A DNA stretch of 64,000 nucleotides from NCBI RefSeq assembly GCF_019056515.1, contig NZ_CP064873.1, positions 1,860,001 through 1,924,000 of the forward strand. Direction: 5' to 3'. Positions 1 to 64,000 of this stretch are shown here, in pieces (positions within the stretch are counted from its first letter, which is position 1; every line of letters begins with the position of its first letter). Under the pieces are notes generated by a model, which worked only from the letters and a program-made list of their open reading frames with translations, ran no database searches and was not told where the DNA came from. The DNA comes from Microbacterium paraoxydans (lineage in GTDB: Bacteria > Actinomycetota > Actinomycetes > Actinomycetales > Microbacteriaceae). The position numbers and the translations under genes were made by a program.

Positions 1-1
1 A

Positions 2-319
2 TTCGTCACGCCGGAAGACCTGACCGGCTCCTTCATCCAGGCGGCGGGATCAGCCGATGGCATTACTGTCGAAGTCCGACTTCTTGGACCTGACGGCAAG
101 AGCCACCTCTATACGATCGGGCGCCCTGAGCCCGTCGACGGGACGACGACGCTGATCCCGATCAGTCAGACCCGTGCGGTGCGTGTATTCTCGAACGAGG
201 TGTTCACAGCAGACGAAGCCGCGGTCATCTTCTACACGTACTACCTCACCGACGCCGTCGCTCAGCCGTACGTCCTCCGCGAGCTCGACCTCAGCCAAGA
301 GCTGTCGGAGCAACGATGA
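2..319 (+). CDS. Unidentified protein, C-terminal part
   Basis: An open frame enters from the left edge and ends in TGA at 317-319, giving 105 residues without a stop. Composition is balanced, with many hydrophobic and aromatic residues late (Ile-Phe-Tyr-Thr-Tyr-Tyr-Leu), unlike the Arg/Ser-rich shadow frames on the other strand. No family is recognised. The acidic, polar end (Leu-Asp-Leu-Ser-Gln-Glu-Leu-Ser) suggests a soluble C-terminus. The start lies outside the window. It converges with the VOC gene, with a hairpin between them. Confidence 0.6.
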   Translation, partial: FVTPEDLTGSFIQAAGSADGITVEVRLLGPDGKSHLYTIGRPEPVDGTTTLIPISQTRAVRVFSNEVFTADEAAVIFYTYYLTDAVAQPYVLRELDLSQELSEQR

Positions 320-330
320 GAGTCTTGGAG

Positions 331-360
331 ACCGCCAGCACGCCGCCCGCCTCTGGCGGT
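331..360. terminator. Hairpin between convergent genes
   Basis: ACCGCCAG at 331-338 pairs perfectly with CTGGCGGT at 353-360 across a 14-base loop. It sits between two convergent stop codons, so it could serve both genes. There is no clear T-run. Confidence 0.5.
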
Positions 361-385
361 AACGGCGCTCCGGGCAGGGCCCGCG

Positions 386-778
386 TCAGCGCTCCTCGGC
401 GACGATCTCGGCCTTGAAGCCCGCGGAGTTCTCCAGCCATCCGGCGTAGTGATCCGGCCCACCGGCGTGCGGGTAGCGCTCCGCGTACAAAGGCCGCCAG
501 CCGTGCTCGGGCGCCGCCGCCATGATCGCGTCCACTCGGTCCCGCGGGCCCGCAGCGAAGGCGAGATGGTTCACGCCCGGGGCACGACGATCGTGTTCAC
601 TGCCGCTGAGGTTCGGGGATGTCGTGAGGGTGACATACGCGCCACCCGCCTCCCAGGACTCGCCCTCGGGCCACGCGCTGGCGCGGACGAAACCCACCGC
701 ACCGAGCAGCCACCCCCACTCCGCTCGCGACGACACGAGGTCGGCGACCCAGACCTCCACGTGGTGAATCCCTGCCAT
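386..778 (-). CDS. VOC (glyoxalase/bleomycin resistance) family protein
   Basis: A 130-residue protein, the usual size for a single-module vicinal oxygen chelate protein. It opens with Met-Ala-Gly-Ile-His-His-Val-Glu-Val-Trp-Val, where the His near residue 6 is the family's typical first metal ligand. A late segment ending Ala-Gly-Phe-Lys-Ala-Glu-Ile-Val carries the usual final Glu ligand. VOC proteins are small metal-dependent enzymes or antibiotic-binding proteins; the substrate cannot be told here. It stands alone, divergent from the kinase gene, with 136 bp between the starts. Confidence 0.8.
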   Translation of the reverse strand: MAGIHHVEVWVADLVSSRAEWGWLLGAVGFVRASAWPEGESWEAGGAYVTLTTSPNLSGSEHDRRAPGVNHLAFAAGPRDRVDAIMAAAPEHGWRPLYAERYPHAGGPDHYAGWLENSAGFKAEIVAEER

Positions 779-914
779 CCGTCCAGTCTCTCAGCTCCCC
801 GTGGATCCTCCATTGCAGGTGTCGGGCTCTACGTCAACCCCAACGCGTCGCTTTTTTTGCGCGGATACGGTGAAGACATCGTCGGGATACCCGGTCCCGC
901 CAGTGGAGGACGCC

Positions 915-2294
915 GTGATCACCCAGGAAGCCCCGCCCACCGCCGCGCTTCTGGACGGCCGCTACCGCCTGGCGGAGGCCGTCGGCATGGGCGGGATGGC
1001 GACCGTGTACCGCGCGGAGGACATCGCGCTCGAACGCACCGTCGCGGTGAAGATGTTCCGCGAGTCCGACGATGCCGTACTGTCCGTGGAGCGGGTGCAT
1101 TCGGAGAAGGCGCTCCTCGCGGGCCTCAACCACCCGGGCCTGGTCACGCTCCTGGACGCGCACCTCGAGCCCGGACGACCGAAATACCTCGTGATGGAGT
1201 ACGTGCCGGGACCGACGCTGAGCAAGCGCATGGCCCGCGCGACGGTGACCCCGCGCGAGATCGCCACGATCGGGGCGGACATCGCCTCCGCCCTCCACGC
1301 CGTGCACAGCGCCGGCATCGTGCACCGCGACATCAAGCCCTCGAACGTCCTGCTCACGCCGCCCTTCGACACGAACGGCAGGTGGAGCGCGAAGCTCGCC
1401 GACTTCGGGATCGCCTGCGCCATCGACATGTCCCGTGTCACCACCCCCGGGATCGTCCTCGGGACGCTGACCTACATGGCACCCGAGCAGCTGCGGAACG
1501 GCGACATCCGTCCCGCGGTCGACATCTACGCGCTCGGTCTCGTCCTGTTGGAGGCGCTCACCGGCAAGCCTGGGTTCGCCCCCACCCTCAGCGTCGAATC
1601 CGCCCTCGCCCGTCTCCACATCGCGCCGGAGATCCCCGCGGAGTTGGGATCGGAGTGGGCCGCACTGCTCACCGCGATGACGGCGATCGAGCCCGAAGCA
1701 CGGCCGCACGCTCTGGAGGTCGAGAGCGAACTGCGCCGGCTGATCGATCTCCCCGTCACCGAAGAGGTGGCAACGGATGTCACCGTGCCGCTTCCCGCGC
1801 CGACCGCAGGCGCCCTCCCCCGGACGCGCGCCGAGGCTCGCGCCCGCCGTCGCGCCGCCGCGGCGCACCCCGCCCCGTCCCCGGCACGGCGTACGCGCCG
1901 TCGTCGCGAGTCTCTCCTCATCGCCGCGGTGGTCGTGCTCGGCGTGGTGACCACCGCCTCCGCAGCACTGCTCGGACACGGCGAGCAGGCTCTCGCGAGC
2001 TCGGGCGCCGTGTCCGATGGCGCGTCGAGGATCGTCGAGGGCGTCGAGGACCTCGTGCCGGTCGAGCCGGCTCCCGCGGACACCCTCGTCGACTCGGAGC
2101 CGGCAGAGACCGTCGCCGTCGAGCCGGTGGCCGCGACCCCTGTGGCACCGACCGCATCGGTCACCGAGTCGGTCGCCGAGGAGAGCCTGCCCGAGAACGC
2201 CGCACCGCAGGCGCAGGAGAACCGAGGCAAGAGCCCCGGCCGCGACGGCAACAACGGCAAGGGCAACAGCGGCAAGGGCAACAGCAGCCACTGA
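915..2294 (+). CDS. Membrane-anchored Ser/Thr protein kinase
   Basis: A PknB-like (Hanks-type) kinase of 459 residues. Visible motifs are the glycine loop Gly-Met-Gly-Gly-Met-Ala-Thr-Val-Tyr (about 24-32), Lys46 in Val-Ala-Val-Lys, His-Arg-Asp at 137-139, Asp-Phe-Gly at about 163 and Ala-Pro-Glu in the activation segment. An Arg-rich stretch precedes one membrane segment at about 333-355. The outer part is short, acidic and Pro/Val-rich, ending in Gly-Lys-Gly-Asn repeats; it is not PASTA and its ligand is unknown. GTG at 915 is chosen because GGAGGA lies just upstream (905-910). In-frame GTG 903 or ATG 801 would add residues absent from the conserved fold. Confidence 0.9.
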   Translation: MITQEAPPTAALLDGRYRLAEAVGMGGMATVYRAEDIALERTVAVKMFRESDDAVLSVERVHSEKALLAGLNHPGLVTLLDAHLEPGRPKYLVMEYVPGPTLSKRMARATVTPREIATIGADIASALHAVHSAGIVHRDIKPSNVLLTPPFDTNGRWSAKLADFGIACAIDMSRVTTPGIVLGTLTYMAPEQLRNGDIRPAVDIYALGLVLLEALTGKPGFAPTLSVESALARLHIAPEIPAELGSEWAALLTAMTAIEPEARPHALEVESELRRLIDLPVTEEVATDVTVPLPAPTAGALPRTRAEARARRRAAAAHPAPSPARRTRRRRESLLIAAVVVLGVVTTASAALLGHGEQALASSGAVSDGASRIVEGVEDLVPVEPAPADTLVDSEPAETVAVEPVAATPVAPTASVTESVAEESLPENAAPQAQENRGKSPGRDGNNGKGNSGKGNSSH

Positions 2295-2397
2295 TCCGAC
2301 GCTCCCGACGCCCGCCGAGCCGGCGGGTGTCGCTGAGCAGCGCGCGGGACCGGGTGGAGGATGATCGAGTGTCGAGTATCGACAGAGGGAGGGGACC

Positions 2398-3546
2398 ATG
2401 CGTCGCAGGAAGTTGATCGCACCGCCGGATCAGGCACCCAGCGTGTCCGCGCAGCGACGGTCGCCGTCGAGTGTGGTCGCCGGCGCCAGGGCGAACCCGT
2501 TCATGTTCGGTCTCCTCGGTGCCCTCGGGGTTCTCGTCGCGCTCATGATCGGCGGCATCGTCGGCCAGCTCGCCACCGTGCTGGTCTACATCGGCGTCGC
2601 GCTCTTCCTGGCGCTCGGCCTCGATCCGATCGTGCGGTTCATCGAGCGCAAGCTCCCCCGTCCGGCGGCGGTCGCCGTAGTCGTGATCGGGGTTCTCCTC
2701 GCCTTCGCCGGGATCATCCTCGCCATCGTCCCCACCCTCGCGGAGCAGATCGGGAACCTGATCAAAGACGGTCCGAAGATGATCGAGGACTTCACGAACA
2801 GCGCCTGGTTCCAGGACGTCAGCGGACAGTTCGGCGGCACGATCAAGGACGCCGTCGACGGCGTGGTCGGCTTCGTGCAGAACCCGGACAACTTCCTCGA
2901 CATCGGCGGCGGTGTCTTCGCCGTCGGCGCCGGAATCGCCGGCGGCCTGACGGGCATCACGATCGTGGTCATCCTCACGCTCTACTTCATGGCGTCGCTG
3001 CGCAGCATGAAGCGGGTGGCTGCCCGGTTCGTCCCGGCGTACCAGCGCGACACGTTCAGCGAGCTCCTGGAGGACGTCTCCAGTGCCGTCGGGCGCTACG
3101 TCATCGGTCAGGCGAGCCTCGCGCTCACCAACGGCATCCTGAGCCTCATCTTCCTGACCATCATCGGAGCGCCGGTGCCGGCGCTGCTCGCACTGATCGC
3201 CTTCATCGGCTCGATGATCCCGCTCGTCGGAACCCTCTCGGCGTCGATCATCATCTCGCTCATCTGCCTGTTCGTCTCGCCGACGACCGCGCTGATCGCG
3301 ATCATCTACTACCTGATCTACATGCAGATCGAGGCGTACGTGCTCTCTCCGCGGATCATGAACAAGGCCGTCGACGTCCCGGGCGCACTGGTCGTCATCG
3401 CCGCAGTGGCCGGTGGCGCGCTCGGCGGGATCCTGGGTGCGCTCGTCGCGATCCCGGTGGCCGCGAGCATCATCATCATCGTGCAGAAGGTCGTCTTCCC
3501 CAACCAGGACAGGAAGAAGACGCCGCCCGCGGTGACCGTCGCCTGA
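2398..3546 (+). CDS. AI-2E family transporter
   Basis: A 382-residue integral membrane protein of the PF01594 family, whose members include exporters of the AI-2 signal and ion antiporters; substrate specificity cannot be predicted. A cytoplasmic N-terminus (about 35 residues) is followed by paired membrane helices, a central amphipathic stretch (about 120-175, Lys/Asp-rich), and a C-terminal block of helices with the family-typical Gly-Ser-Met-Ile-Pro-Leu-Val-Gly. A strong ribosome site (GAGGGAGGGG) precedes ATG 2398. The stop codon abuts the convergent lipid kinase's stop with no gap. Confidence 0.85.
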   Translation: MRRRKLIAPPDQAPSVSAQRRSPSSVVAGARANPFMFGLLGALGVLVALMIGGIVGQLATVLVYIGVALFLALGLDPIVRFIERKLPRPAAVAVVVIGVLLAFAGIILAIVPTLAEQIGNLIKDGPKMIEDFTNSAWFQDVSGQFGGTIKDAVDGVVGFVQNPDNFLDIGGGVFAVGAGIAGGLTGITIVVILTLYFMASLRSMKRVAARFVPAYQRDTFSELLEDVSSAVGRYVIGQASLALTNGILSLIFLTIIGAPVPALLALIAFIGSMIPLVGTLSASIIISLICLFVSPTTALIAIIYYLIYMQIEAYVLSPRIMNKAVDVPGALVVIAAVAGGALGGILGALVAIPVAASIIIIVQKVVFPNQDRKKTPPAVTVA

Positions 3547-4467
3547 TCAGCGGACGAGGACGGCGCCCGGCTGCACGCGCACGGTGAAGGCGTCGATCTC
3601 GCCGACCTCCTCGCCGTCGATCTCGAACATCTGCGGCGTGGCGAGCTGCACGCGGATCCGCTCCGCCGACACGTGGGTGGTGGAGTCCGTGCTGACCGCC
3701 TGATCGACGTTCCCGATCATGCGACGGATGCCGTTGTCCCAGACGACCGAGCGGACGGTGTCGAGCCACTGCAGCGCGCCGTCGGAGCTGATGAGCAGCA
3801 TGTCGAGGAGGCCGTCGTCGAGGACGGCGTCCGGAAGCAGGCGGATGCCGCCCTGGAGCATGCCGCAGTTGCCGACGAGCAGCGTGTGCCCGCGCACCTC
3901 CTCCGGCTCGTGGTCGTCGAGCTGCAGCGTGATGTCCGTCATCTCGGTGCCGGCCAGTGCGCGCCCCATCGCCTCGACGTAGGCGAGCCAGCCGGCGCGA
4001 TCCTTGAGGTCGTCGTTGGTCTCCACGAGCATCTGCGCGTCGACCCCGAAGCCGACCATGACGGAGAAGGCATGCTCCTCGCCGTCGAACTCCACCCAGC
4101 CGAGGTCGATGCGGTGGGGCTCCGAGTCGCGGATGTGCTCGAGCGCCGGCAGCACGCCCTCCAGCGGCACACCGAGGTTGCGCGCGAGCAGATTGCCCGT
4201 GCCCTGCGGCACGATCCCGAGAGCGACATCGGTTCCGACCAGAGCTTCCGCGACGGCGCGGATCGTGCCGTCGCCGCCGACCGCGATGACGAGAGCGCAG
4301 CCCTCCTCCACGGCCTTCGCCGCGACGCCGCGACCGGGGTCGTCCGGGGTGGTCTCCCCCCAGCGCACATCGGCTTCCTCGCCGAACGCGAGGGTCACCG
4401 CTTCCCCGAGGACATCCCGGTCGGACTTCGTCGGGTTCCAGATCACGCCGATGCGAGGAGAGGTCAT
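3547..4467 (-). CDS. Diacylglycerol kinase-type lipid kinase (DAGK catalytic domain)
   Basis: A 306-residue protein of the DagK/YegS family, which phosphorylates diacylglycerol or related lipids at the inner membrane face. The nucleotide-binding motif Gly-Gly-Asp-Gly-Thr is at 64-68 and the second signature Pro-Gln-Gly-Thr-Gly-Asn-Leu-Leu-Ala-Arg at about 87-96, both in the expected N-terminal lobe. The C-terminal beta-rich lobe ends with the usual Glu-Ile-Asp-Gly-Glu. Its role could be recycling diacylglycerol from envelope synthesis or mannolipid precursor supply; the sequence does not decide. Confidence 0.87.
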   Translation of the reverse strand: MTSPRIGVIWNPTKSDRDVLGEAVTLAFGEEADVRWGETTPDDPGRGVAAKAVEEGCALVIAVGGDGTIRAVAEALVGTDVALGIVPQGTGNLLARNLGVPLEGVLPALEHIRDSEPHRIDLGWVEFDGEEHAFSVMVGFGVDAQMLVETNDDLKDRAGWLAYVEAMGRALAGTEMTDITLQLDDHEPEEVRGHTLLVGNCGMLQGGIRLLPDAVLDDGLLDMLLISSDGALQWLDTVRSVVWDNGIRRMIGNVDQAVSTDSTTHVSAERIRVQLATPQMFEIDGEEVGEIDAFTVRVQPGAVLVR

Positions 4468-4515
4468 ACGCTCACTCTGAGCGACGGAGGACGATCGTGC
4501 AACTCGACCGGCCGT

Positions 4516-7491
4516 CTAGCCGTAGAAGAGCTGCTCGAAGGTCCGCCGGGCGCGCCGCGTGACCGCCAGGTAGTCCTCCTCGAGTGGTGTCGCCGACCGG
4601 GGCGGATAGCCGAGCAGACGGGCCAGGGCATCCAGCTGACGGCGGTCGGCCGGCAGGATGTCGCTCGTCTGCCCCGTGAGCAGGGTGATGCCTGAACGGA
4701 GACGGCTCGACAGCAGCCAGGCCGCCCGCAAGCGCTCGGCGTCGTCCTCCTCGACGAGCCCGGCGGCGACCGCGGCGTCGAGTGCGTGCAGCGTGGACGT
4801 GGTGCGGAGGCCCGGGACGTCGGTCGCATGCTGCAGCTGGAGGAGCTGCACGAGCCACTCCACGTCGCTGAGAGTCCCCGGCCCGAGCTTGAGGTGACGA
4901 CGGGGGTCGGTGCCCTGCGGCAGCCGCTCCCCCTCGACGCGCGCCTTGATCCGCTTGATCTCCCGGAGCCCTTGGAGGTCGACCGTCTCCGGGTACCGGA
5001 TGCTGTCCGCGAGCTCCATGAACCGTCCGATGAGCTTCGTGCTCCCGGCGACACCGCGCGCCCGCAGGAGCGCCTGCGCCTCCCAGGACAGCGACCAGCG
5101 GCGGTAGTAGGCCGCGTAGGCGTCGAGGGACCGCACGATCGGACCGTTGCGCCCCTCGGGCCGCAGACCCGCGTCGAGGTCAAGGGGCAGGCGATGATCC
5201 GTCAGATGCTCGCGGAGCCCGGCCACGATCCGCGTCGCGAGCTTCTCCGCTCTGCCCGGGTCGACGCCGTTCGCGTCGTACACGTACAGCACGTCCGCAT
5301 CGGACCCGAAGCCGAGCTCGGCGCCGCCGAACCGCCCCATGCCGATGACCGCGAAGTCGAGCGCCGTGTCCTCGGGCGGCACGACCTCGCGGAGGACGGC
5401 GCGGAGGCCGGCCTGGATCGTCGCATCCGTGATGTCGGTGAGCGCGGTGGCCACCTCCTCGATGGTGACGACATCGAGGACGGCCGCCATCGCCGTGCGC
5501 AGGAGCTCGCGACGCCGCAGGGCCCGGACGGCCCGCAACGCGTCGGCGACCGTCTCATGGCGCGTCTGGATTGCTCGGGCCTCGTCGTCGAGCGCCTGCG
5601 CGCTCCGTGGACGCAGTCGCTCGGCGCTGTCCAGCCACGCCACCGACTCCGGGATCCACTCCAGCAGCTCGCCGATGTACCGCGAGGACGACAGCAGTCG
5701 GGTGAGGCTCTCTGCCGCACCGGAGGAGTCCCGCAGCATGCGCAGGAACCACGAGGTATCCCCCAGCCGCTCGCTGATGCGGCGGAACGCGAGGAGGCCG
5801 TAGTCGGGGTCGCTGCCGTCCGCGAACCAGCGCACCATGACGGGCATGAGGTGCCGCTGGATCGTCGCCTTGCGGCTGAGTCCGCGTGTCAGCGCGCCGA
5901 TGTGGCGCAACGCTCCCGCCGGGTCGCGGAACCCGATCGCGGCGAGCCGGTCGTGAGCCTGCTCCGCGGAGAGGGTGCGCTCCTCCTCGGGCAGTCCGGC
6001 CACGGCGCTCAGCAGCGGGCGGTAGAAGAGGCGGGTGTGGATGTCGCGCACCTCGCGGCGGACGCTCTCCCAGCGCGCCCAGACGCCCTCCCCCGTCTCA
6101 GCCAGCTTCGTGCTGCGCGCCAGGATGCGCAGGCCGGCCGGCGTCTTGGGCATGAGGTGGGTGCGGCTGAGGTCGCGCAACTGCAGACGGTGCTCCATGA
6201 GCCGCAGCACCCGATAGTCGTCCGCGAAGGTGCCCGCATCCGCCCGGCCGATGTAGCCGCCGGCGACCAGGGCGTCCAGGCTCTCCAGCGTGCCACGCGT
6301 GCGCAGCGACTCGTCGGTGAGACCGTGTACGAGCTGCAGGAGCTGCACCGTGAACTCGATGTCGCGCAGCCCGCCCGCGCCGAGCTTGAGCTGGTACGGG
6401 GCGTCCTCCGGGTCGATGTGCTCCATGACCCGCTCGCGCATGCGCTGGACGCTCTCGACGAACTCCTCCCTGGCGGCACTCGACCACACGCGCGGCTGCA
6501 CCGCGTCGATGTAGGCAGCGCCCAGGTCGGGGTCGCCGGCCAGCGGACGAGCCTTCAGCAGAGCCTGGAACTCCCAGCTCTTCGCCCACCGGTCGTAGTA
6601 CGCGACGTGCGACGCGAGGGAGCGCACGAGGGCGCCCTGCTTGCCCTCCGGGCGCAGCGCCGCGTCGACCTCCCAGAGCGGCGGCTCGACCTCGATGGCG
6701 CTGAGGTTGCGCATGGTGTCCCTGGCCAGGCGCGTGGCGATGTCGATCGCCTGCGGCTCGGAAAGCGCCTCTTCATCCGCCGTGCCGCCGACGAAGATGA
6801 CGTCGACGTCGCTGACGTAGTTGAGCTCCCTCGCGCCGGCCTTCCCCATGCCGATCACGGCCAGCTGAGTGGCAGCGACGGCGTCCCGACCGGCGGACGG
6901 CGCCTGGTGGGTGCGGGCGATCGCGAGCGAGGCCTCGAGGGCGGCGCCGGCGAGATCCGCAAGGGAAGCGGCGACCGCGGCGACGACCTCTTCGGGGCGC
7001 GAGTGACCGAGATCGAAGGCGGCGATCTCCGCGAGGTTCCGCCGATACGCGACGCGGAGCGCCACGACCGTCCCGTCGTCCGCCGCGTCGGCGAACCCGT
7101 CCTCCGCCCCGACGGCGGCGAGGAGGCGATCGCGCCACACGTCCGCCGTGGGGAGCACGTCGATCGGTGCGGCCAGCACGTCCAGCTCGTCGGGATGCCG
7201 CAGGAAGAACTCCGCCAGTCCTACAGAGGCACCGAAGACGCGCCAGACGCGCCGGCGCGTCTCCTCGTCGTCCGCGAGCGCCCGCAGCGGGGCAGGGTCT
7301 CGTCGAGCGACCCGCAGCATCCCGCGAACCGCCGCATCCGGGTCCGCCGCGACGGCCGCCTCGAGCAGCATCGCGCGCGGCACGCCGAGCAGGCTCTCGA
7401 GCTCCGCCAGCGACGCCGCGGCCTCGCTCAGCTCAGCGAACCCGAGCCGGGCGAGGGCCGAGAGCGAGACGGAGGCGTCGGGGCGAGCCAT
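4516..7491 (-). CDS. glnE: Bifunctional glutamine synthetase adenylyltransferase/adenylyl-removing enzyme
   Basis: GlnE attaches and removes AMP on glutamine synthetase in response to nitrogen status. The 991-residue length fits actinobacterial GlnE. Both nucleotidyltransferase lobes are visible: the N-terminal deadenylylation lobe has Gly-Met-Gly-Lys-Ala-Gly-Ala-Arg-Glu-Leu-Asn-Tyr-Val-Ser-Asp-Val-Asp, and the C-terminal adenylylation lobe has Gly-Met-Gly-Arg-Phe-Gly-Gly-Ala-Glu-Leu-Gly-Phe-Gly-Ser-Asp-Ala-Asp, each with the Ser-Asp-x-Asp metal site. It starts 7 bases after the glnA2 stop, so the two are co-transcribed, as in the glnA2-glnE arrangement of mycobacteria. Confidence 0.96.
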   Translation of the reverse strand: MARPDASVSLSALARLGFAELSEAAASLAELESLLGVPRAMLLEAAVAADPDAAVRGMLRVARRDPAPLRALADDEETRRRVWRVFGASVGLAEFFLRHPDELDVLAAPIDVLPTADVWRDRLLAAVGAEDGFADAADDGTVVALRVAYRRNLAEIAAFDLGHSRPEEVVAAVAASLADLAGAALEASLAIARTHQAPSAGRDAVAATQLAVIGMGKAGARELNYVSDVDVIFVGGTADEEALSEPQAIDIATRLARDTMRNLSAIEVEPPLWEVDAALRPEGKQGALVRSLASHVAYYDRWAKSWEFQALLKARPLAGDPDLGAAYIDAVQPRVWSSAAREEFVESVQRMRERVMEHIDPEDAPYQLKLGAGGLRDIEFTVQLLQLVHGLTDESLRTRGTLESLDALVAGGYIGRADAGTFADDYRVLRLMEHRLQLRDLSRTHLMPKTPAGLRILARSTKLAETGEGVWARWESVRREVRDIHTRLFYRPLLSAVAGLPEEERTLSAEQAHDRLAAIGFRDPAGALRHIGALTRGLSRKATIQRHLMPVMVRWFADGSDPDYGLLAFRRISERLGDTSWFLRMLRDSSGAAESLTRLLSSSRYIGELLEWIPESVAWLDSAERLRPRSAQALDDEARAIQTRHETVADALRAVRALRRRELLRTAMAAVLDVVTIEEVATALTDITDATIQAGLRAVLREVVPPEDTALDFAVIGMGRFGGAELGFGSDADVLYVYDANGVDPGRAEKLATRIVAGLREHLTDHRLPLDLDAGLRPEGRNGPIVRSLDAYAAYYRRWSLSWEAQALLRARGVAGSTKLIGRFMELADSIRYPETVDLQGLREIKRIKARVEGERLPQGTDPRRHLKLGPGTLSDVEWLVQLLQLQHATDVPGLRTTSTLHALDAAVAAGLVEEDDAERLRAAWLLSSRLRSGITLLTGQTSDILPADRRQLDALARLLGYPPRSATPLEEDYLAVTRRARRTFEQLFYG

Positions 7492-7498
7492 GCCGCGC

Positions 7499-8836
7499 TC
7501 AGAGGAGCTCGAGGTTGTTCTTCAGCTCCAGCGGCGTGACCTGGCCGCGGTACGCCTCCCACTCCTTGCGCTTGTTGAGCAGCACGTAGTTGAACACCTG
7601 CTCCCCCAGCGTCTCCGCGACGAGCTCGGAGGCCTCCATGTACTCCAGGGCGTGGTCGAGGCTGGCGGGCAGGGCGGAGTAGCCCAGCGCCCGGCGCTCG
7701 GCGTCGCTCAGCGCCCAGACGTTGTCCTCCGCCTCCGGCGGAAGCTCGTACTCCTCCTCGATGCCCTTGAGACCGGCGGCGAGCATGAGCGCGTACGCGA
7801 GATACGGGTTCGCCGCGGAATCGAGCGCGCGGTACTCGACGCGCGAGGACTGCCCCTTGTTCGGCTTGTACATCGGGACGCGGACGAGAGCGGACCGGTT
7901 GTTGTGGCCCCACGTGATGAAGCTCGGGGCCTCGTCGCCGCCCCAGAGCCTCTTGTACGAGTTGACGAACTGATTCGTCACGGCGGAGATCTCGTTGGCG
8001 TGCTTGAGCAGGCCCGCGATGAAGTGACGGCCCGTCTTGGAGAGCTGGTACTTCGCGCCCTCCTCGTAGAACGCGTTCTGATCGCCCTCGAACAGCGACA
8101 TGTGCGTGTGCATGCCGCTGCCGGGCTGGCCGCTGAGCGGTTTCGGCATGAACGTGGCGTACACGCCCTGCTCGATCGCGACCTCCTTGATGACCGTGCG
8201 GAAGGTCATCACGTTGTCTGCGGTGGTGAGGGCGTCGGCGTAGCGGAGGTCGATCTCGTTCTGGCCGGGGCCGCCCTCGTGATGGCTGAACTCCACGGAG
8301 ATGCCGAGGTCTTCCAGCATGCGGACCGAACGACGACGGAAGTCGTGCGCCGTGCCCCCGGGGACGTTGTCGAAGTAGCCGGCGGAGTCGACGGGGACGG
8401 GCCCCTCAGGACCGAACGACGACGACTTGAGCAGGTAGAACTCGATCTCCGGGTGCGTGTAGAACGTGAAGCCCGCATCGGCGGCCTTCGCGAGCGTCCG
8501 CTTCAGCACGTGACGGGGATCGGCCACCGCGGGCTGTCCGTCGGGCGTGGTGAGGTCGCAGAACATGCGCGCGGTCGGGTCGATCTCCCCGCGCCACGGC
8601 AGCGTCTGGAAGGTCGTCGGGTCGGGCTGGGCGAGCAGATCGGACTCGTACGTGCGGGTCAGCCCCTCGATCGCGGAGCCGTCGAACCCGATGCCCTCGG
8701 CGAAGGCGCCCTCGACCTCGGCCGGCGCGATGGCGACGGACTTGAGCGTGCCGATCACGTCGGTGAACCACAGGCGCACGAACTTGACGCCGCGCTCCTC
8801 GATCGTCCGGAGGACGAAGTCCCTCTGCTTGTCCAT
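7499..8836 (-). CDS. glnA2: Glutamine synthetase, GlnA2-type
   Basis: A 445-residue type I glutamine synthetase family member. It has the N-terminal beta-grasp Val-Arg-Leu-Trp-Phe-Thr-Asp-Val-Ile-Gly-Thr-Leu-Lys, the Gly-Phe-Asp-Gly-Ser latch and the catalytic Pro-Glu-Ile-Glu-Phe segment. The region matching the E. coli adenylylated Tyr reads Glu-Glu-Tyr-Glu-Leu-Pro-Pro, so a Tyr is present. Length and linkage to glnE match GlnA2 rather than the main GlnA1, which is not in this window. ATG 8836 is preferred over upstream frames because it begins the conserved Met-Asp-Lys-Gln-Arg-Asp-Phe-Val and lies 2 bases after the preceding stop. Confidence 0.93.
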   Translation of the reverse strand: MDKQRDFVLRTIEERGVKFVRLWFTDVIGTLKSVAIAPAEVEGAFAEGIGFDGSAIEGLTRTYESDLLAQPDPTTFQTLPWRGEIDPTARMFCDLTTPDGQPAVADPRHVLKRTLAKAADAGFTFYTHPEIEFYLLKSSSFGPEGPVPVDSAGYFDNVPGGTAHDFRRRSVRMLEDLGISVEFSHHEGGPGQNEIDLRYADALTTADNVMTFRTVIKEVAIEQGVYATFMPKPLSGQPGSGMHTHMSLFEGDQNAFYEEGAKYQLSKTGRHFIAGLLKHANEISAVTNQFVNSYKRLWGGDEAPSFITWGHNNRSALVRVPMYKPNKGQSSRVEYRALDSAANPYLAYALMLAAGLKGIEEEYELPPEAEDNVWALSDAERRALGYSALPASLDHALEYMEASELVAETLGEQVFNYVLLNKRKEWEAYRGQVTPLELKNNLELL

Positions 8837-8838
8837 GG

Positions 8839-9078
8839 CTACTCTGCGCCCTGGCCCTTCTCCGCACCGAAGCCGCTGGACGGCTTCGCGTCCCAGCCCT
8901 GCTCCGCGGCCTCTTCCTCGGCCCAGGCACGCGACCGCTCCTTGAGCACCTCGGGGGCGCGACGCGCCTCGGCCTCGGTGTCGAACGGGCCGATGCGGTC
9001 GATGGACGGCGACAGCATGCCGAACTCGACCTCGCCCGTGACGGAGTTGTACCAGTACTTGTGATCGCCGTCGGTCAT
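8839..9078 (-). CDS. Small conserved-looking protein preceding glnA2
   Basis: A 79-residue acidic protein beginning Met-Thr-Asp-Gly-Asp-His-Lys-Tyr-Trp-Tyr-Asn. The segment Gly-Pro-Phe-Asp-Thr-Glu-Ala-Glu-Ala loosely resembles SPOR-type repeats, but that is a guess from pattern only. It is translated 2 bases upstream of glnA2 and is probably the first gene of the glnA2-glnE operon. A role in nitrogen control is not supported beyond this position. The 81-bp gap to divergent ppgK should hold both promoters. Confidence 0.7.
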   Translation of the reverse strand: MTDGDHKYWYNSVTGEVEFGMLSPSIDRIGPFDTEAEARRAPEVLKERSRAWAEEEAAEQGWDAKPSSGFGAEKGQGAE

Positions 9079-9159
9079 GGCTGCTCCTTCTTCCCGCGAG
9101 CGGTTGGGGTGATGTCATCGATCCTACTGGCGTGCACCGTGGTCGCTAAGCTATCGGCC

Positions 9160-9906
9160 ATGGCAAAAGCGATCGGCGTCGACATCGGCGGCACGGGCAT
9201 CAAAGCGGGAATCGTCGACCTCGAACACGGCACCATGGCCTCGGATCGGGTGCGCGTGCCCACTCCGGCCGGCGCGGCACCGGAAGACGTCCTCGTCGCG
9301 GTGCAGACGGTCCTGAAGACGCTCGACGTCCACGAGTCGACCCTGCCGCTCGGCGTGGCGTTCCCCGCGATCGTCAAGCGCGGCAAGACCCTGTCCGCGG
9401 CGAACGTCTCGAAGGAGTGGATCGACTTCGACGCCGAGCGCTTCTTCCGCGACGGCCTCGGCCGCAACATCGTCTTCGTGAACGACGCCGACGCCGCCGG
9501 TGTCGCGGAGGCCCGCCACGGAGCCGCCCGCGACGTGCTCGGCTTCACGCTGCTGACCACGCTCGGCACCGGGATCGGCTCCGCGTTCCTGTACGACGGC
9601 GTGCTGCTTCCGAACACGGAGCTCGGCCACCTGAACTTCCGCGAGTACGAGTCCGTCGAGACCTATGCGGCCACCTCGGCGCGCGAGCGCGAGGGCCTGA
9701 GCTGGGAGGAGTGGGCCGAGCGCCTGCAGGCGTTCTACTCCCACATCGAGTTCCTGTTCAGCCCCGACCTGTTCGTGGTCGGCGGCGGCGTGTCGAAGAA
9801 CGCGGGCGACTTCCTGCCCCTGCTCGACCTGAAGACGCCGATCGTCCCCGCGATCCACCGCAACAACTCGGGCATCATCGGCGCGGCCTCGCTCGCCGGC
9901 GACTGA
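9160..9906 (+). CDS. ppgK: Polyphosphate glucokinase (ROK family)
   Basis: Phosphorylates glucose using polyphosphate and/or ATP to feed glycolysis; a typical actinobacterial glucokinase. The 248-residue protein has the phosphate motif Asp-Ile-Gly-Gly-Thr-Gly-Ile-Lys near the N-terminus, Val-Asn-Asp-Ala-Asp-Ala-Ala-Gly at the sugar site, and Gly-Thr-Gly-Ile-Gly-Ser-Ala then Pro-Asn-Thr-Glu-Leu-Gly-His, characteristic of PpgK. ATG 9160 is chosen over 9061 because the ROK fold begins at Met-Ala-Lys-Ala-Ile-Gly-Val-Asp; the upstream frame is Cys/Phe-rich and lies over the promoter region. Confidence 0.92.
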   Translation: MAKAIGVDIGGTGIKAGIVDLEHGTMASDRVRVPTPAGAAPEDVLVAVQTVLKTLDVHESTLPLGVAFPAIVKRGKTLSAANVSKEWIDFDAERFFRDGLGRNIVFVNDADAAGVAEARHGAARDVLGFTLLTTLGTGIGSAFLYDGVLLPNTELGHLNFREYESVETYAATSAREREGLSWEEWAERLQAFYSHIEFLFSPDLFVVGGGVSKNAGDFLPLLDLKTPIVPAIHRNNSGIIGAASLAGD

Positions 9907-9944
9907 CCCTTCGACACGCTCAGGGCCCTTCGACAGGCTCAGGG
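9907..9944. repeat. Tandem pair of dispersed 19-bp repeat
   Basis: Two head-to-tail copies of CCCTTCGACA(C/G)GCTCAGGG at 9907-9925 and 9926-9944, directly after the ppgK stop. Diverged copies occur at 42571, 45562 and 50543, also at gene 3' ends. Confidence 0.8.
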
Positions 9945-9954
9945 ACCCAAACGA

Positions 9955-9984
9955 GAAGGCCCCGATGGAGTCATCGGGGCCTTC
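9955..9984. terminator. Bidirectional terminator between ppgK and rnpB
   Basis: GAAGGCCCCGATG pairs perfectly with CATCGGGGCCTTC around a GAGT loop. It lies between the convergent ppgK and RNase P RNA genes, so it may end both transcripts. Confidence 0.85.
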
Positions 9985-9995
9985 GGCGTTCGAGG

Positions 9996-10356
9996 CGAAT
10001 GGGCCGACCTGTACGCCGGGTTCTGTTCCGGGGTTCTTCGCCCCTTCGACGGCCATCTCTCTCGGCGACACGTTGCCGTGCCGCTCCAGCGGTCTACCCG
10101 AGGACTCGGCGGGCCGCGTCATCATCCTCTGTCTGACCTTGCTCCGGGCGAGGTTTACCTGGCGGGCCGTGTCACCACGGCCCCCGGTGGTCTCTTACAC
10201 CACCCTTTCACCCTTACCCCTCGCGGGGCGGTCTGCTCTCTGTGGCACTGTCTCGCGGATCACTCCGGGTGGGTGTTACCCACCGCCCTGCCCTGTGGAG
10301 CCCGGACGTTCCTCGGTGCGGTTGCCCGCCACGCGACCGTCCAGTCGACCCATTCG
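9996..10356 (-). ncRNA. rnpB: RNase P RNA (type A)
   Basis: Catalytic RNA that trims 5' leaders from pre-tRNAs. Read on the minus strand, the 5' part contains the conserved GAGGAACGTCCGGGCTCC block with the universal CAGGGCAG that follows it. The middle holds GGGTAAGGGTGAAAGGGTGG and GTAAGAGACCACC. The 3' part carries AGAACCCGGCGTACAGGTCGG, the conserved CR IV/V end that pairs back. The terminal CGAATGGG(T/C)CG segments at both ends form helix P1. End positions are estimated from P1 pairing. Confidence 0.95.
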
Positions 10357-10376
10357 CCCCTCCAGTCTACGGGGCC

Positions 10377-12077
10377 TCACTTCTCGGCGGAGTCCGCAAT
10401 GCGCAGATCGAGCGGCACGTCGATCGGGAAGGTGCCGAACAGGCGGGTGGTGGCGACGGCAGCGGCCTCGCGGACGGCGTCGGCCGCGGCCTCCGCGTGC
10501 TCCTGCGGTGTGTGCAGGATGACTTCGTCGTGCAGGAAGAACGCCAGGTGCGGCTCCCGGGCGAACGGCCCCGATGCCTCGGCCGCGCCGAAGACCTCGG
10601 GAAGCTGTGCCAGGCGGTGACGGATCTCGGCGAGCCAGATGAGCGACCACTCCGCCGCGGTGCCCTGGACGACGAAGTTCCGGGTGAAGCGCCCCCACTC
10701 CCGTGCGCGGCGGCGGGCGTGGGAGACAACGGCGGGATCGGCGTCGGCGCCCGTGGCATCAGCCTGCAGCCGCATCCACTCCGTGGGCGGACGCGGCGAG
10801 GAGCGACCGAGCCAGGTGGACACGATGCCGCCGTCCTCCCCGACACGCGCCGCGTCGTCGACGAGCGCCATGGCGCGGGGATAGACCTTCCGCAGCCGGG
10901 GAACGAGTCGCCCGCTGTCGCCGCTGGTGGCGCCGTACATCGCACCAAGAACCGCGTACTTCGCCTCCTCGCGGGTCGCGACGGCACCCGACGCGACGAC
11001 CCCCGCGTAGAGATCGCCGCCGCGTGCCGCGGCCGCCATCGCCTCGTCGGCCGCCATGGCCGCGAGCATCCGCGGCTCGAGCTGGGCGACGTCCGCGACG
11101 ACGAGGGCCCAGCCCGGATCCGCACGCACAGCGGGGCGGAGGTTGCGCGGCAGTTGCAGCGCGCCGCCGCCGGCCGATGCCCACCGTCCGGTCACGACGC
11201 CCCCGGGGATGTACACCGGGCGGAAGCGGCCGTCCTGCACCCATTCCGACAGCCAGGTCCAGCCGTTCGCGCTGAGCAGTCGAGACAGCTTCTTGTAGGC
11301 GAGGAGCGGTTCGATCACGGGGTGTTCGTGGGCCGACAGCTCCCACTTGCTCGTGGACTCCACCGACACGCCCACGCGGTGTAGCGCCCGCAGCAGCTTC
11401 GGCTGACTGTCCAGGTGCAGCGTGGGGTCGTCGAGCAGCGCCCGCACCTCGTCGCCGCGCTCCACCATCCGTCGGGGCAGCCCGCCCGCAGCCGGACGAG
11501 CGCCAAGGGTCTCGGTGAGGATCGCGTCGTGCACCCCGGCGTCCCACGGGAGCCCCGCGACGCGCATCTCCTCGGCGATCAGCCCGCCGGCCGACTCTGC
11601 GGCGCACAGCAGCGTCAGGCGTCCATCGGCCGCCTCCGCCATCACGGTCCGCTGCGCGCGGTACTGCTCGAGTGCCGCGGCGATCGCGTCCTCGCCGGAC
11701 TCCTCGTCGAGGACATCGAACAGGGAGGGGGTCGTGTCGACCGGGTCGCGGCGCTCCCATGCCGCGGCGGGTGCCAGCGGCGTGGACACCATGGCCGTGT
11801 CGCGCAGGATCGCGTGACAGAGGACGAGGTCGTGGCTGCGCGTGATCCTGACGCCTTCGCTCAGGAGCAGCGCGTAGATCTCGGCCGCGCTGCGGATGAT
11901 CCACCGCGGGGCGTCGGCGGCTTCGACCGCGGCCACCCATCCCGCGAGTTCCGCCGCGGGCAGGAGCGTGCGCTGCTGCTCCTCGTCGTGCTCGTCCAGC
12001 TCGATCGCGGCGTACTCCCCCGCACCGAGGCCGACCAGCGCGAGGCGTCGCTCCGGGCCCGACGCCGGCGCCGTCAC
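10377..12077 (-). CDS. Bifunctional 3'-5' exonuclease/family A DNA polymerase-like protein
   Basis: A 566-residue protein, shorter than PolI and without a 5'-nuclease domain. The C-terminal half has family A motifs: motif A Val-Val-Ala-Asp-Val-Ala-Gln-Leu-Glu-Pro-Arg-Met-Leu-Ala and motif C Phe-Leu-His-Asp-Glu-Val. Between them lies an O-helix-like segment, Lys-Tyr-Ala-Val-Leu-Gly-Ala-Met-Tyr-Gly-Ala. The N-terminal third replaces the proofreading domain with a diverged fold. Such proteins recur in Actinobacteria and are presumed repair polymerases. The start is GTG 12077: the ATG at 12103 is out of frame and soon stops. It lies 22 bases after the zinc-ribbon gene. Confidence 0.85.
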   Translation of the reverse strand: MTAPASGPERRLALVGLGAGEYAAIELDEHDEEQQRTLLPAAELAGWVAAVEAADAPRWIIRSAAEIYALLLSEGVRITRSHDLVLCHAILRDTAMVSTPLAPAAAWERRDPVDTTPSLFDVLDEESGEDAIAAALEQYRAQRTVMAEAADGRLTLLCAAESAGGLIAEEMRVAGLPWDAGVHDAILTETLGARPAAGGLPRRMVERGDEVRALLDDPTLHLDSQPKLLRALHRVGVSVESTSKWELSAHEHPVIEPLLAYKKLSRLLSANGWTWLSEWVQDGRFRPVYIPGGVVTGRWASAGGGALQLPRNLRPAVRADPGWALVVADVAQLEPRMLAAMAADEAMAAAARGGDLYAGVVASGAVATREEAKYAVLGAMYGATSGDSGRLVPRLRKVYPRAMALVDDAARVGEDGGIVSTWLGRSSPRPPTEWMRLQADATGADADPAVVSHARRRAREWGRFTRNFVVQGTAAEWSLIWLAEIRHRLAQLPEVFGAAEASGPFAREPHLAFFLHDEVILHTPQEHAEAAADAVREAAAVATTRLFGTFPIDVPLDLRIADSAEK

Positions 12078-12099
12078 GGGCGGTGCAGGCCGGATGCGC

Positions 12100-12837
12100 T
12101 CATGACGAGAGTCCCGACTCCTCGGTGCGCACGAGGATGCAGCCGCACTCGGGGCAGGAGACGACCTCGTCCTCGGGCGCGCGACGGATCTCGTTGAGAT
12201 CGGTGCCGGGCAGCATCATGCGGCAGCCTTCGCAGGTTCCGCGGGTGAGGAGCGCGGCTCCGGCGCTGTTCGCGGCGCGGCGATCGTACTCCGCGAGAAG
12301 CGGCGCGGGAACGGTGGCGGCGACCGCCTCCCGGTCGCGGGCGAGCTGGGCGCCGAGCTCAGTCGCCGCGGCGACGTCGGCCTTGCCCTGCGCGGTGAGG
12401 GCACTCCCCTCCGCGGTCGTCGCGTCCAGCAGCGCCTGCTGGGCGGCCACGGCGGCGTCGGCTTCCTCGACTCGGCCCATGACGTCGAGCTCCGCGTCCT
12501 CCAGGTCACTCAAACGCTTGGCGAGGCTGGCGAGCTCGTGCTCCAGAGCCTGCGCCTCCTTCGGGTTGGTTGCCGCCGCGAGGCGCTGGGCGTCGCGGTC
12601 GCGCCGCTGCTCGGCCAGCGCGACGTCCGACTCCAGCCGCGAGAGCTCGGTGCGGGCGTCGTCCCTGGCGCCGGTCAGGACCGTGAGCTCGCGGAGCTGC
12701 TCCTGACGGATGGCGACGAGCTCGGCGATCCGGCCCGCCTGGCTCGGCTGCGTGCGGGCGCGCTCCGCCTGCGCGATGCGCCGGTCGAGGTCCGCGATGT
12801 CGAGCAGGGTGCGCTGGTTCTCCGGGGTGCCGTTCAC
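12100..12837 (-). CDS. Coiled-coil zinc-ribbon protein (DUF164/CdsZ-like)
   Basis: A 245-residue protein with a long Ala/Glu/Arg-rich antiparallel coiled coil at about 5-180 and a C-terminal C4 zinc ribbon: Cys-Glu-Gly-Cys, then about 20 residues later Cys-Pro-Glu-Cys. This is the architecture of the DUF164 family, some of which act as adaptors for replication or RNA-handling proteins. GTG 12837 starts the family-typical Asn-Gln-Arg-Thr-Leu-Leu-Asp-Ile-Ala-Asp-Leu-Asp; the longer frame overlaps the preceding gap and is atypical. It is probably transcribed with the downstream polymerase gene. Confidence 0.85.
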   Translation of the reverse strand: MNGTPENQRTLLDIADLDRRIAQAERARTQPSQAGRIAELVAIRQEQLRELTVLTGARDDARTELSRLESDVALAEQRRDRDAQRLAAATNPKEAQALEHELASLAKRLSDLEDAELDVMGRVEEADAAVAAQQALLDATTAEGSALTAQGKADVAAATELGAQLARDREAVAATVPAPLLAEYDRRAANSAGAALLTRGTCEGCRMMLPGTDLNEIRRAPEDEVVSCPECGCILVRTEESGLSS

Positions 12838-12874
12838 GCTCTCAAATCTACTCGCTGCCGGGCCGAGGGCCGCA

Positions 12875-13258
12875 TCACCGGATGTCGCCGTCCACGTAGA
12901 ACCACGTCCGGTTCTCACGGAAGAAGCGACTGCGCTCGTGCAGCGATCCGCGCGTGCCGCCCTGCCGCCAGAACGCCTCGAACTCGACCACGCCCTCCGT
13001 GTCGAACGGGCCGCCCGCCACGCGGTCCACGATCAGCAGACGCCGCCACTCCAGGTCCGCCTCGAAGGTGATCGTCTCCGGTCGCGTCTCCGGGTGCCAG
13101 GTGCGGAGCAGGTACGCCCCGTCCTCCCGCACGAAAGCGGTGTACCGGGAGCGCATCAGCCGCTCGGCGGTCGGGGCAGGAGCGCCGTCGAGGAGCGGTC
13201 CGCAGCAGGCGGCGAACGTATCCCCCGAGGCGCAGGGGCAGCGGGCGGACTCCGTCAT
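12875..13258 (-). CDS. YchJ-family protein with SEC-C metal-binding motif
   Basis: A 127-residue protein with an N-terminal Cys-Pro-Cys-Ala-Ser-Gly and Cys-Cys-Gly, the SEC-C-type zinc motif of YchJ/UPF0225 proteins. This is followed by an NTF2-like body with Leu-Met-Arg-Ser-Arg-Tyr-Thr-Ala-Phe and His-Glu-Arg-Ser-Arg-Phe, also family landmarks. Function is unknown in the family. ATG 13258 places the Cys motif at the very N-terminus as usual. It lies 37 bases upstream of the zinc-ribbon gene on the same strand and diverges from the aldo/keto reductase. Confidence 0.88.
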   Translation of the reverse strand: MTESARCPCASGDTFAACCGPLLDGAPAPTAERLMRSRYTAFVREDGAYLLRTWHPETRPETITFEADLEWRRLLIVDRVAGGPFDTEGVVEFEAFWRQGGTRGSLHERSRFFRENRTWFYVDGDIR

Positions 13259-13358
13259 GGGAGCGCGACGATCAGGGTCATGCCTGCCAGCATCGCGCGG
13301 AGGACCGTGTCGCGCCAACTCGCCCTACGCTGGAGGCACGCCAACGCCAGGAGCACCG

Positions 13359-14198
13359 ATGACCACTGTCCCCACCTTCCGCGCCCACAACGGCTTCGCC
13401 CTGCCGGCACTCGGCCTCGGCACGTATCGGCTGAACGGCGACGCCGGAGCCGACGCGGTCGCCCAGGCCCTCCGTGCGGGATACCGCCTCGTGGACTCCG
13501 CGTTCAATTACGAGAACGAAGGCTCCGTCGGGCGCGGCGTCGCGGCCTCCGGCGTCCCCCGCTCCGAGGTCATCGTGACGACGAAGCTCCCCGGACGGCA
13601 CCATGCCCGCGCGACGGCGACCGCCAGCATCGAGGAGAGCCGTTCCCGCCTCGGCCTCGACGCGACCGACCTGCACCTCATCCACTGGCCGAACCCGAGC
13701 CAGGACGAGTACGTCGAGGCGTGGGAGGCGCTCGTGGACGCCCAGGCGCGGGGCGTCGTCCGCCAGATCGGCGTCTCGAACTTCCTCCCCGAGCATCTCG
13801 AGCGCATCGAACGGGAGACCGGGGTCCGGCCGGTCGTGAACCAGATCGAGGTGCACCCGTACTTCCCGCAGGAGGAGCAGCTGGCCTACCACCGGGAGCA
13901 CGGCATCCTCACCGAGGCCTGGAGCCCGCTGGGGCGTGCGCAGGCCCTCCTCGACGAGGACGTCGTCCGCGAGGTGGCCGCCGCTCACGACATCACGCCC
14001 GCGCAGACCGTCCTCGCCTGGCACGTGGCCAGGGAGACGGTCGCGATCCCGAAGGCGTCGTCCGCGGAGCACCAGGCCGCGAACCTCGCCGCCGCCGCCG
14101 TCGTGCTCGACGACGCGGAGGTCGCCGCGATCACCGCACTCGGACGCGCGGACGGGCGCCTGTTCGACGGCGATCCCGCGGTGCACGAGGAGTCCTGA
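13359..14198 (+). CDS. Aldo/keto reductase
   Basis: NADPH-dependent carbonyl reductase of the AKR5-like group, 279 residues. The catalytic tetrad is complete: Asp46, Tyr51, Lys76 and His109, in Val-Asp-Ser-Ala-Phe-Asn-Tyr, Thr-Thr-Lys-Leu-Pro-Gly and Leu-Ile-His-Trp-Pro. The cofactor motif Ile-Pro-Lys-Ala-Ser-Ser is late in the chain. The start is ATG 13359, with AGGAGC upstream; the longer frame runs antisense through the YchJ gene. The substrate is unknown; 2,5-diketogluconate reductase-like annotation is common for such proteins. Confidence 0.92.
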   Translation: MTTVPTFRAHNGFALPALGLGTYRLNGDAGADAVAQALRAGYRLVDSAFNYENEGSVGRGVAASGVPRSEVIVTTKLPGRHHARATATASIEESRSRLGLDATDLHLIHWPNPSQDEYVEAWEALVDAQARGVVRQIGVSNFLPEHLERIERETGVRPVVNQIEVHPYFPQEEQLAYHREHGILTEAWSPLGRAQALLDEDVVREVAAAHDITPAQTVLAWHVARETVAIPKASSAEHQAANLAAAAVVLDDAEVAAITALGRADGRLFDGDPAVHEES

Positions 14199-14209
14199 GC
14201 GGGGAGGGC

Positions 14210-15046
14210 TCAGACGCTCTGCGTGCCGAGCACGCGCAGGAACTCCAGCTTCCCGGCCGCCTCGCTCCCCGGCTGCGCCGTCAGGACGATGAGCGCCTGC
14301 GACTCGTCCTCGGTGAACAGCGCCTGGCAGTCCACCTCGATCTCCCCGAGCTCCGGATGCACGATCACCTTGTGCTGCTCGAAGCGACGGGCGACCTCGT
14401 GGGCCGCCCAGAGCCGCACGAACTCGGGACTCCGTTCCGACAGATCCGCCACGATCTCCCCCGCCCGCGACCGCGCGCCCATGGTGCCGTACGCCGCGCG
14501 CAACGCCGCCACCAGCGCCCGTGACTGCCGGGGGTGATCGACCTCCCGGTACCGACGCCGTTCCTCCTCCGGTCGCGCGAACCAGCGATGGATGCCGCTC
14601 CGGTCGAGCCCGGTCAGACCGCTCGCGTCTCCGATCAGCGCGCGTGAGGCGTCGTTCTGCACCAGCACCTCGTCGAGAGCCGAGACCACGAACGCCGGGG
14701 TGTCGTGCAGACGGTCGAGCACGCGGAGGATGCCGGGACGGACGTAGTCGGTGATCACCGCGCGATCGGGAGCGCTGAGCCCGCTGAGCCGGTAGAGGTA
14801 GTCGCGCTCGTCCGAGGACAGCCGCAGCGCACGGGCGAGGGCGGCGAGGATCTGCGCGCTCGGCTGCGGGCCCCGACGCTGCTCGAGACGCGTGTAGTAG
14901 TCCGTCGACATGGTCGCCAGCTGTGCGACCTCCTCGCGGCGCAGTCCGGCCGTCCGTCGCCGAGTCCCCTCGGGCAGGCCCACGTCGGCAGGACGCAGCG
15001 CCTCCCGACGGCGCAGGAGGAAGTCGGCCAGGGCGTCACGATCCAT
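14210..15046 (-). CDS. HTH transcriptional regulator with MmyB-like ligand domain
   Basis: A 278-residue regulator. An XRE-type helix-turn-helix lies at about 30-75 (Gly-Leu-Arg-Arg-Glu-Glu-Val-Ala-Gln-Leu-Ala, then Tyr-Tyr-Thr-Arg-Leu-Glu-Gln). A PAS-like MmyB ligand-binding domain at about 100-265 includes Pro-Glu-Phe-style His-Pro-Glu-Leu-Gly-Glu-Ile. This architecture is common in Actinobacteria, where the regulator usually sits divergent from the oxidoreductase it controls. Here it diverges from the SDR gene, with 100 bp between starts, so it probably controls that gene and itself. Confidence 0.9.
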   Translation of the reverse strand: MDRDALADFLLRRREALRPADVGLPEGTRRRTAGLRREEVAQLATMSTDYYTRLEQRRGPQPSAQILAALARALRLSSDERDYLYRLSGLSAPDRAVITDYVRPGILRVLDRLHDTPAFVVSALDEVLVQNDASRALIGDASGLTGLDRSGIHRWFARPEEERRRYREVDHPRQSRALVAALRAAYGTMGARSRAGEIVADLSERSPEFVRLWAAHEVARRFEQHKVIVHPELGEIEVDCQALFTEDESQALIVLTAQPGSEAAGKLEFLRVLGTQSV

Positions 15047-15146
15047 CCGTGCAGTATCCCCCGGACGCGTGAGGGGATCCAGGGACCGCCGATCCCCCGA
15101 TCAGCCGTCTCTGGAACGGCGCGGGCGCAGCGCCGAGGCTGGGGCC

Positions 15147-15911
15147 ATGGACATCACCGGAAACACCATCTTCATCCCCGGCGCGACGAGCGGGATCGGT
15201 CTGGCGCTGGCCCTCCGGCTGCAGGCGCGCGGCAACACCGTGATCGTCGGGGGACGCCGAGAGGACCGGCTGGTCGCGATCGCTGCCGCGCATCCCGAAC
15301 TCCACACGATCCGCATCGACACGGCCGACCCGGCGAGCATCGACGAGGCCGCGGCCGCGGTGCTCGCCGCGCATCCGACGCTGAACGTGCTGGTCACGAT
15401 GGCCGGCATCATGCGGGCGGAGGACTGGACCGCGCCGGCCGGCTTCCTGTCCACCGCCGAGGAGACCGTCACGACGAACATCCTCGGCCCGATCCGCCTC
15501 ATCGCGGCCTTCATCGAGCACCTGCAGGCCCAGCCCTCGGCGACCATCATGACCGTCTCCTCCGGTCTCGCCTTCGCACCCCTGAAGGTCACGCCCACGT
15601 ACAACGCGAGCAAGGCGGCGATCCACATGCTCAGCGAGTCGCTGCGGCTGCAGCTCGCGGGCACGACTGTCGCGGTGCAGGAGCTCGAGCCGCCCGCCGT
15701 GCGCACGGACCTCATGCCCGGGCATGCGGAGAACGAGGCCGCACTGCCCCTCGACGCGTTCATCGACGAGGTCATGACGCTCATCGAGACCCAGCCCGAC
15801 GCGACCGAGATCCAGGTCGAGCGGGTGAAGTTCCTCCGCTACGGCGAGGCGCGGGGCGACTACGACGAGGTCGTGGCGGTGCTCAACCGCACGGATCCGC
15901 ACGGCCGGTGA
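15147..15911 (+). CDS. SDR-family oxidoreductase (DltE-like)
   Basis: A 254-residue short-chain dehydrogenase. The cofactor motif is Gly-Ala-Thr-Ser-Gly-Ile-Gly at about 11-17, followed by Gly-Gly-Arg-Arg-Glu-Asp, suggesting NADP preference. The catalytic Ser is in Val-Ser-Ser-Gly-Leu and the Tyr-x-x-x-Lys is Tyr-Asn-Ala-Ser-Lys. The late Glu-Leu-Glu-Pro-Pro-Ala-Val-Arg-Thr-Asp segment is typical of the DltE-like branch. The substrate is not predictable. It is probably under control of the divergent MmyB-type regulator. Confidence 0.9.
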   Translation: MDITGNTIFIPGATSGIGLALALRLQARGNTVIVGGRREDRLVAIAAAHPELHTIRIDTADPASIDEAAAAVLAAHPTLNVLVTMAGIMRAEDWTAPAGFLSTAEETVTTNILGPIRLIAAFIEHLQAQPSATIMTVSSGLAFAPLKVTPTYNASKAAIHMLSESLRLQLAGTTVAVQELEPPAVRTDLMPGHAENEAALPLDAFIDEVMTLIETQPDATEIQVERVKFLRYGEARGDYDEVVAVLNRTDPHGR

Positions 15912-15945
15912 ACCCCGGTGGGGCGGTCCGCCGCCCCACCCGCCG

Positions 15946-16899
15946 TCACTCCTGCAGGGATGCGGCGACCGCGGTGAGCGCCTCGGCGGACTGCCGCAGC
16001 AGCTCGAGCTCGCGATCCGAGAACGCGGTCGTGCGGATCGGGAGGGCCCCGGCGGCGCTGACGATCGACGGCACGGACAGGGCGACGCCGTCGATCCCGT
16101 GGAAGTCGCGGAGAACCGTGCTCACGGGCATCACCGCATGCTCGTCCCGGAGGATCGCCTCCACGATGCGCGCGCTGGAGAGCCCGATCGCGTAGTTCGT
16201 GGCGCCCTTGCCCTGGATCACCTTGTAGGCGGCGTCGCGGACGTCGACGGCGATCTCGTCCAGCTCCTCCAGAGTGAAGCGCGGGTGCCCCGGGGTCTCC
16301 CAGTCGAGGATCGGGACCGTGCCGATCGTCGCCCGCGACCAGAGCGGGAACTCGGTGTCGCCGTGCTCTCCGATGATGTGGGCGTGCACGCTGGCCGTGG
16401 ACACGCCCGCCCGCTCCCCCAGCTTCCAGCGCAGCCGAGACGTGTCGAGCACGGTGCCCGACGCGAAGATGCGCTCCGGCGGCAGTCCTGTCTCCTGCTG
16501 CGCGATGACCGTCAGCACGTCGCACGGGTTCGTGACGATGACGTAGACCGCATTGGGCGCGACCGACAGCAGCTCCGGCATCATGCGCCGGATGATGCCG
16601 GCGTTCACTCCGGCGAGCTCGGTGCGCGTCTGACCCGGATTCTGCTTCGCTCCCGCCGTGATGACCACGACATGGGACCCGGCCGCCACCGAGATGTCGC
16701 TGCCGCCGATGATGTCGCTGCTGCCGGTGAACTGCGTGCCGTGCGCGAGGTCGAGCACCTCCGCCTCGACCTTCTCCGTCGCGATGTCGTACAGGACGAC
16801 GTGGCGGGCCGAACCGCGGATCAGAGCCGCATAGGCCACGCTCGATCCGACGCTTCCGGCGCCGACGACGGTGAGCTTCGAGTTCTCGATGATCTCCAT
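15946..16899 (-). CDS. ldh: L-lactate dehydrogenase
   Basis: Interconverts pyruvate and L-lactate with NAD(H) in the cytoplasm. The 317-residue protein has the Rossmann motif Gly-Ala-Gly-Ser-Val-Gly-Ser near residue 14, Thr-Ala-Gly-Ala-Lys-Gln-Asn-Pro-Gly-Gln-Thr-Arg as the specificity/mobile loop (Gln and Arg as in LDH rather than malate dehydrogenase), Val-Thr-Asn-Pro-Cys-Asp-Val, and the catalytic Ile-Gly-Glu-His-Gly-Asp-Thr. ATG 16899 begins at the conserved fold; longer frames upstream belong to shadow reading. It is monocistronic and converges with the SDR gene. Confidence 0.94.
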   Translation of the reverse strand: MEIIENSKLTVVGAGSVGSSVAYAALIRGSARHVVLYDIATEKVEAEVLDLAHGTQFTGSSDIIGGSDISVAAGSHVVVITAGAKQNPGQTRTELAGVNAGIIRRMMPELLSVAPNAVYVIVTNPCDVLTVIAQQETGLPPERIFASGTVLDTSRLRWKLGERAGVSTASVHAHIIGEHGDTEFPLWSRATIGTVPILDWETPGHPRFTLEELDEIAVDVRDAAYKVIQGKGATNYAIGLSSARIVEAILRDEHAVMPVSTVLRDFHGIDGVALSVPSIVSAAGALPIRTTAFSDRELELLRQSAEALTAVAASLQE

Positions 16900-16963
16900 G
16901 CGCCCATCCTGACAGCGCGGGCGCCGCGACGGCAGGGGTCTCGCCGGGAGAATCGCGTCGTCG

Positions 16964-17851
16964 TCAGACCGCCGCGGCCACCGCATCCGCAGCGGTGCGA
17001 TGGGTGAAGCGGAAGCCGGACTGCTGCAGCGCCTCAGGCCGCACGTCCGCATCCGGAAGCAGCAACGATTCGGCGGCGTCGCCGAGAGCGAGGCGTAGGG
17101 CCCACCGGGGAGCGGGCACCCAGAACGGCCGATGCATCCGCTGCGCGAGCGCGCGACCGATGTCGTTCGCGGACGCCCGGGTGGGCCCGGTGAGGTTGAC
17201 CGGCCCCGCGAGCTTCGCGTCGAGGACATGGCGGATGCCGCGCACCTCGTCGTCCAAGGAGATCCACGGCCAGATCTGCGTACCCGGCCCCAGCGGGCCG
17301 GCGAGGCCGAGCTTCGTCAGCGTGATCATCGGACGGAGGACACCGCGGCGGTGGATCACCGGCGCGGTCCGCAGCAGGGCGACCCGGGTGTGGTCTTCGG
17401 CCCGTCGCGCCGCCGTCTCCCAGCGCACGGTGAGGTCGGCGAGGAAGGTGCTCCCGGGACCGGAGTGCTCGGTGAGCACCTCGCCGGGCGCCGATCCGTA
17501 GTAGCCCACGGCGGAGGCGGAGAGGAACGCCGGCGCGTCGGTGCGCAGCGCACGCAGGGCCGTGGTCAGGGTGTTCGTCGCGTCGAGCCGCGACTCGACG
17601 AGCTGACGGCGATATGCTCGCGTCCACGGGAGCCGGCCGACGCTCGCGCCTCCGAGGGCGACGACGGCCTCCGCTCCCGCGAGCGCATCCGGGTCGAGCG
17701 CGGTGTCCCCCGGCGACCATTCGATCTCGCCCTCCGCCTGCGGAGGACGTCGCACGAGGGTGCTGACCTCGACCCCGTCCGCCCGCAGGGAGGCGGCCAG
17801 AGCGGAACCGATGAGGCCTGATGCCCCGCTGATGACGATGCGTCGCGCCAT
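16964..17851 (-). CDS. TIGR01777-family epimerase (SDR39U1/YfcH-like)
   Basis: A 295-residue atypical SDR. It has the N-terminal NAD(P) motif Gly-Ala-Ser-Gly-Leu-Ile-Gly, then Ser-Ala-Ser-Ala-Val-Gly-Tyr-Tyr-Gly as the active-site segment, and the C-terminal DUF1731 region (Pro-Ala-Pro-Arg-Trp-Ala-Leu-Arg-Leu-Ala-Leu-Gly). The substrate is unknown across the family. ATG 17851 is chosen at the start of the Rossmann strand. Its start lies 28 bp from the prophage attL, so before integration it was the gene next to the 3' end of tRNA-Val. Confidence 0.9.
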   Translation of the reverse strand: MARRIVISGASGLIGSALAASLRADGVEVSTLVRRPPQAEGEIEWSPGDTALDPDALAGAEAVVALGGASVGRLPWTRAYRRQLVESRLDATNTLTTALRALRTDAPAFLSASAVGYYGSAPGEVLTEHSGPGSTFLADLTVRWETAARRAEDHTRVALLRTAPVIHRRGVLRPMITLTKLGLAGPLGPGTQIWPWISLDDEVRGIRHVLDAKLAGPVNLTGPTRASANDIGRALAQRMHRPFWVPAPRWALRLALGDAAESLLLPDADVRPEALQQSGFRFTHRTAADAVAAAV

Positions 17852-17878
17852 TGCCGCTCCCCGCTGCAAACGTTACGG

Positions 17879-17917
17879 GTGGGCCCTGCCGGGATCGAAC
17901 CGACGACATCCACGGTG
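17879..17917. other. attL core: 39-bp tRNA-Val 3' remnant
   Basis: Identical over 39 bp to 34646-34684. It contains the T-arm, acceptor strand and part of the anticodon stem of tRNA-Val in antisense, without the 5' half. Host sequence lies to the left and phage sequence to the right. Confidence 0.95.
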
Positions 17918-17925
17918 GAGTCCCC

Positions 17926-17943
17926 ACGATTGGCACCAATCGT
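17926..17943. repeat. Perfect dyad just inside attL
   Basis: ACGATTGG at 17926-17933 and CCAATCGT at 17936-17943 are perfect inverted repeats around a central CA. The dyad starts 9 bp from the attachment core and lies inside the predicted viral-form repressor reading frame. An integrase or excisionase binding site is the likeliest role; a hairpin acting on RNA is an alternative. Confidence 0.6.
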
Positions 17944-17970
17944 AAACCTCTTCGCGGGACGGGAGGCATC

Positions 17971-18141
17971 GTGACTCGCATGGTGAACGCCGCGGTCGTC
18001 GCCGCCGCGCTTAGCCAGATGACGGAGGTCGCGATGGATCGGGACAACATGCAGTCCGTGCGTCTCTCGATCTTGAAGCGCCGCATCGTGTCACTCCAGA
18101 ACCACGTCGACGAGCAGTCCGTCGAGGTCGATACACCGTAG
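17971..18141 (+). CDS. Small phage protein between attP and integrase
   Basis: A 56-residue protein from GTG 17971 with an Ala/Val-rich N-terminus and a charged helical C-terminus (Arg-Leu-Ser-Ile-Leu-Lys-Arg-Arg-Ile). No family is recognised. The start matters: GTG 17971 overlaps (GTGA) the stop that the repressor frame would meet at 17972-17974 in the circular attP form, so in the phage genome it would be translationally coupled to the repressor. In the prophage that upstream coding is absent. An upstream extension of the frame to 17851 runs through host DNA and is not credible. Confidence 0.55.
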   Translation: MTRMVNAAVVAAALSQMTEVAMDRDNMQSVRLSILKRRIVSLQNHVDEQSVEVDTP

Positions 18142-18174
18142 CGGCCGCGTGCTCGCGTGAACGACGCGCTCAGC

Positions 18175-18189
18175 GAATCGCCGCGATTC
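18175..18189. repeat. 15-bp dyad upstream of integrase
   Basis: GAATCG and CGATTC flank CCG as a perfect inverted repeat, 93 bp before the integrase start. It could be an arm site or operator for int. Confidence 0.45.
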
Positions 18190-18281
18190 CTGGGCGCGTC
18201 GGTCGTCGCGGGCGTTTTGCAACGCTCCGTACGGTCATCTCACAGGCTCTGGAGGGGGCCTTCCATACCGAGGAGAGACAC

Positions 18282-19160
18282 ATGCACTTCCAGGACATCA
18301 CCGCCCTTGAGATGTTCATCGACTACCAGCGCGCGCAGAACCTCGCCGTGACGACGATCCGCAACCGAAGGAGCATCCTGACGACCTTCGCACGGCGGAC
18401 CGGGACGCTCGTCGAGTGTGACGTGTTCACCCTGCGCCGGTACATCGGCCGCGACGACGCCGTGAGCGCCGGCACCCGCCGCACCGAGCGCGGCGCGCTC
18501 ATCGCGTTCTACACGTTCCTGCAGGACGAGGGCCTGCGGGCTGACAACCCCGCGGCGAAGCTGCCGGTGGTGCGCGTGCCGAAGGGGCAGCCGCGGCCGT
18601 TCACGCCGGAGCAAATCGACGCGATGCTCACGTCGGGCGCGTACGCGAAGACGCGGGCGATGATCCTCCTGGGGTACTACCAGGGCTTCCGTGTCTCGTC
18701 TATCGCTCGCGTGCACGGCCACGACATCGACATCGAGGGGCGCACCATAGCGACGCTCGTCAAGGGCGGCAAGGAGCGACGTCTCCCGCTGCACGAGGTC
18801 ATCGCCGACCTCGCGCTCACGATGCCCCGTGACGGCTACTGGTTCCCGGCTCGCGGCGGGCAGGGTGGCCACATCCGAGCATCGTCCGTAACCGACCTCA
18901 TCACGAAGGCGAAGGTGCGCGCTGGGATCACCGACCCGAAGCTCACGCCGCACTCGCTCCGCCACGCGTTCGGCACAGACCTCGTGGAGCAGGGGGTGGA
19001 CATTCGCGTCGTCCAAGAGCTGCTCGTGCATGAACACCTGTCGACGACGCAGATATACACCGCGGTCAGCGAGCGCCGGAAGCAGGACGGCATCCGCACG
19101 CTCGCCCCGCGCGAGGTGCCCGCTCGGTCCGGGAGGGGTGCCGCTAAGATCGCGGCATGA
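18282..19160 (+). CDS. int: Phage integrase, tyrosine recombinase
   Basis: Catalyses integration at tRNA-Val. The 292 residues hold a SAM-like core-binding domain (about 1-95) and a catalytic domain (about 105-275) with Arg137, Lys164, His224-x-x-Arg227, His250 and nucleophile Tyr259, all at expected spacing. The protein is short and has no obvious arm-binding N-terminal domain, a feature shared with simple integrases. It ends Ala-Ala-Lys-Ile-Ala-Ala, resembling the C-terminal Ala-Ala ssrA-type degron used by ClpXP; tagged integrases occur in integration-dependent immunity phages. A GAGGAGA ribosome site precedes ATG 18282. In the prophage it is cut off from any promoter in the repressor region. 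Confidence 0.96.
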   Translation: MHFQDITALEMFIDYQRAQNLAVTTIRNRRSILTTFARRTGTLVECDVFTLRRYIGRDDAVSAGTRRTERGALIAFYTFLQDEGLRADNPAAKLPVVRVPKGQPRPFTPEQIDAMLTSGAYAKTRAMILLGYYQGFRVSSIARVHGHDIDIEGRTIATLVKGGKERRLPLHEVIADLALTMPRDGYWFPARGGQGGHIRASSVTDLITKAKVRAGITDPKLTPHSLRHAFGTDLVEQGVDIRVVQELLVHEHLSTTQIYTAVSERRKQDGIRTLAPREVPARSGRGAAKIAA

Positions 19161-19405
19161 CGAAGCAGACCCGGATCATCGTGATTGTCGGCTCGGCCGT
19201 GGCCGCGCTACTCGTCGCCGCGATCATCGTGGGCGCCGTCATCCTCAACACGCTGCGTCAGCAAGCGGAGAACGATGCCTATCAGGAGTGCATGGCGCGT
19301 CACGGGTACGCGGCGGACGCTCCTCCGCCTGCCGCGGGTGAGGCCGATCAGGACGCTTTCCTGAGAGACATCACCGCGGCGGCGGAGGAGTGCTACCAGC
19401 GTTAG
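19157..19405 (+). CDS. Small single-span membrane protein after integrase
   Basis: An 82-residue protein whose ATG overlaps the integrase stop (ATGA), so it is translated with int. One strong membrane helix at about 7-30 follows a basic N-terminus, then a polar tail with two Cys residues (Glu-Cys-Met and Glu-Glu-Cys-Tyr), as in secreted or lipoprotein-like small phage proteins. As a plus-strand gene at the lysogeny end it could be a lysogenic-conversion or exclusion protein; that is inference from position only. Confidence 0.7.
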   Translation: MTKQTRIIVIVGSAVAALLVAAIIVGAVILNTLRQQAENDAYQECMARHGYAADAPPPAAGEADQDAFLRDITAAAEECYQR

Positions 19406-19420
19406 CTTGAAGGTGGTCGG

Positions 19421-19687
19421 CTAGCGCGGGGTGTTCTTCGCGGCTAGGGCGAGCCCGCCGATCGCGAGGAATGCGGCGACGACGTTGAGGACGTGGGCGC
19501 CGATCTCCGTGGAGAACACACCGAGCACCACCAGTAGCGGCACCAGGGCCGCGATGATGCCGTACAGCCACGCCCGGACGGCGGGAGAGGGCACCCAACG
19601 GTTCGGGGTGAGCGTTGCGCGTTCCTTCGCCTCAGCGCGGGATCGCGGAACGTCGCCGAATGCGGTGCGCAGATTGTCGTTGCTCAT
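19421..19687 (-). CDS. Putative holin
   Basis: An 88-residue protein with a polar, charged N-terminal third and two membrane helices: about 45-64 (Trp-Leu-Tyr-Gly-Ile-Ile-Ala-Ala-Leu-Val) and about 68-86 (Asn-Val-Val-Ala-Ala-Phe-Leu-Ala-Ile-Gly). It ends shortly after, which is class II holin-like topology. It lies in the lysis cassette, downstream of the endolysin and another small membrane protein. A GGAAG ribosome site supports ATG 19687. Confidence 0.7.
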   Translation of the reverse strand: MSNDNLRTAFGDVPRSRAEAKERATLTPNRWVPSPAVRAWLYGIIAALVPLLVVLGVFSTEIGAHVLNVVAAFLAIGGLALAAKNTPR

Positions 19688-19698
19688 TGTGCTTCCTT

Positions 19699-19977
19699 TC
19701 ATGGGGTGATGATGTTCCAGAGGGCGACTCCGGCGCTGACGAGCAACGCGAGGACGCCCATCACGCGGCCCCACTGTGCGGCGCTGTCCTCTTCGAGGTC
19801 GAGGAGTCGTTCGTCGTGTCGGGCGATGGTCTTGCCCTTCTCGTTCAGCCGGCCCTCGTGCTGCTTGATGGTGTCCTCGTGCTGGTCGAGGCGCTGGTCG
19901 TGGCGGGCGAGTGTCGCGGTGAGCATGCCCTTGATCTCGGCGACGCTGATGCGGAGGTCGTTGTCGCTCTCGCTCAC
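19699..19977 (-). CDS. Small coiled-coil membrane protein of the lysis cassette
   Basis: A 92-residue protein. An amphipathic coiled coil (about 8-65) carries repeated Arg-His-Asp-Glu/Gln-Arg-Leu units, followed by one C-terminal membrane span (about 72-90). This is the make-up of phage proteins annotated as hemolysin XhlA-like or as second holins/pinholins. GTG 19977 overlaps the endolysin stop (GTGA). Together with the neighbouring two-span protein it may form a two-component holin. Confidence 0.7.
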   Translation of the reverse strand: MSESDNDLRISVAEIKGMLTATLARHDQRLDQHEDTIKQHEGRLNEKGKTIARHDERLLDLEEDSAAQWGRVMGVLALLVSAGVALWNIITP

Positions 19978-20678
19978 TCCTCCTTCACCGCCTCGCCAAG
20001 CGCGGCGCTGATCTTCTGGTCGAGCTCGTCGAGCCGCCGGCGCGTGCTGCCGCCCGCTCCTGGTGCGTTGCTGCCGCCCTCCGCGACCTTGAGCCAGTCC
20101 AGGTCCTGGCGGACGGTGGTCTTGCGGGCTGTCGAGCCGCCGACCTGGTTCTTTACGTGCAGAGCGTCCGCCGCGGCGGCCTCCGCTGCTGCCTGAGCGG
20201 CCTTGGCGGCGTCCACTGCTGAGCGGAGTAGCGCGCGGGCTTCGTCGTCGAACATGTCGTCTTCCTCCTGGTGTGCGGGTGTTGGGTAGCTGATGGGCTG
20301 GTCGAAGATGTGGTCTGTCCAGCCGAGGTAGGGGCGGTTGATCTGGCGCTGTCGCTCGTCGATGGTGCAGACGCCGACGACTCCGAAGCGCGGATAGTCG
20401 GTCGCGACGACGCGACCATCGCCGAGGCTGATGACGACGTCGCCGGCGGCGGACCCGGGGCGGGCTCCGAACCACACGGGCACGCCGGGCGGTGGGTTCC
20501 GGTCGCCGTGGTGGCCTTCGGTGCGCTCCCACGCCTGCAGGGCCGTGTAGGCGGATCGGCCGGTGGATGCGCCGTGTGCCTTGTATGCCTGCCACACGTA
20601 GTGCAGGCATGCGCCGTGGTGTCGGAGGGTGCCGAAGTTGAGCAGCGTCTGCGCCGCTGCGGTGCCGTCAACGCTCAT
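19974..20678 (-). CDS. Putative endolysin, NlpC/P60-CHAP-like
   Basis: A 234-residue protein. The N-terminal region has a Cys at residue 24 in Gly-Ala-Cys-Leu-His-Tyr-Val-Trp, the placement of a CHAP/NlpC nucleophile, followed by Pro-Val-Trp-Phe-Gly and Ala-Ala-Gly-Asp-Val-Val-Ile-Ser-Leu-Gly-Asp-Gly. In CHAP enzymes a His normally follows the Gly of this last motif; here it is Asp80, so the catalytic pair is not certain. The C-terminal third (after about 135) is an Ala/Lys-rich helical region and may bind wall or partner. Its position before the holin genes supports a lysis role. Confidence 0.65.
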   Translation of the reverse strand: MSVDGTAAAQTLLNFGTLRHHGACLHYVWQAYKAHGASTGRSAYTALQAWERTEGHHGDRNPPPGVPVWFGARPGSAAGDVVISLGDGRVVATDYPRFGVVGVCTIDERQRQINRPYLGWTDHIFDQPISYPTPAHQEEDDMFDDEARALLRSAVDAAKAAQAAAEAAAADALHVKNQVGGSTARKTTVRQDLDWLKVAEGGSNAPGAGGSTRRRLDELDQKISAALGEAVKEE

Positions 20679-21474
20679 CGGGGGCCTCCAGTGCGTCGAG
20701 GCGCTGCGCGAGGAGGTCGACCGCCTGGTGGAGCTGCGCGTTCTGAGCGATGAGGAGCGCGATGAAGTCGATGCTGTCGGGCACCAGTTCGCCGTCGTGC
20801 TCGGCGTAGACGACGAACGGCTGCAGGTCGTCGGACTCGGCGAGGCGTTCGGCGATCCATCCGTACTTCCATGAGCCGTCCCCGGTGCGCATCTGGAAGC
20901 GGTGCAGGTCGGGGAAGATGTCGCCGAGGCTGGCGGGGTCTATCGCGCTGATGTACTTCTTGTACCGTTCCGACGACGCACCGCGCGAGAGCCGGCCGTC
21001 GCCGTTGATGTACGCGACGGCGTAGCTGACGGTGGCGGGGGCCGCGGCGGGCACGATGAGATGAGCGCCGTCGAGTCCGAGGTTGCCGGTCATGGTGTCG
21101 CCGGTCTTCTTGACGAGACCGGACGTGTCGATTCCGACGCCCGCGACGGCCTGATCGACGTACAGCTTCGGTGCGTACTCGCCATTGGTGGACGGCATCG
21201 GGCCGGTGAGTGACCCGTTCGACCAGCGCCGGGCGACGGCGCCGCCTGTGGGGCTGGTCTCGGCGTCCAGGGTCGCGGCGCTACCGAGCCCGAGGTTGGA
21301 TCGCACCTGCGCGGTCGTGGGTGCGGTGGTGCCCTTGACGCCGGCCCACACGCGGTTGAAGAACCGGGCGATGTAGTCGCGGGTCGTGTTGTCCTCGTCG
21401 TCGAGCGTGTTCGCGAGCGCTGCGCCGTTCACGAGCGCCATGCCCGCGGCGAGAGCGTCGTCTCCGGTAGCCAT
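20668..21474 (-). CDS. Tail fibre/spike protein with S74 intramolecular chaperone domain
   Basis: A 268-residue protein that ends in a peptidase S74-like auto-processing chaperone. Ser167/Ser168 and Lys172/Lys173 in Ser-Ser-Glu-Arg-Tyr-Lys-Lys-Tyr-Ile sit five apart, as in the Ser-Lys cleavage dyad. The typical Tyr-Gly-Trp-Ile-Ala-Glu-Arg-Leu and a terminal coiled coil (Gln-Asn-Ala-Gln-Leu) follow. The N-terminal half is Gly/Thr-rich with fibre-like repeats (Lys-Thr-Gly-Asp-Thr-Met-Thr-Gly-Asn-Leu). It probably trimerises and is cut after folding. It overlaps the endolysin start by 11 bases. Confidence 0.8.
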   Translation of the reverse strand: MATGDDALAAGMALVNGAALANTLDDEDNTTRDYIARFFNRVWAGVKGTTAPTTAQVRSNLGLGSAATLDAETSPTGGAVARRWSNGSLTGPMPSTNGEYAPKLYVDQAVAGVGIDTSGLVKKTGDTMTGNLGLDGAHLIVPAAAPATVSYAVAYINGDGRLSRGASSERYKKYISAIDPASLGDIFPDLHRFQMRTGDGSWKYGWIAERLAESDDLQPFVVYAEHDGELVPDSIDFIALLIAQNAQLHQAVDLLAQRLDALEAPDER

Positions 21475-21486
21475 GTGCTTCCTCCC

Positions 21487-23187
21487 TTACAGGTCGTTGA
21501 TGGTGCCCGTCAGGGCGTTGATGGTGCCGGCGAGCAGGTCGATGCTCCCGGCCGGGACGAGAGTGGTTCGCGACTGGATGGTGAGGGTGTCGTCGCCGAG
21601 GTTGAATGTGACCGCGCCGATGGTGCCCTTGAGGGTGGAACCGTCCTCGCGGGCGATGCTGAGCAGCTGCTCCGCCCGTTCGGTCCACAGCGGGATACCG
21701 GCGACCGTCGTCACCCGGCCGCGGTCCTGCGCCCGCCGCACCATGGCTTCCGCCCGCCCGGGTCCAGGCCACGGGTCGGTCAGCTCGACAGAGGCGACCT
21801 TGCGGGGCGTCGGAGTGAGGGCGAAGGTGTCGCGGCGGACCCGGTAGATGCCGTCGCGCCCCGTCCACCGGTACGTATAGACCGCGGCGTCGAACCATCC
21901 ATCGTCCGTGTCGATGCTGATCTCGTCCTCAAGGCGCGTGAGGTTGACACCCCACCGCCACGCCGACGAGCCCGCGGCCTGATACTTGGCATCGCGGAGT
22001 GTCCAACCACGCTCTTCGTCGCACACGAGGCGGAGGCCGTTGGCCTTAAGGAGCGGGGCGAGGAAGTCGAGCACGGACTGTCCCGGTTGCCACACTAGGG
22101 CGTCCGGGTCGCGCTCGATGGTCGGTTCGCGGTGCGAAGTGGACAGGTTCGCGTCGCCGGTCCAGGTGTAGGCATAGATCGCGTCATTGATGGTGTACCC
22201 GTCGAAGTACGGCGCGAGCTCGTCCGACTGGACAAGCTGCCAGCATGTCGCCTCTACCGTCGATCCGGCTGCGAGCGGACCGGCCACGCGCATGATGAGC
22301 CGCGCCTGTGTCGCGCCGCTGGGAGCCTTGACGTTTTCGAGGGTGAGCCACGCCCATGGCGAGGAACCGGCCCCGGGGTCGCTCATGGTGACCGTTGGGC
22401 CGGCCACTTCGCCGAGCGGGTTGCCGTCCTTGTCCAGCCAGAAAATGCGAGCCCACGCCGAGCGGACGGCGGCGCCGCCGCCAGCGATGGAGAACCGGCC
22501 GGCGACGCGGAAGCTGTAGACCTCGCCAGGGCGGACGCTGGCGGTCTTGCGCCACTCCGCCCACGTCGATGCGACCGCGGTCAGGGTGGCGGTCGCGCAG
22601 GTGGTCGTACCGGTGCCGAGCACGCTGCTGATCCCGGTCGTGTTCGCCAGGGTGGCCGTAGCGCCACCGAACGCTACCGATGTCGTGGTTGTCGATCTCG
22701 GGTCTATCGCGAGGTTGTCGAGCGCCCACTGTGCGGTCACGTTCGCGTCGGTGGTTCCCGCGGCGAGGGATGCCCCGATCTTCCCGAGCACGTAGTTGCA
22801 CACCGCGCGCAGTGACGCCTCATGAGCGCGAGGAGCGCGGTCCTGAGTCAGGGGCGCGTAGTCCGCTGCGAGGGCCTCATCGCTCGCGAGGGTGACCGTC
22901 GCGGTGCCCGTCGCATGGTCGGGCACGACCCGCCGTACAGCGAGGTTGAAGACCCGAGGGGCGTCGTCGTCGCGCCGCGCTTCGATCACCACGCGCCGGC
23001 CGGCGCGCGGGTCGATCCGGTCGAGGAGTGCCGCGTCGGCGGTGATGGTGATCGTCGCCTGGACGTGTGGGATGCGCGAGGCGTCGAGAGACACATCACC
23101 GGGGTTGTCGAGGTCGAGCGCGAGCGGCACGTCGCCTGCAGGGTCCAGCAGCCGCGCGGCGTAGGTGTGAGTGGAGGCGACGGTCAC
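21487..23187 (-). CDS. Minor tail protein (baseplate-like)
   Basis: A 566-residue protein, Thr/Val/Asp-rich and beta-sheet-like, with many Trp residues. An N-terminal part resembles the antigen-type tail-tip proteins of siphoviruses. A central carbohydrate-binding-module-like section (about 240-350, Gly-Ser-Thr-Val-Glu-Ala-Thr-Cys-Trp-Gln-Leu) suggests host-surface contact. The family is not firmly identified; placement between the distal-tail-like and fibre genes supports the call. GTG 23187 overlaps the previous stop (GTGA), overruling the Arg-rich upstream extension. Confidence 0.7.
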   Translation of the reverse strand: MTVASTHTYAARLLDPAGDVPLALDLDNPGDVSLDASRIPHVQATITITADAALLDRIDPRAGRRVVIEARRDDDAPRVFNLAVRRVVPDHATGTATVTLASDEALAADYAPLTQDRAPRAHEASLRAVCNYVLGKIGASLAAGTTDANVTAQWALDNLAIDPRSTTTTSVAFGGATATLANTTGISSVLGTGTTTCATATLTAVASTWAEWRKTASVRPGEVYSFRVAGRFSIAGGGAAVRSAWARIFWLDKDGNPLGEVAGPTVTMSDPGAGSSPWAWLTLENVKAPSGATQARLIMRVAGPLAAGSTVEATCWQLVQSDELAPYFDGYTINDAIYAYTWTGDANLSTSHREPTIERDPDALVWQPGQSVLDFLAPLLKANGLRLVCDEERGWTLRDAKYQAAGSSAWRWGVNLTRLEDEISIDTDDGWFDAAVYTYRWTGRDGIYRVRRDTFALTPTPRKVASVELTDPWPGPGRAEAMVRRAQDRGRVTTVAGIPLWTERAEQLLSIAREDGSTLKGTIGAVTFNLGDDTLTIQSRTTLVPAGSIDLLAGTINALTGTINDL

Positions 23188-23552
23188 GGGAGCACCTCGC
23201 GGAAGGGAACGTCGAGCAGCCACACCTTGCGCGTCTCGTCGTCGAGGCGTGGCGTCAGTTCGCCCGGACCGACGACGAACGCCATGCCGACCTCCGGCAG
23301 GTCGGGGTCGTCGTATGTGAACACTTCTCCGCGCACCAGGACGGCGGCGGCCGCCCACGCTGCCGCCCGATCCGCGAACACGAGCGGCAGGGTGCCTGCA
23401 CGCATGCCGGCGGGGCGGAAGGTTACGTCGGGGTCGGGGCGTCCGAGGATGTCGTGGACGAGCGTCCGCGTGGGGATGCTCGCCGAATACCCGTCCTGGA
23501 TCGTCGGGGTGATGACGCCGTTCGCGTGTGTGATCGTGGTCACTTGTCCCAC
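23184..23552 (-). CDS. Small minor tail protein downstream of tape measure
   Basis: A 122-residue protein starting Met-Gly-Gln-Val-Thr-Thr-Ile-Thr, beta-rich, with Phe-Thr-Tyr-Asp-Asp-Pro-Asp in the middle. Its position directly after the tape measure is that of the distal tail protein in siphoviruses, although it is shorter than usual. It overlaps the tape measure stop by 13 bases and the next gene by 4. Confidence 0.65.
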   Translation of the reverse strand: MGQVTTITHANGVITPTIQDGYSASIPTRTLVHDILGRPDPDVTFRPAGMRAGTLPLVFADRAAAWAAAAVLVRGEVFTYDDPDLPEVGMAFVVGPGELTPRLDDETRKVWLLDVPFREVLP

Positions 23553-24820
23553 CCCATATGGTTCGCGAACCCGGCGTTGAGGCGCGCTGTAACGGTCATG
23601 GTGCGAGGTCGCGTGAGGGCGTCGAGGTCGACGCGCACCTTGTCGAGCCCCGTCACCTGCGCATTGAAGGTGGTGGTGTGGGAGTCGGGCACGGCGTTGA
23701 TGTCACCCTCCACACGCTTGATGTCTTCGGTGGCTCGCTGGGTCGCGGCGTTGATAGCGACTTCTGTCTCGTCAGGGAGCCGGTAGATCGCATTTCCGAC
23801 CTCATCGACTTCACCCGTGGCAACGCCCGCCGTGGTCGCGAACTCGTAAAGCGCGCGCTCGTTGAGCCGTACGGCGTCGGAACCGCTGAGGTATCCCTCC
23901 TCGGTAGCCTTGAGCACGGCCTCCAGTTCCCGCACGCGACCGGACGTGACGGAGGTCGTCATGCCGTTGCTTGCGAAAGCCTCGGTCAGCCGGTCGAGCT
24001 TGTCCCCACCGGACGCCAGAGCGTCGATGACGTCCACCCGATCCCATTCCGAGACGTTCGCGAGGTCCAATACCTGCTTGTACTTCTCGGTCTCGCTCGT
24101 CCAGGCGGCGATGCGCTCCGTGTACCCGGCTGCCGAGAGAGCGCCCGCAACGTCGTACGCGAGACCGAACGCGGACTCGCGAGCCTCGTCCGCGGCCTCC
24201 TGCACTTCGTTGAAGTGATTGACCATGACGCCCGCCGCTGCTGCGACGGCGAGGCCCGCGGCCGCGCCAGCAGGACCGAAGTCGGCGAAGGCGTTGGCAG
24301 CGACTTCTTGGCCCAGCTCGGCGATGGACTCGAAGGAACCGTCGAAGCTCGCCGCCGTCTCGCGAGCGGACTGCATCGCCTCATCTTTGAGGCCCTTGAC
24401 GCCTTCCTCGGCCTTCTGGAAGCCGCGGGCGCTGGAGTCGCCGATGTCGTCGAATGCGTCCTCAGAGCGACGCTGCACGTCCCGGAGCGAGTCTTCGATC
24501 CCGTCGAGAGCACGCTCGCCGTCGCGGCCCGCGTCCTTGAGTCCGTCGCCGACACCCTCGACCGCGCGTTCCGCCTGCCGCGCGGAAAGGCCCATGCCGC
24601 GCAGAGCGTCCTTGATGTCGTCGTCGGACTTGCCCGCCTTGCGAGACGCCTCCACGAGCTTGGACGCGAACGAATCGACGGGCCCGCCCGCGCGCGAGGA
24701 CTCGGCGCCCACGCCGTCGACCGCGGCCTCCAGGTCGGAGAGGGCCTTCTGGCCGTCCTTCGCGCCCTTCGCGACGCCGGATGCGTTGAGGCCGATGTCG
24801 ATTTCGAATCGCTTGCTCAT
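23540..24820 (-). CDS. Tape measure protein (short)
   Basis: A 426-residue, strongly helical protein rich in Ala, Glu, Asp and Lys, with a long heptad-rich first half. A hydrophobic Gly/Ala-rich segment follows at about 175-205 (Phe-Gly-Pro-Ala-Gly-Ala-Ala-Ala-Gly-Leu), typical of tape measure proteins. Tape measure length sets tail length; at about 0.15 nm per residue this suggests a tail near 60-65 nm, short for a siphovirus. ATG 24820 opens with Met-Ser-Lys-Arg-Phe-Glu-Ile-Asp-Ile-Gly-Leu, typical of these proteins, and overlaps the preceding stop. Confidence 0.82.
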   Translation of the reverse strand: MSKRFEIDIGLNASGVAKGAKDGQKALSDLEAAVDGVGAESSRAGGPVDSFASKLVEASRKAGKSDDDIKDALRGMGLSARQAERAVEGVGDGLKDAGRDGERALDGIEDSLRDVQRRSEDAFDDIGDSSARGFQKAEEGVKGLKDEAMQSARETAASFDGSFESIAELGQEVAANAFADFGPAGAAAGLAVAAAAGVMVNHFNEVQEAADEARESAFGLAYDVAGALSAAGYTERIAAWTSETEKYKQVLDLANVSEWDRVDVIDALASGGDKLDRLTEAFASNGMTTSVTSGRVRELEAVLKATEEGYLSGSDAVRLNERALYEFATTAGVATGEVDEVGNAIYRLPDETEVAINAATQRATEDIKRVEGDINAVPDSHTTTFNAQVTGLDKVRVDLDALTRPRTMTVTARLNAGFANHMGWDK

Positions 24821-25287
24821 GCTCCTGTGGCTTTCTCGATGGTTTCGGCGACCGTCCGGTAGGCGGTCTGTGCGTAGAGGGACCAGGCCCGCGGGATGAA
24901 CTCGCGGAGCGCTGGATAGACGACTCGGCCGGCCTTGGCGTAGTGCCAGAACTGGCGTTGCGTTCGTCGGGTAACCGAGCCGCGGCGGGTCTGATAGGTC
25001 GCGTAGTCCTCGCGGTACGCGCCGAACTCGGTCTCGCGGGGGAACTTGCCATTCGCCCCGGCGATGAGCTTCGCGCCACGGTCGGAGACGTAAACGGTGG
25101 ACGGGCCCACGAGGCGCTTGTGGAAGATCGCCTCGCCAGGAGCTTTCTCGGCCAGGACCTTCCGCCACTCCGGGACGATGACCGCCTTCGTCTGCGCGCG
25201 GGCTTCCCTCGCGACCTCACGCGGGATGGTGGCCATGACCTGCACGAGCGCGGTCAGCGTGGGGCTGCGCCGCACGTCGAGCTGCAT
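24817..25287 (-). CDS. Phage tail-region protein between major tail and tape measure
   Basis: A 156-residue basic protein with an N-terminal helix (Leu-Thr-Ala-Leu-Val-Gln-Val-Met), then Tyr/Arg-rich segments such as Arg-Glu-Asp-Tyr-Ala-Thr-Tyr-Gln-Thr-Arg-Arg. No family is firmly recognised. It occupies the slot where siphoviruses carry tail assembly chaperones, but it resembles HK97 gp10-like completion proteins at least as well. Its stop overlaps the tape measure start by 4 bases. ATG 25287 is used because upstream residues are Cys/Ser/Arg-rich shadow. Confidence 0.6.
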   Translation of the reverse strand: MQLDVRRSPTLTALVQVMATIPREVAREARAQTKAVIVPEWRKVLAEKAPGEAIFHKRLVGPSTVYVSDRGAKLIAGANGKFPRETEFGAYREDYATYQTRRGSVTRRTQRQFWHYAKAGRVVYPALREFIPRAWSLYAQTAYRTVAETIEKATGA

Positions 25288-25300
25288 GGCCACCACCCGC

Positions 25301-25720
25301 TTACGCGCCGGAGCCCACGGGCACCGGGCGCGGACGACCCTGCACGCCGTGGGACACCGAGGATGTAGCCACGGTGTTGACCTGCCCACCGATGGAGCCG
25401 GGCGCGATGAACACGTCGACCTCCCACCCGAGGCCGCCGCGCTTCGGCTCGAACAGGAGAGTGACCATCTCACCCTCGTGCTCGAACAGGAACATCGAGA
25501 GCGAGTCCGGCGTCTCCCAGTCCTGCGCGTAATCGAGCTGCGTCGCCCACACCGTCGAGGTCGGGAAATTGTAGGTCGCGTCCGGGCTGAGTCCGTTGAA
25601 GGTCACCGTGCCCGTCGTCGGGGTGATGGTCACACCCGAGATCGCCTTCTCGAAGTCGAAGGTCGCGGCACGGACGAGACAGTCGCGGAGGACGATGGGC
25701 TTGGCATCGATCTGAGGCAT
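25301..25720 (-). CDS. Major tail (tube) protein
   Basis: A 139-residue beta-rich protein, the usual size for siphovirus tube proteins. It opens Met-Pro-Gln-Ile-Asp-Ala-Lys-Pro-Ile-Val-Leu-Arg-Asp-Cys, has Phe-Glu-His-Glu-Gly-Glu in the middle, and a Gly/Ser/Pro-rich end. Gene order (connector, terminator, tube, then tape measure) supports the call more than any single motif. Confidence 0.75.
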   Translation of the reverse strand: MPQIDAKPIVLRDCLVRAATFDFEKAISGVTITPTTGTVTFNGLSPDATYNFPTSTVWATQLDYAQDWETPDSLSMFLFEHEGEMVTLLFEPKRGGLGWEVDVFIAPGSIGGQVNTVATSSVSHGVQGRPRPVPVGSGA

Positions 25721-25726
25721 GGTTAT

Positions 25727-26149
25727 CTACTCCTGTGTGAGGTCGGCGGGCGCCGGCGGGTCGGTGGTCGGGTTCGTGGTGGAGATGGTGATGCTGAGCC
25801 GCCACCCGAAGTAGGCGTCCCAGAACACCGACTTGGTGGCGCTGATGCGGTAGACCGCGGGAGCCGTATAGACGGCCTCGAACAGTTCGGCGACCGACTC
25901 GTCGGCGTCCGCCTCTCCCTTGCGCACGTCGGTCTTGTTCGTGACGATGCACACGTCGACCGTCGCCGCGATCTTCGCGAGCGGTGCCTCGGGGAGCGGC
26001 TCGAACGCGGTGTACTCCAGCCACATGAGCGGGCCCGCGAGCGAATGCATGGACGACGGGATTCCGCCCTCGATCTTCCAGTCCTCGGGCACCCGAGGCG
26101 CAAGCAGGCCGAGGACGTACTCGCGGACAGTGGGAGTCTCATCGGACAC
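25727..26149 (-). CDS. Putative tail terminator/head-tail joining protein
   Basis: A 140-residue alpha/beta protein starting Met-Ser-Asp-Glu-Thr-Pro-Thr-Val-Arg-Glu-Tyr-Val-Leu-Gly-Leu-Leu (GTG 26149), with Val-Asp-Val-Cys-Ile-Val-Thr and a late Trp-Arg-Leu-Ser-Ile-Thr-Ile strand. This resembles minor capsid/tail terminator proteins that fix one dimension of the tail end. The GTG start is chosen because it gives an 11-base overlap with the upstream connector gene; the longer frame is antisense-like and Arg/Ser-rich. Confidence 0.65.
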   Translation of the reverse strand: MSDETPTVREYVLGLLAPRVPEDWKIEGGIPSSMHSLAGPLMWLEYTAFEPLPEAPLAKIAATVDVCIVTNKTDVRKGEADADESVAELFEAVYTAPAVYRISATKSVFWDAYFGWRLSITISTTNPTTDPPAPADLTQE

Positions 26150-26561
26150 GAGGGCCTCCCTGCACCGGGCGGATGATCTGCTTGATGGTCTTGTCGAGCG
26201 GCCTCGGCGTGAACGTGAACTGCTCCATTCCCGCGTCGCCGCCGCCGGACACGCGCCCGGCGTTCCAGAGGTTCGTGGCCTGCTGGAGCTGCGCGTACAC
26301 GAAGTTGATCGGCGGGTCGGTCGGGTCGACGCCGAGCAGCGCGAGAACGTCTCCGAGGCGCTCGGCGAGGCCGAACCGGACGAGTGCCAGCTCGACCGCG
26401 CCAGTAAGCGTGGCGGTCTCGGGAGCGTAGGCGAGGACCTGGATGCGGGCGGTCTCCAGGAGGAATCCGCACACTTCGAGGTTCTCGATGGGGGCATCCG
26501 GCCACGCGGCGATGAGACGCTGTTGTGCCTCGTCGCTCGTGGCGGTGTACCACTCAGCCAT
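26139..26561 (-). CDS. Head-tail connector protein
   Basis: A 140-residue, mainly helical protein. It starts Met-Ala-Glu-Trp-Tyr-Thr, has Ala-Pro-Glu-Thr-Ala-Thr-Leu-Thr-Gly-Ala-Val-Glu-Leu-Ala-Leu-Val in the middle, and ends in a basic tail. This is typical of adaptor proteins (HK97 gp6-like) that sit under the portal and read directly after the capsid gene. ATG 26561 lies 19 bases after the capsid stop. Confidence 0.75.
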   Translation of the reverse strand: MAEWYTATSDEAQQRLIAAWPDAPIENLEVCGFLLETARIQVLAYAPETATLTGAVELALVRFGLAERLGDVLALLGVDPTDPPINFVYAQLQQATNLWNAGRVSGGGDAGMEQFTFTPRPLDKTIKQIIRPVQGGPRVR

Positions 26562-26580
26562 GCCTACGCTCCCGTTCGGC

Positions 26581-28302
26581 TCAGGCGTCAGCGACGCCGA
26601 TGTGGACGACCGCCTCCGGGCGGACGATGAGACGCTGCAGGTAGCCGTGGATCGCCTTGTCGATGCCACCGCGGGCGAGGTCAATCGCGTCGATGTGGAG
26701 CGGGCCATTGGAGAGCTCGTCGAAGTCGACGGCGTTCTTGGTGCCGACGATGACGGACGGGGTGTCCTCGATGCCGGTGTCGCCGACCACGATGCGCAGA
26801 CCGTCCGCGGTGATGCCCTCGTCGGTGTTGGCTCCGAAGTTCACGAACTCGGGCACGAGGTCCTTCGGCGTGTAGAGGATCTCCTCGTACGCCGCCTCGT
26901 TGGCAATGGCGAAGGTCGGCACGTCGCGGCGCCCGTCGGCCTTCTTACGCCGCACCGCCAGCACGCCCTGGATGAGCTGGCCCATCGCTCCGGCGTAGTC
27001 GTGGCCGTCGACGCCGGGGTAGACCTGCGGGGCGATGGGCGCGCCCGCGACCTGGACCCAGGTGTCGAGTGCGATCTCGTCGGACCAGACGAGGTGGTCC
27101 TCGACGATGAGGCGGAGGAACGCCTCGACGACCTCCGCTCCACCGGGCAGGTCGAAGAACTCGCGGGCGATGTCGACGCCGAACGCGAACCGGAACAGCT
27201 CCGACGCGGCCGACTCGGTGAACCCCGTCCCGGACTTGATGGGCTGCTTGTTGCCCGCCCAGGTGCCGTCGAAGTGCTCGACTCGCGCACCCGCGGTGCC
27301 CCGCTCCAGGGTGTAGCCCTTCTTGCCGGCGGCGGTGATGTTCGTGCCGAGGTTGCCAAGGGTGATGTACTGCCGCTCGTACGGGATGCCCTGGTAGAGC
27401 GGGCCGAGCCAGTTCGGCTGGAGCACTTCGCCACCAGCGGGCAGGGAGCCCGCGCCGCTGATGGTGATGTCCGAGAGAGCGGCGAGGACCGCGGCGGCTT
27501 CGGCGGGCGCTTCGCCGCCGAGCTTGAAGGCGTCCTTCGCTGCCGCGAAGGCGGCGAACACGGGCTGGAGGTTCGCCGGCCGCGGCGTCGTGGTGGCGGC
27601 CGGGGCACCGTTGCGGTGCGTGGCGGGGATAGCGGTTGCGGACACTTCGTTCTCCTGTTCGGTTTCGACCTCGGCATCCGCTTCGGTCTGTTCCTCGGTG
27701 ATGGTGGTGGTGATGGTGGTCTCGGTGCCGTTCTCGGTGGCCTCCTCCGTGGTCACGGAGTCGTACACACGGCGGTAGGTGCGACCGTCCTCGTCGGTGT
27801 AGATGACCTCGGAATGGTCTTCGGCGACGGTGGCCTCCTCGCCGGTCTCCAGCTCGACGGTCTCGTCGTCGATCTCGGCGTCCGCCGCGAGGACCTGAGC
27901 GGACGGGAACGCACCGCGTGCGACCTTGGCGGCGGCGGCGAGCACACCGCCCGTGGCGCGGCCGTTCTTGATGCCAGTCTTGAACTCGGCAGACAGGCAC
28001 CGCCGGGTGGTGTCGGCGAGGGCGGCGTCCCCGGCGGCAGTGCGGCCGATTGCGAACGTGGCCATGATGCCGACGGTGGTCTCCCATAGGCGCGTCGCGC
28101 GTCCGATGGGACGGAAGCGGTCGTGGTCCTCGTTGATGGACACGACCGAGGGGTCCTCGGGGATCGCGATGTCGCCCGCCATGACCGTGAATCGGCCGAC
28201 GTTGGTGCGGCCCTCCTCGCCGTAGGGCAGGAGCAGGCCGGTCAGGGTGCGCTCGTCGAGGTTGGCGAGGACCTCGCCACCTTCGATCTGGATGTCGGGC
28301 AT
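26581..28302 (-). CDS. Prohead protease-major capsid protein fusion
   Basis: A 573-residue two-domain protein. Residues 1-135 form a prohead maturation protease of the HK97/U35 type: His60 in Ile-Asn-Glu-Asp-His-Asp and Ser104 in Cys-Leu-Ser-Ala-Glu-Phe-Lys fit the catalytic pair. Residues about 140-235 are an acidic Glu/Thr-rich linker, probably acting as scaffold and being removed. Residues about 250-573 are the HK97-fold capsid, with Leu-Val-Trp-Ser-Asp-Glu-Ile-Ala and a C-terminal Ile-Arg-Val-type strand. Separate genes are the usual arrangement; fusion makes protease and shell equimolar unless internal starts exist. No frameshift is needed. Confidence 0.88.
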   Translation of the reverse strand: MPDIQIEGGEVLANLDERTLTGLLLPYGEEGRTNVGRFTVMAGDIAIPEDPSVVSINEDHDRFRPIGRATRLWETTVGIMATFAIGRTAAGDAALADTTRRCLSAEFKTGIKNGRATGGVLAAAAKVARGAFPSAQVLAADAEIDDETVELETGEEATVAEDHSEVIYTDEDGRTYRRVYDSVTTEEATENGTETTITTTITEEQTEADAEVETEQENEVSATAIPATHRNGAPAATTTPRPANLQPVFAAFAAAKDAFKLGGEAPAEAAAVLAALSDITISGAGSLPAGGEVLQPNWLGPLYQGIPYERQYITLGNLGTNITAAGKKGYTLERGTAGARVEHFDGTWAGNKQPIKSGTGFTESAASELFRFAFGVDIAREFFDLPGGAEVVEAFLRLIVEDHLVWSDEIALDTWVQVAGAPIAPQVYPGVDGHDYAGAMGQLIQGVLAVRRKKADGRRDVPTFAIANEAAYEEILYTPKDLVPEFVNFGANTDEGITADGLRIVVGDTGIEDTPSVIVGTKNAVDFDELSNGPLHIDAIDLARGGIDKAIHGYLQRLIVRPEAVVHIGVADA

Positions 28303-28305
28303 GGG

Positions 28306-29412
28306 TCAGTCCTCACTCGTGGGGTTCGTGTTCGGGGCGGGGATCGCGTTCTGCGCTGTCAGGTCGCCGCGGATGGACAGGCCCTCGTCGCACACGTCGT
28401 CGAGCGACATCCGCGCCTCGAAGGCGAGCATCATGCCGCGAGCGAGACCGAAGTCCCACAGGTCGGAGCGGGCCCCGCCGTTCGCGACGCCCTGGTAGCG
28501 CATCTCGGTGCCGCCTCCGCCGCCTCCCTGGCGGACGGCCTCCAGGATCGAGGCGGGTAGGGCGGTGTGATTCGCGATGTCGAGGCGGGCGGCGTTGCGC
28601 CCCGTCTCGTACAGGTCGACCTGCACCTGACCGGGCATCCCGACCTTCACGTAGGACGGGTGCACGGCGGTCGCATGCTTGGTACGGTTCCGGATCCACT
28701 GGTCGAGGAACTCATCGATCTCGGGGTCGTCCCACTGGTCGTACACCGAGCCGTCGACTTCGAGGGTCGTCAGCGGGATCGGGTTCTCCAGGCGCTGCTG
28801 GTAGACGGCCTCGACGTTGCGGGCCTGCCGGATGGTGTCCGCTCCATCGACCAGCAGACCGTTCTCTCCGTAGCCGAGGGGAATGGCGATGATCTTGGCG
28901 GTGTACTCGGTGGGCACGCGCTCGTCGGTGATCTCGATGATGCCGTGCTCGTTGATCTTCCACAGGCCGAACGGGATGTGCAGGCAGTCGGTCATGTCCT
29001 CGGTGAAGCCGAACGCGGCCCACCCGTTGAAGAACCAGTCCGACGCGGCGCCGTACATGCGGTGGTACGGGGCGACGCCGGACTGCGAGTTCGTCAGCCA
29101 CTCGGGCTGGTCGTCGGTGCGGGCGTCGTTGTCCATCTGGAAGAACGGGATGGACGCGAGCTGCCGGCAGATGATGCCGTGCGCGCGCTTCACGCCCGGG
29201 AGGCGGAGCGCGATCTCGCGGGTGAGCGGGAGGACGGTACGGTCGAGGAGCCCGCCGAGCGCGTCGTCAACCGCCCAGGTAACGATGTTGTCCTGCGGCG
29301 ACCACGGCGAGACGATCGACACCGGAGGCTTCGCGGGAGGCGTGAGCAGCTCGGTCGCCGCGCGCTTGGCGTAGACCTGCTCGATGTTCCGTCCGAAGAT
29401 TGAGAATCCCAC
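28306..29412 (-). CDS. Portal protein
   Basis: A 368-residue protein forming the dodecameric DNA channel at one capsid vertex. Visible are the N-terminal wing helices, then Pro-Gly-Val-Lys-Arg-Ala-His-Gly-Ile-Ile-Cys-Arg-Gln-Leu-Ala-Ser-Ile-Pro-Phe, typical of the portal stem entry. A Gly-rich insert (Arg-Gln-Gly-Gly-Gly-Gly-Gly-Gly-Thr) follows at about 300, as in many portals. The chosen start GTG 29412 opens Met-Gly-Phe-Ser-Ile-Phe-Gly; no good ribosome site is seen there, so the start is uncertain. Its stop is 3 bases from the capsid start. Confidence 0.85.
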   Translation of the reverse strand: MGFSIFGRNIEQVYAKRAATELLTPPAKPPVSIVSPWSPQDNIVTWAVDDALGGLLDRTVLPLTREIALRLPGVKRAHGIICRQLASIPFFQMDNDARTDDQPEWLTNSQSGVAPYHRMYGAASDWFFNGWAAFGFTEDMTDCLHIPFGLWKINEHGIIEITDERVPTEYTAKIIAIPLGYGENGLLVDGADTIRQARNVEAVYQQRLENPIPLTTLEVDGSVYDQWDDPEIDEFLDQWIRNRTKHATAVHPSYVKVGMPGQVQVDLYETGRNAARLDIANHTALPASILEAVRQGGGGGGTEMRYQGVANGGARSDLWDFGLARGMMLAFEARMSLDDVCDEGLSIRGDLTAQNAIPAPNTNPTSED

Positions 29413-29449
29413 GTGATGAACGATCAGGCGGGTATCCCACAGCGGAAAA

Positions 29450-29644
29450 TCAGACGGCGTGTCGGAGCTTGCGACGGAGCTCCGACAGTGCGTCCTGCGC
29501 CTGCGTGTCCCCGGGGTGTGCGCGCTTCTCGTGAGCCGCGGCGCGCTCCCATGCTTCGAGCTTCGAGAACGCGAACGCATGCCAGACACCGCATGTCTCG
29601 CAGACGATCACGATGCTGATCTGCGTGCAGTCGAGACGAATCAT
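29450..29644 (-). CDS. Small phage protein with Cys-x-x-Cys
   Basis: A 64-residue protein whose ATG overlaps the terminase stop (ATGA). The N-terminal half has Cys-Glu-Thr-Cys-Gly-Val-Trp-His, which could bind zinc, and the second half is a charged helix with Glu-Lys-Arg-Ala-His-Pro-Gly-Asp. It lies between terminase and portal. No function is known; a packaging accessory is possible. Confidence 0.7.
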   Translation of the reverse strand: MIRLDCTQISIVIVCETCGVWHAFAFSKLEAWERAAAHEKRAHPGDTQAQDALSELRRKLRHAV

Positions 29645-31269
29645 CGGGTGCCTCCGAATCGGAACATGTCGCGCGGGCTCTTGGTATGGGGCACCTCGTC
29701 GAGGAACCGGAGCGCGAGCGCCGCCGCCTCGATGGGCGAGGTGTCCAGCTCCGGGTCGGAGTCCGGCGGGCCGAACCGGAACGTGCCGTAGTTGCCGAAC
29801 TTCTGCCGCTTCACCGCCCGCGCCGCGCGCTCCAGAGCGGGGTGGTAGTAGATCACGAGGTCGTCGTCCTCGAGAGCTTTGAGCATCCCCACCGTGGACT
29901 TCGGGATGTCGGCCTGCCGAGTGCCCTCCATCACCGGCCGAGGGCTCGCCTTCGCCAGCGCCCCGGCCACCTGCTCGGTGTAGCCGAAGGCGTCGTACCA
30001 GAGCTTCGCGCCCGTGCGGCGCAGGCGGAGCAACACCTCACGCTCCAGGTTCGTCGTGCCCTGCTGGTGCCACCACAGCGCGACCGCGCGCTTCCGCCGC
30101 GGCTCCTCCTCGCCCGCGATCTCCAGCGCCTCCGTCACCAGGTCACCCGGCTCGTGGTAGTCCCATGCGATAGCGAGCGACCCGCCCAGGCCGAGGTGGT
30201 GGACCTTCAGCGCGGCGGCGTACCGCTCGGGGAGCGCCTCGGGGAACGGGAGCTTGCGGAGCGCGCGGTCAAGCTGCGCCGGTGGGATCGCGACGTCGGC
30301 CGCGCCCTCGGTCCCGAACTGGCCTCCGTACTCGATGAGGAAGTCGTCGAGGGGCCAGCGGTCGAACGACCGGCGCACTGCCTCGACTGGCGTGGTGAAT
30401 CCGACGCCGGGGTGGTGGAGCTCGATGAACTCCCGCATCCGGCCGCCCGTCGCTCCCGTCTTCGGGTGCGGCTGGTCCGGCTCCCACGACCCGAGCTGTG
30501 CACGGTCGACGGTCTCCGGGATGCCGTGCCACGCGACCGCGGCGTCCTCATCGTGCAGCGCCTCCCACAGCAGGTTCCCGGTCCGCCACTTCTGCCCGGT
30601 CCCGGCGAGCACGAACTGGGCGCCGATCTTCGTGTCCATCGTCGGGATGACCGCGCGCGTCACGTCCTCGCCCTGCTCGATGTCGGCCTCCGCCGCCTCG
30701 TCGCCGAACGCCATGTCGAAGCCGCCCGACCGGAATCCCTCACCGTTCGGCGTGTACACGTTCAGGTACGAGCCGGTCGCCGTGAAGTGCAGGTGCTCGG
30801 TGCCCTTGCCGACATTGATCTGGACCGGGCTGTCGCGCCGCGACGGGTATAGCCGGTCGAGGTGCGACACGATGTCCTTCCGGAACCGCTCCCCCGCCTT
30901 CGCCCCGGTCGTGAACATCGTCCACCCCACCTGGTAGTCCTCGCGGTGCCAGCACCGACCGAGCATGACCGCCTGCACCCCCGTCGTCTTCGTGGACCGG
31001 CGCGGCTCGAAGATCGCGTTCATGAAGCGGCCGGCGGCGAGGAGGTCCGCCACCATGAGCTGCATCGGCGACGGCCCCTTCCCGCCGTCGCCCGCGCGCT
31101 GCCGCTCGTCCAGGCGGAGGAGCCGCGCCCCCGTGATGAACTCCCCGCGCGACTGCTCCGTCGTCACGAGGTCGTCGAGCCGGATCGCGCCGAGGTGCTC
31201 AATCTTCGACCGCCACTCCAGCCAGTTCGCTTCGGACCGCAGGTCGGCCAGCGTCGGCGTCGCGCTCAC
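29641..31269 (-). CDS. terL: Terminase large subunit
   Basis: Packaging ATPase-nuclease, 542 residues. The N-terminal ATPase has Phe-Glu-Pro-Arg-Arg-Ser-Thr-Lys-Thr-Thr at 87-96 as a phage-type Walker A, and Gly-Phe-Asp-Met-Ala-Phe-Gly-Asp-Glu-Ala at 183-192 as Walker B. The C-terminal nuclease shows acidic residues in Ala-Ile-Ala-Trp-Asp-Tyr-His-Glu-Pro-Gly. GTG 31269 overlaps the preceding stop (GTGA), preferred to ATG 31284. No small subunit is recognisable nearby; an HNH protein lies upstream instead. Confidence 0.9.
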   Translation of the reverse strand: MSATPTLADLRSEANWLEWRSKIEHLGAIRLDDLVTTEQSRGEFITGARLLRLDERQRAGDGGKGPSPMQLMVADLLAAGRFMNAIFEPRRSTKTTGVQAVMLGRCWHREDYQVGWTMFTTGAKAGERFRKDIVSHLDRLYPSRRDSPVQINVGKGTEHLHFTATGSYLNVYTPNGEGFRSGGFDMAFGDEAAEADIEQGEDVTRAVIPTMDTKIGAQFVLAGTGQKWRTGNLLWEALHDEDAAVAWHGIPETVDRAQLGSWEPDQPHPKTGATGGRMREFIELHHPGVGFTTPVEAVRRSFDRWPLDDFLIEYGGQFGTEGAADVAIPPAQLDRALRKLPFPEALPERYAAALKVHHLGLGGSLAIAWDYHEPGDLVTEALEIAGEEEPRRKRAVALWWHQQGTTNLEREVLLRLRRTGAKLWYDAFGYTEQVAGALAKASPRPVMEGTRQADIPKSTVGMLKALEDDDLVIYYHPALERAARAVKRQKFGNYGTFRFGPPDSDPELDTSPIEAAALALRFLDEVPHTKSPRDMFRFGGTR

Positions 31270-31442
31270 CGCTCCTCCACCCATTCTGCCTTGATCCGCC
31301 AGCCACTCCCGTCACGCTGCCAGTCCCATGACTCGACGGTGACGAACGCCTCACCGGGGAGCAGCGCGAGCGCGGCGAGGAGCTGCTCGGCGCGGGGCGT
31401 CCCGTCGAACGGTCCGACCTCGGTGGACATCTGAATCTTCAT
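31266..31442 (-). CDS. Small phage protein upstream of terminase
   Basis: A 58-residue protein starting Met-Lys-Ile-Gln-Met-Ser-Thr-Glu with a mixed alpha/beta pattern and two Trp residues near the end. Good spacing from GGAG to ATG 31442 and a 4-base overlap with terL support it. It is too small to be a usual small terminase. Function is unknown. Confidence 0.65.
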   Translation of the reverse strand: MKIQMSTEVGPFDGTPRAEQLLAALALLPGEAFVTVESWDWQRDGSGWRIKAEWVEER

Positions 31443-31521
31443 CGTTTTCTCCAGTTCAGGGGGGGATTTTGCTCTTGGAGCCGAAGGCGGGGGTTGCACG
31501 GCGACCCAAAAAAAGACGCGG

Positions 31522-31839
31522 TCACCATGGCGCGAGCCCTTCGCGCGTCGTCGCCCGGCGTGGTGGCGGCTGAGGTCGAGAGACGCGACCGTTCGTGATC
31601 GCGGCGCCACGACGTCCACCCTCTGACCGGTTGCTGCTCACGGTCTCGGGCGCGAGGTTCGAGATCGCGTGTCCGCCTTCCGGGTCGAGGTGCCCCACGT
31701 CGAAGGGCCGACCTGGCGTGAGGAGCTTGCCGGTCCGCCAGCAGTACACGTCCTGCCCATGGCGCCAGGCGGCGCGCACCTGGGCGCGCACGATGCGGGC
31801 GTTCGCGAGGTACTCGGGGTCGCGGTGCTTGCTGGTCAT
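31522..31839 (-). CDS. HNH endonuclease
   Basis: A 105-residue protein with Cys-Trp-Arg-Thr-Gly, Phe-Asp-Val-Gly-His-Leu-Asp-Pro-Glu-Gly-Gly-His and Asn-Leu-Ala-Pro-Glu, followed by Asn-Arg-Ser, the HNH His-Asn pattern. Phage HNH proteins next to terminase can be needed for cos cleavage and packaging, which suits this phage with no visible small terminase and points to cohesive ends (inference). ATG 31839 lies 11 bases from the iteron-like array. Confidence 0.8.
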   Translation of the reverse strand: MTSKHRDPEYLANARIVRAQVRAAWRHGQDVYCWRTGKLLTPGRPFDVGHLDPEGGHAISNLAPETVSSNRSEGGRRGAAITNGRVSRPQPPPRRATTREGLAPW

Positions 31840-31850
31840 GTGGTCCTCCC

Positions 31851-32097
31851 GGTCCAGGTGGTCCAGGCAGTTCGCCTATCTCTTCTTCTTCTCTCTTATG
31901 TGTGATGGGTTGGAGAGAGGGTGGACCGCCTGGACCAACCCGCTCCCCCACCGGCATCGCGCCTGGACCAGTGCCTGGACCGCGCCTGGACCCGGGGCTG
32001 GACCACCCGCATTCCATCGGCCGAAGGTCTCTCGATGAGGGGCGCGGGGAGCGGGCGCGGGTGGACCGCCCCGCTGCCTGGACCGCCTGCCTGGACC
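31851..32097. repeat. TGGACC array, candidate origin or operator cluster
   Basis: In the 261-bp gap between the HNH and helicase genes, TGGACC occurs nine times on the plus strand (31922, 31931, 31964, 31976, 31987, 31999, 32062, 32079, 32092) and twice inverted (GGTCCA at 31851 and 31860). Most copies are CCTGGACC with 9-13 bp spacing. The inverted pair and the first direct pair both have 9-bp spacing and flank a pyrimidine-rich, lower-GC stretch (31870-31912). No gene is convincing here. It may be a replication origin (iterons) or a multi-site repressor region. Confidence 0.75.
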
Positions 32098-32100
32098 GCA

Positions 32101-33396
32101 TCAGTCGACCGTCGAAAGGGTCACGGCGATGCCCTCGTAATGCCAGGTGCGCGAGGAGCCGACGCGGGGGCGGGTGCGGGTGATGCCCATCTGCTTGAGT
32201 CGGAGCCCGAAGGGGCCCGACGCGAGCGGTGAGTAGCCGTTGCGGCGGCACCACCCGGAGTACTTGCGGTACACGTCGGCGGTGGGGCTCATGTGCTCGG
32301 GGCCGAGGAACACGGCCTCGTCCTCGTCGAGCCACAGCATGAGCGGGTCGGCGGCGTCGTGGAGACGGGTGGTGGCTTCCTGAGCGGCCTGGGGCGGTGC
32401 GAACTTGCCCCGCTGCATGAGGCGGCGAAGTCCCTCCATTGCGTAGCGGAAGATGCCGGGGGCGTCGTCGAAGAGGAGTTGCTCGTCGAAGGGGCCGGAG
32501 CCGTCGACTTTCTGCACGAAGTCAATGACCTCCCAGCGTCGGCGCCAGCCGATGGAGTTGTCGGAGGTGCGGAAGAACTCGTTCGACGCGAAGATCGGGA
32601 CCGCGTAGGGCACGAACTCGAAGGAGTGGCCGAACTTGCGGGATGCGCTGATAGAGTCGCCGCCGGTGATCTCCTTGAGGATTTGGGGGTCGGACAGGAA
32701 CCGACTGGAGAGGTCGCCGCTGATGTTCGCGGTCTTGCCGTACAGGCCTGAGGTGGCGAAGCGGTCGTCGACGAGCTGGTGCATGCTGATGCTGGAGTAG
32801 TTCGCGCGCCCGAGGAGGTAGCGGATGACTCGGAGCATGGTGCCCTTGCCGTTGCCGCCCTCGCCGTAGAGCAGGAAGATCTTCTGCAGCGGGTTGCCGG
32901 TCATGAGCAGGTACCCGAGGACCTCCCACATGTGTCGGTGGAGCTCCGGGTCTTCGCCGAGCACCTGCTGGAGCCATTCGAGGAAGGTGTGTGGGATCGC
33001 GATGGGGTCGTACGCGATCGGAAGCTTGGTCAGCGCGCCGAGCATTTCGTTGTGCTCGGTGAGCCGGTCCTCTTGCCACCAGTAAATGCCGTTCTCCAGC
33101 ACGATGTAGTCGAGGTAGCCGCGCGGGAGGTCGGGGAGGCCGACCTCGGGAAGATCGATGTTCAGGAGGTGCGCTTGGACCTGCCCGAGGACCGTGGTGG
33201 AGAACTTCGCGCCGAGGGCCTTTGCGACGCGCTTGGTGACGACGTTCTCATCGCGGACGTAGACGCCCTCGCGGTACTCGTATAGGTCGCCTTCGACACC
33301 GCGGCCGAGCCGCGTGGGCTCAGCCGCGATGTAGTCAGCGAGGAGGGTGGCGTCAAACTTGCCCGTTTCGGCGTCCAGGAACGATGGGGCGCTCAT
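32101..33396 (-). CDS. D5/P4-type phage helicase (SF3-like)
   Basis: A 431-residue replication protein. The D5-type N-terminal region (about 15-165) is followed by an SF3-like ATPase: Walker A Gly-Glu-Gly-Gly-Asn-Gly-Lys-Gly-Thr at 178-186, an Ile-Ser-Gly-Asp-Leu segment, and the sensor Phe-Ala-Ser-Asn-Glu-Phe-Phe with Arg-Arg-Arg-Trp. The C-terminus is a winged helix (Tyr-Arg-Lys-Tyr-Ser-Gly-Trp-Cys). No primase (AEP or Toprim) domain is visible, so priming may rely on the host. It is the only replication gene in the prophage and lies next to the repeat array. Confidence 0.85.
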   Translation of the reverse strand: MSAPSFLDAETGKFDATLLADYIAAEPTRLGRGVEGDLYEYREGVYVRDENVVTKRVAKALGAKFSTTVLGQVQAHLLNIDLPEVGLPDLPRGYLDYIVLENGIYWWQEDRLTEHNEMLGALTKLPIAYDPIAIPHTFLEWLQQVLGEDPELHRHMWEVLGYLLMTGNPLQKIFLLYGEGGNGKGTMLRVIRYLLGRANYSSISMHQLVDDRFATSGLYGKTANISGDLSSRFLSDPQILKEITGGDSISASRKFGHSFEFVPYAVPIFASNEFFRTSDNSIGWRRRWEVIDFVQKVDGSGPFDEQLLFDDAPGIFRYAMEGLRRLMQRGKFAPPQAAQEATTRLHDAADPLMLWLDEDEAVFLGPEHMSPTADVYRKYSGWCRRNGYSPLASGPFGLRLKQMGITRTRPRVGSSRTWHYEGIAVTLSTVD

Positions 33397-33532
33397 CCGT
33401 CACCTCCTCGGCGATCCTCACGAGGCAGCGCGCGCACCGGATGCCGGCGACGACGACCATGCGTCCGCCTCGGACTTCGACCACGCCAACGGGCTCGGGC
33501 GAGTGAAGCCCGAACAGGCATCCGAGGCTCAC
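33353..33532 (-). CDS. Tiny zinc-ribbon-like phage protein
   Basis: A 59-residue protein from GTG 33532, whose start overlaps the preceding tiny gene's stop (GTGA). It has Cys5, His10, Cys33 and Cys36 (Gly-Cys-Leu-Phe-Gly-Leu-His and Arg-Cys-Ala-Arg-Cys), a plausible zinc site. Its tail overlaps the helicase start by 44 bases in another frame. Function is unknown; such ribbons are common in early phage regions. Confidence 0.65.
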   Translation of the reverse strand: MSLGCLFGLHSPEPVGVVEVRGGRMVVVAGIRCARCLVRIAEEVTDERPIVPGRRNGQV

Positions 33533-33633
33533 TGGTCGCCTCGGGCTTCGGAGTGGTCATGGACCCAGCAGCCGAGGCGATAGGCGAGGTATGCCCCGGC
33601 GATGATGAGCAGGTAGGTGCCGTTCACGATCAC
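33529..33633 (-). CDS. 34-residue phage membrane peptide
   Basis: GTG 33633 overlaps the upstream stop (GTGA) and the frame ends in TGA overlapping the next GTG. The product begins Met-Ile-Val-Asn-Gly-Thr-Tyr-Leu-Leu-Ile-Ile-Ala-Gly-Ala-Tyr-Leu, a single membrane helix, then Trp-Val-His-Asp-His-Ser-Glu. The two flanking 4-base overlaps make it more credible than its size suggests. Confidence 0.6.
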   Translation of the reverse strand: MIVNGTYLLIIAGAYLAYRLGCWVHDHSEARGDQ

Positions 33634-33887
33634 GACTCGTCCTCCGCTTCGTCGGAGAGGCGAAGGGCGAGCTGCCCGAGGAGCATACGAGCGTCCTGGA
33701 GCTGCACCTGGACAGCCTCGTGGTCAATGCCGCGGGTGTTCGGCTTCTCGGGCAGGTAGCCGAGATAGAACTCGACCTTGCGGATGTTCTCCAGGCATGC
33801 GCGCAGGTCACCCCACATCGACACGATGCGGTGTGTCGGGCGGAGCTTTATGATGCTCTCCGCTGCCGCTTCCACGTCGCGGGTCAC
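33630..33887 (-). CDS. Helical early phage protein
   Basis: An 85-residue, mostly helical, acidic protein with Leu-Arg-Ala-Cys-Leu-Glu-Asn-Ile-Arg-Lys-Val-Glu-Phe-Tyr-Leu in the middle and an acidic end (Asp-Glu-Ala-Glu-Asp-Glu-Ser). GTG 33887 overlaps the upstream stop (GTGA), matching its neighbours, and is preferred to ATG 33920. No family is recognised. Confidence 0.65.
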   Translation of the reverse strand: MTRDVEAAAESIIKLRPTHRIVSMWGDLRACLENIRKVEFYLGYLPEKPNTRGIDHEAVQVQLQDARMLLGQLALRLSDEAEDES

Positions 33888-34111
33888 TTCGTCGTCCTCA
33901 CGCCGTCCGGCCATAGCCATGCTCCGTTCTCGTCGAGCCCTTGGCTCGCGCGGTGGTAGAACTCCGCGAGTTCCTCGGGTGTGTAGTTCGCTTTCGCGTA
34001 CCAGTGGTCGCGGTCGACCGTGACCGCGTGCAGCTCGTCGAGCAGGCGCTCCCGCTCGCCGATGAGCCAGAGGTACGCCTCGTGCGATACGTGCGGTCGC
34101 TCATGCGGCAT
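33884..34111 (-). CDS. Small early phage protein
   Basis: A 75-residue protein with Tyr-Leu-Trp-Leu-Ile-Gly-Glu-Arg-Glu-Arg-Leu-Leu-Asp-Glu-Leu as a charged helix, then His-Trp-Tyr-Ala-Lys and Asn-Gly-Ala-Trp-Leu-Trp-Pro near the end. It overlaps the HTH gene by 11 bases. A competing frame from 34104 is Ser/Arg/Thr-rich and rejected. Function is unknown. Confidence 0.65.
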   Translation of the reverse strand: MPHERPHVSHEAYLWLIGERERLLDELHAVTVDRDHWYAKANYTPEELAEFYHRASQGLDENGAWLWPDGVRTTK

Positions 34112-34304
34112 CCCAGGGCCCCTGTGCGAGTCGCGCCTCGATGGACGCTTCCAGGTACCGGCGGTGGCTACCCTCGCCGCCCGGGCGGATCGCGACGATG
34201 ACGCCCTTGTCAGCGAGGCGGGAGAGGGTGCGGGGATCGACGCCGAGAGCAGCCGCCGCGACGCCGGGAGTGACCCATCTGTCCTGAGTAGGCTGATTCG
34301 TCAT
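34101..34304 (-). CDS. HTH protein, Cro- or excisionase-like
   Basis: A 67-residue DNA-binding protein with a MerR/excisionase-type winged helix: Trp-Val-Thr-Pro-Gly-Val-Ala-Ala-Ala-Ala-Leu-Gly-Val-Asp-Pro-Arg-Thr-Leu-Ser-Arg-Leu, then a wing with Gly-Ser-His-Arg-Arg-Tyr. It is the first leftward gene, divergent from the repressor, which is the place of Cro, but the fold is that of excisionases such as Xis/AlpA. It may do both: favour excision and the lytic state. ATG 34304 is used; an upstream Met would lie in the promoter. Confidence 0.8.
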   Translation of the reverse strand: MTNQPTQDRWVTPGVAAAALGVDPRTLSRLADKGVIVAIRPGGEGSHRRYLEASIEARLAQGPWDAA

Positions 34305-34393
34305 ACCGGCGAGAGTACAGGACAAAACGGACTAATCAAGCACTTCGGTCAATTCACTTGTCGAAGTGTCCGAAATGTCCATATGATGTCGAT
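34305..34393. promoter_or_regulatory. Divergent phage control region with promoters and operators
   Basis: Rightward promoter: TTGTCG at 34359-34364 and TATGAT at 34382-34387 with a 17-bp spacer, 6 bp before the repressor ATG, so a leaderless mRNA is likely. Leftward: weaker TTGATT and TACTCT (16 bp), also close to its ATG. Operator candidates are CACTT-GTCG-AAGTG (34355-34368, overlapping the rightward -35), CACTTCG at 34341, and GGACA/TGTCC half-sites at 34319, 34367 and 34376. Confidence 0.7.
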
Positions 34394-34687
34394 ATGGAGA
34401 CACAGCAGCAGAATCGAGTCCAGGCCGTCAAGCGTCAGATGGACGCCGAGGTCGGCCGCCGCGTCCACATGCTCATGTGGGACCAGCAGCTCACGCAGAC
34501 CGCCTTCGGCGCGCGGGTCGGTATCGACCAGAGCGCACTGGCCAAGAAGCTGCGCGGCCAGCGCGGCTGGAGCCTCGACGAGGTGGCCACCGTTGCCGCC
34601 GAGCTGGGCGTGAGCGTGTCCTACCTGTTCGGTGAGGGTGAGGGTGTGGGCCCTGCCGGGATCGAACCGACGACATCCACGGTGTAA
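34394..34687 (+). CDS. Immunity repressor ending in attR (prophage form)
   Basis: A 97-residue XRE-type repressor. The helix-turn-helix at about 33-76 includes Leu-Thr-Gln-Thr-Ala-Phe-Gly-Ala-Arg-Val-Gly-Ile-Asp-Gln-Ser-Ala-Leu and Leu-Asp-Glu-Val-Ala-Thr-Val-Ala. Residues 85-97 are encoded exactly by the 39-bp attachment core, and TAA at 34685-34687 belongs to the host tRNA-Val gene read antisense. In the excised attP form the frame would continue from 17918 for 18 residues (ending Phe-Ala-Gly-Arg-Glu-Ala-Ser) to TGA at 17972-17974, giving 115 residues. ATG 34394 is chosen for its position right after the -10 box. No dimerisation or peptidase domain is present. Confidence 0.85.
   Translation: METQQQNRVQAVKRQMDAEVGRRVHMLMWDQQLTQTAFGARVGIDQSALAKKLRGQRGWSLDEVATVAAELGVSVSYLFGEGEGVGPAGIEPTTSTV
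34646..34684. other. attR core within tRNA-Val
   Basis: The right copy of the 39-bp core, identical to 17879-17917. It forms the 3' part of the reconstituted tRNA-Val gene and also the last 13 codons of the repressor on the opposite strand. Confidence 0.95.
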
Positions 34688-34719
34688 ACGTGGCGCTCTA
34701 CCAGCTGAGCTAAAGGCCC
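34647..34719 (-). tRNA. tRNA-Val (anticodon TAC)
   Basis: A 73-nt cloverleaf on the minus strand: acceptor GGGCCTT pairs with AGGGCCC (one T-G), D-arm GCTCAGCTGGTAGAGC, anticodon stem CCACG/CGTGG with loop TTTACAC giving anticodon TAC, T-arm GTCGG/CCGGC with loop TTCGATC, discriminator A. CCA is not encoded. Its 3' half lies in the prophage attR and is phage-supplied but identical in sequence, so the tRNA stays functional. Confidence 0.97.
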
Positions 34720-34872
34720 TGGTGCGCTCAGTCTATCCGGGCGCGGATGCGCACCCGTGTCGTGGAAGAGGGATAGGCTGAGGTCGGCGCGCGTTGTGCA
34801 CGGCCGACAAGGCTGCCCGTGTCGCTTCCCGTTTCCTTGGCATGACCTGCCAGCTTGACGAAAGGTTCCCCC

Positions 34873-37599
34873 GTGACCGTCCACGACCAGGATCCGTACT
34901 CTCAGGGCCCCCTCGACAGCGATCCGGAAGAGACCGGTGAGTGGCAGCAGTCGCTCGACGAGCTGGTGGACGCCAAGGGCCACGGCCGCGGGCGCGAGAT
35001 CATGCTCAGCCTGCTCAAGCGCTCCAAGGAACTGCACCTGAACGTGCCGATGGTTCCGACCACCGACTACATCAACACCATCGCCCCGGAGAACGAGCCT
35101 GAGTTCCCCGGCGACGAGGAGATCGAGCGGCGCTACCGCGCCTGGATCCGCTGGAACGCCGCCATCACGGTGCACCGCGCCCAGCGCCCCGGCATCGGCG
35201 TCGGCGGTCACATCTCCACCTACGCGTCCTCGGCGGCGCTGTACGAGGTGGGCTTCAACCACTTCTTCAAGGGCGCGGACCACCCCGGTGGCGCCGACCA
35301 GATCTTCATTCAGGGCCACGCCTCCCCCGGCACCTACGCCCGCTCCTTCCTCGAGGGTCGCCTCACCGAGGACCAGCTCGACGGCTTCCGCCAGGAGAAG
35401 TCGCACGCGCCGAACGGCATCCCGTCGTACCCGCACCCGCGCCTGATGCCGGAGTACTGGCAGTTCCCGACCGTGTCGATGGGTCTCGGCCCGATCAACG
35501 CGATCTACCAGGCGATGTCGAACAAGTACCTCGAGAACCGCGGCATCAAGGACACCTCGCAGTCGCACGTCTGGGCCTTCCTCGGCGACGGCGAGATGGA
35601 CGAGGTCGAGAGCCGCGGTCAGCTGCAGGTCGCCGCCAACGAGGGCCTCGACAACCTCACCTTCGTCGTGAACTGCAACCTGCAGCGTCTCGACGGCCCG
35701 GTGCGCGGCAACGGCAAGATCGTCCAGGAGCTCGAGTCGTTCTTCCGCGGCGCGGGCTGGAACGTCATCAAGGTGATCTGGGGCCGCGAGTGGGACGACC
35801 TGCTCGCCCGCGACACCGAGGGCGCACTGCTCAACCTCATGAACGTCACCCCCGACGGCGACTACCAGACGTACAAGGCCGAGTCCGGCGCGTACATCCG
35901 GGAACACTTCTTCGGCCGCGACGAGCGCGCCGCCGCGCTGGTCAAGGACTACTCCGACGACGACATCTGGAACCTCAAGCGCGGTGGCCACGACTACCGC
36001 AAGGTCTACGCCGCTTTCAAGGCCGCGACCGAGCACAAGGGCAAGCCGACGGTCATCCTCGCGAAGACCGTCAAGGGCTACGGGCTGGGCCCGCAGTTCG
36101 AGGGCCGCAACGCGACCCACCAGATGAAGAAGATGACGCTGGACAACCTCAAGACGTTCCGCGACGCGATGCACATCCCGATCACGGACGCGCAGCTCGA
36201 GGAGAACCCGTACCTGCCCCCGTACTACAACCCGGGACCGCAGGACGAGACGATCCAGTACATGCTCGAGCGCCGCAAGGCCCTCGGCGGCTTCCTCCCG
36301 GAGCGCCGCTCGACGCACGTCGGCCTGTCCCTTCCCGAGGAGAACGCCTACGCGCTCCCGAAGAAGGGCTCCGGCACGCAGGAGATCGCCACGACCATGG
36401 CGTTCGTCCGTCTGCTGAAGGACCTGCTGCGCTCGAAGGAGTTCGGCCACCGCATCGTGCCGATCATCCCCGACGAGGCGCGCACGTTCGGCATGGACGC
36501 GTACTTCCCGACCGCGAAGATCTACAACCCCAACGGCCAGCACTACACGTCGGTCGACCGGGAGCTGCTGCTCGCCTACAAGGAGAGCCCGCAGGGACAG
36601 ATCGTCCACGTCGGCATCAACGAGGCCGGTGCTCTCGCGGCGTTCACCGCCGCGGGCACGTCGTACGCGACGCACGGCGAGCCGCTGATCCCGATCTACA
36701 TCTTCTACTCGATGTTCGGCTTCCAGCGCACCGGTGACGCCCAGTGGGCCGCCGGCGACCAGATGGCCCGCGGCTTCATCATCGGCGCCACCGCCGGACG
36801 CACCACCCTCACGGGTGAGGGCCTCCAGCACGCCGACGGACACTCGCACCTGCTCGCCTCGACCAACCCGGCGACGGTCTCCTACGATCCCGCGTACGGC
36901 TACGAGATCGCGCACATCATGCGTTCCGGTCTCGAGCGGATGTACGGCGGGCAGCACGAAGACCCGAACGTCATGTACTACCTCACGGTGTACAACGAGC
37001 CGATGGTCCAGCCCGCGGAGCCGGCCGACGTGGATGTGGACGGCATCGTCCGCGGCATCCACCGCGTCTCCGTCGGCGAGGGCGACGGCCCCCGTGCCCA
37101 GCTCTTCGCCTCCGGCGTCGGCCTGCCGTGGGCGCTCGAGGCCCAGGAGCTGCTGAAGAAGGACTGGGGTGTCGTCGCCGACGTGTGGTCGGTCACCTCG
37201 TGGACCGAGCTGCGCCGCGACGGCCTCGCCGCCGACGAGCACAACTTCCTCCACCCGGACCAGGAGCCGCGCACCGCGTACCTCACGCAGAAGCTCCAGG
37301 GCGCCGAGGGTCCCGTCGTCGCGGTCAGCGACTTCATGCACGCCGTGCAGGACCAGATCCGCCCGTGGGTCCCGAACCGCTTCGCCACGCTCGGCGCCGA
37401 CGGCTTCGGCTTCTCGGACACCCGTGCCGCGGCCCGCCGCTTCTTCAAGATCGACGGACCGTCGATCGTCGTGCGCACGCTGCAGGCGCTGGCCGAGGAG
37501 GGCAAGGTCGACCGCGGCCTCTCCGCCCAGGCCATCGAGAAGTACCGCCTGCACGACGTGAACGCCGGCACGAGCGGCAACGCAGGCGGCGAAAGCTGA
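34873..37599 (+). CDS. aceE: Pyruvate dehydrogenase E1 component, homodimeric type
   Basis: Thiamine diphosphate enzyme that decarboxylates pyruvate and feeds acetyl groups to E2. The 908-residue length is typical for actinobacterial AceE. The cofactor motif Gly-Asp-Gly-Glu-Met-Asp-Glu at about 238-244 is followed by [14 protein letters not shown], and Gly-Gly-His-Ile-Ser-Thr-Tyr-Ala lies in the N-terminal third. GTG 34873 (Thr-Val-His-Asp-Gln-Asp) matches the usual start. It supplies acetyl-CoA next to the fatty acid genes that use it. Confidence 0.96.
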
Positions 37600-37606
37600 G
37601 CCCTCG

Positions 37607-38827
37607 GTGACAGCTGCCTCCGCCGCTGGCATGGACAAGGCCGCCACGCTCACCTGGCTGCGCCGGATCTCCGGCGACATCGCCACGGTGACGATCAAGC
37701 GGCTGGAGGACACCCTCCCCTGGTACGCCGACATGCCACCGGCCCGCCGCTCCGCGGTCGGGCTGGTGGCGCAGGCGGGCATCACCTCGTTCATCCAGTG
37801 GTACGACGACCCGACGTCCACCCCGTGGATCGCCGCGGACATCTTCGCCGCCGCTCCCCGTGAGCTGCTGCGGAGCGTGAGTCTGCAGCAGACCCTCCAG
37901 CTCATCCGCGTCACGGTCGAGGTGACCGAGGAACGGGTGGCGGGCAAGGGCGAGCACCTTCGCGAGGCCATCCTGCTCTACTCGCGGGACGTGGCGTTCG
38001 CCGCCGCCGACGTCTACGCGCGCGCCGCCGAGGCCCGCGGCCTCTGGGACGCGCGGCTCGAGGCGCTCGTCGTCGACTCGATCCTCACGGGCGAGGCCGA
38101 CGAGGAGCTTCCCAGCCGGATCGCCGCTCTCGGGTGGCACGGCCACGGAGAGGTCGCGGTCCTCGTGGGCACCACGCCTCCGCAGTTCGACGTCGACCTC
38201 GTGCGTCGCACGGCGCGGAAGCTCGCGGTCGACGTCTTGATCGGCGTGCAGGGCTCGCGCCTCGTGCTCGTGCTCGGACGCGCGCGCGTCGAGGGCCAGG
38301 AGGGCGAGGACGAGGAGCTCGGGTTCCAGGAGATCGCGGCCCGTCTGGAGCCGTCGTTCGGCCCGGGGTTCGTCGTGCTGGGGCCGGCTGTCGCTGCCCT
38401 CGTCGACGCCAGCCAGAGCGCGCGTGCGGCGCTGGCCGGATTCGCGGTGGCTCGCGCCTGGCGGAGCGCACCGCGGCCCGTCGAAGCCGACGACCTGCTC
38501 CCGGAGCGCGCCCTCGCCGGCGACCCTCTCGCGAAGCAGACCCTGATCGAGCGCATCTACCGCCCGCTGCAGGCGCACTCGACCGACCTCGTCACGACGC
38601 TCTGGAGCTATCTCGACAACGGCCGTTCCCTCGAGGCGACGGCCCGCGAGCTCTTCGTGCATCCGAACACCGTCCGCTACCGCCTGAAGCGGGTGAGCGA
38701 GGTCATCGGGTGGGACGCGACCGGGCCCCGCGAGGCGCTCATCCTGCAGACGGCGCTCATCCTCGGCTCCATCGGGGCCGCGGAGCAGGTACGCCGCCGT
38801 CCGCCGCTGCGCCGCCCTCCGCGCTGA
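37607..38827 (+). CDS. fasR: FasR-like regulator of fatty acid synthesis (PucR/CdaR-type)
   Basis: A 406-residue regulator. A helical N-terminal domain and a central GGDEF-like region (about 150-300) precede a C-terminal PucR-type helix-turn-helix, Leu-Glu-Ala-Thr-Ala-Arg-Glu-Leu-Phe-Val-His-Pro-Asn-Thr-Val-Arg-Tyr-Arg-Leu. In Streptomyces the homologous gene next to fabD (FasR) activates the fabD-fabH-acpP-fabF operon; the same gene order here supports the name. GTG 37607 lies 7 bases after the aceE stop, so it may be co-transcribed with aceE, linking acetyl-CoA supply to lipid synthesis. Confidence 0.85.
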   Translation: MTAASAAGMDKAATLTWLRRISGDIATVTIKRLEDTLPWYADMPPARRSAVGLVAQAGITSFIQWYDDPTSTPWIAADIFAAAPRELLRSVSLQQTLQLIRVTVEVTEERVAGKGEHLREAILLYSRDVAFAAADVYARAAEARGLWDARLEALVVDSILTGEADEELPSRIAALGWHGHGEVAVLVGTTPPQFDVDLVRRTARKLAVDVLIGVQGSRLVLVLGRARVEGQEGEDEELGFQEIAARLEPSFGPGFVVLGPAVAALVDASQSARAALAGFAVARAWRSAPRPVEADDLLPERALAGDPLAKQTLIERIYRPLQAHSTDLVTTLWSYLDNGRSLEATARELFVHPNTVRYRLKRVSEVIGWDATGPREALILQTALILGSIGAAEQVRRRPPLRRPPR

Positions 38828-38854
38828 CCCACCCGGTGCATTCTGTGCGCCACA

Positions 38855-38879
38855 CACAAGGGTTCCGCGCAATCTTGTG
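38855..38879. promoter_or_regulatory. Dyad upstream of fabD, candidate FasR operator
   Basis: CACAAG at 38855-38860 and CTTGTG at 38874-38879 form a perfect 6-bp inverted repeat with 13 bp between, 45 bp before fabD. A second short dyad TGGAT-C-ATCCA is at 38881-38891. Confidence 0.45.
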
Positions 38880-38924
38880 ATGGATCATCCACCGTTCTGC
38901 CGCGATCGTTGGCAGACTGGGTGG

Positions 38925-39845
38925 GTGATTGTCGTCGTCTGCCCTGGACAGGGCTCGCAGACCCCCGGATTCCTCGCCCCCTGGCTCGAGCTCGACGGAG
39001 TGGAGGAGCGTCTCGCCACCTACTCCGAGGCCGCGCAGGTCGATCTCCGCACGCACGGCACCGAGTCGGACGCGGACACCATCCGCGACACCCGGGTCGC
39101 CCAGCCGCTGATCGTGGCCGCCTCCCTCGTCGCCGGTGATGCTCTCGTGGCCGCCGCCGGTCGCCGCGCGGACGGCATCGCCGGGCACTCCGTCGGGGAG
39201 ATCGCGGCGCTCGTCGGCAGCGGCGTGCTTGACGCCGCGACGGGCATGCGCCTCGTCGGCATCCGGGGGCGGGCGATGGCCGATGCCGCCGCCCAGACCC
39301 CGACGGGGATGAGCGCGGTCCTCGGCGGCGATGAGGAGACGCTCCTCGCCCGCCTCGCCGAGCTCGGCCTCGCGCCGGCGAACTTCAACGGCGGCGGGCA
39401 GATCGTCGTCGCCGGTCCTCTCCCGGCCCTGGCAGCTCTCGCCGAGGAGCCGGTCAAGGGCACCCGCGTGGTGCCGCTCCAGGTCGCCGGAGCGTTCCAC
39501 ACCGACTACATGGCCTCCGCCGTCTCGGCGCTCCGCGACGCGGTCGCCGACGTGCAGCCGTCCGACCCCGAGATCACGCTCTGGACCAACCGCGACGGCT
39601 CGGTCGTGACCGACGGAGCGACGGCGCTCGACTACCTCGTCGATCAGGTCTCCTCCCCCGTCCGGTGGGACCTCTGCATGACCTCCTTCGCCGACGCCGG
39701 GGTGACCGGCGTCATCGAGCTCGCCCCCGCGGGCGCCCTCGTCGGTCTCGCCAAGCGCGGCCTGCGCGGCGTGCCGACGGTCGCCGTGAAGACCCCCGAA
39801 GACCTCGAAGCCGCCGTCGCGCTGCTGAACGGAGAAGCCGCATGA
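38925..39845 (+). CDS. fabD: Malonyl-CoA:ACP transacylase
   Basis: Loads malonyl groups onto acyl carrier protein, supplying the elongation units of fatty acid synthesis. The 306-residue protein has an N-terminal Cys-Pro-Gly-Gln-Gly-Ser-Gln, the nucleophile motif Gly-His-Ser-Val-Gly-Glu at 87-92 (Ser89) and Ala-Phe-His-Thr with the catalytic His near 190. GTG 38925 starts the first strand; the longer frame to 38877 runs into the promoter. It is the first gene of the fab operon. Confidence 0.95.
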   Translation: MIVVVCPGQGSQTPGFLAPWLELDGVEERLATYSEAAQVDLRTHGTESDADTIRDTRVAQPLIVAASLVAGDALVAAAGRRADGIAGHSVGEIAALVGSGVLDAATGMRLVGIRGRAMADAAAQTPTGMSAVLGGDEETLLARLAELGLAPANFNGGGQIVVAGPLPALAALAEEPVKGTRVVPLQVAGAFHTDYMASAVSALRDAVADVQPSDPEITLWTNRDGSVVTDGATALDYLVDQVSSPVRWDLCMTSFADAGVTGVIELAPAGALVGLAKRGLRGVPTVAVKTPEDLEAAVALLNGEAA

Positions 39846-40843
39846 CCGCCTCCCTCGCCCAGATCGCCGGGCCCGCCTACACCCGCATCTACGCGTTCGG
39901 CGCGGCTCGCGGCGAGAACGCGGTGCCCAACGAAGACCTCATCGGGCCGATCGACTCCAGCGACGAGTGGATCCGTCAGCGCACCGGCATCGTCACGCGC
40001 GCCCGGGCGGACAAGGAGACGGACGCCATCGACCTCGCGACCGCGGCGGCAGCCGAGGCCATCGAGAAGTCGGGTGTCCCCGCCGACCAGGTCGATCTCG
40101 TCATCGTCGCGACCATCAGCAACCCGAAGCAGACGCCGTCGGTCTCGGCCATCGTCGCCGACCGCGTCGGGGCCAACCCGGCCGCGGCGTATGACATCAA
40201 CGCGGCCTGCGCCGGCTACGCCTATGCGGTCGCGCAGGCGGATGCGCTCATCAAGGCCGGAGCCGCCCGCCACGCCCTCGTGATCGGCACGGAGAAGCTC
40301 TCCGACGTCGTCGACCCGGCCGACCGCAGCATCTCGTTCCTCCTCGGCGACGGCGCCGGCGCCGCGCTCATCGGCCCCAGCGACACGCCGGGCATCGCCC
40401 CCGCGGTCTGGGGCAGCGACGGTTCCAAGGCCGACGCCGTCGGTATGAACGGCACCCTCACCGACTTCCGCGACGGCGTGGTGCCGTGGCCGACACTCCG
40501 CCAGGAGGGCCCGACGGTCTTCCGCTGGGCCGTGTGGGAGATGGCCAAGGTCGCCCGGGAGGCGCTGGCCAAGGCCGGGATCGAGGCCTCCGACCTCGCC
40601 GCCTTCATCCCGCACCAGGCCAACATGCGCATCATCGACGAGTTCGCCAAGCAGCTCGGTCTGCCGGAGACCACCGTCATCGCCCGCGACATCGAGACCA
40701 CCGGCAACACGTCGGCCGCCTCGATCCCGCTCGCCAGCCACCGCCTCATGGCCGAGCACCCGGAGCTCTCCGGCGGCCTCGCCCTGCAGATCGGCTTCGG
40801 CGCCGGCCTCGTCTTCGCAGCCCAGGTCGTCGTCCTCCCCTGA
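39842..40843 (+). CDS. fabH: 3-oxoacyl-ACP synthase III
   Basis: Condenses acyl-CoA with malonyl-ACP to start fatty acid chains; in Actinobacteria it usually prefers branched primers. The 333-residue protein has the Cys nucleophile at about 123 in Asn-Ala-Ala-Cys-Ala-Gly-Tyr, His at about 258 in Pro-His-Gln-Ala-Asn, and the Asn in Thr-Gly-Asn-Thr-Ser-Ala-Ala. Its ATG overlaps the fabD stop (ATGA), showing translational coupling. Confidence 0.95.
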   Translation: MTASLAQIAGPAYTRIYAFGAARGENAVPNEDLIGPIDSSDEWIRQRTGIVTRARADKETDAIDLATAAAAEAIEKSGVPADQVDLVIVATISNPKQTPSVSAIVADRVGANPAAAYDINAACAGYAYAVAQADALIKAGAARHALVIGTEKLSDVVDPADRSISFLLGDGAGAALIGPSDTPGIAPAVWGSDGSKADAVGMNGTLTDFRDGVVPWPTLRQEGPTVFRWAVWEMAKVAREALAKAGIEASDLAAFIPHQANMRIIDEFAKQLGLPETTVIARDIETTGNTSAASIPLASHRLMAEHPELSGGLALQIGFGAGLVFAAQVVVLP

Positions 40844-40912
40844 AGACGCGTCGACCTTCCCTAGACTGTTCCACGGTTCCGAATACAACCCGCAAGAAAG
40901 AGGAAGACCACC

Positions 40913-41161
40913 ATGGCTTTCACCAACGATGAGGTCCTCGCCGGCCTCGCAGAGCTGATCACCGACGAGACCGGCATCAACGCCAGCGAGGTCGCCCTGG
41001 AGAAGTCGTTCACGGACGACCTCGACATCGACTCGATCTCGATGATGACGATCGTCGTCAACGCCGAGGAGAAGTTCGGCGTCACCATCCCGGACGACGA
41101 GGTCAAGAACCTGAAGACCGTCGGCGACGCCGTCAACTTCATCGTCGCGGGCCAGGAGTAA
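40913..41161 (+). CDS. acpP: Acyl carrier protein
   Basis: Carries growing acyl chains on a phosphopantetheine arm. An 82-residue, very acidic four-helix protein with the attachment Ser41 in Asp-Leu-Asp-Ile-Asp-Ser-Ile-Ser. An AAGAGGAAG ribosome site precedes ATG 40913. The 69-bp gap after fabH includes a TAGACT -10-like hexamer (40862-40867), so an extra promoter is possible, as expected for a protein needed in excess. Confidence 0.96.
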   Translation: MAFTNDEVLAGLAELITDETGINASEVALEKSFTDDLDIDSISMMTIVVNAEEKFGVTIPDDEVKNLKTVGDAVNFIVAGQE

Positions 41162-41258
41162 TCCCGGCAGGATGCCACCCTCGCCCCGCGCGGGGCGTGG
41201 CATCCTCCGGCCCTGCCCATCCCCCGCACGAACTCGTTTCGACAAGGAACCACACCTC

Positions 41259-42497
41259 ATGACCAAGCGCATCGTCGTCACCGGCATCGGCGCCACCTCC
41301 GCCATCGGCGGGACGGCCCCGGAGAACTGGGACAACCTTCTCGCCGGTGCCTCCGGCGCCCGCACGATCGAGCACGACTGGGTGCAGGAGTACGACCTGC
41401 CCGTCACGTTCGCCGCCTCCGCGAGCGTCCGCCCGGAAGAGGTGCTGCCCCGCCACGAGGCGAAGCGTCTCGACCCCTCTTCGCAGTTCGCGCTCATCGC
41501 GGCGCGCGAGGCCTGGGAGGACGCGGGCTCGCCCGAGGTCGCTCCCGAGCGCCTCGGCGTCGACTTCGCGACCGGGATCGGCGGCCTCTGGACGCTGCTC
41601 GACGCCTGGGACACGCTGCGCGAGAAGGGCCCCCGCCGGGTCATGCCGCTGACCGTGCCGATGCTGATGCCGAACGCGGCCGCCGGCAACCTGTCGCTGC
41701 AGTTCGAGGCCCGCGCCTATGCGCAGACCGTCGTCAGCGCGTGCGCCTCCAGCACCGAGTCGATCATCCACGCCTTCCACCACCTGCAGGAGGGGCTGGC
41801 CGACGTCGTCATCGCCGGCGGCACCGAGTCGGCGATCCACCCGATCACGATGGCCGCGTTCGCGTCCGCGCAGGCGCTGTCGCGCCGCAACGACGACCCG
41901 GCCCACGCCTCCCGACCCGGCGCGATCGACCGCGACGGCTTCGTGATGGGCGAGGGCGCCGCGGCCCTCATCCTCGAGACCGAGGAGCACGCCAAGGCCC
42001 GCGGCGCGAAGATCTACGGCTACGTCCTCGGCGGTGGCGTGACCGCCGATGCGTACCACATCACCGGCAACGACCCGGAGGGCAAGGGGGCGGCGCGTGC
42101 CGTGATCCAGGCACTCGAGGAGGCCGGCATCACGCCCGACCAGGTGACGCACATCAACGCCCACGCGACCTCGACCCCGGTCGGCGACCCCAACGAGTAC
42201 GTCGCGCTGAAGAACGTCTTCGGCGACCGGATCGACGAGATCCCGGTGTCGGCCACCAAGGCGTCGACCGGGCACCTCCTGGGCGGGACCGGCGCGCTGG
42301 AGGCGATCTTCTCCCTCCTCGCGCTGCGGGACCGCGTGGCTCCGCCGACGATCAACATGACCGAGCCGGACCCGGAGGTGCCGTTCCGTCTGTCCGGAGA
42401 GGCGGCTCCGCTCGGCGACGGCCCGCAGATCGCCATCAGCAACTCGTTCGGCTTCGGCGGACACAACGCCGTGCTCGTGCTGGGCGGCGTCGACTGA
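41259..42497 (+). CDS. fabF: 3-oxoacyl-ACP synthase II
   Basis: The elongating condensing enzyme, 412 residues. It has the nucleophile Cys162 in Val-Ser-Ala-Cys-Ala-Ser-Ser, His in Asn-Ala-His-Ala-Thr-Ser-Thr-Pro, His in Lys-Ala-Ser-Thr-Gly-His-Leu-Leu-Gly, and the C-terminal Asn-Ser-Phe-Gly-Phe-Gly-Gly-His-Asn. ATG 41259 begins the conserved Arg-Ile-Val-Val-Thr-Gly-Ile-Gly; the extension to 41172 is Pro/Arg-rich and rejected. It is the last gene of the operon, followed by a strong terminator. Confidence 0.96.
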   Translation: MTKRIVVTGIGATSAIGGTAPENWDNLLAGASGARTIEHDWVQEYDLPVTFAASASVRPEEVLPRHEAKRLDPSSQFALIAAREAWEDAGSPEVAPERLGVDFATGIGGLWTLLDAWDTLREKGPRRVMPLTVPMLMPNAAAGNLSLQFEARAYAQTVVSACASSTESIIHAFHHLQEGLADVVIAGGTESAIHPITMAAFASAQALSRRNDDPAHASRPGAIDRDGFVMGEGAAALILETEEHAKARGAKIYGYVLGGGVTADAYHITGNDPEGKGAARAVIQALEEAGITPDQVTHINAHATSTPVGDPNEYVALKNVFGDRIDEIPVSATKASTGHLLGGTGALEAIFSLLALRDRVAPPTINMTEPDPEVPFRLSGEAAPLGDGPQIAISNSFGFGGHNAVLVLGGVD

Positions 42498-42514
42498 CCG
42501 TTTCCGCGTCCACG

Positions 42515-42551
42515 ATGAAGGCCCCCGGGATGTGATCCCGGGGGCCTTCAT
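42515..42551. terminator. Terminator after fabF
   Basis: A 17-bp perfect stem (ATGAAGGCCCCCGGGAT with its complement) around GTG. Strong and symmetric, between fabF and the convergent yczE-like gene, so probably bidirectional. Confidence 0.9.
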
Positions 42552-42570
42552 CATGCGCGGTCCGCTCTGC

Positions 42571-42590
42571 CCCTTCGACGGGCTCAAGGG
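42571..42590. repeat. Dispersed repeat copy at yczE 3' end
   Basis: CCCTTCGACGGGCTCAAGGG matches the ppgK-end repeat with few changes. It contains the TGA stop of the yczE-like gene (42584-42586), so the repeat supplies the last codons. Confidence 0.7.
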
Positions 42591-43261
42591 CCCAGGGGCG
42601 CGCTGGCCCCGACGGCGAGGCGCTGCGAACGCTCCCGGCGGCGGCGCTCGATCCGCGGGAGGAACCAGCCGATCAACGGGCCGACGCCGAAGGCGAACAG
42701 CACGGTGCCGACGCCCACCGGACCGCCGAGCAGGAAGCCGATCAGCAGCACGGACCCCTCGATGACCGTCCGCGCCAGCCAGACCGGCCATCGGGTCACC
42801 CGGACGAGCCCCGTCATGAGTCCGTCGCGCGGTCCGGGGCCGAAGTCCGCCGCGATGTAGAGCCCGGTCGCGAACGCCAGCAGCACGAGTCCGAAGACGA
42901 ACATGGGCGCCCCCACCCACACGGACGGCGGAGCCGGCAGCACGAGGAGCGTGAGGTCGGCGAACGGGCCGATGAGCAGCGCGTTGAGCAGGGTGCCGAG
43001 ACCCACCCGTTGGCGGAGCGGGATCCACAGCAGCAGGACGACGATCGAGATCAGCACCGTGACGAGTCCGTACCCGAGTCCCGTCCAGCGCGCGACACCC
43101 AGCGAGAGCACGTCCCAGGGCGCGACGCCGATGCCGCCTCGCACCATGAAGCCGAGGGCGACGCCGTAGAGGAAGAGCCCGCCCACGAGCTGCACCAGCC
43201 GCTCGACCAGGTCTCGACGGCTGGTCGCGGTGAACGGCAGGAAGACGGCACGGAAGAGCAT
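42584..43261 (-). CDS. YczE/YitT-like integral membrane protein
   Basis: A 225-residue protein with about five to six membrane helices and the family-typical Gly-Gly-Ile-Gly-Val-Ala-Pro-Trp-Asp-Val-Leu and Asp-Phe-Gly-Pro-Gly-Pro-Arg-Asp-Gly-Leu-Met. Function is unknown; homologues are commonly divergent from a MocR-type regulator, as here, and in Bacillus the pair is YczE/YczR. ATG 43261 opens with a basic residue then a membrane segment; the upstream extension overlaps the operator region and is rejected. Confidence 0.85.
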   Translation of the reverse strand: MLFRAVFLPFTATSRRDLVERLVQLVGGLFLYGVALGFMVRGGIGVAPWDVLSLGVARWTGLGYGLVTVLISIVVLLLWIPLRQRVGLGTLLNALLIGPFADLTLLVLPAPPSVWVGAPMFVFGLVLLAFATGLYIAADFGPGPRDGLMTGLVRVTRWPVWLARTVIEGSVLLIGFLLGGPVGVGTVLFAFGVGPLIGWFLPRIERRRRERSQRLAVGASAPLGP

Positions 43262-43298
43262 CTCTCCATCGTGGCCCGGACGAAGGCGGGACGAGGCC

Positions 43299-43340
43299 GA
43301 CCACTGAGCGAAAAGTGGTCTGCACATGGAAGGCCACTTT
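43299..43340. promoter_or_regulatory. Candidate MocR operator between divergent genes
   Basis: GACCACT (43299-43305) and AGTGGTC (43314-43320) are inverted, and AAAGTGG (43312-43318) and CCACTTT (43334-43340) form a second inverted pair. AAAGTGGTCTG resembles binding sites recalled for MocR/PdxR regulators. The sites lie 17-58 bp before the regulator start. Confidence 0.6.
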
Positions 43341-43356
43341 GCGGCAGGCTGGAGGC

Positions 43357-44760
43357 ATGGCCTCCCGTCTCGTCACTCAGCTCGGCACCCAGGACATCGA
43401 CGATGCCTCGGCGTCGGGCCTGGCTGACCGCATCAGGGCCCTCATCCTCGATGGACGACTCACGGTCGGCGAGAGACTGCCGAGCGAACGAGCCCTCGCC
43501 CTCGAGCTGAGGCGGTCACGCTCGACCATCACCCGCGCCTACGGCGTTCTCGAGGCCGGCGGCTACGTGTCCCGGCATCATGGCGGAAGCACCAGAGTGA
43601 CCCTCCCGCACGGCCCGTCGGCCGCCGCCCCCGACGCGGACGACGAGGCGATCGACCTGTCGATCGCCTCGATGGACTCGACCCCCGGCCTGTACGACGC
43701 GACCGTGCGGTCCCTCCCCCGGCTGGCGGCCCTGCGGGGGACGAGCGGCTACTCGCTGCAGGGCCTTCCCGAGCTCCGAGAAGCCGTGGCCCGCCGATTC
43801 ACCGAACGCGGCGCGGCGACCTCGGCCGACGAGATCATGATCACCTCGGGCGCCCTGAACGCCGTCAACCTCATCCTCACGGCGATCGGCCGCCGCGGCG
43901 AACGCGCCCTCGTGGAGCAGCCGACCTTCCCGCATGCGCTCGAGGCTCTGCACCGGCACGGCTACCGCCTGGTGCCGACACCGGTCGACACCGACGGCTG
44001 GGACGCCCGGCACCTCACCGACACCCTGCGGACAGCGCGCCCGCACGTCGCGTACCTCATCCCGGACTTCCACAACCCCACCGGAGCGACGCTGCCGCAG
44101 GAGGAGCGGTCCCGGATCGCGACGACGGCCCGCAACACCGGCACGCACCTGATCGTCGACGAGACGACGGCGGAGCTGGACATCGACCGGGGATGGGCCC
44201 CGACGCCGATGGCAGCCGAGGGCCCGAACGTGATCACGGTGGGATCGATGTCGAAGATCGCGTGGGGAGGCATGCGCATCGGGTGGATCCGCGCCGAGCG
44301 CTCGGTCATCGCCCGGCTGCTGGCCGCCCGCCCCTCGTTCGAGCTCGGCACGGCCCTCCTCGAGCAGTGCATCGCCGTGGAGCTGCTCGACGACGTCCCG
44401 GCACTGACCCAGCACGTCCGGCGACGCCTCACGGCCGGACGGGAGGCCGTGACCGCGGGAATCGCCGGGATCCCGGGGATGCGGATGCCGGAGACGCCCG
44501 GCGGCCTCTCCGCCTGGATCGATCTCGGCGCTCCCCTGTCGACGACCCTCTCCCTCGCTGCCCGCGAACGGGGACTCATCCTGCCGCCCGGACCGCGCTT
44601 CACGACCGGCGGCGTGCTGGAGCGGCGACTCCGGATCCCGATCACGCTCCCGCCCGAGCGTGCGACGGAGGCGATGACGCGCCTGGCGCAGGCCCGGGCG
44701 GACGTGCGCGGCGGTGGAGTGAACACCGTCGACGACCTCGCGCACGCGGCCGTGATCTGA
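43357..44760 (+). CDS. MocR-type regulator (GntR-aminotransferase fusion)
   Basis: A 467-residue regulator. The N-terminal GntR winged helix (about 18-85) has Leu-Pro-Ser-Glu-Arg-Ala-Leu-Ala and Ser-Thr-Ile-Thr-Arg-Ala-Tyr. The class I aminotransferase-like domain (about 110-460) has Ile-Pro-Asp-Phe-His-Asn-Pro-Thr-Gly and the PLP Lys at about 300 in Gly-Ser-Met-Ser-Lys-Ile-Ala-Trp-Gly. It senses a PLP-linked effector and probably controls itself and the divergent yczE-like gene. ATG 43357 follows GGAGG closely. Confidence 0.92.
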   Translation: MASRLVTQLGTQDIDDASASGLADRIRALILDGRLTVGERLPSERALALELRRSRSTITRAYGVLEAGGYVSRHHGGSTRVTLPHGPSAAAPDADDEAIDLSIASMDSTPGLYDATVRSLPRLAALRGTSGYSLQGLPELREAVARRFTERGAATSADEIMITSGALNAVNLILTAIGRRGERALVEQPTFPHALEALHRHGYRLVPTPVDTDGWDARHLTDTLRTARPHVAYLIPDFHNPTGATLPQEERSRIATTARNTGTHLIVDETTAELDIDRGWAPTPMAAEGPNVITVGSMSKIAWGGMRIGWIRAERSVIARLLAARPSFELGTALLEQCIAVELLDDVPALTQHVRRRLTAGREAVTAGIAGIPGMRMPETPGGLSAWIDLGAPLSTTLSLAARERGLILPPGPRFTTGGVLERRLRIPITLPPERATEAMTRLAQARADVRGGGVNTVDDLAHAAVI

Positions 44761-44768
44761 CCGGCGCA

Positions 44769-44809
44769 GACGAAGACCCCGCCCGGTCTCCCGGGGCGGG
44801 GTCTTCGTC
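44769..44809. terminator. Terminator after MocR-type gene
   Basis: GACGAAGACCCCGCCC pairs with GGGCGGGGTCTTCGTC around a short loop, in the gap to the convergent DUF3145 gene. Confidence 0.9.
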
Positions 44810-44899
44810 GAGCGGAGCGCGGATTCGTCTTCTCAGCGTCCGGGATCACTCACCGGAATCCGATACTCACGCCTCCGCGCTCCCGGTATCGACGGTCGG

Positions 44900-45403
44900 T
44901 CAGCCGACCTTGTGGAGCCAGACGACGCGCGCGTCGTCGCTGGCGTGACGGAAGGGCTCCAGCTCCTCGTCCCAGGCGGAGCCCAGGGCGATGTCGAGCT
45001 CGCGCTGCAGCTCGACGGCGTTGCCCGCGGCGATCTCCATCGCGTAGCGGATGCGGTCCTCGCCGATGACGATGTTGCCGGCGGCATCGGTCTGGGCGTA
45101 GTGGATGCCGAGGTCCGGCGTGTGCAGCCACCGACCGCCGTCACTGCGCGGCGTCGGGTCTTCCGTCACCTCGAATCGGAGGTGCTCCCAGCCCCGGATC
45201 GCGGTCGCGAGGGCAGCACCGGTACCGACGGGACCGTCCCAGTAGAACTCGGCGCGGCGCGCGCCGGTCAGCACGGGCTGCTCGGTCCAGTCGAAGTTCA
45301 CCGCACGCCCGATAGCGCGACCCACCGCCCATTCCAGGTGCGGGCAGAGCGCGCGAGGCGCCGAGTGGATGAACACCACTCCGCGTGCGTAAGCCGTCGC
45401 CAT
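44900..45403 (-). CDS. DUF3145 family protein
   Basis: A 167-residue actinobacterial protein of unknown function. The family landmarks Gly-Val-Val-Phe-Ile-His-Ser-Ala-Pro-Arg-Ala-Leu-Cys-Pro-His and Trp-Glu-His-Leu-Arg-Phe-Glu-Val-Thr-Glu are at the N-terminus and middle. It often lies near fatty acid synthesis genes in this group, as here. No catalytic motif is visible. Confidence 0.88.
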   Translation of the reverse strand: MATAYARGVVFIHSAPRALCPHLEWAVGRAIGRAVNFDWTEQPVLTGARRAEFYWDGPVGTGAALATAIRGWEHLRFEVTEDPTPRSDGGRWLHTPDLGIHYAQTDAAGNIVIGEDRIRYAMEIAAGNAVELQRELDIALGSAWDEELEPFRHASDDARVVWLHKVG

Positions 45404-45525
45404 GATCTCTCCGTTTCATCAGGTGCGTCTTCCCCTACGACCTGAACCACGAAGTGGCGAGAGTATGCGGTTGTGCGCCCATTCTCGCCGAGTTCCCGCG
45501 AAATCACAAGCGTGTGATTCGACGA

Positions 45526-45557
45526 CGAAGGCCCCGGTCCGTGGACCGGGGCCTTCG
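45526..45557. terminator. Terminator after oxygenase-like gene
   Basis: CGAAGGCCCCGGTCC pairs perfectly with GGACCGGGGCCTTCG around a GT loop, 28 bp past the stop at 45586. Confidence 0.88.
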
Positions 45558-45561
45558 GGCG

Positions 45562-45580
45562 CTTCGACGAGCTCAGCGAC
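45562..45580. repeat. Dispersed repeat copy
   Basis: CTTCGACGAGCTCAGCGAC, a variant of the repeat at 9907, between a terminator and the oxygenase-like stop. Confidence 0.65.
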
Positions 45581-45585
45581 CCAGC

Positions 45586-46359
45586 TCAGGCCTCGCTCAT
45601 GGCCTGCTTGACCTGCTGGCCCTTCGCGGCGTAGTAGGCCGCGCGAGCGGCGTCCTTGCGGGCCTGCTCGGCGTAGCCGAACTCGAGCACGTCCTGCGGG
45701 ACCTCGACGTTCGGGACGTCGTCGGTGCCGTGGTACTTCTCGATGTAGGCGTCGAGCTCAGGACCGGAGGTCCACGAGGTGATGAGGCAGTAGCGCGGGT
45801 CGGTGCCGTTGTGCGTAGCCGCGTGCCACAGACGCTGGGTGTCGACGATGAGTTGCGCGCCGGCCGGGAGGGCGATGCGGTACTCGATGCTGGGGTCCGT
45901 GCGGTTCTCACGCAGGACGAAGTAGCTGTCCTTGTCGTCCGTCAGGTTGAAGAACCCGCGGACGACCCAGCCGGTGCCGTCCGGGTTCAGGCGGTTGTTG
46001 TCGTCCTGGTGGAGGTTGTAGAGGCAGTCGCCGTACGGGGTCGGCTGCAGCTCGATGACGCGGCAGCGGCCGACGTTCGCACCGGGCTCCTGCGCGCGGC
46101 GCGTGAGGTTCGGGGCCTTGGCGGTCTGCTCGTCGATCCAGACGCCGTCCTTGTCGGTGCGCGGCGGCTTGTGGTTCCAGAAGCCGTTGCACTCGATGTC
46201 GCCGAAGGCGCTGGCGAGGGGCGCGAACCGGGTGTCGCCCGAGGACTTCCAGTCGACGTACTCGATGTCGAGCCATTCCTTGGGGTCGGCCTCCTGGTCG
46301 TAGCTGTCGAGGACGACGAAGCCCTTCTCCTCCAGCGCTGCGGACTTGATGTATCCCAT
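45586..46359 (-). CDS. Orphan Fe(II)/2-oxoglutarate oxygenase-like protein
   Basis: A 257-residue protein not assigned to a named family. It has the facial triad pattern His117-Gln-Asp119 (Asn-Leu-His-Gln-Asp-Asp-Asn), a distal His179 in Arg-Leu-Trp-His-Ala-Ala, and Arg189 ten residues on (Asp-Pro-Arg-Tyr-Cys-Leu-Ile), where 2-oxoglutarate enzymes place the co-substrate Arg. The strand pattern around it (Gly-Phe-Phe-Asn-Leu-Thr-Asp-Asp-Lys and Ala-Gly-Ala-Gln-Leu-Ile-Val-Asp) fits a jelly roll. The substrate is unknown. It is monocistronic, with its own terminator and a possible iron box upstream. Confidence 0.6.
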   Translation of the reverse strand: MGYIKSAALEEKGFVVLDSYDQEADPKEWLDIEYVDWKSSGDTRFAPLASAFGDIECNGFWNHKPPRTDKDGVWIDEQTAKAPNLTRRAQEPGANVGRCRVIELQPTPYGDCLYNLHQDDNNRLNPDGTGWVVRGFFNLTDDKDSYFVLRENRTDPSIEYRIALPAGAQLIVDTQRLWHAATHNGTDPRYCLITSWTSGPELDAYIEKYHGTDDVPNVEVPQDVLEFGYAEQARKDAARAAYYAAKGQQVKQAMSEA

Positions 46360-46411
46360 GATCGAGTCATGTTCCTTTCATCGGGGGCCAGCACGTTTTA
46401 ACAGGCCCTGA

Positions 46412-46427
46412 TAAGGCAAGGCTAACA
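46412..46427 (-). promoter_or_regulatory. Possible DtxR/IdeR iron box
   Basis: On the minus strand TGTTAGCCTTGCCTTA matches the right part of the DtxR-family consensus (TTAGCCTAACCTAA) at 11 of 14 positions; the left half-site is poor. It overlaps a -35-like TTAGCC placed 18 bp before TTAAAA, upstream of the oxygenase-like gene. Confidence 0.4.
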
Positions 46428-46535
46428 GCGGGACCTGGCCCTCCCCCGGAGGGTCGCCGTGGATAAGCGAATAGACTGGGCGGGGCACCCGGCGCGTCCG
46501 TGGCGCCTGTCGCTACGGGAGGACGAGACACCAGC

Positions 46536-48539
46536 ATGAGCACCGCGACCAACGTCGAGGCGACGGCAGTCAACACGATCGAATGGCTCGCGGCGGGACG
46601 CACGACCATCGTCGTCCCGGTCTACCAGCGGCAGTACCGCTGGGACATCGGCGGCTGCGAGCGGCTCCTCTCCGACGTCAGGGCGGTGGCGGCGGAAGAC
46701 GACGCGCATCGCCACTTCATCGGTTCGATCCTCTCCGCCGAGGACGGCTCCGGTCCGGACGCCGACCTCATCCTCATCGACGGGCAGCAGCGCCTCACCA
46801 CGCTCATGCTCCTCGTCGCCGCGCTGCATCACGCGGTGCGAGACCGCGATCCGGAGCTCGCCGCCGACCTCGCCCGCGTGCTGGTCCGCCCCGACGATCC
46901 CGAGCGCACGAAGCTCCGTCCGCACGACGCCTGGGCCGATCTCTACGAGTCGGTCGTGCTCGATCGCCGGGACGACGTCGACCGCGAATCGCGCTTCGAC
47001 GACAACTACGCGTTCTTCCGCAGCCAGATCCATGCCGACGAGGTGCCGTTCATCTGGCAGGGGCTGCAGCGCCTGGAGCACGTCTCGATCACGCTCGGCG
47101 CCCAGGCCAACGCGCAGCAGATCTTCGAGAGCCTGAACTCCACCGGCGAGCCGCTGCGGGATCACGAGCTGATCCACAACTACATCCTCATGGGGCTGAA
47201 CCACGCCGAGCAGTTGGATGTGGAAGCGCGGTTCTGGCTGCCGATCGAGCAGCACACGGGCGAGGCGATCGGCGCGTTCTGGCGCCACTACCTCGTGCTC
47301 GTGACGGGGCGTGAGGTGGCGGCGAACGGCGAGCACGGCGTGTACAGCGCCTTCCGCCAGTCGTTCCCGCGCGTCGACGTCGCCCACCTCCAGGCCGACG
47401 CCGAGACGTGGCGGCACTATGCGGAGATCTACGGCATCCTCCTCGATCCGACGAAGGAGCAGGACCCGGAGATCGCGCGGCAGCTGAGGTACGTGAACAC
47501 GTTCGGACGCTCCTCCTCCCCGCTGGTCATGAGCGCCTACAGCGATCACGCGCGTGGCCTCATCGACCGGAGTCAGCTCCTCGAGACGCTCGAGTGGCTG
47601 CAGGCGATGTTCCTCCGTCGCGCGCTCGTGAACCTTCCCGCCGAACGCCTGATCGCCCGTCTTTGCCGTGCCCGTCGCGACGGACACGACGCCCTCGCCC
47701 GCGCCATCGCGCGCATCACCCCGTCGGACGAGCGGGTCAGCGCCGTGCTCAAATACAGCGAGCTGCCGTATCCGGCCTACGTGCTCGGTCGGCTCGAGGG
47801 CGTCGACGACGTGGACGGCTTCGACGTCGAGCACATCGTGCCCGCCGTGCCCGGCGACGCCTGGTCCGGCGACGGCGTGCGTCCCTGGAGCGAGCACTCC
47901 GAGGACGAGCAGAACAGCCACCGCGCCCTCGCACCGACCCTCGGCAACCTCACGCTGCTGGAACAGGGGCTAACGGAGCGGGTGTTCGGCGCTTCCTTCC
48001 CCGCCAAACGCGATGAGGCCTACGCCCGCAGCGCGGTACCGGCCACCCGCGCCCTCGCCGCGGAGGAATCCTGGGGCACGGCGGCCATCACCGCACGAAC
48101 AGTGGCGCTGACGGACGACCTCGTCCGCGTGTGGGCACGGCCCGCGCTGCCCGAGATCGACGACGACGGCCTCACCCCGATCCTCGACGCCGTGCGCCGC
48201 CGCGGCTGGCCCGCGGGGTGGGAGCGCGAGTTCGACTACGTGGAGTACCGCGGCGAGCGGTGGGAGGTCTACGACGTCAAGCACCTGTTCAACCGTGTGT
48301 TCCGTCGCGCCTGGACCGACACGACCGAGGCCGCTCTGGCGTACTGCGCGACCCACGGCGGCCCGATCTACCGCGACAAGGCGTGGAAGGGGCAGTGGGA
48401 CGACCTCGATGACACGCACTTCCTCTACATGGGCTGGGACTCGAACTACATGATGACGGCCGTCCAGGGCGTCCTCGACGAGTCGGGCATCGCCGCGGAG
48501 GTCTTCGTGAAGTACTCCTACATCGGGAATGTGATGTGA
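46536..48539 (+). CDS. DUF262-DUF1524 protein, GmrSD/type IV restriction-like
   Basis: A 667-residue protein with the two GmrSD modules in one chain. The N-terminal DUF262 part has Val-Pro-Val-Tyr-Gln-Arg-Gln-Tyr-Arg-Trp at 27-36 and Asp-Gly-Gln-Gln-Arg-Leu-Thr-Thr at 82-89 (ParB/Srx-like NTPase). The later DUF1524 nuclease has Val-Glu-His-Ile-Val-Pro with His433 and Asn471 in Leu-Gly-Asn-Leu-Thr-Leu-Leu. About 120 C-terminal residues are unassigned. GmrSD-type enzymes cut modified phage DNA; other family members may act on different targets. GGGAGGACG precedes ATG 46536. It is translationally coupled to the next gene. Confidence 0.85.
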   Translation: MSTATNVEATAVNTIEWLAAGRTTIVVPVYQRQYRWDIGGCERLLSDVRAVAAEDDAHRHFIGSILSAEDGSGPDADLILIDGQQRLTTLMLLVAALHHAVRDRDPELAADLARVLVRPDDPERTKLRPHDAWADLYESVVLDRRDDVDRESRFDDNYAFFRSQIHADEVPFIWQGLQRLEHVSITLGAQANAQQIFESLNSTGEPLRDHELIHNYILMGLNHAEQLDVEARFWLPIEQHTGEAIGAFWRHYLVLVTGREVAANGEHGVYSAFRQSFPRVDVAHLQADAETWRHYAEIYGILLDPTKEQDPEIARQLRYVNTFGRSSSPLVMSAYSDHARGLIDRSQLLETLEWLQAMFLRRALVNLPAERLIARLCRARRDGHDALARAIARITPSDERVSAVLKYSELPYPAYVLGRLEGVDDVDGFDVEHIVPAVPGDAWSGDGVRPWSEHSEDEQNSHRALAPTLGNLTLLEQGLTERVFGASFPAKRDEAYARSAVPATRALAAEESWGTAAITARTVALTDDLVRVWARPALPEIDDDGLTPILDAVRRRGWPAGWEREFDYVEYRGERWEVYDVKHLFNRVFRRAWTDTTEAALAYCATHGGPIYRDKAWKGQWDDLDDTHFLYMGWDSNYMMTAVQGVLDESGIAAEVFVKYSYIGNVM

Positions 48540-49792
48540 CCATGACCACTGTCATCCGCCGCCGCCTGCTCGACCTCGCCGTCGAGGAGCACACGCTCAC
48601 GGTCCCCCTCGTCTGGGACGACCCGGCAGACACCCGCACGATCGACGTGTTCGCCCGCGTCGTCGCACGCGAGGGCGGCGAGGCGCTCCCCTATCTGGTC
48701 TTCCTGCAGGGCGGGCCGGGCCACGAGGCGCCGCGCCCCTTCCACTCCTCCGCGGCACCGGCGTGGCTGGATCAGGCCCTCGCGCACTACCGGCTCGTGC
48801 TCCTGGACCAGCGCGGCACCGGCCTCTCCTCCCCCGTCGGCGACGGCGACCTCGCGCAGGGCGCCGAAGGCGTCGCCGAGTACCTGACGCACCTGCGTGC
48901 CGATGCCATCGTGCGCGACTGCGAGGCACTGCGGGAGCATCTGGGGGCATCGACCTGGAGCGTCCTCGGTCAGTCGTTCGGCGGCTTCACGACGCTGGCC
49001 TACTTGTCCACCCACGCGGATTCCCTCGACGACGTCTTCATAACCGGCGGTCTCAGCACGGTCGAGCGCGATCCGGACGAGGTGTACGCGCTCTGCTACG
49101 ACAAGATGCGCACGGCGTCCGAGCGGTACTACCGGCGCTTCCCGGAGCACCGCGACGTCATGCGACGCCTGATCGATCTCGCGGACGCCGGTGACCTCGT
49201 CCTCCCCGACGGCGAGGTCGTATCGCGTTCACGCCTCCGCTCGGTCGGCTCCGCTCTCGGCACCGACGACGGCTGGCAGACGGTCTGGTCGCTGCTGGAG
49301 CGGGATCCCGCGTCCAACGCCTTCCGGCACGACCTCCAGCACGCCATGCCCTTCGGCGGCCGCAACCCGCTGTACTACGCCTTCCACGAGTCGAGCTATG
49401 CGAACGGACACACCACGCGGTGGTCCGCCGAGCGCGTCGAGCCGACCGATTTCCGCGACGATCCGACGCTCTTCACGGGCGAGCACATCCGCCGCGAGTG
49501 GGCCGACACCGTCCCGGCGCTGCAGCCCTGGCGGGAGGTGACGTCGATCCTGGCGGAGCACCCCTGGCCGCGGATCTACGACACCGCCGCCCTCGCCGCC
49601 TCCGGGGCGACGGGCGCGGCCGCCGTGTACGTGAACGACGTGTACGTGCCCGTGGAGTTCTCGCTGGAGACCGCCCGTCTCCTCCCCGGCGTGACGCCCT
49701 GGGTGACGAGCGAGCACGAGCACAACGGCCTGCGGACGGGGCCCGTGCTGGAGCGACTGATCGACCTCGCCCACGGACGCCGCCTCCGCTGA
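48536..49792 (+). CDS. Proline iminopeptidase-like alpha/beta hydrolase (S33)
   Basis: A 418-residue hydrolase with Leu-Gln-Gly-Gly-Pro-Gly (oxyanion loop), Asp-Gln-Arg-Gly-Thr-Gly, and the nucleophile elbow Gly-Gln-Ser-Phe-Gly-Gly near residue 147. A late His lies in Thr-Ser-Glu-His-Glu-His-Asn-Gly. S33 enzymes release N-terminal proline or cleave esters. GTG 48536 overlaps the preceding stop (GTGA), and ATG 48542 is two codons later; either may be used. Confidence 0.88.
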   Translation: MTMTTVIRRRLLDLAVEEHTLTVPLVWDDPADTRTIDVFARVVAREGGEALPYLVFLQGGPGHEAPRPFHSSAAPAWLDQALAHYRLVLLDQRGTGLSSPVGDGDLAQGAEGVAEYLTHLRADAIVRDCEALREHLGASTWSVLGQSFGGFTTLAYLSTHADSLDDVFITGGLSTVERDPDEVYALCYDKMRTASERYYRRFPEHRDVMRRLIDLADAGDLVLPDGEVVSRSRLRSVGSALGTDDGWQTVWSLLERDPASNAFRHDLQHAMPFGGRNPLYYAFHESSYANGHTTRWSAERVEPTDFRDDPTLFTGEHIRREWADTVPALQPWREVTSILAEHPWPRIYDTAALAASGATGAAAVYVNDVYVPVEFSLETARLLPGVTPWVTSEHEHNGLRTGPVLERLIDLAHGRRLR

Positions 49793-49845
49793 CCTCCGCC
49801 GCGCGACGGGTGCCATCGCCGCGCTCGGCGATCTATCCTGGGGCC

Positions 49846-50130
49846 ATGGAACATCTGCTCGGGTGGACCACGATCGTCCTCGTGCTCGGCACGGGACCGG
49901 TGCTGTTCTTCGTGGGCATCCGGCATTCCCTCTCCCGTCGTCCCGTCGAGGAGAAGTACGAGCAGGCCGGGTCCGGAGGGCTGGTCGGCGTCTTCGACGC
50001 GGTGTGGTCCCCCACCGCGCACGAGGCCGGCCAGGAGCGGGACCGGCAGACCCGGCGCACGGCCCCGGCGCCGACCCCCGGAGATCCGCCGGGCCGCATC
50101 GAGCGCGGACGCATCGTCGTCGACGTCTGA
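49846..50130 (+). CDS. Small single-span membrane protein
   Basis: A 94-residue protein. One membrane helix at about 5-24 (Leu-Gly-Trp-Thr-Thr-Ile-Val-Leu-Val-Leu-Gly) is followed by a basic stretch and a Pro/Arg-rich cytoplasmic tail with Gly-Arg-Ile-Val-Val-Asp-Val at the end. No family name is known to me. It has its own terminator downstream. Confidence 0.7.
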   Translation: MEHLLGWTTIVLVLGTGPVLFFVGIRHSLSRRPVEEKYEQAGSGGLVGVFDAVWSPTAHEAGQERDRQTRRTAPAPTPGDPPGRIERGRIVVDV

Positions 50131-50152
50131 GCGACTCGCCCACCCCGCGCAT

Positions 50153-50190
50153 GACGAAGGCCCCGCACTCCGAGGAGTACGGGGCCTTCG
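50153..50190. terminator. Bidirectional terminator before rpmE2
   Basis: ACGAAGGCCCCG pairs with CGGGGCCTTCGT across a 14-base loop, between the convergent small membrane gene and rpmE2. Confidence 0.85.
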
Positions 50191-50199
50191 TGGGCGGTC

Positions 50200-50457
50200 T
50201 TACTTGGAGGAGCCGCCGAAGCCCTTGAAGCGCTGGTTGAACTTCTCGACGCGGCCGGCCGAGTCCATGATGCGCTGCTTGCCCGTGTAGAAGGGGTGCG
50301 AGGCCGAGGAGATCTCGACGTCGATCACCGGGTACTCCACGCCGTCCAGCTCGATCGTCTTGTCGCTCGTGACGGTGGAGCGGGTAAGGAAGGTCTCGCC
50401 CGAACCCAGGTCGCGGAACACGACAGCCTTGTACTCGGGGTGAATGTCAGTCTTCAT
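50200..50457 (-). CDS. rpmE2: Ribosomal protein L31, type B (zinc-independent)
   Basis: An 85-residue ribosomal protein with Met-Lys-Thr-Asp-Ile-His-Pro-Glu-Tyr at the start, [11 protein letters not shown] in the middle and Val-Glu-Lys-Phe-Asn-Gln-Arg-Phe near the end. It has no Cys residues, so it is the zinc-free paralogue that is often derepressed by Zur during zinc shortage; no Zur site was recognised here. Confidence 0.96.
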
Positions 50458-50542
50458 GGGATTCCTTTGTTGCTGCCCTGGATTGTGCCAGGGACGAGGG
50501 AAGTCTGTGGTGCCGAACGCACCAAGGATCGATTCTACCAGT

Positions 50543-50561
50543 ACTTCGACAAGCTCAGTAA
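50543..50561. repeat. Dispersed repeat copy
   Basis: ACTTCGACAAGCTCAGTAA, another variant of the 9907 repeat, in the gap between the ABC ATPase stop and rpmE2. Confidence 0.65.
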
Positions 50562-50577
50562 CCCATCGGAACCGAGG

Positions 50578-51363
50578 TCAGGAGGCGGCGCGGGCGGAGT
50601 AGCGCCCGTCCTCGCTGCTGAGCGCGATCGGCATGCCGAAGGTCTCGCCGAGGGCGTCCGCGGTGAGCGTCTCCGCGATCGGGCCCGCGGCGACCACGGC
50701 GCCGTCGCGGATCAGCAGCACGTGCGTGAACCCGACGGGGATCTCCTCGACGTGGTGGGTGACCATGAGCATCGCGGGCGTCGTCGGCGCCGACGCATAG
50801 CCGCCGAGCAGAGCCAGCAGCTCCTCGCGCGACCCGAGGTCGAGCGAGGCCGTCGGCTCGTCGAGCAGCAGGAGCTCCGGGTCCGTCATGACCGCCCGGG
50901 CGATCTGCACGCGCTTCTGCTCGCCGTCGCTCAGCGTGCCGAAGGTGCGGTCGGCGAGGTGCGCGAGACGCCAGTCGCCCAGCACGCGCAGCGCACGCCG
51001 CTCATCGATGTCCTCGTAGCTCTCGTTCCAGCGCCCGAGCACGGAGTACGCCGCCGTGAGGACGGTGTTGAGCACCGTCTCGTCACGCGGGATGCGCTTG
51101 GCCATGGCGGACGATGCGAACCCGATCCGCGGACGGATCTCGAAGACGTCGGCGCGTCCGAGTGTCTCGCCGAGGACGGTGACCGTGCCCGAGGTGGGGT
51201 GCATCAGCGTGTCGGCGAGCTGCAGCAGGGTCGTCTTCCCCGCACCGTTCGGCCCGAGGATCACCCATCGCTGATCGTCAGAGACCTGCCAGGTCACGTG
51301 ATCGATGATGTTGCGCCCCTCTCGGCGCACGACGACGTCGGTGAACTCCAGAGCGATCGGCAT
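50578..51363 (-). CDS. ABC transporter ATP-binding protein
   Basis: A 261-residue ATPase with Walker A Gly-Pro-Asn-Gly-Ala-Gly-Lys-Thr-Thr, a Leu-Ser-Asp-Gly-Glu-Gln signature (Asp instead of the usual Gly), Walker B Leu-Leu-Leu-Leu-Asp-Glu-Pro, and His in Val-Thr-His-His. No permease gene is adjacent, so its partner or a soluble role (YlmA/ModF-like) is unknown. Its start is 17 bases from the glgA stop on the same strand, so the two may be co-transcribed. Confidence 0.88.
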   Translation of the reverse strand: MPIALEFTDVVVRREGRNIIDHVTWQVSDDQRWVILGPNGAGKTTLLQLADTLMHPTSGTVTVLGETLGRADVFEIRPRIGFASSAMAKRIPRDETVLNTVLTAAYSVLGRWNESYEDIDERRALRVLGDWRLAHLADRTFGTLSDGEQKRVQIARAVMTDPELLLLDEPTASLDLGSREELLALLGGYASAPTTPAMLMVTHHVEEIPVGFTHVLLIRDGAVVAAGPIAETLTADALGETFGMPIALSSEDGRYSARAAS

Positions 51364-51380
51364 ACCGAAAGCCTATCGGC

Positions 51381-52565
51381 TCAGGCGGACAGCTCTGCGT
51401 AGAGCGCGCGGGTCTCGTCGGCGATCGCGCCCCAGCTGAATTGCGTGCGGGCCCGCTCCCGACCGGCCTCGCCGTACTCCCGCGCCCGCGCCGGATCCGT
51501 GGCGACCTCGGTGAGGACTGCCGCGAGATCGGCGACGAAGCGGTCGGGGTCGGTCGGTGTGCCCGTGCCGTCCTGCACCTGCTCGATGGGGACCAGCCGG
51601 CCCGTCACGCCGTCGTCGACGACCTCGGGGATGCCGCCGGTCGCGGTTCCCACGACGGCGGCTCCGCAGGCCATGGCCTCGAGGTTCACGATCCCGAGCG
51701 GCTCGTAGACGGAGGGGCAGACGAAGGTGGTCGCCGCGGCCAGGATCGCCGACAGCTCGTCCCGCGGCAGCATCCGCTCGATCCACACCACGCCCTCCCG
51801 GGTCTGCTGCAGCAGCCGCACCCCCTCCTGGACCTCCGCCATGATCTCCGGCGTGTCCGGAGCACCGGCGCAGAGGATGAGCTGGACCTCGGGCGGCAGC
51901 AGCCGTGCCGCCTGCAGGAGGTAGGGCAGCCCCTTCTGCCGTGTGATGCGTCCGACGAAGACGACCGAGGGGCGCTCAGGATCCATGCCGATCGAGGAGA
52001 GGAAGGCCGGATCCTGCACCGGACGCCAGCGCTCGACATCGATCCCGTTGTGGATCACCCGGACCCGCGCGGGGTCGACCTGCGGATAGCTGCGGAGGAT
52101 GTCCGCGCGCATGCCGGCGCTCACGGCGATCACCGCGGCGGCGTTCTCGTAGGCGAGCTTCTCGATGCCGCTCGACACGGCGTAGCCGCCCCCGAGCTGC
52201 TCGGCCTTCCACGGCCGCAGCGGCTCGAGGCTGTGCGCCGTGAGCACGTGCGGGATCCCATGGAGCTGGGAGGCGAGGTGTCCGGCGAAGTTGGCGTACC
52301 AGGTATGGCTGTGCACGACGTCGGCGCCCGCGATGGCCGACACGATCTCCAGGTCCGTTCCGAGCGTCTGCAGCGCCGGGTTGGCGGCGGAGAGGCTCTC
52401 GGGAGCGCGGTAGGCGAAGGTGCCCTCCTCGTCGCGCGGCGCGCCGAATGCTCGCACCGTCACATCGATGTCCCGACGCAGTGCGGAGACGAGTTCGGCG
52501 ACGTGCACACCCGCGCCTCCGTAGATCTCCGGCGGATACTCCTTGGTGATCATCTCGACTCGCAT
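51381..52565 (-). CDS. glgA: Glycogen synthase/maltose-1-phosphate synthase, GT4 type
   Basis: A 394-residue GT-B glycosyltransferase with Lys-Glu-Tyr-Pro-Pro-Glu-Ile-Tyr-Gly-Gly-Ala-Gly-Val-His at the N-terminus (nucleotide-sugar loop), Phe-Val-Gly-Arg-Ile-Thr-Arg-Gln-Lys-Gly in the middle and Glu-Pro-Leu-Gly-Ile-Val-Asn-Leu-Glu-Ala-Met-Ala-Cys-Gly in the donor site. It is the actinobacterial GT4 form (Rv1212c-like, also called GlgM), which in mycobacteria makes maltose-1-phosphate from ADP-glucose. It diverges from glgC, which supplies ADP-glucose, with 69 bp between. Confidence 0.92.
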   Translation of the reverse strand: MRVEMITKEYPPEIYGGAGVHVAELVSALRRDIDVTVRAFGAPRDEEGTFAYRAPESLSAANPALQTLGTDLEIVSAIAGADVVHSHTWYANFAGHLASQLHGIPHVLTAHSLEPLRPWKAEQLGGGYAVSSGIEKLAYENAAAVIAVSAGMRADILRSYPQVDPARVRVIHNGIDVERWRPVQDPAFLSSIGMDPERPSVVFVGRITRQKGLPYLLQAARLLPPEVQLILCAGAPDTPEIMAEVQEGVRLLQQTREGVVWIERMLPRDELSAILAAATTFVCPSVYEPLGIVNLEAMACGAAVVGTATGGIPEVVDDGVTGRLVPIEQVQDGTGTPTDPDRFVADLAAVLTEVATDPARAREYGEAGRERARTQFSWGAIADETRALYAELSA

Positions 52566-52634
52566 GCCTAGACGCTATCGAGCGGGTTGTCCAGATGCTA
52601 GTTCCCCGCGCCGAACGGGATCTATGGTGGACCC

Positions 52635-53876
52635 ATGTCCGCTCCAAAGAAGGTCTTCGGGATCATCCTCGCCGGCGGCGAGGGCAAGCGACTCATGCCG
52701 CTGACGGCCGACCGCGCAAAACCGGCCGTCCCGTTCGGCGGCCAGTACCGCCTGATCGACTTCGCCATCTCGAACCTCATCAACTCCGGGCTGAGACAGA
52801 TCGTCGTCCTGACCCAGTACAAGTCGCACAGCCTCGACCGGCACATCTCGCAGACGTGGCGGATGTCGGCGCTGCTCGACTCGTACGTCGCCTCGGTCCC
52901 GGCCCAGCAGCGGCTCGGCAAGCGGTGGTTCTCCGGATCCGCCGACGCGATCCTGCAGAGCATGAACCTGATCAACGACGAGAAGCCCGACATCGTCGTC
53001 GTGATCGGCGCCGACCACGTCTATCGGATGGACTTCCGCCAGATGCTCGAGGCGCACATCGAGTCCGGCGCGAAGGCGACGGTCGCGGGCATCCGTCAGC
53101 CGCTCGCCCTGGCGTCCCAGTTCGGGGTCATCGACGCCGATCCGGAGTCCGGACGCATCCGGCAGTTCCTCGAGAAGCCCACCGACGCCACGGGTCTGTC
53201 GGACTCCCCGCACGAAGTGCTGGCCTCCATGGGCAACTACATCTTCGACACCGACGCCCTCATCGCGGCGGTCGAGGCCGACGGCGAGCTGCCGACGTCG
53301 AGTCATGACATGGGCGGCGACATCGTCCCGTACTTCGTCGACCGCGGCGAGGCCGGCTACTACGACATGAAGCAGAACGAGGTCCCGGGGTCTTCCCCGC
53401 GCGACCGCTCGTACTGGCGCGACGTGGGGACGATCGACTCGTTCTTCGACGCGCACCGGGACCTGATCTCGACGCTTCCGATCTTCAACCTCTACAACAT
53501 GGAGTGGCCGATCCACTCGCAGGCGGTCAACTCCCCGCCGGCGAAGTTCGTCCGCGACTCCGTAGGGCGGATCGGCAACGCGATCGACTCGATCGTCTCG
53601 CTGGGGTCGGTGCTCTCCGGCACGCACCTCGAACGCAGCGTCGTGGGGCCGTGGACCCTGGCCGGCGGCGGCTCGACCATCACGGACTCCGTGGTGTTCG
53701 ATCACGTCCACGTCGGTCAGGGCGCCCGCGTGCACCGCGCGATCCTCGACAAGAACGTCGTGCTCGCCGACGGCGCCACGGTCGGCGTCGACCGCGAACG
53801 CGATCTCGCCCGCGGGTTCACGGTCACGGAGTCGGGGATCACAGTCGTGGGCAAGGGCGTGTTCATCGAACGCTGA
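52635..53876 (+). CDS. glgC: Glucose-1-phosphate adenylyltransferase
   Basis: Makes ADP-glucose for glycogen. A 413-residue nucleotidyltransferase with [14 protein letters not shown] (pyrophosphorylase motif), [21 protein letters not shown] and a C-terminal left-handed beta-helix (Gly-Thr-His-Leu-Glu-Arg-Ser-Val-Val). Divergent from glgA. Confidence 0.96.
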
Positions 53877-53924
53877 CGCGTCATGCGGCGTGGGCTCCGG
53901 TCCCCCGGTCGCTAGGCTCGGGGG

Positions 53925-54560
53925 GTGACCACCGCGCGATTCCTCGTCGTCCTCGATGCCGATTCCACGCTCATCCGGAACGAGGTGATCGAGCTCCTCG
54001 CCGAGGAGGCCGGCCGTCGCACCGAGGTGCAGGCGGCCACGGAAGCCGCGATGCGCGGGGAGATCGACTTCGCGACCAGCCTCCGCTCCCGGGTGGCTAC
54101 CCTCGCGGGCGTTCCCGTCGAGGCGTTCGCCCGCGTTCGCGCCCGCGTCGAGCCGACTCCGGGCGTCCGCGACCTCACCACCGCCGTACACGCACGGGGC
54201 GGCGTCGTCGGCGTCGTCTCCGGCGGGTTCCACGAGATCCTCGACGACGTCGCACCGGGGCTCGGCGTGGACCGGTGGCGGGCGAACCGCCTCGAGGTCG
54301 CCGACGGCGCGCTCACGGGGCGGGTGGGCGGTGACATCGTCGACGGCGCGGCCAAGGCCTTCTGGCTGCGCACCTGGGCGGAGGAGCTCGGCGTGGCGCC
54401 GCACGCGACCATCGCGATCGGCGACGGCGCCAACGATCTCCCGATGATGGCGGTCGCCGGCCTGGGGCTCGCTTTCAACGCCAAGCCCGCCGTCCGCGAG
54501 TCCGCGAGCCTGGTCATCGGCCCGGTCGACCTCGGAACGGTCATCCCGCTCCTCCCCTGA
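53925..54560 (+). CDS. serB: Phosphoserine phosphatase
   Basis: Last step of serine synthesis; HAD family. The 211-residue catalytic domain has Asp11-Ala-Asp13-Ser-Thr as nucleophile motif, Val-Ser-Gly-Gly-Phe as motif II, Lys near 148, and Ile-Gly-Asp-Gly-Ala-Asn-Asp as motif IV. The ACT domains of longer SerB forms are absent. GTG 53925 gives the normal N-terminus. Confidence 0.92.
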   Translation: MTTARFLVVLDADSTLIRNEVIELLAEEAGRRTEVQAATEAAMRGEIDFATSLRSRVATLAGVPVEAFARVRARVEPTPGVRDLTTAVHARGGVVGVVSGGFHEILDDVAPGLGVDRWRANRLEVADGALTGRVGGDIVDGAAKAFWLRTWAEELGVAPHATIAIGDGANDLPMMAVAGLGLAFNAKPAVRESASLVIGPVDLGTVIPLLP

Positions 54561-54598
54561 CCCTGGCCGATGTCCGGGGCCGGGTCTACGGTCGGGTC

Positions 54599-55300
54599 AT
54601 GGACATCATCCTCATCCCCGGCCTCTGGCTCGACGCCTCCAGCTGGGACGACGTCGTGCCTGCCCTCGAGCGCGCCGGCCACCGCCCTCATCCGCTGACC
54701 ATGCCCGGGCTCGACGCGTCTGCGGAGACGGCGGCGGGTGTCGGGATCGACGACTGGGTCGCCGCCGCGGTCGCCGCCGTCGATGCCGCGGAGGGCGACG
54801 TGGTGGTCGTCGGACACAGCGGCGGAGGCAACGTCGCCTGGGGCGTCGCCGACGCGCGACCGGACCGCGTGGCCCGGGTCGTCTTCGTCGACACCGTGCC
54901 GCCGCCCCCGGGCTCGGGCATCAGCGAGTTCCCGGTGCAGGACGGCGTCGTCCCGTTCCCGGGCTGGGGTTTCTTCCCCGACGAGGACGTGCACGATCTG
55001 GACGACGAGACTCGTGCGAGGACGGCCCCGCTCACGCACAGCGTCCCCGCGCGGGTGCCGACGGACGAGCTCGCTCTGCACGACCACGACCCGGCACGGT
55101 ATCGCATCCCGGTCACCCTGCTGATGGGAGGGCTGGACCAGGACGCCTTCGACGCGGTGATCAGCCAGTGGGGTCCGTACGCCGAGGAGTATCGGGCGAT
55201 CGGCGACGCCGAGGTCGTCCGGATCGGCTCGGGACACTGGCCGCAGTTCTCGGCGCCCGAGCGTCTCGCGGAGCTCCTCGTGCGCGCGATCGATCGCTGA
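54599..55300 (+). CDS. Alpha/beta hydrolase
   Basis: A 233-residue hydrolase with Ile-Pro-Gly-Leu-Trp-Leu (oxyanion loop), Gly-His-Ser-Gly-Gly-Gly nucleophile motif at about 73-78 and a final His in Gly-Ser-Gly-His-Trp-Pro. Similar proteins act as esterases on small substrates; the substrate is unknown. It follows serB by 38 bp and converges with fabG. Confidence 0.88.
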   Translation: MDIILIPGLWLDASSWDDVVPALERAGHRPHPLTMPGLDASAETAAGVGIDDWVAAAVAAVDAAEGDVVVVGHSGGGNVAWGVADARPDRVARVVFVDTVPPPPGSGISEFPVQDGVVPFPGWGFFPDEDVHDLDDETRARTAPLTHSVPARVPTDELALHDHDPARYRIPVTLLMGGLDQDAFDAVISQWGPYAEEYRAIGDAEVVRIGSGHWPQFSAPERLAELLVRAIDR

Positions 55301-55315
55301 CGAGGACCGCTGGGG

Positions 55316-56026
55316 TCAGTGCCCCATGCCGAGACCGCCGTCGACCGGGATGACGGCGCCCGAGATGTAGCCGGCGTCGTCGCTCGCCAACCAGGTCACG
55401 ACGCCCGCGACCTCATCCGGCGTCGCGAACCGCCCCGCGGGGATGTTCGCCTTGTACTGCTTCTGCGTCTCCTCGGGGAGCTCCGCCGTCATGTCGGTCT
55501 CGATGAAGCCGGGTGCCACGACGTTGGCCGTGATGCCGCGCCCGCCGAGCTCGCGCGTGAGCGAGCGGGCGAAACCGACCAGCGCGCTCTTGGAGGCGGC
55601 GTAGTTCGTCTGCCCGGCGGAGCCGTACAGGCCCACGACGCTGGAGATGAGGATGACCCGTCCGAACCGTGCCCGCAGCATCGCCTTCGACGCACGCTTG
55701 ACGACGCGGAAGGTGCCGCCGAGGTTCGTGGCCACGACGCTGTCGAAGTCGTCCTCGCTCATGCGCATGAGCAGGGTGTCCTTGGTGATGCCGGCGTTGG
55801 CGACGACGATCTCCACCGGACCCAGCTGCTGCTCCACCTCGGTGAAGGCCGCGTCGAGAGCGGCGGCGTCCGTGACGTCGGCGCGCACCGTCAGGGTGCC
55901 TTCCGGACCCTCTCCGCTGCGAGCGGTCACCGCCACCCGGTAGCCCTCCCGCACGAAGCGCTCGGCGATAGCGCGGCCGATGCCGCGGTTGCCTCCGGTG
56001 ACGAGGACGACGCGCTCCGCGCTCAT
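55316..56026 (-). CDS. fabG: 3-oxoacyl-ACP reductase (FabG/MabA-like SDR)
   Basis: NADPH-dependent reduction of 3-oxoacyl-ACP in fatty acid elongation. A 236-residue SDR with Gly-Gly-Asn-Arg-Gly-Ile-Gly, Asn-Ala-Gly-Ile-Thr, catalytic Ser-Ser-Val-Val-Gly and Tyr-Ala-Ala-Ser-Lys, then Val-Ala-Pro-Gly-Phe-Ile-Glu-Thr-Asp-Met. The close FabG1/MabA pattern makes a fatty-acid role likely, though it lies outside the fab operon. ATG 56026 is the conserved start; the long upstream frame is rejected. Confidence 0.88.
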   Translation of the reverse strand: MSAERVVLVTGGNRGIGRAIAERFVREGYRVAVTARSGEGPEGTLTVRADVTDAAALDAAFTEVEQQLGPVEIVVANAGITKDTLLMRMSEDDFDSVVATNLGGTFRVVKRASKAMLRARFGRVILISSVVGLYGSAGQTNYAASKSALVGFARSLTRELGGRGITANVVAPGFIETDMTAELPEETQKQYKANIPAGRFATPDEVAGVVTWLASDDAGYISGAVIPVDGGLGMGH

Positions 56027-56166
56027 GGGACACTCCTGGGTCTGGGGTCGAGGGCCGGGGTTCCGGGCCGTGATCGATCCTAGCGACGTTGCCGTGCCGC
56101 CTTCACGACGACGGTTTGACAGACCGGGAGCCTCCTGGGACTCTGAGGGCGACGAAAGGCACCAGC

Positions 56167-56670
56167 GTGAGCGATCCCCGTATCTCAGGTTCGTCCGGCG
56201 AGCAGCCCCCGGCCTTCCCCCCGGCTCCCGGTTCCGCCCCGGCGTACCCGGGGTTCCCGCCGGCACCGCAGGCGAACGCCGCCACGCAGTCGTCTTCGGC
56301 GCCTCAGCAGTACTCGGCGCCTCAGCAGTACGGGGCCCCGCAGCAGTACGCGGCCCCGCAGCCGTATGGAGCCGCGCCTGCGCGGCCGTCCAGCGGACTC
56401 GCGATCACCTCCCTCGTCTGCGGCATCGCCGGTGTCGTGCTGTTCTGGGCGATCGTGCCGATGCTCGCCTCGATCGCGGCCGTGATCACCGGTCACATGG
56501 CGCTCGGACAGATCCGTCGCACTCCCGGTCTCGGCGGCCGCGGCATGGCGATCGCCGGGCTCATCCTCGGCTACGTCATGATCGGCGTGCTGGTCTTCAC
56601 CATCGTCTCGACAATCATCGGCCTCGTCGTCTTCGGCGCCTTCACCCTGCCGTTCGTCTTCGCGAGCTGA
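56167..56670 (+). CDS. DUF4190 membrane protein with Gln/Pro/Tyr-rich N-terminus
   Basis: A 167-residue protein. The first 75 residues are disordered, with repeated Ala-Pro-Gln-Gln-Tyr units (five near-copies). Two membrane helices follow at about 80-105 and 125-160, separated by Gly-His-Met-Ala-Leu-Gly-Gln-Ile-Arg-Arg, the DUF4190 signature. Function is unknown. GTG 56167 with GAAAGG upstream is chosen. Confidence 0.85.
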   Translation: MSDPRISGSSGEQPPAFPPAPGSAPAYPGFPPAPQANAATQSSSAPQQYSAPQQYGAPQQYAAPQPYGAAPARPSSGLAITSLVCGIAGVVLFWAIVPMLASIAAVITGHMALGQIRRTPGLGGRGMAIAGLILGYVMIGVLVFTIVSTIIGLVVFGAFTLPFVFAS

Positions 56671-56722
56671 CGCCTCGCCCGGGCATGCCGATGTCGCCAC
56701 GGCGGCGTAGGCTGGAACCATC

Positions 56723-57067
56723 GTGAAGAACGCACGTCGAGTCCCGGCCGTCACCTCACTGCCGCAGTCCCCGCGGGATGAGGGAGACCATCGTGTGCGC
56801 CGGTATGCCCTGACGATGACGATCCGCATCGTCTGCTTCGGGCTGATGTTCTTCGTGCAGCCGTTCGGCTGGTGGACCTGGGTGTTCGCGCTGGCCGCCG
56901 CCGTGCTCCCGTACATCGCCGTCGTCTTCGCGAACGCCGGCAGCGACAGCACGGAGACCGCCGCCGAGTCGCCGATGCGCGAGATCGACGCGCCGCCCGC
57001 ACCGTCGCTTGCTCCGGAGACCGCCCCCGACGTCATCACCATCCGCGAAGGCCGCACCGACCGATGA
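56723..57067 (+). CDS. DUF3099 family membrane protein
   Basis: A 114-residue protein with an Arg-rich N-terminus, two membrane helices (about 30-48 and 52-72, with Gln-Pro-Phe-Gly-Trp-Trp-Thr-Trp-Val) and an acidic tail. Family of unknown function in Actinobacteria, often linked to SURF1. GTG 56723 is the start. Its stop overlaps the next ATG (ATGA). Confidence 0.85.
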   Translation: MKNARRVPAVTSLPQSPRDEGDHRVRRYALTMTIRIVCFGLMFFVQPFGWWTWVFALAAAVLPYIAVVFANAGSDSTETAAESPMREIDAPPAPSLAPETAPDVITIREGRTDR

Positions 57068-57258
57068 GCGCGCTCATCTGCTCGCGCGCCGGCTGCCGGA
57101 GCGCGGCCACGAGGCAGGTCGTCTGGCGCAACCCGCGTATCCACTCCGCCGATCGCGAGAAGATCTGGCTGGCGTGCGAGGAGCACGTCGGCTTCCTCCA
57201 CGACTACCTCGCCGCGCGGGACTTCCCGGTGACGGTGCGAGACGGGGTGCCTTCATGA
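57064..57258 (+). CDS. Small Cys/His protein in SURF1 operon
   Basis: A 64-residue protein with Cys6-x4-Cys11 and Cys38-x2-His41, a likely zinc site, and a Trp-rich core. It overlaps both neighbours by 4 bases (ATGA on each side), so the three genes form one operon. Function is unknown; linkage suggests a role in cytochrome oxidase assembly. Confidence 0.8.
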   Translation: MSALICSRAGCRSAATRQVVWRNPRIHSADREKIWLACEEHVGFLHDYLAARDFPVTVRDGVPS

Positions 57259-58064
57259 GCAACCGCCTGACCCGCTGGGGCGTGTACGTCCTCATCGCCA
57301 TCGGCTTCGCGATCGCCTGCGTCTTCCTCTCCAACTGGCAGTTCGAGAGGAACGAATCCCGCGCTGAACAGATCGCGCTGGTGGAGCAGAACTACGATGC
57401 CCCGGCCGTCCCCCTCGCCGACGTGGTCGCCGACGACGAGCTCGACCCCGCAGACGAATGGCGCCCCGTCACGCTGCAGGGCGAGTACCTCGCCGACGAG
57501 CAGCTCCTGGTCCGCAACCGTCCCCACGGCGGAACGAGCGCGTTCGAGGTGCTGGTCCCCTTCCGCGATGCCGACGGTCGTGTGCTCATCGTCGACCGCG
57601 GCTGGGTGGCCCCGGGCGAGGGCGAGCTCCCGGACGCTGTCCCCTCTCCGCCGTCCGGTGAGGTCACGGTGACCGTCCGCCTGCGCCCCGGCGAGCCGCT
57701 TCCCGGGTCCGGACGCGGGGCTCCGGAGGGCCAGGTGCCCACGATCCACCTCCCGTCCATCGCCGACCTCGTCGGCGACGAGGTGATCACCGGTACGTAC
57801 GGACGCCTGGTCGAGGAGCAGCCTGCCGCCGACACGGCGCTGGGCGGCTTCGAGTCCCCCACCGACGACCCGGGTCCGCACCTGTCCTATGCGATCCAGT
57901 GGATCCTGTTCGCCATCATGGGCTTCATCTTCATCGGGTACATCATCCGCACGGAGATCGTGAAGCACCGCGAAGAGGTCGAGGGGAAGCCGGCACCGGT
58001 GAAGGCACCGAAACGCCGCGACCGCGACGCGGATGCCGAGGACGAACTGCTCGACGCGCGCTGA
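57255..58064 (+). CDS. SURF1-family cytochrome oxidase assembly protein
   Basis: A 269-residue protein with the SURF1 layout: an N-terminal membrane helix (about 9-27, then Asn-Trp-Gln-Phe-Glu-Arg), an extracytoplasmic domain with Trp-Arg-Pro-Val-Thr-Leu-Gln-Gly-Glu-Tyr and Val-Asp-Arg-Gly-Trp-Val, and a C-terminal helix (Tyr-Ala-Ile-Gln-Trp-Ile-Leu-Phe-Ala-Ile). It helps assemble the heme a-containing oxidase. A charged tail with Lys/Asp follows. Confidence 0.92.
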   Translation: MSNRLTRWGVYVLIAIGFAIACVFLSNWQFERNESRAEQIALVEQNYDAPAVPLADVVADDELDPADEWRPVTLQGEYLADEQLLVRNRPHGGTSAFEVLVPFRDADGRVLIVDRGWVAPGEGELPDAVPSPPSGEVTVTVRLRPGEPLPGSGRGAPEGQVPTIHLPSIADLVGDEVITGTYGRLVEEQPAADTALGGFESPTDDPGPHLSYAIQWILFAIMGFIFIGYIIRTEIVKHREEVEGKPAPVKAPKRRDRDADAEDELLDAR

Positions 58065-58204
58065 CCGGGCCGGGGAGCGTCACGCGAACGCGAGAACACG
58101 CCGGACGTTGCGCTGCCCGGCACCCTTTCGATCCCGGACGGCCCGCCCTGCCGACCCAGGATGGGAAACGGGCCTCTTGGACCGTCGGCACGCACCATTT
58201 CGAT

Positions 58205-58218
58205 CCCCGCCTGCGGGG
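58205..58218. terminator. Short hairpin between SURF1 and PNPOx genes
   Basis: CCCCGC pairs with GCGGGG around CT in the 176-bp convergent gap (58065-58240). Nothing else recognisable was found in that gap. Confidence 0.45.
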
Positions 58219-58240
58219 CGCCTCCGGTCGTTCTCGATGT

Positions 58241-58834
58241 CTAGCGCTCGCGAGCAGAGCCCGTGACGGCATGCCGCCATCCGCGGCCGACGACGTCATA
58301 GACGATCCGGGTGTGGTTCCGGTCGGACGCCCCCTGCCAGAACTCGACCCGCGTCGGAACCACCCGCCACAGCACCCAGTCCCCCGGTCGGAGACCCGCG
58401 CGGGCGCTCTCGGAGCGGGCCGCGAGGTCGGCGTCGCTCTCGGCCGCCGACGCCTCCTCCACGGTTCCTCGGACCCGGATCGCGCGCCGCTGCGGCTGCC
58501 ACCAGAGGTTCAGTGCCGCAGCCGGACGCGTACCGAGCTGCGCGGCCTTCCGGGAGGACCGGGCCCCGGCGAACGCCCAGCCGCGCGCGTCCACGTCCTT
58601 GAGGATCAGGGTGCGCGCGTCCGGGATGCCGTCGGCGTCCACCGTCGCCAGCGTCGCCGCGTGCGGTTCGGGGACGCCGGCCGCGGCCGCCGCGCGGAGC
58701 CACTCCCGGAAGAGCAGCACCGGATCGTCGGGAAGGTCGTCGAGGTGCAGCGGCGGCGCCGTCCCGGTGAGGGTGGGCTGCGCACGCAACCACGCCGCGA
58801 GTTCCGAGGGAGGAAGGATCGGGTGCGCCGCCAT
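58241..58834 (-). CDS. Pyridoxamine 5'-phosphate oxidase (PdxH-like)
   Basis: A 197-residue FMN flavoprotein of the PNPOx family. It has Ala-Thr-Leu-Ala-Thr-Val-Asp-Ala-Asp-Gly-Ile-Pro-Asp-Ala-Arg-Thr-Leu-Ile-Leu-Lys, then Leu-Asn-Leu-Trp-Trp-Gln-Pro-Gln-Arg-Arg-Ala-Ile-Arg-Val-Arg-Gly, and the C-terminal Pro-Thr-Arg-Val-Glu-Phe-Trp-Gln-Gly, which are PdxH landmarks. It makes pyridoxal phosphate in the salvage route; the C-terminal PNPOx_C part looks shorter than in E. coli, so substrate assignment is moderate. Confidence 0.82.
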   Translation of the reverse strand: MAAHPILPPSELAAWLRAQPTLTGTAPPLHLDDLPDDPVLLFREWLRAAAAAGVPEPHAATLATVDADGIPDARTLILKDVDARGWAFAGARSSRKAAQLGTRPAAALNLWWQPQRRAIRVRGTVEEASAAESDADLAARSESARAGLRPGDWVLWRVVPTRVEFWQGASDRNHTRIVYDVVGRGWRHAVTGSARER

Positions 58835-58856
58835 CCTCCGACTATGCCACGTCCCG

Positions 58857-60455
58857 CTACGCGAGCTCGATGAGGTCCTGGTACTCCTGGCTCCAGATGT
58901 CCTCGACGCCGTCGGGCAGGATGAGGACACGCTCGGGGTTCAGCGACTGCACCGCGCCGGGGTCGTGCGACACGAGCACCACCGCGCCCTCGTAGTGGGC
59001 CAGTGCCCCGAGGATCTCCTCGCGGGAGGCCGGATCGAGGTTGTTCGTGGGCTCATCGAGCAGGAGGAGGTTCGCGGACGACACGACGAGCGTCGCCAGC
59101 GACAGCCGGGTCTTCTCGCCACCGGACAGCACGCCCGCCGGCTTGAGGACGTCGTCGCCGGTGAACAGGAAGGAGCCGAGGACCTTGCGGGCCTCCGTCT
59201 CCGTGATGTGCGGAGCGGCCGACACCATGTTCTCGAGGACCGAGCGGCTGACGTCGAGGTTCTCGTGCTCCTGCGCGTAGTACCCGACCTTGAGACCGTG
59301 TCCGGGCTCGAGCTGCCCGGTGTCCGGCTTGTCGACACCTGCCAGCATGCGCAGCAGCGTCGTCTTCCCCGCACCGTTGAGACCGAGCACGACGACCTTG
59401 GAACCGCGGTCGATCGCGAGGTCGACGTCGGTGAAGATCTCCAGCGAGCCGTACGACTTCGACAGCCCGGAGGCCATGAGCGGGGTCTTGCCGCAGGGGG
59501 CGGGCTTCGGGAACCGCAGCTTCGCGACGCGGTCCTCCTGACGCACGTCCTCCAGCCCGGAGAGGAGCTTCTCGGCGCGCGCGAGCATCTGGTGCGCTGC
59601 TGCCGCCTTCGACGCCTTCGCTCCGAACCGCGCCGCCTGCTGCTGCAGGGTCGTCGCCTTCTTCTCGGCGTTGGCCCGCTCCTTCTTGCGACGCTCCTCG
59701 TCCGCGGCGCGCTGCCGCAGATAGTTCTTCCAGTTCATGTTGTAGATGTCGATGACCTGGCGGTTGGCGTCGAGGTAGAACACCCGGTTGACCGTCTCGC
59801 CCACGAGCTCGACATCGTGGCTGATGACGATCAGCCCGCCCTTGTAGTTCTTGAGGAACTCGCGCAGCCACACCACGCTGTCCGCGTCGAGGTGGTTGGT
59901 CGGCTCATCGAGGATCATCGTCTGCGCGTCGGAGAAGAGGATGCGCGCGAGCTCGATGCGACGACGCTGGCCGCCGGAGAGGGTCGACAGCGGCTGGTCG
60001 AGGATGCGGTCCGGCAGCGAGAGGTTGTGCGCGATCGACGCGGCCTCGGCCTCGGCCGCGTAGCCGCCCTGCGCCTCGAACTTCTCAGTGAGCGCGGCGT
60101 AGCGCTTCATCGCCTTGGCGGCCACCGCAGGGTCGTCGGACCCCATCGCGAGCGAGGCCTCCGTCATGCCGAGGTTGAGCTGGCCGAGTCCGCGGGCGTC
60201 GAGGATCCGGGTACGGGCGAGGTCTTCCGGATTGCCCGAACGGGGGTCCTGCGGCAGGTAGCCGAGCTCACCCGACCGGGTGACGGTGCCACCCGAGGGC
60301 AGCACGTCGCCGGCGAGCACCTTGGTGAGCGTGGTCTTGCCCGCTCCGTTGCGTCCGACGAGGCCGATCTTGTCGCCGTCGGACACACGGAACGAGACGT
60401 TCTCCATCAGCAGGCGCGCGCCAACGCGGATCTCGAGGTCGTGCACGGCAAGCAC
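58857..60455 (-). CDS. ABC-F family ATPase
   Basis: A 532-residue soluble protein with two ATPase domains: Walker A Gly-Arg-Asn-Gly-Ala-Gly-Lys-Thr-Thr and Gly-Leu-Asn-Gly-Ala-Gly-Lys-Thr-Thr, signatures Leu-Ser-Gly-Gly-Gln and Leu-Ser-Gly-Gly-Glu-Lys, and a Lys/Arg/Ala-rich linker between. No membrane segments. ABC-F proteins act on ribosomes as translation factors or antibiotic protectors; this length and linker suit the housekeeping class. GTG 60455 opens the first domain; upstream residues to 60602 are not conserved-looking. Confidence 0.92.
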   Translation of the reverse strand: MLAVHDLEIRVGARLLMENVSFRVSDGDKIGLVGRNGAGKTTLTKVLAGDVLPSGGTVTRSGELGYLPQDPRSGNPEDLARTRILDARGLGQLNLGMTEASLAMGSDDPAVAAKAMKRYAALTEKFEAQGGYAAEAEAASIAHNLSLPDRILDQPLSTLSGGQRRRIELARILFSDAQTMILDEPTNHLDADSVVWLREFLKNYKGGLIVISHDVELVGETVNRVFYLDANRQVIDIYNMNWKNYLRQRAADEERRKKERANAEKKATTLQQQAARFGAKASKAAAAHQMLARAEKLLSGLEDVRQEDRVAKLRFPKPAPCGKTPLMASGLSKSYGSLEIFTDVDLAIDRGSKVVVLGLNGAGKTTLLRMLAGVDKPDTGQLEPGHGLKVGYYAQEHENLDVSRSVLENMVSAAPHITETEARKVLGSFLFTGDDVLKPAGVLSGGEKTRLSLATLVVSSANLLLLDEPTNNLDPASREEILGALAHYEGAVVLVSHDPGAVQSLNPERVLILPDGVEDIWSQEYQDLIELA

Positions 60456-60579
60456 AGCGGACGTCCGTTCGTTCGGGAGGAGGGTGATGGCCGAGCGGCC
60501 AGCCAACCAGTATATGCCGCCGCGCCTGTGGCGACGCCCGGCACGGATATCCCTCTCCAGGGTGACCGAGGCGATACCC

Positions 60580-60616
60580 CGGAGTGATGTCCCTCTCCCC
60601 ACCCGCTGCTTACGGT
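60580..60616 (+). promoter_or_regulatory. Promoter/operator before DedA operon (shared 14-bp element)
   Basis: CGGAGTGATGTCCC at 60580-60593 is followed after 17 bp by TACGGT (60611-60616), a -10-like hexamer 6 bp before the DedA GTG. The same 14 bp with the same spacing lies at 63215. Confidence 0.6.
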
Positions 60617-60622
60617 GCCGGA

Positions 60623-61240
60623 GTGGACATCCTCAACGATCTCATCCTGCAGGCGATCGCCTCCCCCTGGCTGTACGCCGTGCTGTTCGCGGTGACCGTG
60701 ATCGACGGGTTCTTCCCGCCGGTCCCGAGCGAGACGGTCCTCGTCGCCGCGGCGGCGGTGGCCGCGTCCACCGGTGACGGCGACATCGTGCTGCTGGGCG
60801 CCGTCGCCGCCCTGGGGGCCGCGATCGGCGACAACATCGCGTTCCTCATCGGGCGCCGACTGGGCACGACGAGGTTCGCCTGGATGCGGCGCCCCCGCGT
60901 CGCCGCCGCCTTCGCCTTCGCGCAGCGCGCCCTCGACCGCCGCAGTGCCACGCTGATCCTCGGCGCCCGCTACATCCCGATCGGACGCGTCGCGGTGAAC
61001 ATGTCCGCCGGAGCGCTCGGGTTCCCCTGGCGGCGGTTCCTCCCGCTGAGCCTCATCGCCGGTGTGAGCTGGAGCGTGTTCAGTCTCGCGATCGGGCTGC
61101 TCGCCGGCGCCTGGCTGCACGACCAGCCCGTGCTCAGCGCCGCGATCGGCATCGTCGTCGCGTTGCTCGTCGGTGTGATCATCGACCGGATCGCGGCGCT
61201 CCGCCGACGCCGTACGCCGGTCGCGCACCTGGCAGGATGA
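60623..61240 (+). CDS. DedA family membrane protein
   Basis: A 205-residue membrane protein with Asp-Gly-Phe-Phe-Pro-Pro-Val-Pro-Ser-Glu and Gly-Ala-Arg-Tyr-Ile-Pro-Ile-Gly-Arg, the DedA (SNARE-associated) motifs with the conserved acidic and Arg residues. Family members move undecaprenyl phosphate or other lipids across the membrane. Its stop overlaps the kinase start (ATGA), so a membrane-sensing link with the two-component pair is plausible. Confidence 0.9.
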   Translation: MDILNDLILQAIASPWLYAVLFAVTVIDGFFPPVPSETVLVAAAAVAASTGDGDIVLLGAVAALGAAIGDNIAFLIGRRLGTTRFAWMRRPRVAAAFAFAQRALDRRSATLILGARYIPIGRVAVNMSAGALGFPWRRFLPLSLIAGVSWSVFSLAIGLLAGAWLHDQPVLSAAIGIVVALLVGVIIDRIAALRRRRTPVAHLAG

Positions 61241-62514
61241 GACGCATGGCACGCCGCCGAGAGCGCACCCCGCGCCCGCCACGGATGAGCCGTCGCACCG
61301 GCGCCCTCGTGGCGCTGACTGCGGCGGTCGTCGTGCTGTACGCGCTCCTCGTCTCCCTGCAGACGGTGCTCTCCGGCACGCCGCTGCCCCTGTCCTTCCT
61401 GCTCGGCGCCGCCGTGTGCGGCGCTCCCCTCCTCGTCCCCTCCCGGCCGCGGACGGCGATCGTCGTCTTCGCCGCCGGCGCCTTCCTGCTGCCGCTCCTC
61501 GTCGAGCCGGCGCGCGCGATCCACTCCCCCTGGCCCTGGTCGGTACCGGCGCTCCTGGCCTTCGTCCTCCTCGTGGGCGTGATGTCCTTCGTGCAGGGAG
61601 CCCGCCTCGGAGGCCTCACCCTCGTGATCGGCGCACTGACCTCGCTGACGGCGCCGCTGCTGCGCCCGGACATGGTCGCGACGCCGGCGAGCTCCGGCAG
61701 CACCACCGCCAATCTCATCGTGACGACCTCGGTCGCTGCCGCGATGCTGCTCATCGCCGTCCTCGTCGCCGGTCGCGTGCGTGTCGCCGCGGAGCTCACG
61801 AGGGAGAAGGAGCACAGCGCGCTGGAGGAATCCCGGCGCGCTCTCGTGGAGGAGCGCACCCGGATCGCCAGGGAGCTGCACGACGTCGTGGCGCACAGCA
61901 TGTCGGTGATCCAGGTGCAGGCGTCGACCGCGCGCTACCGGATCGCGGACCTCGACGCCGAGGCCGCCGCCGAGTTCGACGACATCGCCGCCACCGCGCG
62001 CACGTCGCTCACCGAGATGCGGCGCATGCTGGGAGTGCTCCGCACCGAGGACCAGCACGCCGAGCTCGCACCGCAGCAGGGACTGGACGACGTTCCGGCC
62101 CTCGTCGACACGATCCGCCGGGCAGGAGTGGAGGTCGGCCTCGTGCTGGAGGGGATGGAAGCGGCCTCCGCGGCCGGACCTGGCGTGCAGATCGCCGCCT
62201 TCCGCATCGTGCAGGAGGCGCTGAGCAACGCCGTCCGCCACGCGCCCGGTGCCCGCGTCACCGTCCGGCTCCATGCCGACGCCGATGCCCTGCACATCCG
62301 TGTGCACAACGCCGCACCGCCGCAGGCGACCGAGAGCCCCTCCGGCGGCTACGGCCTCCGAGGAATGCGCGAGCGCGCCGAACTGCTCGGCGGAAGCCTC
62401 GCCGCCGGGCCCTCCGACGACGGCGGCTGGACCGTCGAGGCCGCCCTGCCGCTGTCTGCAACGGCCGTACCGCCCACCCCGACCGCCTCGGCGGAAGACA
62501 AGGAGAACCCGTGA
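61237..62514 (+). CDS. Sensor histidine kinase (HisKA_3)
   Basis: A 425-residue kinase with several membrane helices at about 20-180, no large extracellular domain, then a HisKA_3 dimer with His215 in Ala-Arg-Glu-Leu-His-Asp-Val-Val-Ala-His-Ser, and an ATPase domain with Glu-Ala-Leu-Ser-Asn-Ala-Val-Arg-His and Gly-Tyr-Gly-Leu-Arg-Gly-Met-Arg-Glu-Arg. A NarL-type partner regulator follows with a GTGA overlap. It may sense membrane state, as in intramembrane-sensing kinases. Confidence 0.93.
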   Translation: MRRMARRRERTPRPPRMSRRTGALVALTAAVVVLYALLVSLQTVLSGTPLPLSFLLGAAVCGAPLLVPSRPRTAIVVFAAGAFLLPLLVEPARAIHSPWPWSVPALLAFVLLVGVMSFVQGARLGGLTLVIGALTSLTAPLLRPDMVATPASSGSTTANLIVTTSVAAAMLLIAVLVAGRVRVAAELTREKEHSALEESRRALVEERTRIARELHDVVAHSMSVIQVQASTARYRIADLDAEAAAEFDDIAATARTSLTEMRRMLGVLRTEDQHAELAPQQGLDDVPALVDTIRRAGVEVGLVLEGMEAASAAGPGVQIAAFRIVQEALSNAVRHAPGARVTVRLHADADALHIRVHNAAPPQATESPSGGYGLRGMRERAELLGGSLAAGPSDDGGWTVEAALPLSATAVPPTPTASAEDKENP

Positions 62515-63182
62515 CGATCAGCGTGCTCATCGCCGACGACCAGGCGATGGTCCGCGCCGGTTTCGCCGCCCTGCTGGACGCGCACGAGGGGATCCGCGTG
62601 GTGGGCCAGGCGGCCGACGGCGCGGAGGCCGTGACGCTCGCCGCGCGGCTCGATCCCGACGTCATCCTCATGGACGTCCGCATGCCGGAGCTCGACGGCA
62701 TCGAGGCCACCCGCCGCATCCTCGGTCCGTCGTACCCTGCCGCGCACGTGCCGCGGATCCTCATGCTCACCACCTTCGACATCGACGACTACGTCTACGA
62801 CGCCCTCGCCGCCGGGGCCAGCGGGTTCCTCCTCAAAGACGCTCTGCCGGAGGAGCTCGTCCATGCGGTCCGCGTGGTGGCCGGCGGCGATGCGCTCCTC
62901 GCCCCCAGCGTGACCCGGCGCATGATCGAGCAGTTCGCCGGACGGCGGCCGGCCTCGCGGCGGTCGGCGACGGCCCTCGCCGAACTCACCGACCGCGAGC
63001 GGGAGGTCCTCGTCCTCATCGGCAAGGGCCGGTCGAACACCGAGATCGCGGGCGACCTGTTCATCGCGGAGCAGACCGTGAAGACCCACGTCGGCAAGGT
63101 GCTCGCGAAGCTCGGCCTCCGGGACCGCGTGCACGCCGTCATCCTCGCCTACAACACCGGCCTGGTCGAGCCCTCCGCCTGA
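62511..63182 (+). CDS. NarL/LuxR-type response regulator
   Basis: A 223-residue regulator with the receiver at 1-125 (Asp9-Asp10, phospho-Asp55 in Met-Asp-Val-Arg-Met-Pro, Lys near 108) and a LuxR-type helix-turn-helix at about 160-215 (Leu-Thr-Asp-Arg-Glu-Arg-Glu-Val-Leu; Lys-Thr-His-Val-Gly-Lys-Val-Leu). GTG 62511 overlaps the kinase stop. Likely targets are its own operon and the acyltransferase, from the shared 14-bp element. Confidence 0.94.
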   Translation: MTISVLIADDQAMVRAGFAALLDAHEGIRVVGQAADGAEAVTLAARLDPDVILMDVRMPELDGIEATRRILGPSYPAAHVPRILMLTTFDIDDYVYDALAAGASGFLLKDALPEELVHAVRVVAGGDALLAPSVTRRMIEQFAGRRPASRRSATALAELTDREREVLVLIGKGRSNTEIAGDLFIAEQTVKTHVGKVLAKLGLRDRVHAVILAYNTGLVEPSA

Positions 63183-63214
63183 GTCACCCCTGCGTAGGGG
63201 TCAGGACGGCACCA

Positions 63215-63251
63215 CGGAGTGATGTCCCGCCCACCACCGCCTCCATAGCCT
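63215..63251 (+). promoter_or_regulatory. Promoter/operator before acyltransferase (shared 14-bp element)
   Basis: CGGAGTGATGTCCC at 63215-63228, then 17 bp, then TAGCCT (63246-63251), 27 bp before the ATG. Identical to the element before the DedA gene. Confidence 0.6.
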
Positions 63252-63278
63252 CCGAGGACACCGTTCCCAGGAGGACTC

Positions 63279-64000
63279 ATGGTCATCGCCGCGGCTCCAC
63301 GCCTCAGCACCCCCGCCCCCGCCCCCGCCCCCGCTTCATCCGGCCACGCGGGTCACCGCGACACCGGCATCGACGTCGTGCGCGCCCTCTGCGTGCTCGG
63401 TGTCGTCCTGCTGCACGCCGTCATGGTCGGGGTCACGGTGTCCGAGACCGGACCGGTGTTCGAGAATGCGAGCGACGGCACGAGCTGGATCGCCCCGCTG
63501 AGCTGGCTGCTGCAGGTGATGCCGCTCTTCTTCGTGATCGGCGGATTCTCCGGGCTCCTCGCGTACCGCCGCCTCCGCGCCCGCGGCGGGAGCGCGACCG
63601 CCTTCGTGGCCGGTCGGGTGCACCGGCTCCTGCGCCCGGCCCTGTTCACGGTCGGCGCGGTCGGGGTCGCGCTCGCGGTGCTCACCGTCCTCGGTGTCGC
63701 GCCGGATCTCATCGCCGTCGCCGGCTTCCGATACGGACAGCCGCTGTGGTTCCTCGGGGTCTTCCTGCTGTGTCAGGCGCTGCTCCCCGCGCTCGTCGCC
63801 CTGCACGAGCGCGCGCCCCTGCGCACGATCACCGTCCTCGCCACCGCGGCCGTGGCGGTCGATGTCCTGCGGGCCGTGACCGGGACGGACGCCGTGGGCT
63901 TCCTCAACCTCGCTTTCGTGTGGTTGACGATGCAGCAGCTCGGATTCCTCCTCGCCGACGGCCGCGTGGACGCCCTTCGTCGCCGGACCCGCGTCACGAT
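63279..64000 (+). CDS. Membrane acyltransferase (acyltransferase 3 family), N-terminal part
   Basis: A frame open from ATG 63279 to the window end (240 codons), with AGGAGG just upstream. After a Pro-Ala-rich start (four Pro-Ala units) come Arg-Asp-Thr-Gly-Ile-Asp-Val-Val-Arg-Ala-Leu-Cys-Val-Leu-Gly-Val-Val, the family's first helix with a conserved Arg, then more membrane helices with Pro-Leu-Phe-Phe-Val-Ile-Gly-Gly-Phe and Arg-Leu-Leu-Arg-Pro. Such enzymes acylate cell-surface sugars or peptidoglycan. The C-terminus lies outside the window. Confidence 0.85.
   Translation, partial: MVIAAAPRLSTPAPAPAPASSGHAGHRDTGIDVVRALCVLGVVLLHAVMVGVTVSETGPVFENASDGTSWIAPLSWLLQVMPLFFVIGGFSGLLAYRRLRARGGSATAFVAGRVHRLLRPALFTVGAVGVALAVLTVLGVAPDLIAVAGFRYGQPLWFLGVFLLCQALLPALVALHERAPLRTITVLATAAVAVDVLRAVTGTDAVGFLNLAFVWLTMQQLGFLLADGRVDALRRRTRVT

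Follow-up and report, generated by a model that had tools for sequence, protein, structure and literature searches.

The window, by which we mean the whole stretch of 64,000 nucleotides from Microbacterium paraoxydans analysed here, contains a prophage of 16,806 bp including both of its cores (17879–34684), the features of which are listed in Table 1. The common core is a 39-bp sequence with the same bases at both ends, and the match breaks off directly beyond it on each side. The right-hand copy restores the 3′ half of a host tRNA-Val(TAC) gene, within which attB is located; a search of the host's own genome with this tRNA returns a single full-length match, the others being the 39-base copy at attL and a weak match of 28 bases. 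When the ends are joined, the tyrosine integrase gene is downstream of the repressor gene and in the same direction, separated from it by a 56-amino acid gene that matches nothing in PHROG or Pfam within the thresholds applied.

Table 1. Features of the prophage and of its attachment site, with positions in the window.
Feature	Position	Strand	Basis
attL common core	17879–17917	+	identical to attR core
18-residue tail ESPRLAPIVNLFAGREAS and TGA, in frame with core	17918–17974	+	join of 34684 to 17918; similar tails in relatives
56-amino acid gene, GTG start overlapping tail stop	17971–18141	+	similar frame after the tail in a viral contig (locus L050)
Tyrosine integrase, 292 amino acids, C-terminus -GRGAAKIAA (ssrA-like)	18282–19160	+	family match
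Lytic block	19421–33396	mostly −	family match
Holin-like (lytic block)	19421–19774		family match
Tape measure (lytic block)	23540–25168		family match
Major tail protein (lytic block)	25301–25720		family match
Major head protein (lytic block)	26581–28302		family match
Terminase large subunit (lytic block)	29641–31284		family match
Primase/helicase-like (lytic block)	32101–33396		family match
Divergent small HTH_17 protein, cro/excisionase position	34101–34325	−	family match
Candidate operator half GGACAAAACGGAC, at start of divergent gene	34320–34332	+	inverted pair
Candidate inverted partner GGACATTTCGGAC	34368–34380	−	inverted pair
Repressor gene, prophage (97-amino acid) form, HTH	34394–34687	+	BetR/HTH_3 match
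attR common core, repressor codons 85–97 (VGPAGIEPTTSTV)	34646–34684	+	reading frame
Host tRNA-Val(TAC); anticodon loop gives TAA stop at 34685–34687	34646–34719	−	ARAGORN

The repressor reading frame opens with an ATG at 34394, and the segment from there to 34684 comprises 97 codons, the core contributing codons 85–97. This correspondence had been proposed in an earlier sequence-only reading of the window and holds base for base; 13 of the 97 repressor codons are the antisense of a tRNA. The same reading had assigned the stop codon to host tRNA-Val sequence, and the ARAGORN prediction bears this out, with TAA corresponding to tRNA positions 35, 34 and 33, antisense to U33-U34-A35 of the anticodon loop, and starting at the first host base past the core. 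In the predicted excised form, in which 34684 is joined to 17918, the protein gains 18 residues (ESPRLAPIVNLFAGREAS) for a total of 115 rather than 97, and ends in EAS; its TGA stop (17972–17974) overlaps the GTG (17971–17973) that opens the 56-amino acid frame, as had been noted earlier with coordinates that proved right. EAS is not a classic ssrA ending, and the manner in which the long form would be inactivated was rightly called open.

Directly past the attL core is an inverted repeat, ACGATTGG-CA-CCAATCGT (17926–17943), which is not exactly kept in the related tails that were aligned. A second stretch, at 18157–18213 before the integrase gene, reads NDALSESPRFLGASVV in one frame, contains the inverted repeat GAATCGCCGCGATTC at 18175–18189, and is nearly unchanged behind the tail in two other loci (L050 and L151); it is possibly a regulatory site or a site used by the integrase.

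The small protein encoded divergently from the repressor also matches an excisionase/regulator PHROG. The sequence GGACANNNCGGAC has only two exact matches in the prophage, forming an inverted pair between the repressor and the divergent gene that is a reasonable candidate for an operator; in a close relative (L037) the pair is present in changed form. The order of repressor and integrase together with a divergent small HTH gene is also found in the Gordonia phages Dogfish and Emperor.

Repressor tails recur as protein-coding ends in relatives

The placement of the attP core within the repressor reading frame is common to the window prophage and to its relatives. In two genomes of sister species (G100 and G016) both halves are present at the same tRNA in the same arrangement, with cores 17.1 and 16.8 kb apart and the tails ESQRLAPITDIFTARAS and ESPRLAPVTDIFTLRDAS, respectively. 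G100 shares both host flanks with the window (77% and 93% identity), and its repressor head differs, being 32% identical to that of the window. Six of the 11 fetched regions (G100, G016, G198, G153, G284 and G162) contain a core repeat with an in-frame tail, and these were not found in the five others (G042, G278, G011, G194 and G181); the attL of G011 and that of G194 are on separate contigs, and that of G181 falls outside of the fetched stretch. The tails of G284 and G162, which end in YGLAA and AVDA, are both without the tail motif described below. Of the 14 genomes that have a Val attL, 11 also contain the exact core with TAA directly behind it (a stop that the search pattern itself specified), and the repressor frame preceding it is open for 83–137 codons in ten of these 11 and for 41 codons in G335. 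Among ten heads scanned against Pfam, five pass the curated cut-off of an HTH-type model (BetR, HTH_3 or CI), another three are only weakly similar to HTH models, and the last two have no match; further heads occur in the same frame before the core in viral contigs. An empty site with both host flanks was not found among 20 loci from 28 genomes (the host's own included) extending 1.5 kb beyond the match, and G071 has an intact tRNA and right flank without this prophage.

Several of these loci have features of their own. Two Val cores are about 5.0 kb apart in L108 (G198), with a different head and the tail ESPRLIRPIINLFGERAS, which points either to a remnant or to a mobile element of very small size. 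In L109 (G153) the same type of repressor is located at a tRNA-Asn(GTT), with the in-frame attL tail FKSAEVIHVDFTRPAARA, and L111 (G278) contains two tandem repressor homologues about 290 bp apart.

Because any reading frame ends somewhere, the join by itself proves little, and we therefore compared the sequences that follow the core in other elements. The attL/attP search pattern, in which VAR replaces the host TAA behind the final 27 bases of the core, matches 14 of 366 genomes of the genus (including that of the window) and, among 398 genomes sampled from the whole family, that of the window alone. It is also found in ten stretches from a named collection (by label, seven Microbacterium, two Curtobacterium and one Leucobacter) and in two viral contigs. 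These 27 matches yield 19 distinct tails, that of the window included, and the DNA behind the core is the same in L138 (G016) and L135 (the Microbacterium sp. CBA3102 chromosome).

All 19 tails close in the repressor frame after 15–33 codons. The last residue is alanine or serine in 18 of them, with the exception ending in EEAI, and the residue before it is alanine, valine or threonine in every case; the terminal pairs are AS (13), VA (3), TA (2) and AI (1), and none is -AA. A motif of the A-P/T/E-I/V/L kind is present in 14 of the 19 and missing in five, and the recurring internal stretch can be written A-P/T/E-I/V-x-x-I/L.

The other two frames behind the core, read to their own stops, range from four to 417 codons and end in alanine or serine in eight of 19 and five of 18 cases (one frame has no stop before the locus ends). 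Several of those with such an end are the integrase frame itself, and the longest look like the integrase gene and end in -AA. Neither frame holds the tail motif within its first 33 codons (0 of 19 and 0 of 18). When these frames were limited to 300 bases, five and four of 19 ended in alanine or serine, and full reading raises both counts; the terminal-residue contrast is therefore weaker with full-length frames, and the contrasts in length and motif are clear. Chance read-through was rejected by this comparison, in which the uniform short length, the terminal alanine or serine, and the motif are combined in one frame only.

As a background, 77 of 295 open reading frames of 250 amino acids or more end in alanine or serine in a mechanical listing from the window and six loci. 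The binomial probability of the observed tail ends against this background is 4.5 × 10⁻¹⁰, which is overstated as it treats the tails as independent, and they are related to each other and do not represent 19 independent trials. A third-position test for purifying selection on the ten of the 19 tails that align gap-free is not significant (p = 0.10), and the median dN/dS is 0.44 over 43 of the 45 tail pairs; L148 fits the start pattern and was excluded from the third-position test for an inserted codon.

Read-through proteins and apparent exchange at the core

Two protein searches recovered 63 proteins, 41 of which carry the Val-core peptide. Fifteen of these stop exactly at the core, one of them (P0001) carrying the window's own repressor, and the other 26 extend past it. 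All but one of the 26 read-through proteins end in alanine or serine, the terminal pairs being AS (8), VA (6), AA (4) and TA (3), with one each of VS, AG, LA, GA and SA. One of them, P0052, is without a repressor head. Elsewhere among the 63 proteins there are peptides that look like different tRNAs read in antisense, in some cases together with a tail motif resembling this one.

The identities of heads and tails are uncorrelated (rho 0.08, p 0.22) over 26 forms, comprising 25 of the 26 read-through proteins and the window's own; P0052 was dropped because it lacks a repressor head. Over the same forms the correlation between two parts of the head is 0.79, and the lack of a head–tail correlation could also be caused by the tails being short and fast-evolving. 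The nine elements for which both halves and the integrase are known (in G194 the halves are on two contigs, and L129 of G011 was dropped for want of an integrase frame) do give a head–tail correlation (rho 0.54, p 0.003), with values of 0.65 between tail and integrase and 0.60 between head and integrase. Individual pairs lend support to exchange, as L141 and L050 have integrases that are 98% identical and heads that are 27% identical, and P0004 and P0053 have identical 22-residue tails with heads that are 46% identical. From these comparisons it seems that heads and tails have been exchanged at the core, but not freely.

The integrases have a C-terminal signature of a different kind. The window integrase, for which PF00589 is the only Pfam match at E ≤ 0.1, ends in -AKIAA, which the sequence-only reading did not mention; this is near the -ALAA with which the host tmRNA tag AESKRNDFALAA ends. 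Of 17 loci, 16 contain a frame identified as integrase-like from its active-site motif rather than by a family search, and 15 of these 16, the window's among them, end in -AA; behind two of the 19 tails (L139 and L148) no such frame was found. These ends fit the proteolytic control of integration described for the mycobacteriophages (PMC9262239).

A putative integration-dependent immunity switch

We think it probable that this prophage carries an integration-dependent immunity switch of the kind known from mycobacteriophage BPs. In the excised phage the repressor would read through the tRNA-derived core into the 18-residue tail and be inactive or short-lived. The integrase would recombine the core with the 3′ half of the host tRNA-Val, leaving the tail behind at attL while the host anticodon loop provides the TAA; the 97-residue repressor made from attR would then be stable and would repress the divergent lytic promoter, presumably through the candidate operators in Table 1. 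By this scheme the tail would shorten the life of the repressor, immunity would depend on integration, and the lifetime of the integrase, set by its ssrA-like -IAA, would determine the frequency of integration. As for the repressor tails, their natural -AS ends could serve as weak or adaptor-dependent tags, the signal could reside in the internal motif, or the tail could work in some other manner.

It could instead be a coincidence that attP lies at the end of the repressor gene and that the antisense of the tRNA 3′ half is open in its frame, with the tail untranslated or meaningless. The absence of the motif from five of the 19 tails is compatible with this, as are the third-position test and the frame of P0052, which enters the core without a repressor head. 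However, the tails are uniformly short with a terminal alanine or serine, their motif is confined to one frame, the read-through proteins come from independent collections, and heads of several kinds share this one frame, all of which makes coincidence highly improbable. A decayed prophage that keeps the arrangement and no longer switches is somewhat easier to imagine, since six of ten proteins scanned have no PHROG match, but it too is quite unlikely, as the integrase and main structural frames are open and a 95%-identical repressor is encoded in a viral contig of 15.8 kb.

A different possibility is that the split is regulatory and that the tail inactivates the long form non-proteolytically, by blocking oligomerisation or altering contacts, or that it adds an activity, such as activation of the repressor's own promoter. 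The presence in the tail of a recurring internal stretch in addition to its end would suit such a role. So would the properties of the -AS end: changing LAA to DAS weakens recognition by ClpX and makes degradation SspB-dependent, also in a mycobacterial set-up (PMC4523840 and PMC9382460), and an -AS end alone is thus a poor ClpX signal from which strong degradation would not be expected, a point that counts against the proteolytic reading. For BPs, Prep activity seemed to be modestly higher when the long form was stabilised, and mixed tetramers have been discussed; against this, DNA binding is the same for the two BPs forms and proteolysis is what inactivates the long one (PMC4557955), and the end of the tail is constrained at its last two positions in the 19 tails. 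We regard a non-proteolytic or activating tail as unlikely on balance.

We can offer only tentatively a more elaborate proposal, in which the core would be the joint between two partly exchangeable modules, with any of several repressor heads before it and tail plus integrase behind it, and the tails would form a family of non-AA degrons (A-P/T/E-I/V-x-x-I/L ... A-S) that are weaker than the integrase -AA or read by an adaptor, such that the lifetimes of the two proteins are tuned separately. If the core is such a joint, it would explain how immunity type can change with the insertion site kept, and a tail that proved to be a non-ssrA degron would provide a portable degradation tag for actinobacteria. 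The comparative set of 19 attL/attP tails and 26 read-through proteins bears on the means by which long repressors are inactivated when they have no -AA tag.

Relationships to previously described systems

Integration-dependent immunity is already known in mycobacteriophages, small Gordonia phages, Bifidobacterium prophages and M. abscessus prophages, and the Microbacterium prophage joins them as a probable member, which would extend the phenomenon to this genus; no Microbacterium case appears in the titles or abstracts of the matches listed from the open-licence literature. In BPs (representing clusters G, I, N and P) attP is likewise within the repressor frame and the prophage form is shorter, the repressor and tyrosine integrase genes are in one direction, attB is in a tRNA gene, and the host makes the stop codon at the junction (PMC4557955, PMC9262239); the viral long repressor is unstable, and the short form made after integration is stable and represses (PMC4557955). 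The window differs from BPs in its use of tRNA-Val(TAC), in the loss of 18 rather than 33 residues, in the EAS end of its tail, in its 16.8-kb prophage, and in the 56-amino acid gene between repressor and integrase. In the mycobacteriophage system arm-type integrase sites are described as not needed and a directionality factor as not evident (PMC9262239).

The BPs-like logic proposed in the sequence-only reading stands in so far as the arrangement is real and is found in relatives, but the distance that it claimed from known systems was too great, given that members with small genomes are in print and that long repressors without ssrA-like tags have been reported in M. abscessus. The Gordonia cluster CW phages Jeanie, McGonagall, GMA5 and GRU3 are small temperate phages with such a system, and in GMA5 the integrase and repressor genes are likewise separated by an additional gene, although this cluster, unlike the window prophage, uses tRNA-Lys (PMC5559632). 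The Bifidobacterium prophages Bb423phi2 and 689b-1 are similarly small, with the integrase at attL, the repressor at attR, and 18 C-terminal residues present in the viral form only, but they use tRNA-Met and their tails include ssrA-like tags (PMC6109161). The long repressors of the M. abscessus prophages MabC, MabH, MabN and MabO have no ssrA-like tag, which is comparable to the predicted EAS end here, and other degradation signals are presumed; their integrases are also described as lacking ssrA tags (PMC8092301), in contrast to the -AA ends found here. A comparable gene order, with an attP that lies outside of the repressor gene, has been described for one Arthrobacter phage (PMC5513430).

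Relationships to sequenced phages are sparse. The only near match to the prophage DNA in the phage collection is Microbacterium phage PensacolaC28 (L005), over 4%; among phages its capsid is the closest match too (57% identity), its tyrosine integrase is annotated as two genes, and its HTH genes do not contain the Val-core peptide. Arthrobacter phage Arielagos (L006) is a 15-kb phage with no annotated integrase that encodes a homologous repressor (gp18), the end of which has neither the Val-core peptide nor the tail motif. In the 16.6-kb Gordonia phage Emperor the repressor ends in -VAA and the integrase in -TWAA. Finally, in two genomes (G095 and G156) attL (L140 and L142) and attR (L154 and L156) are about 39 and 41 kb apart, and the module therefore seems not to be tied to small phages.
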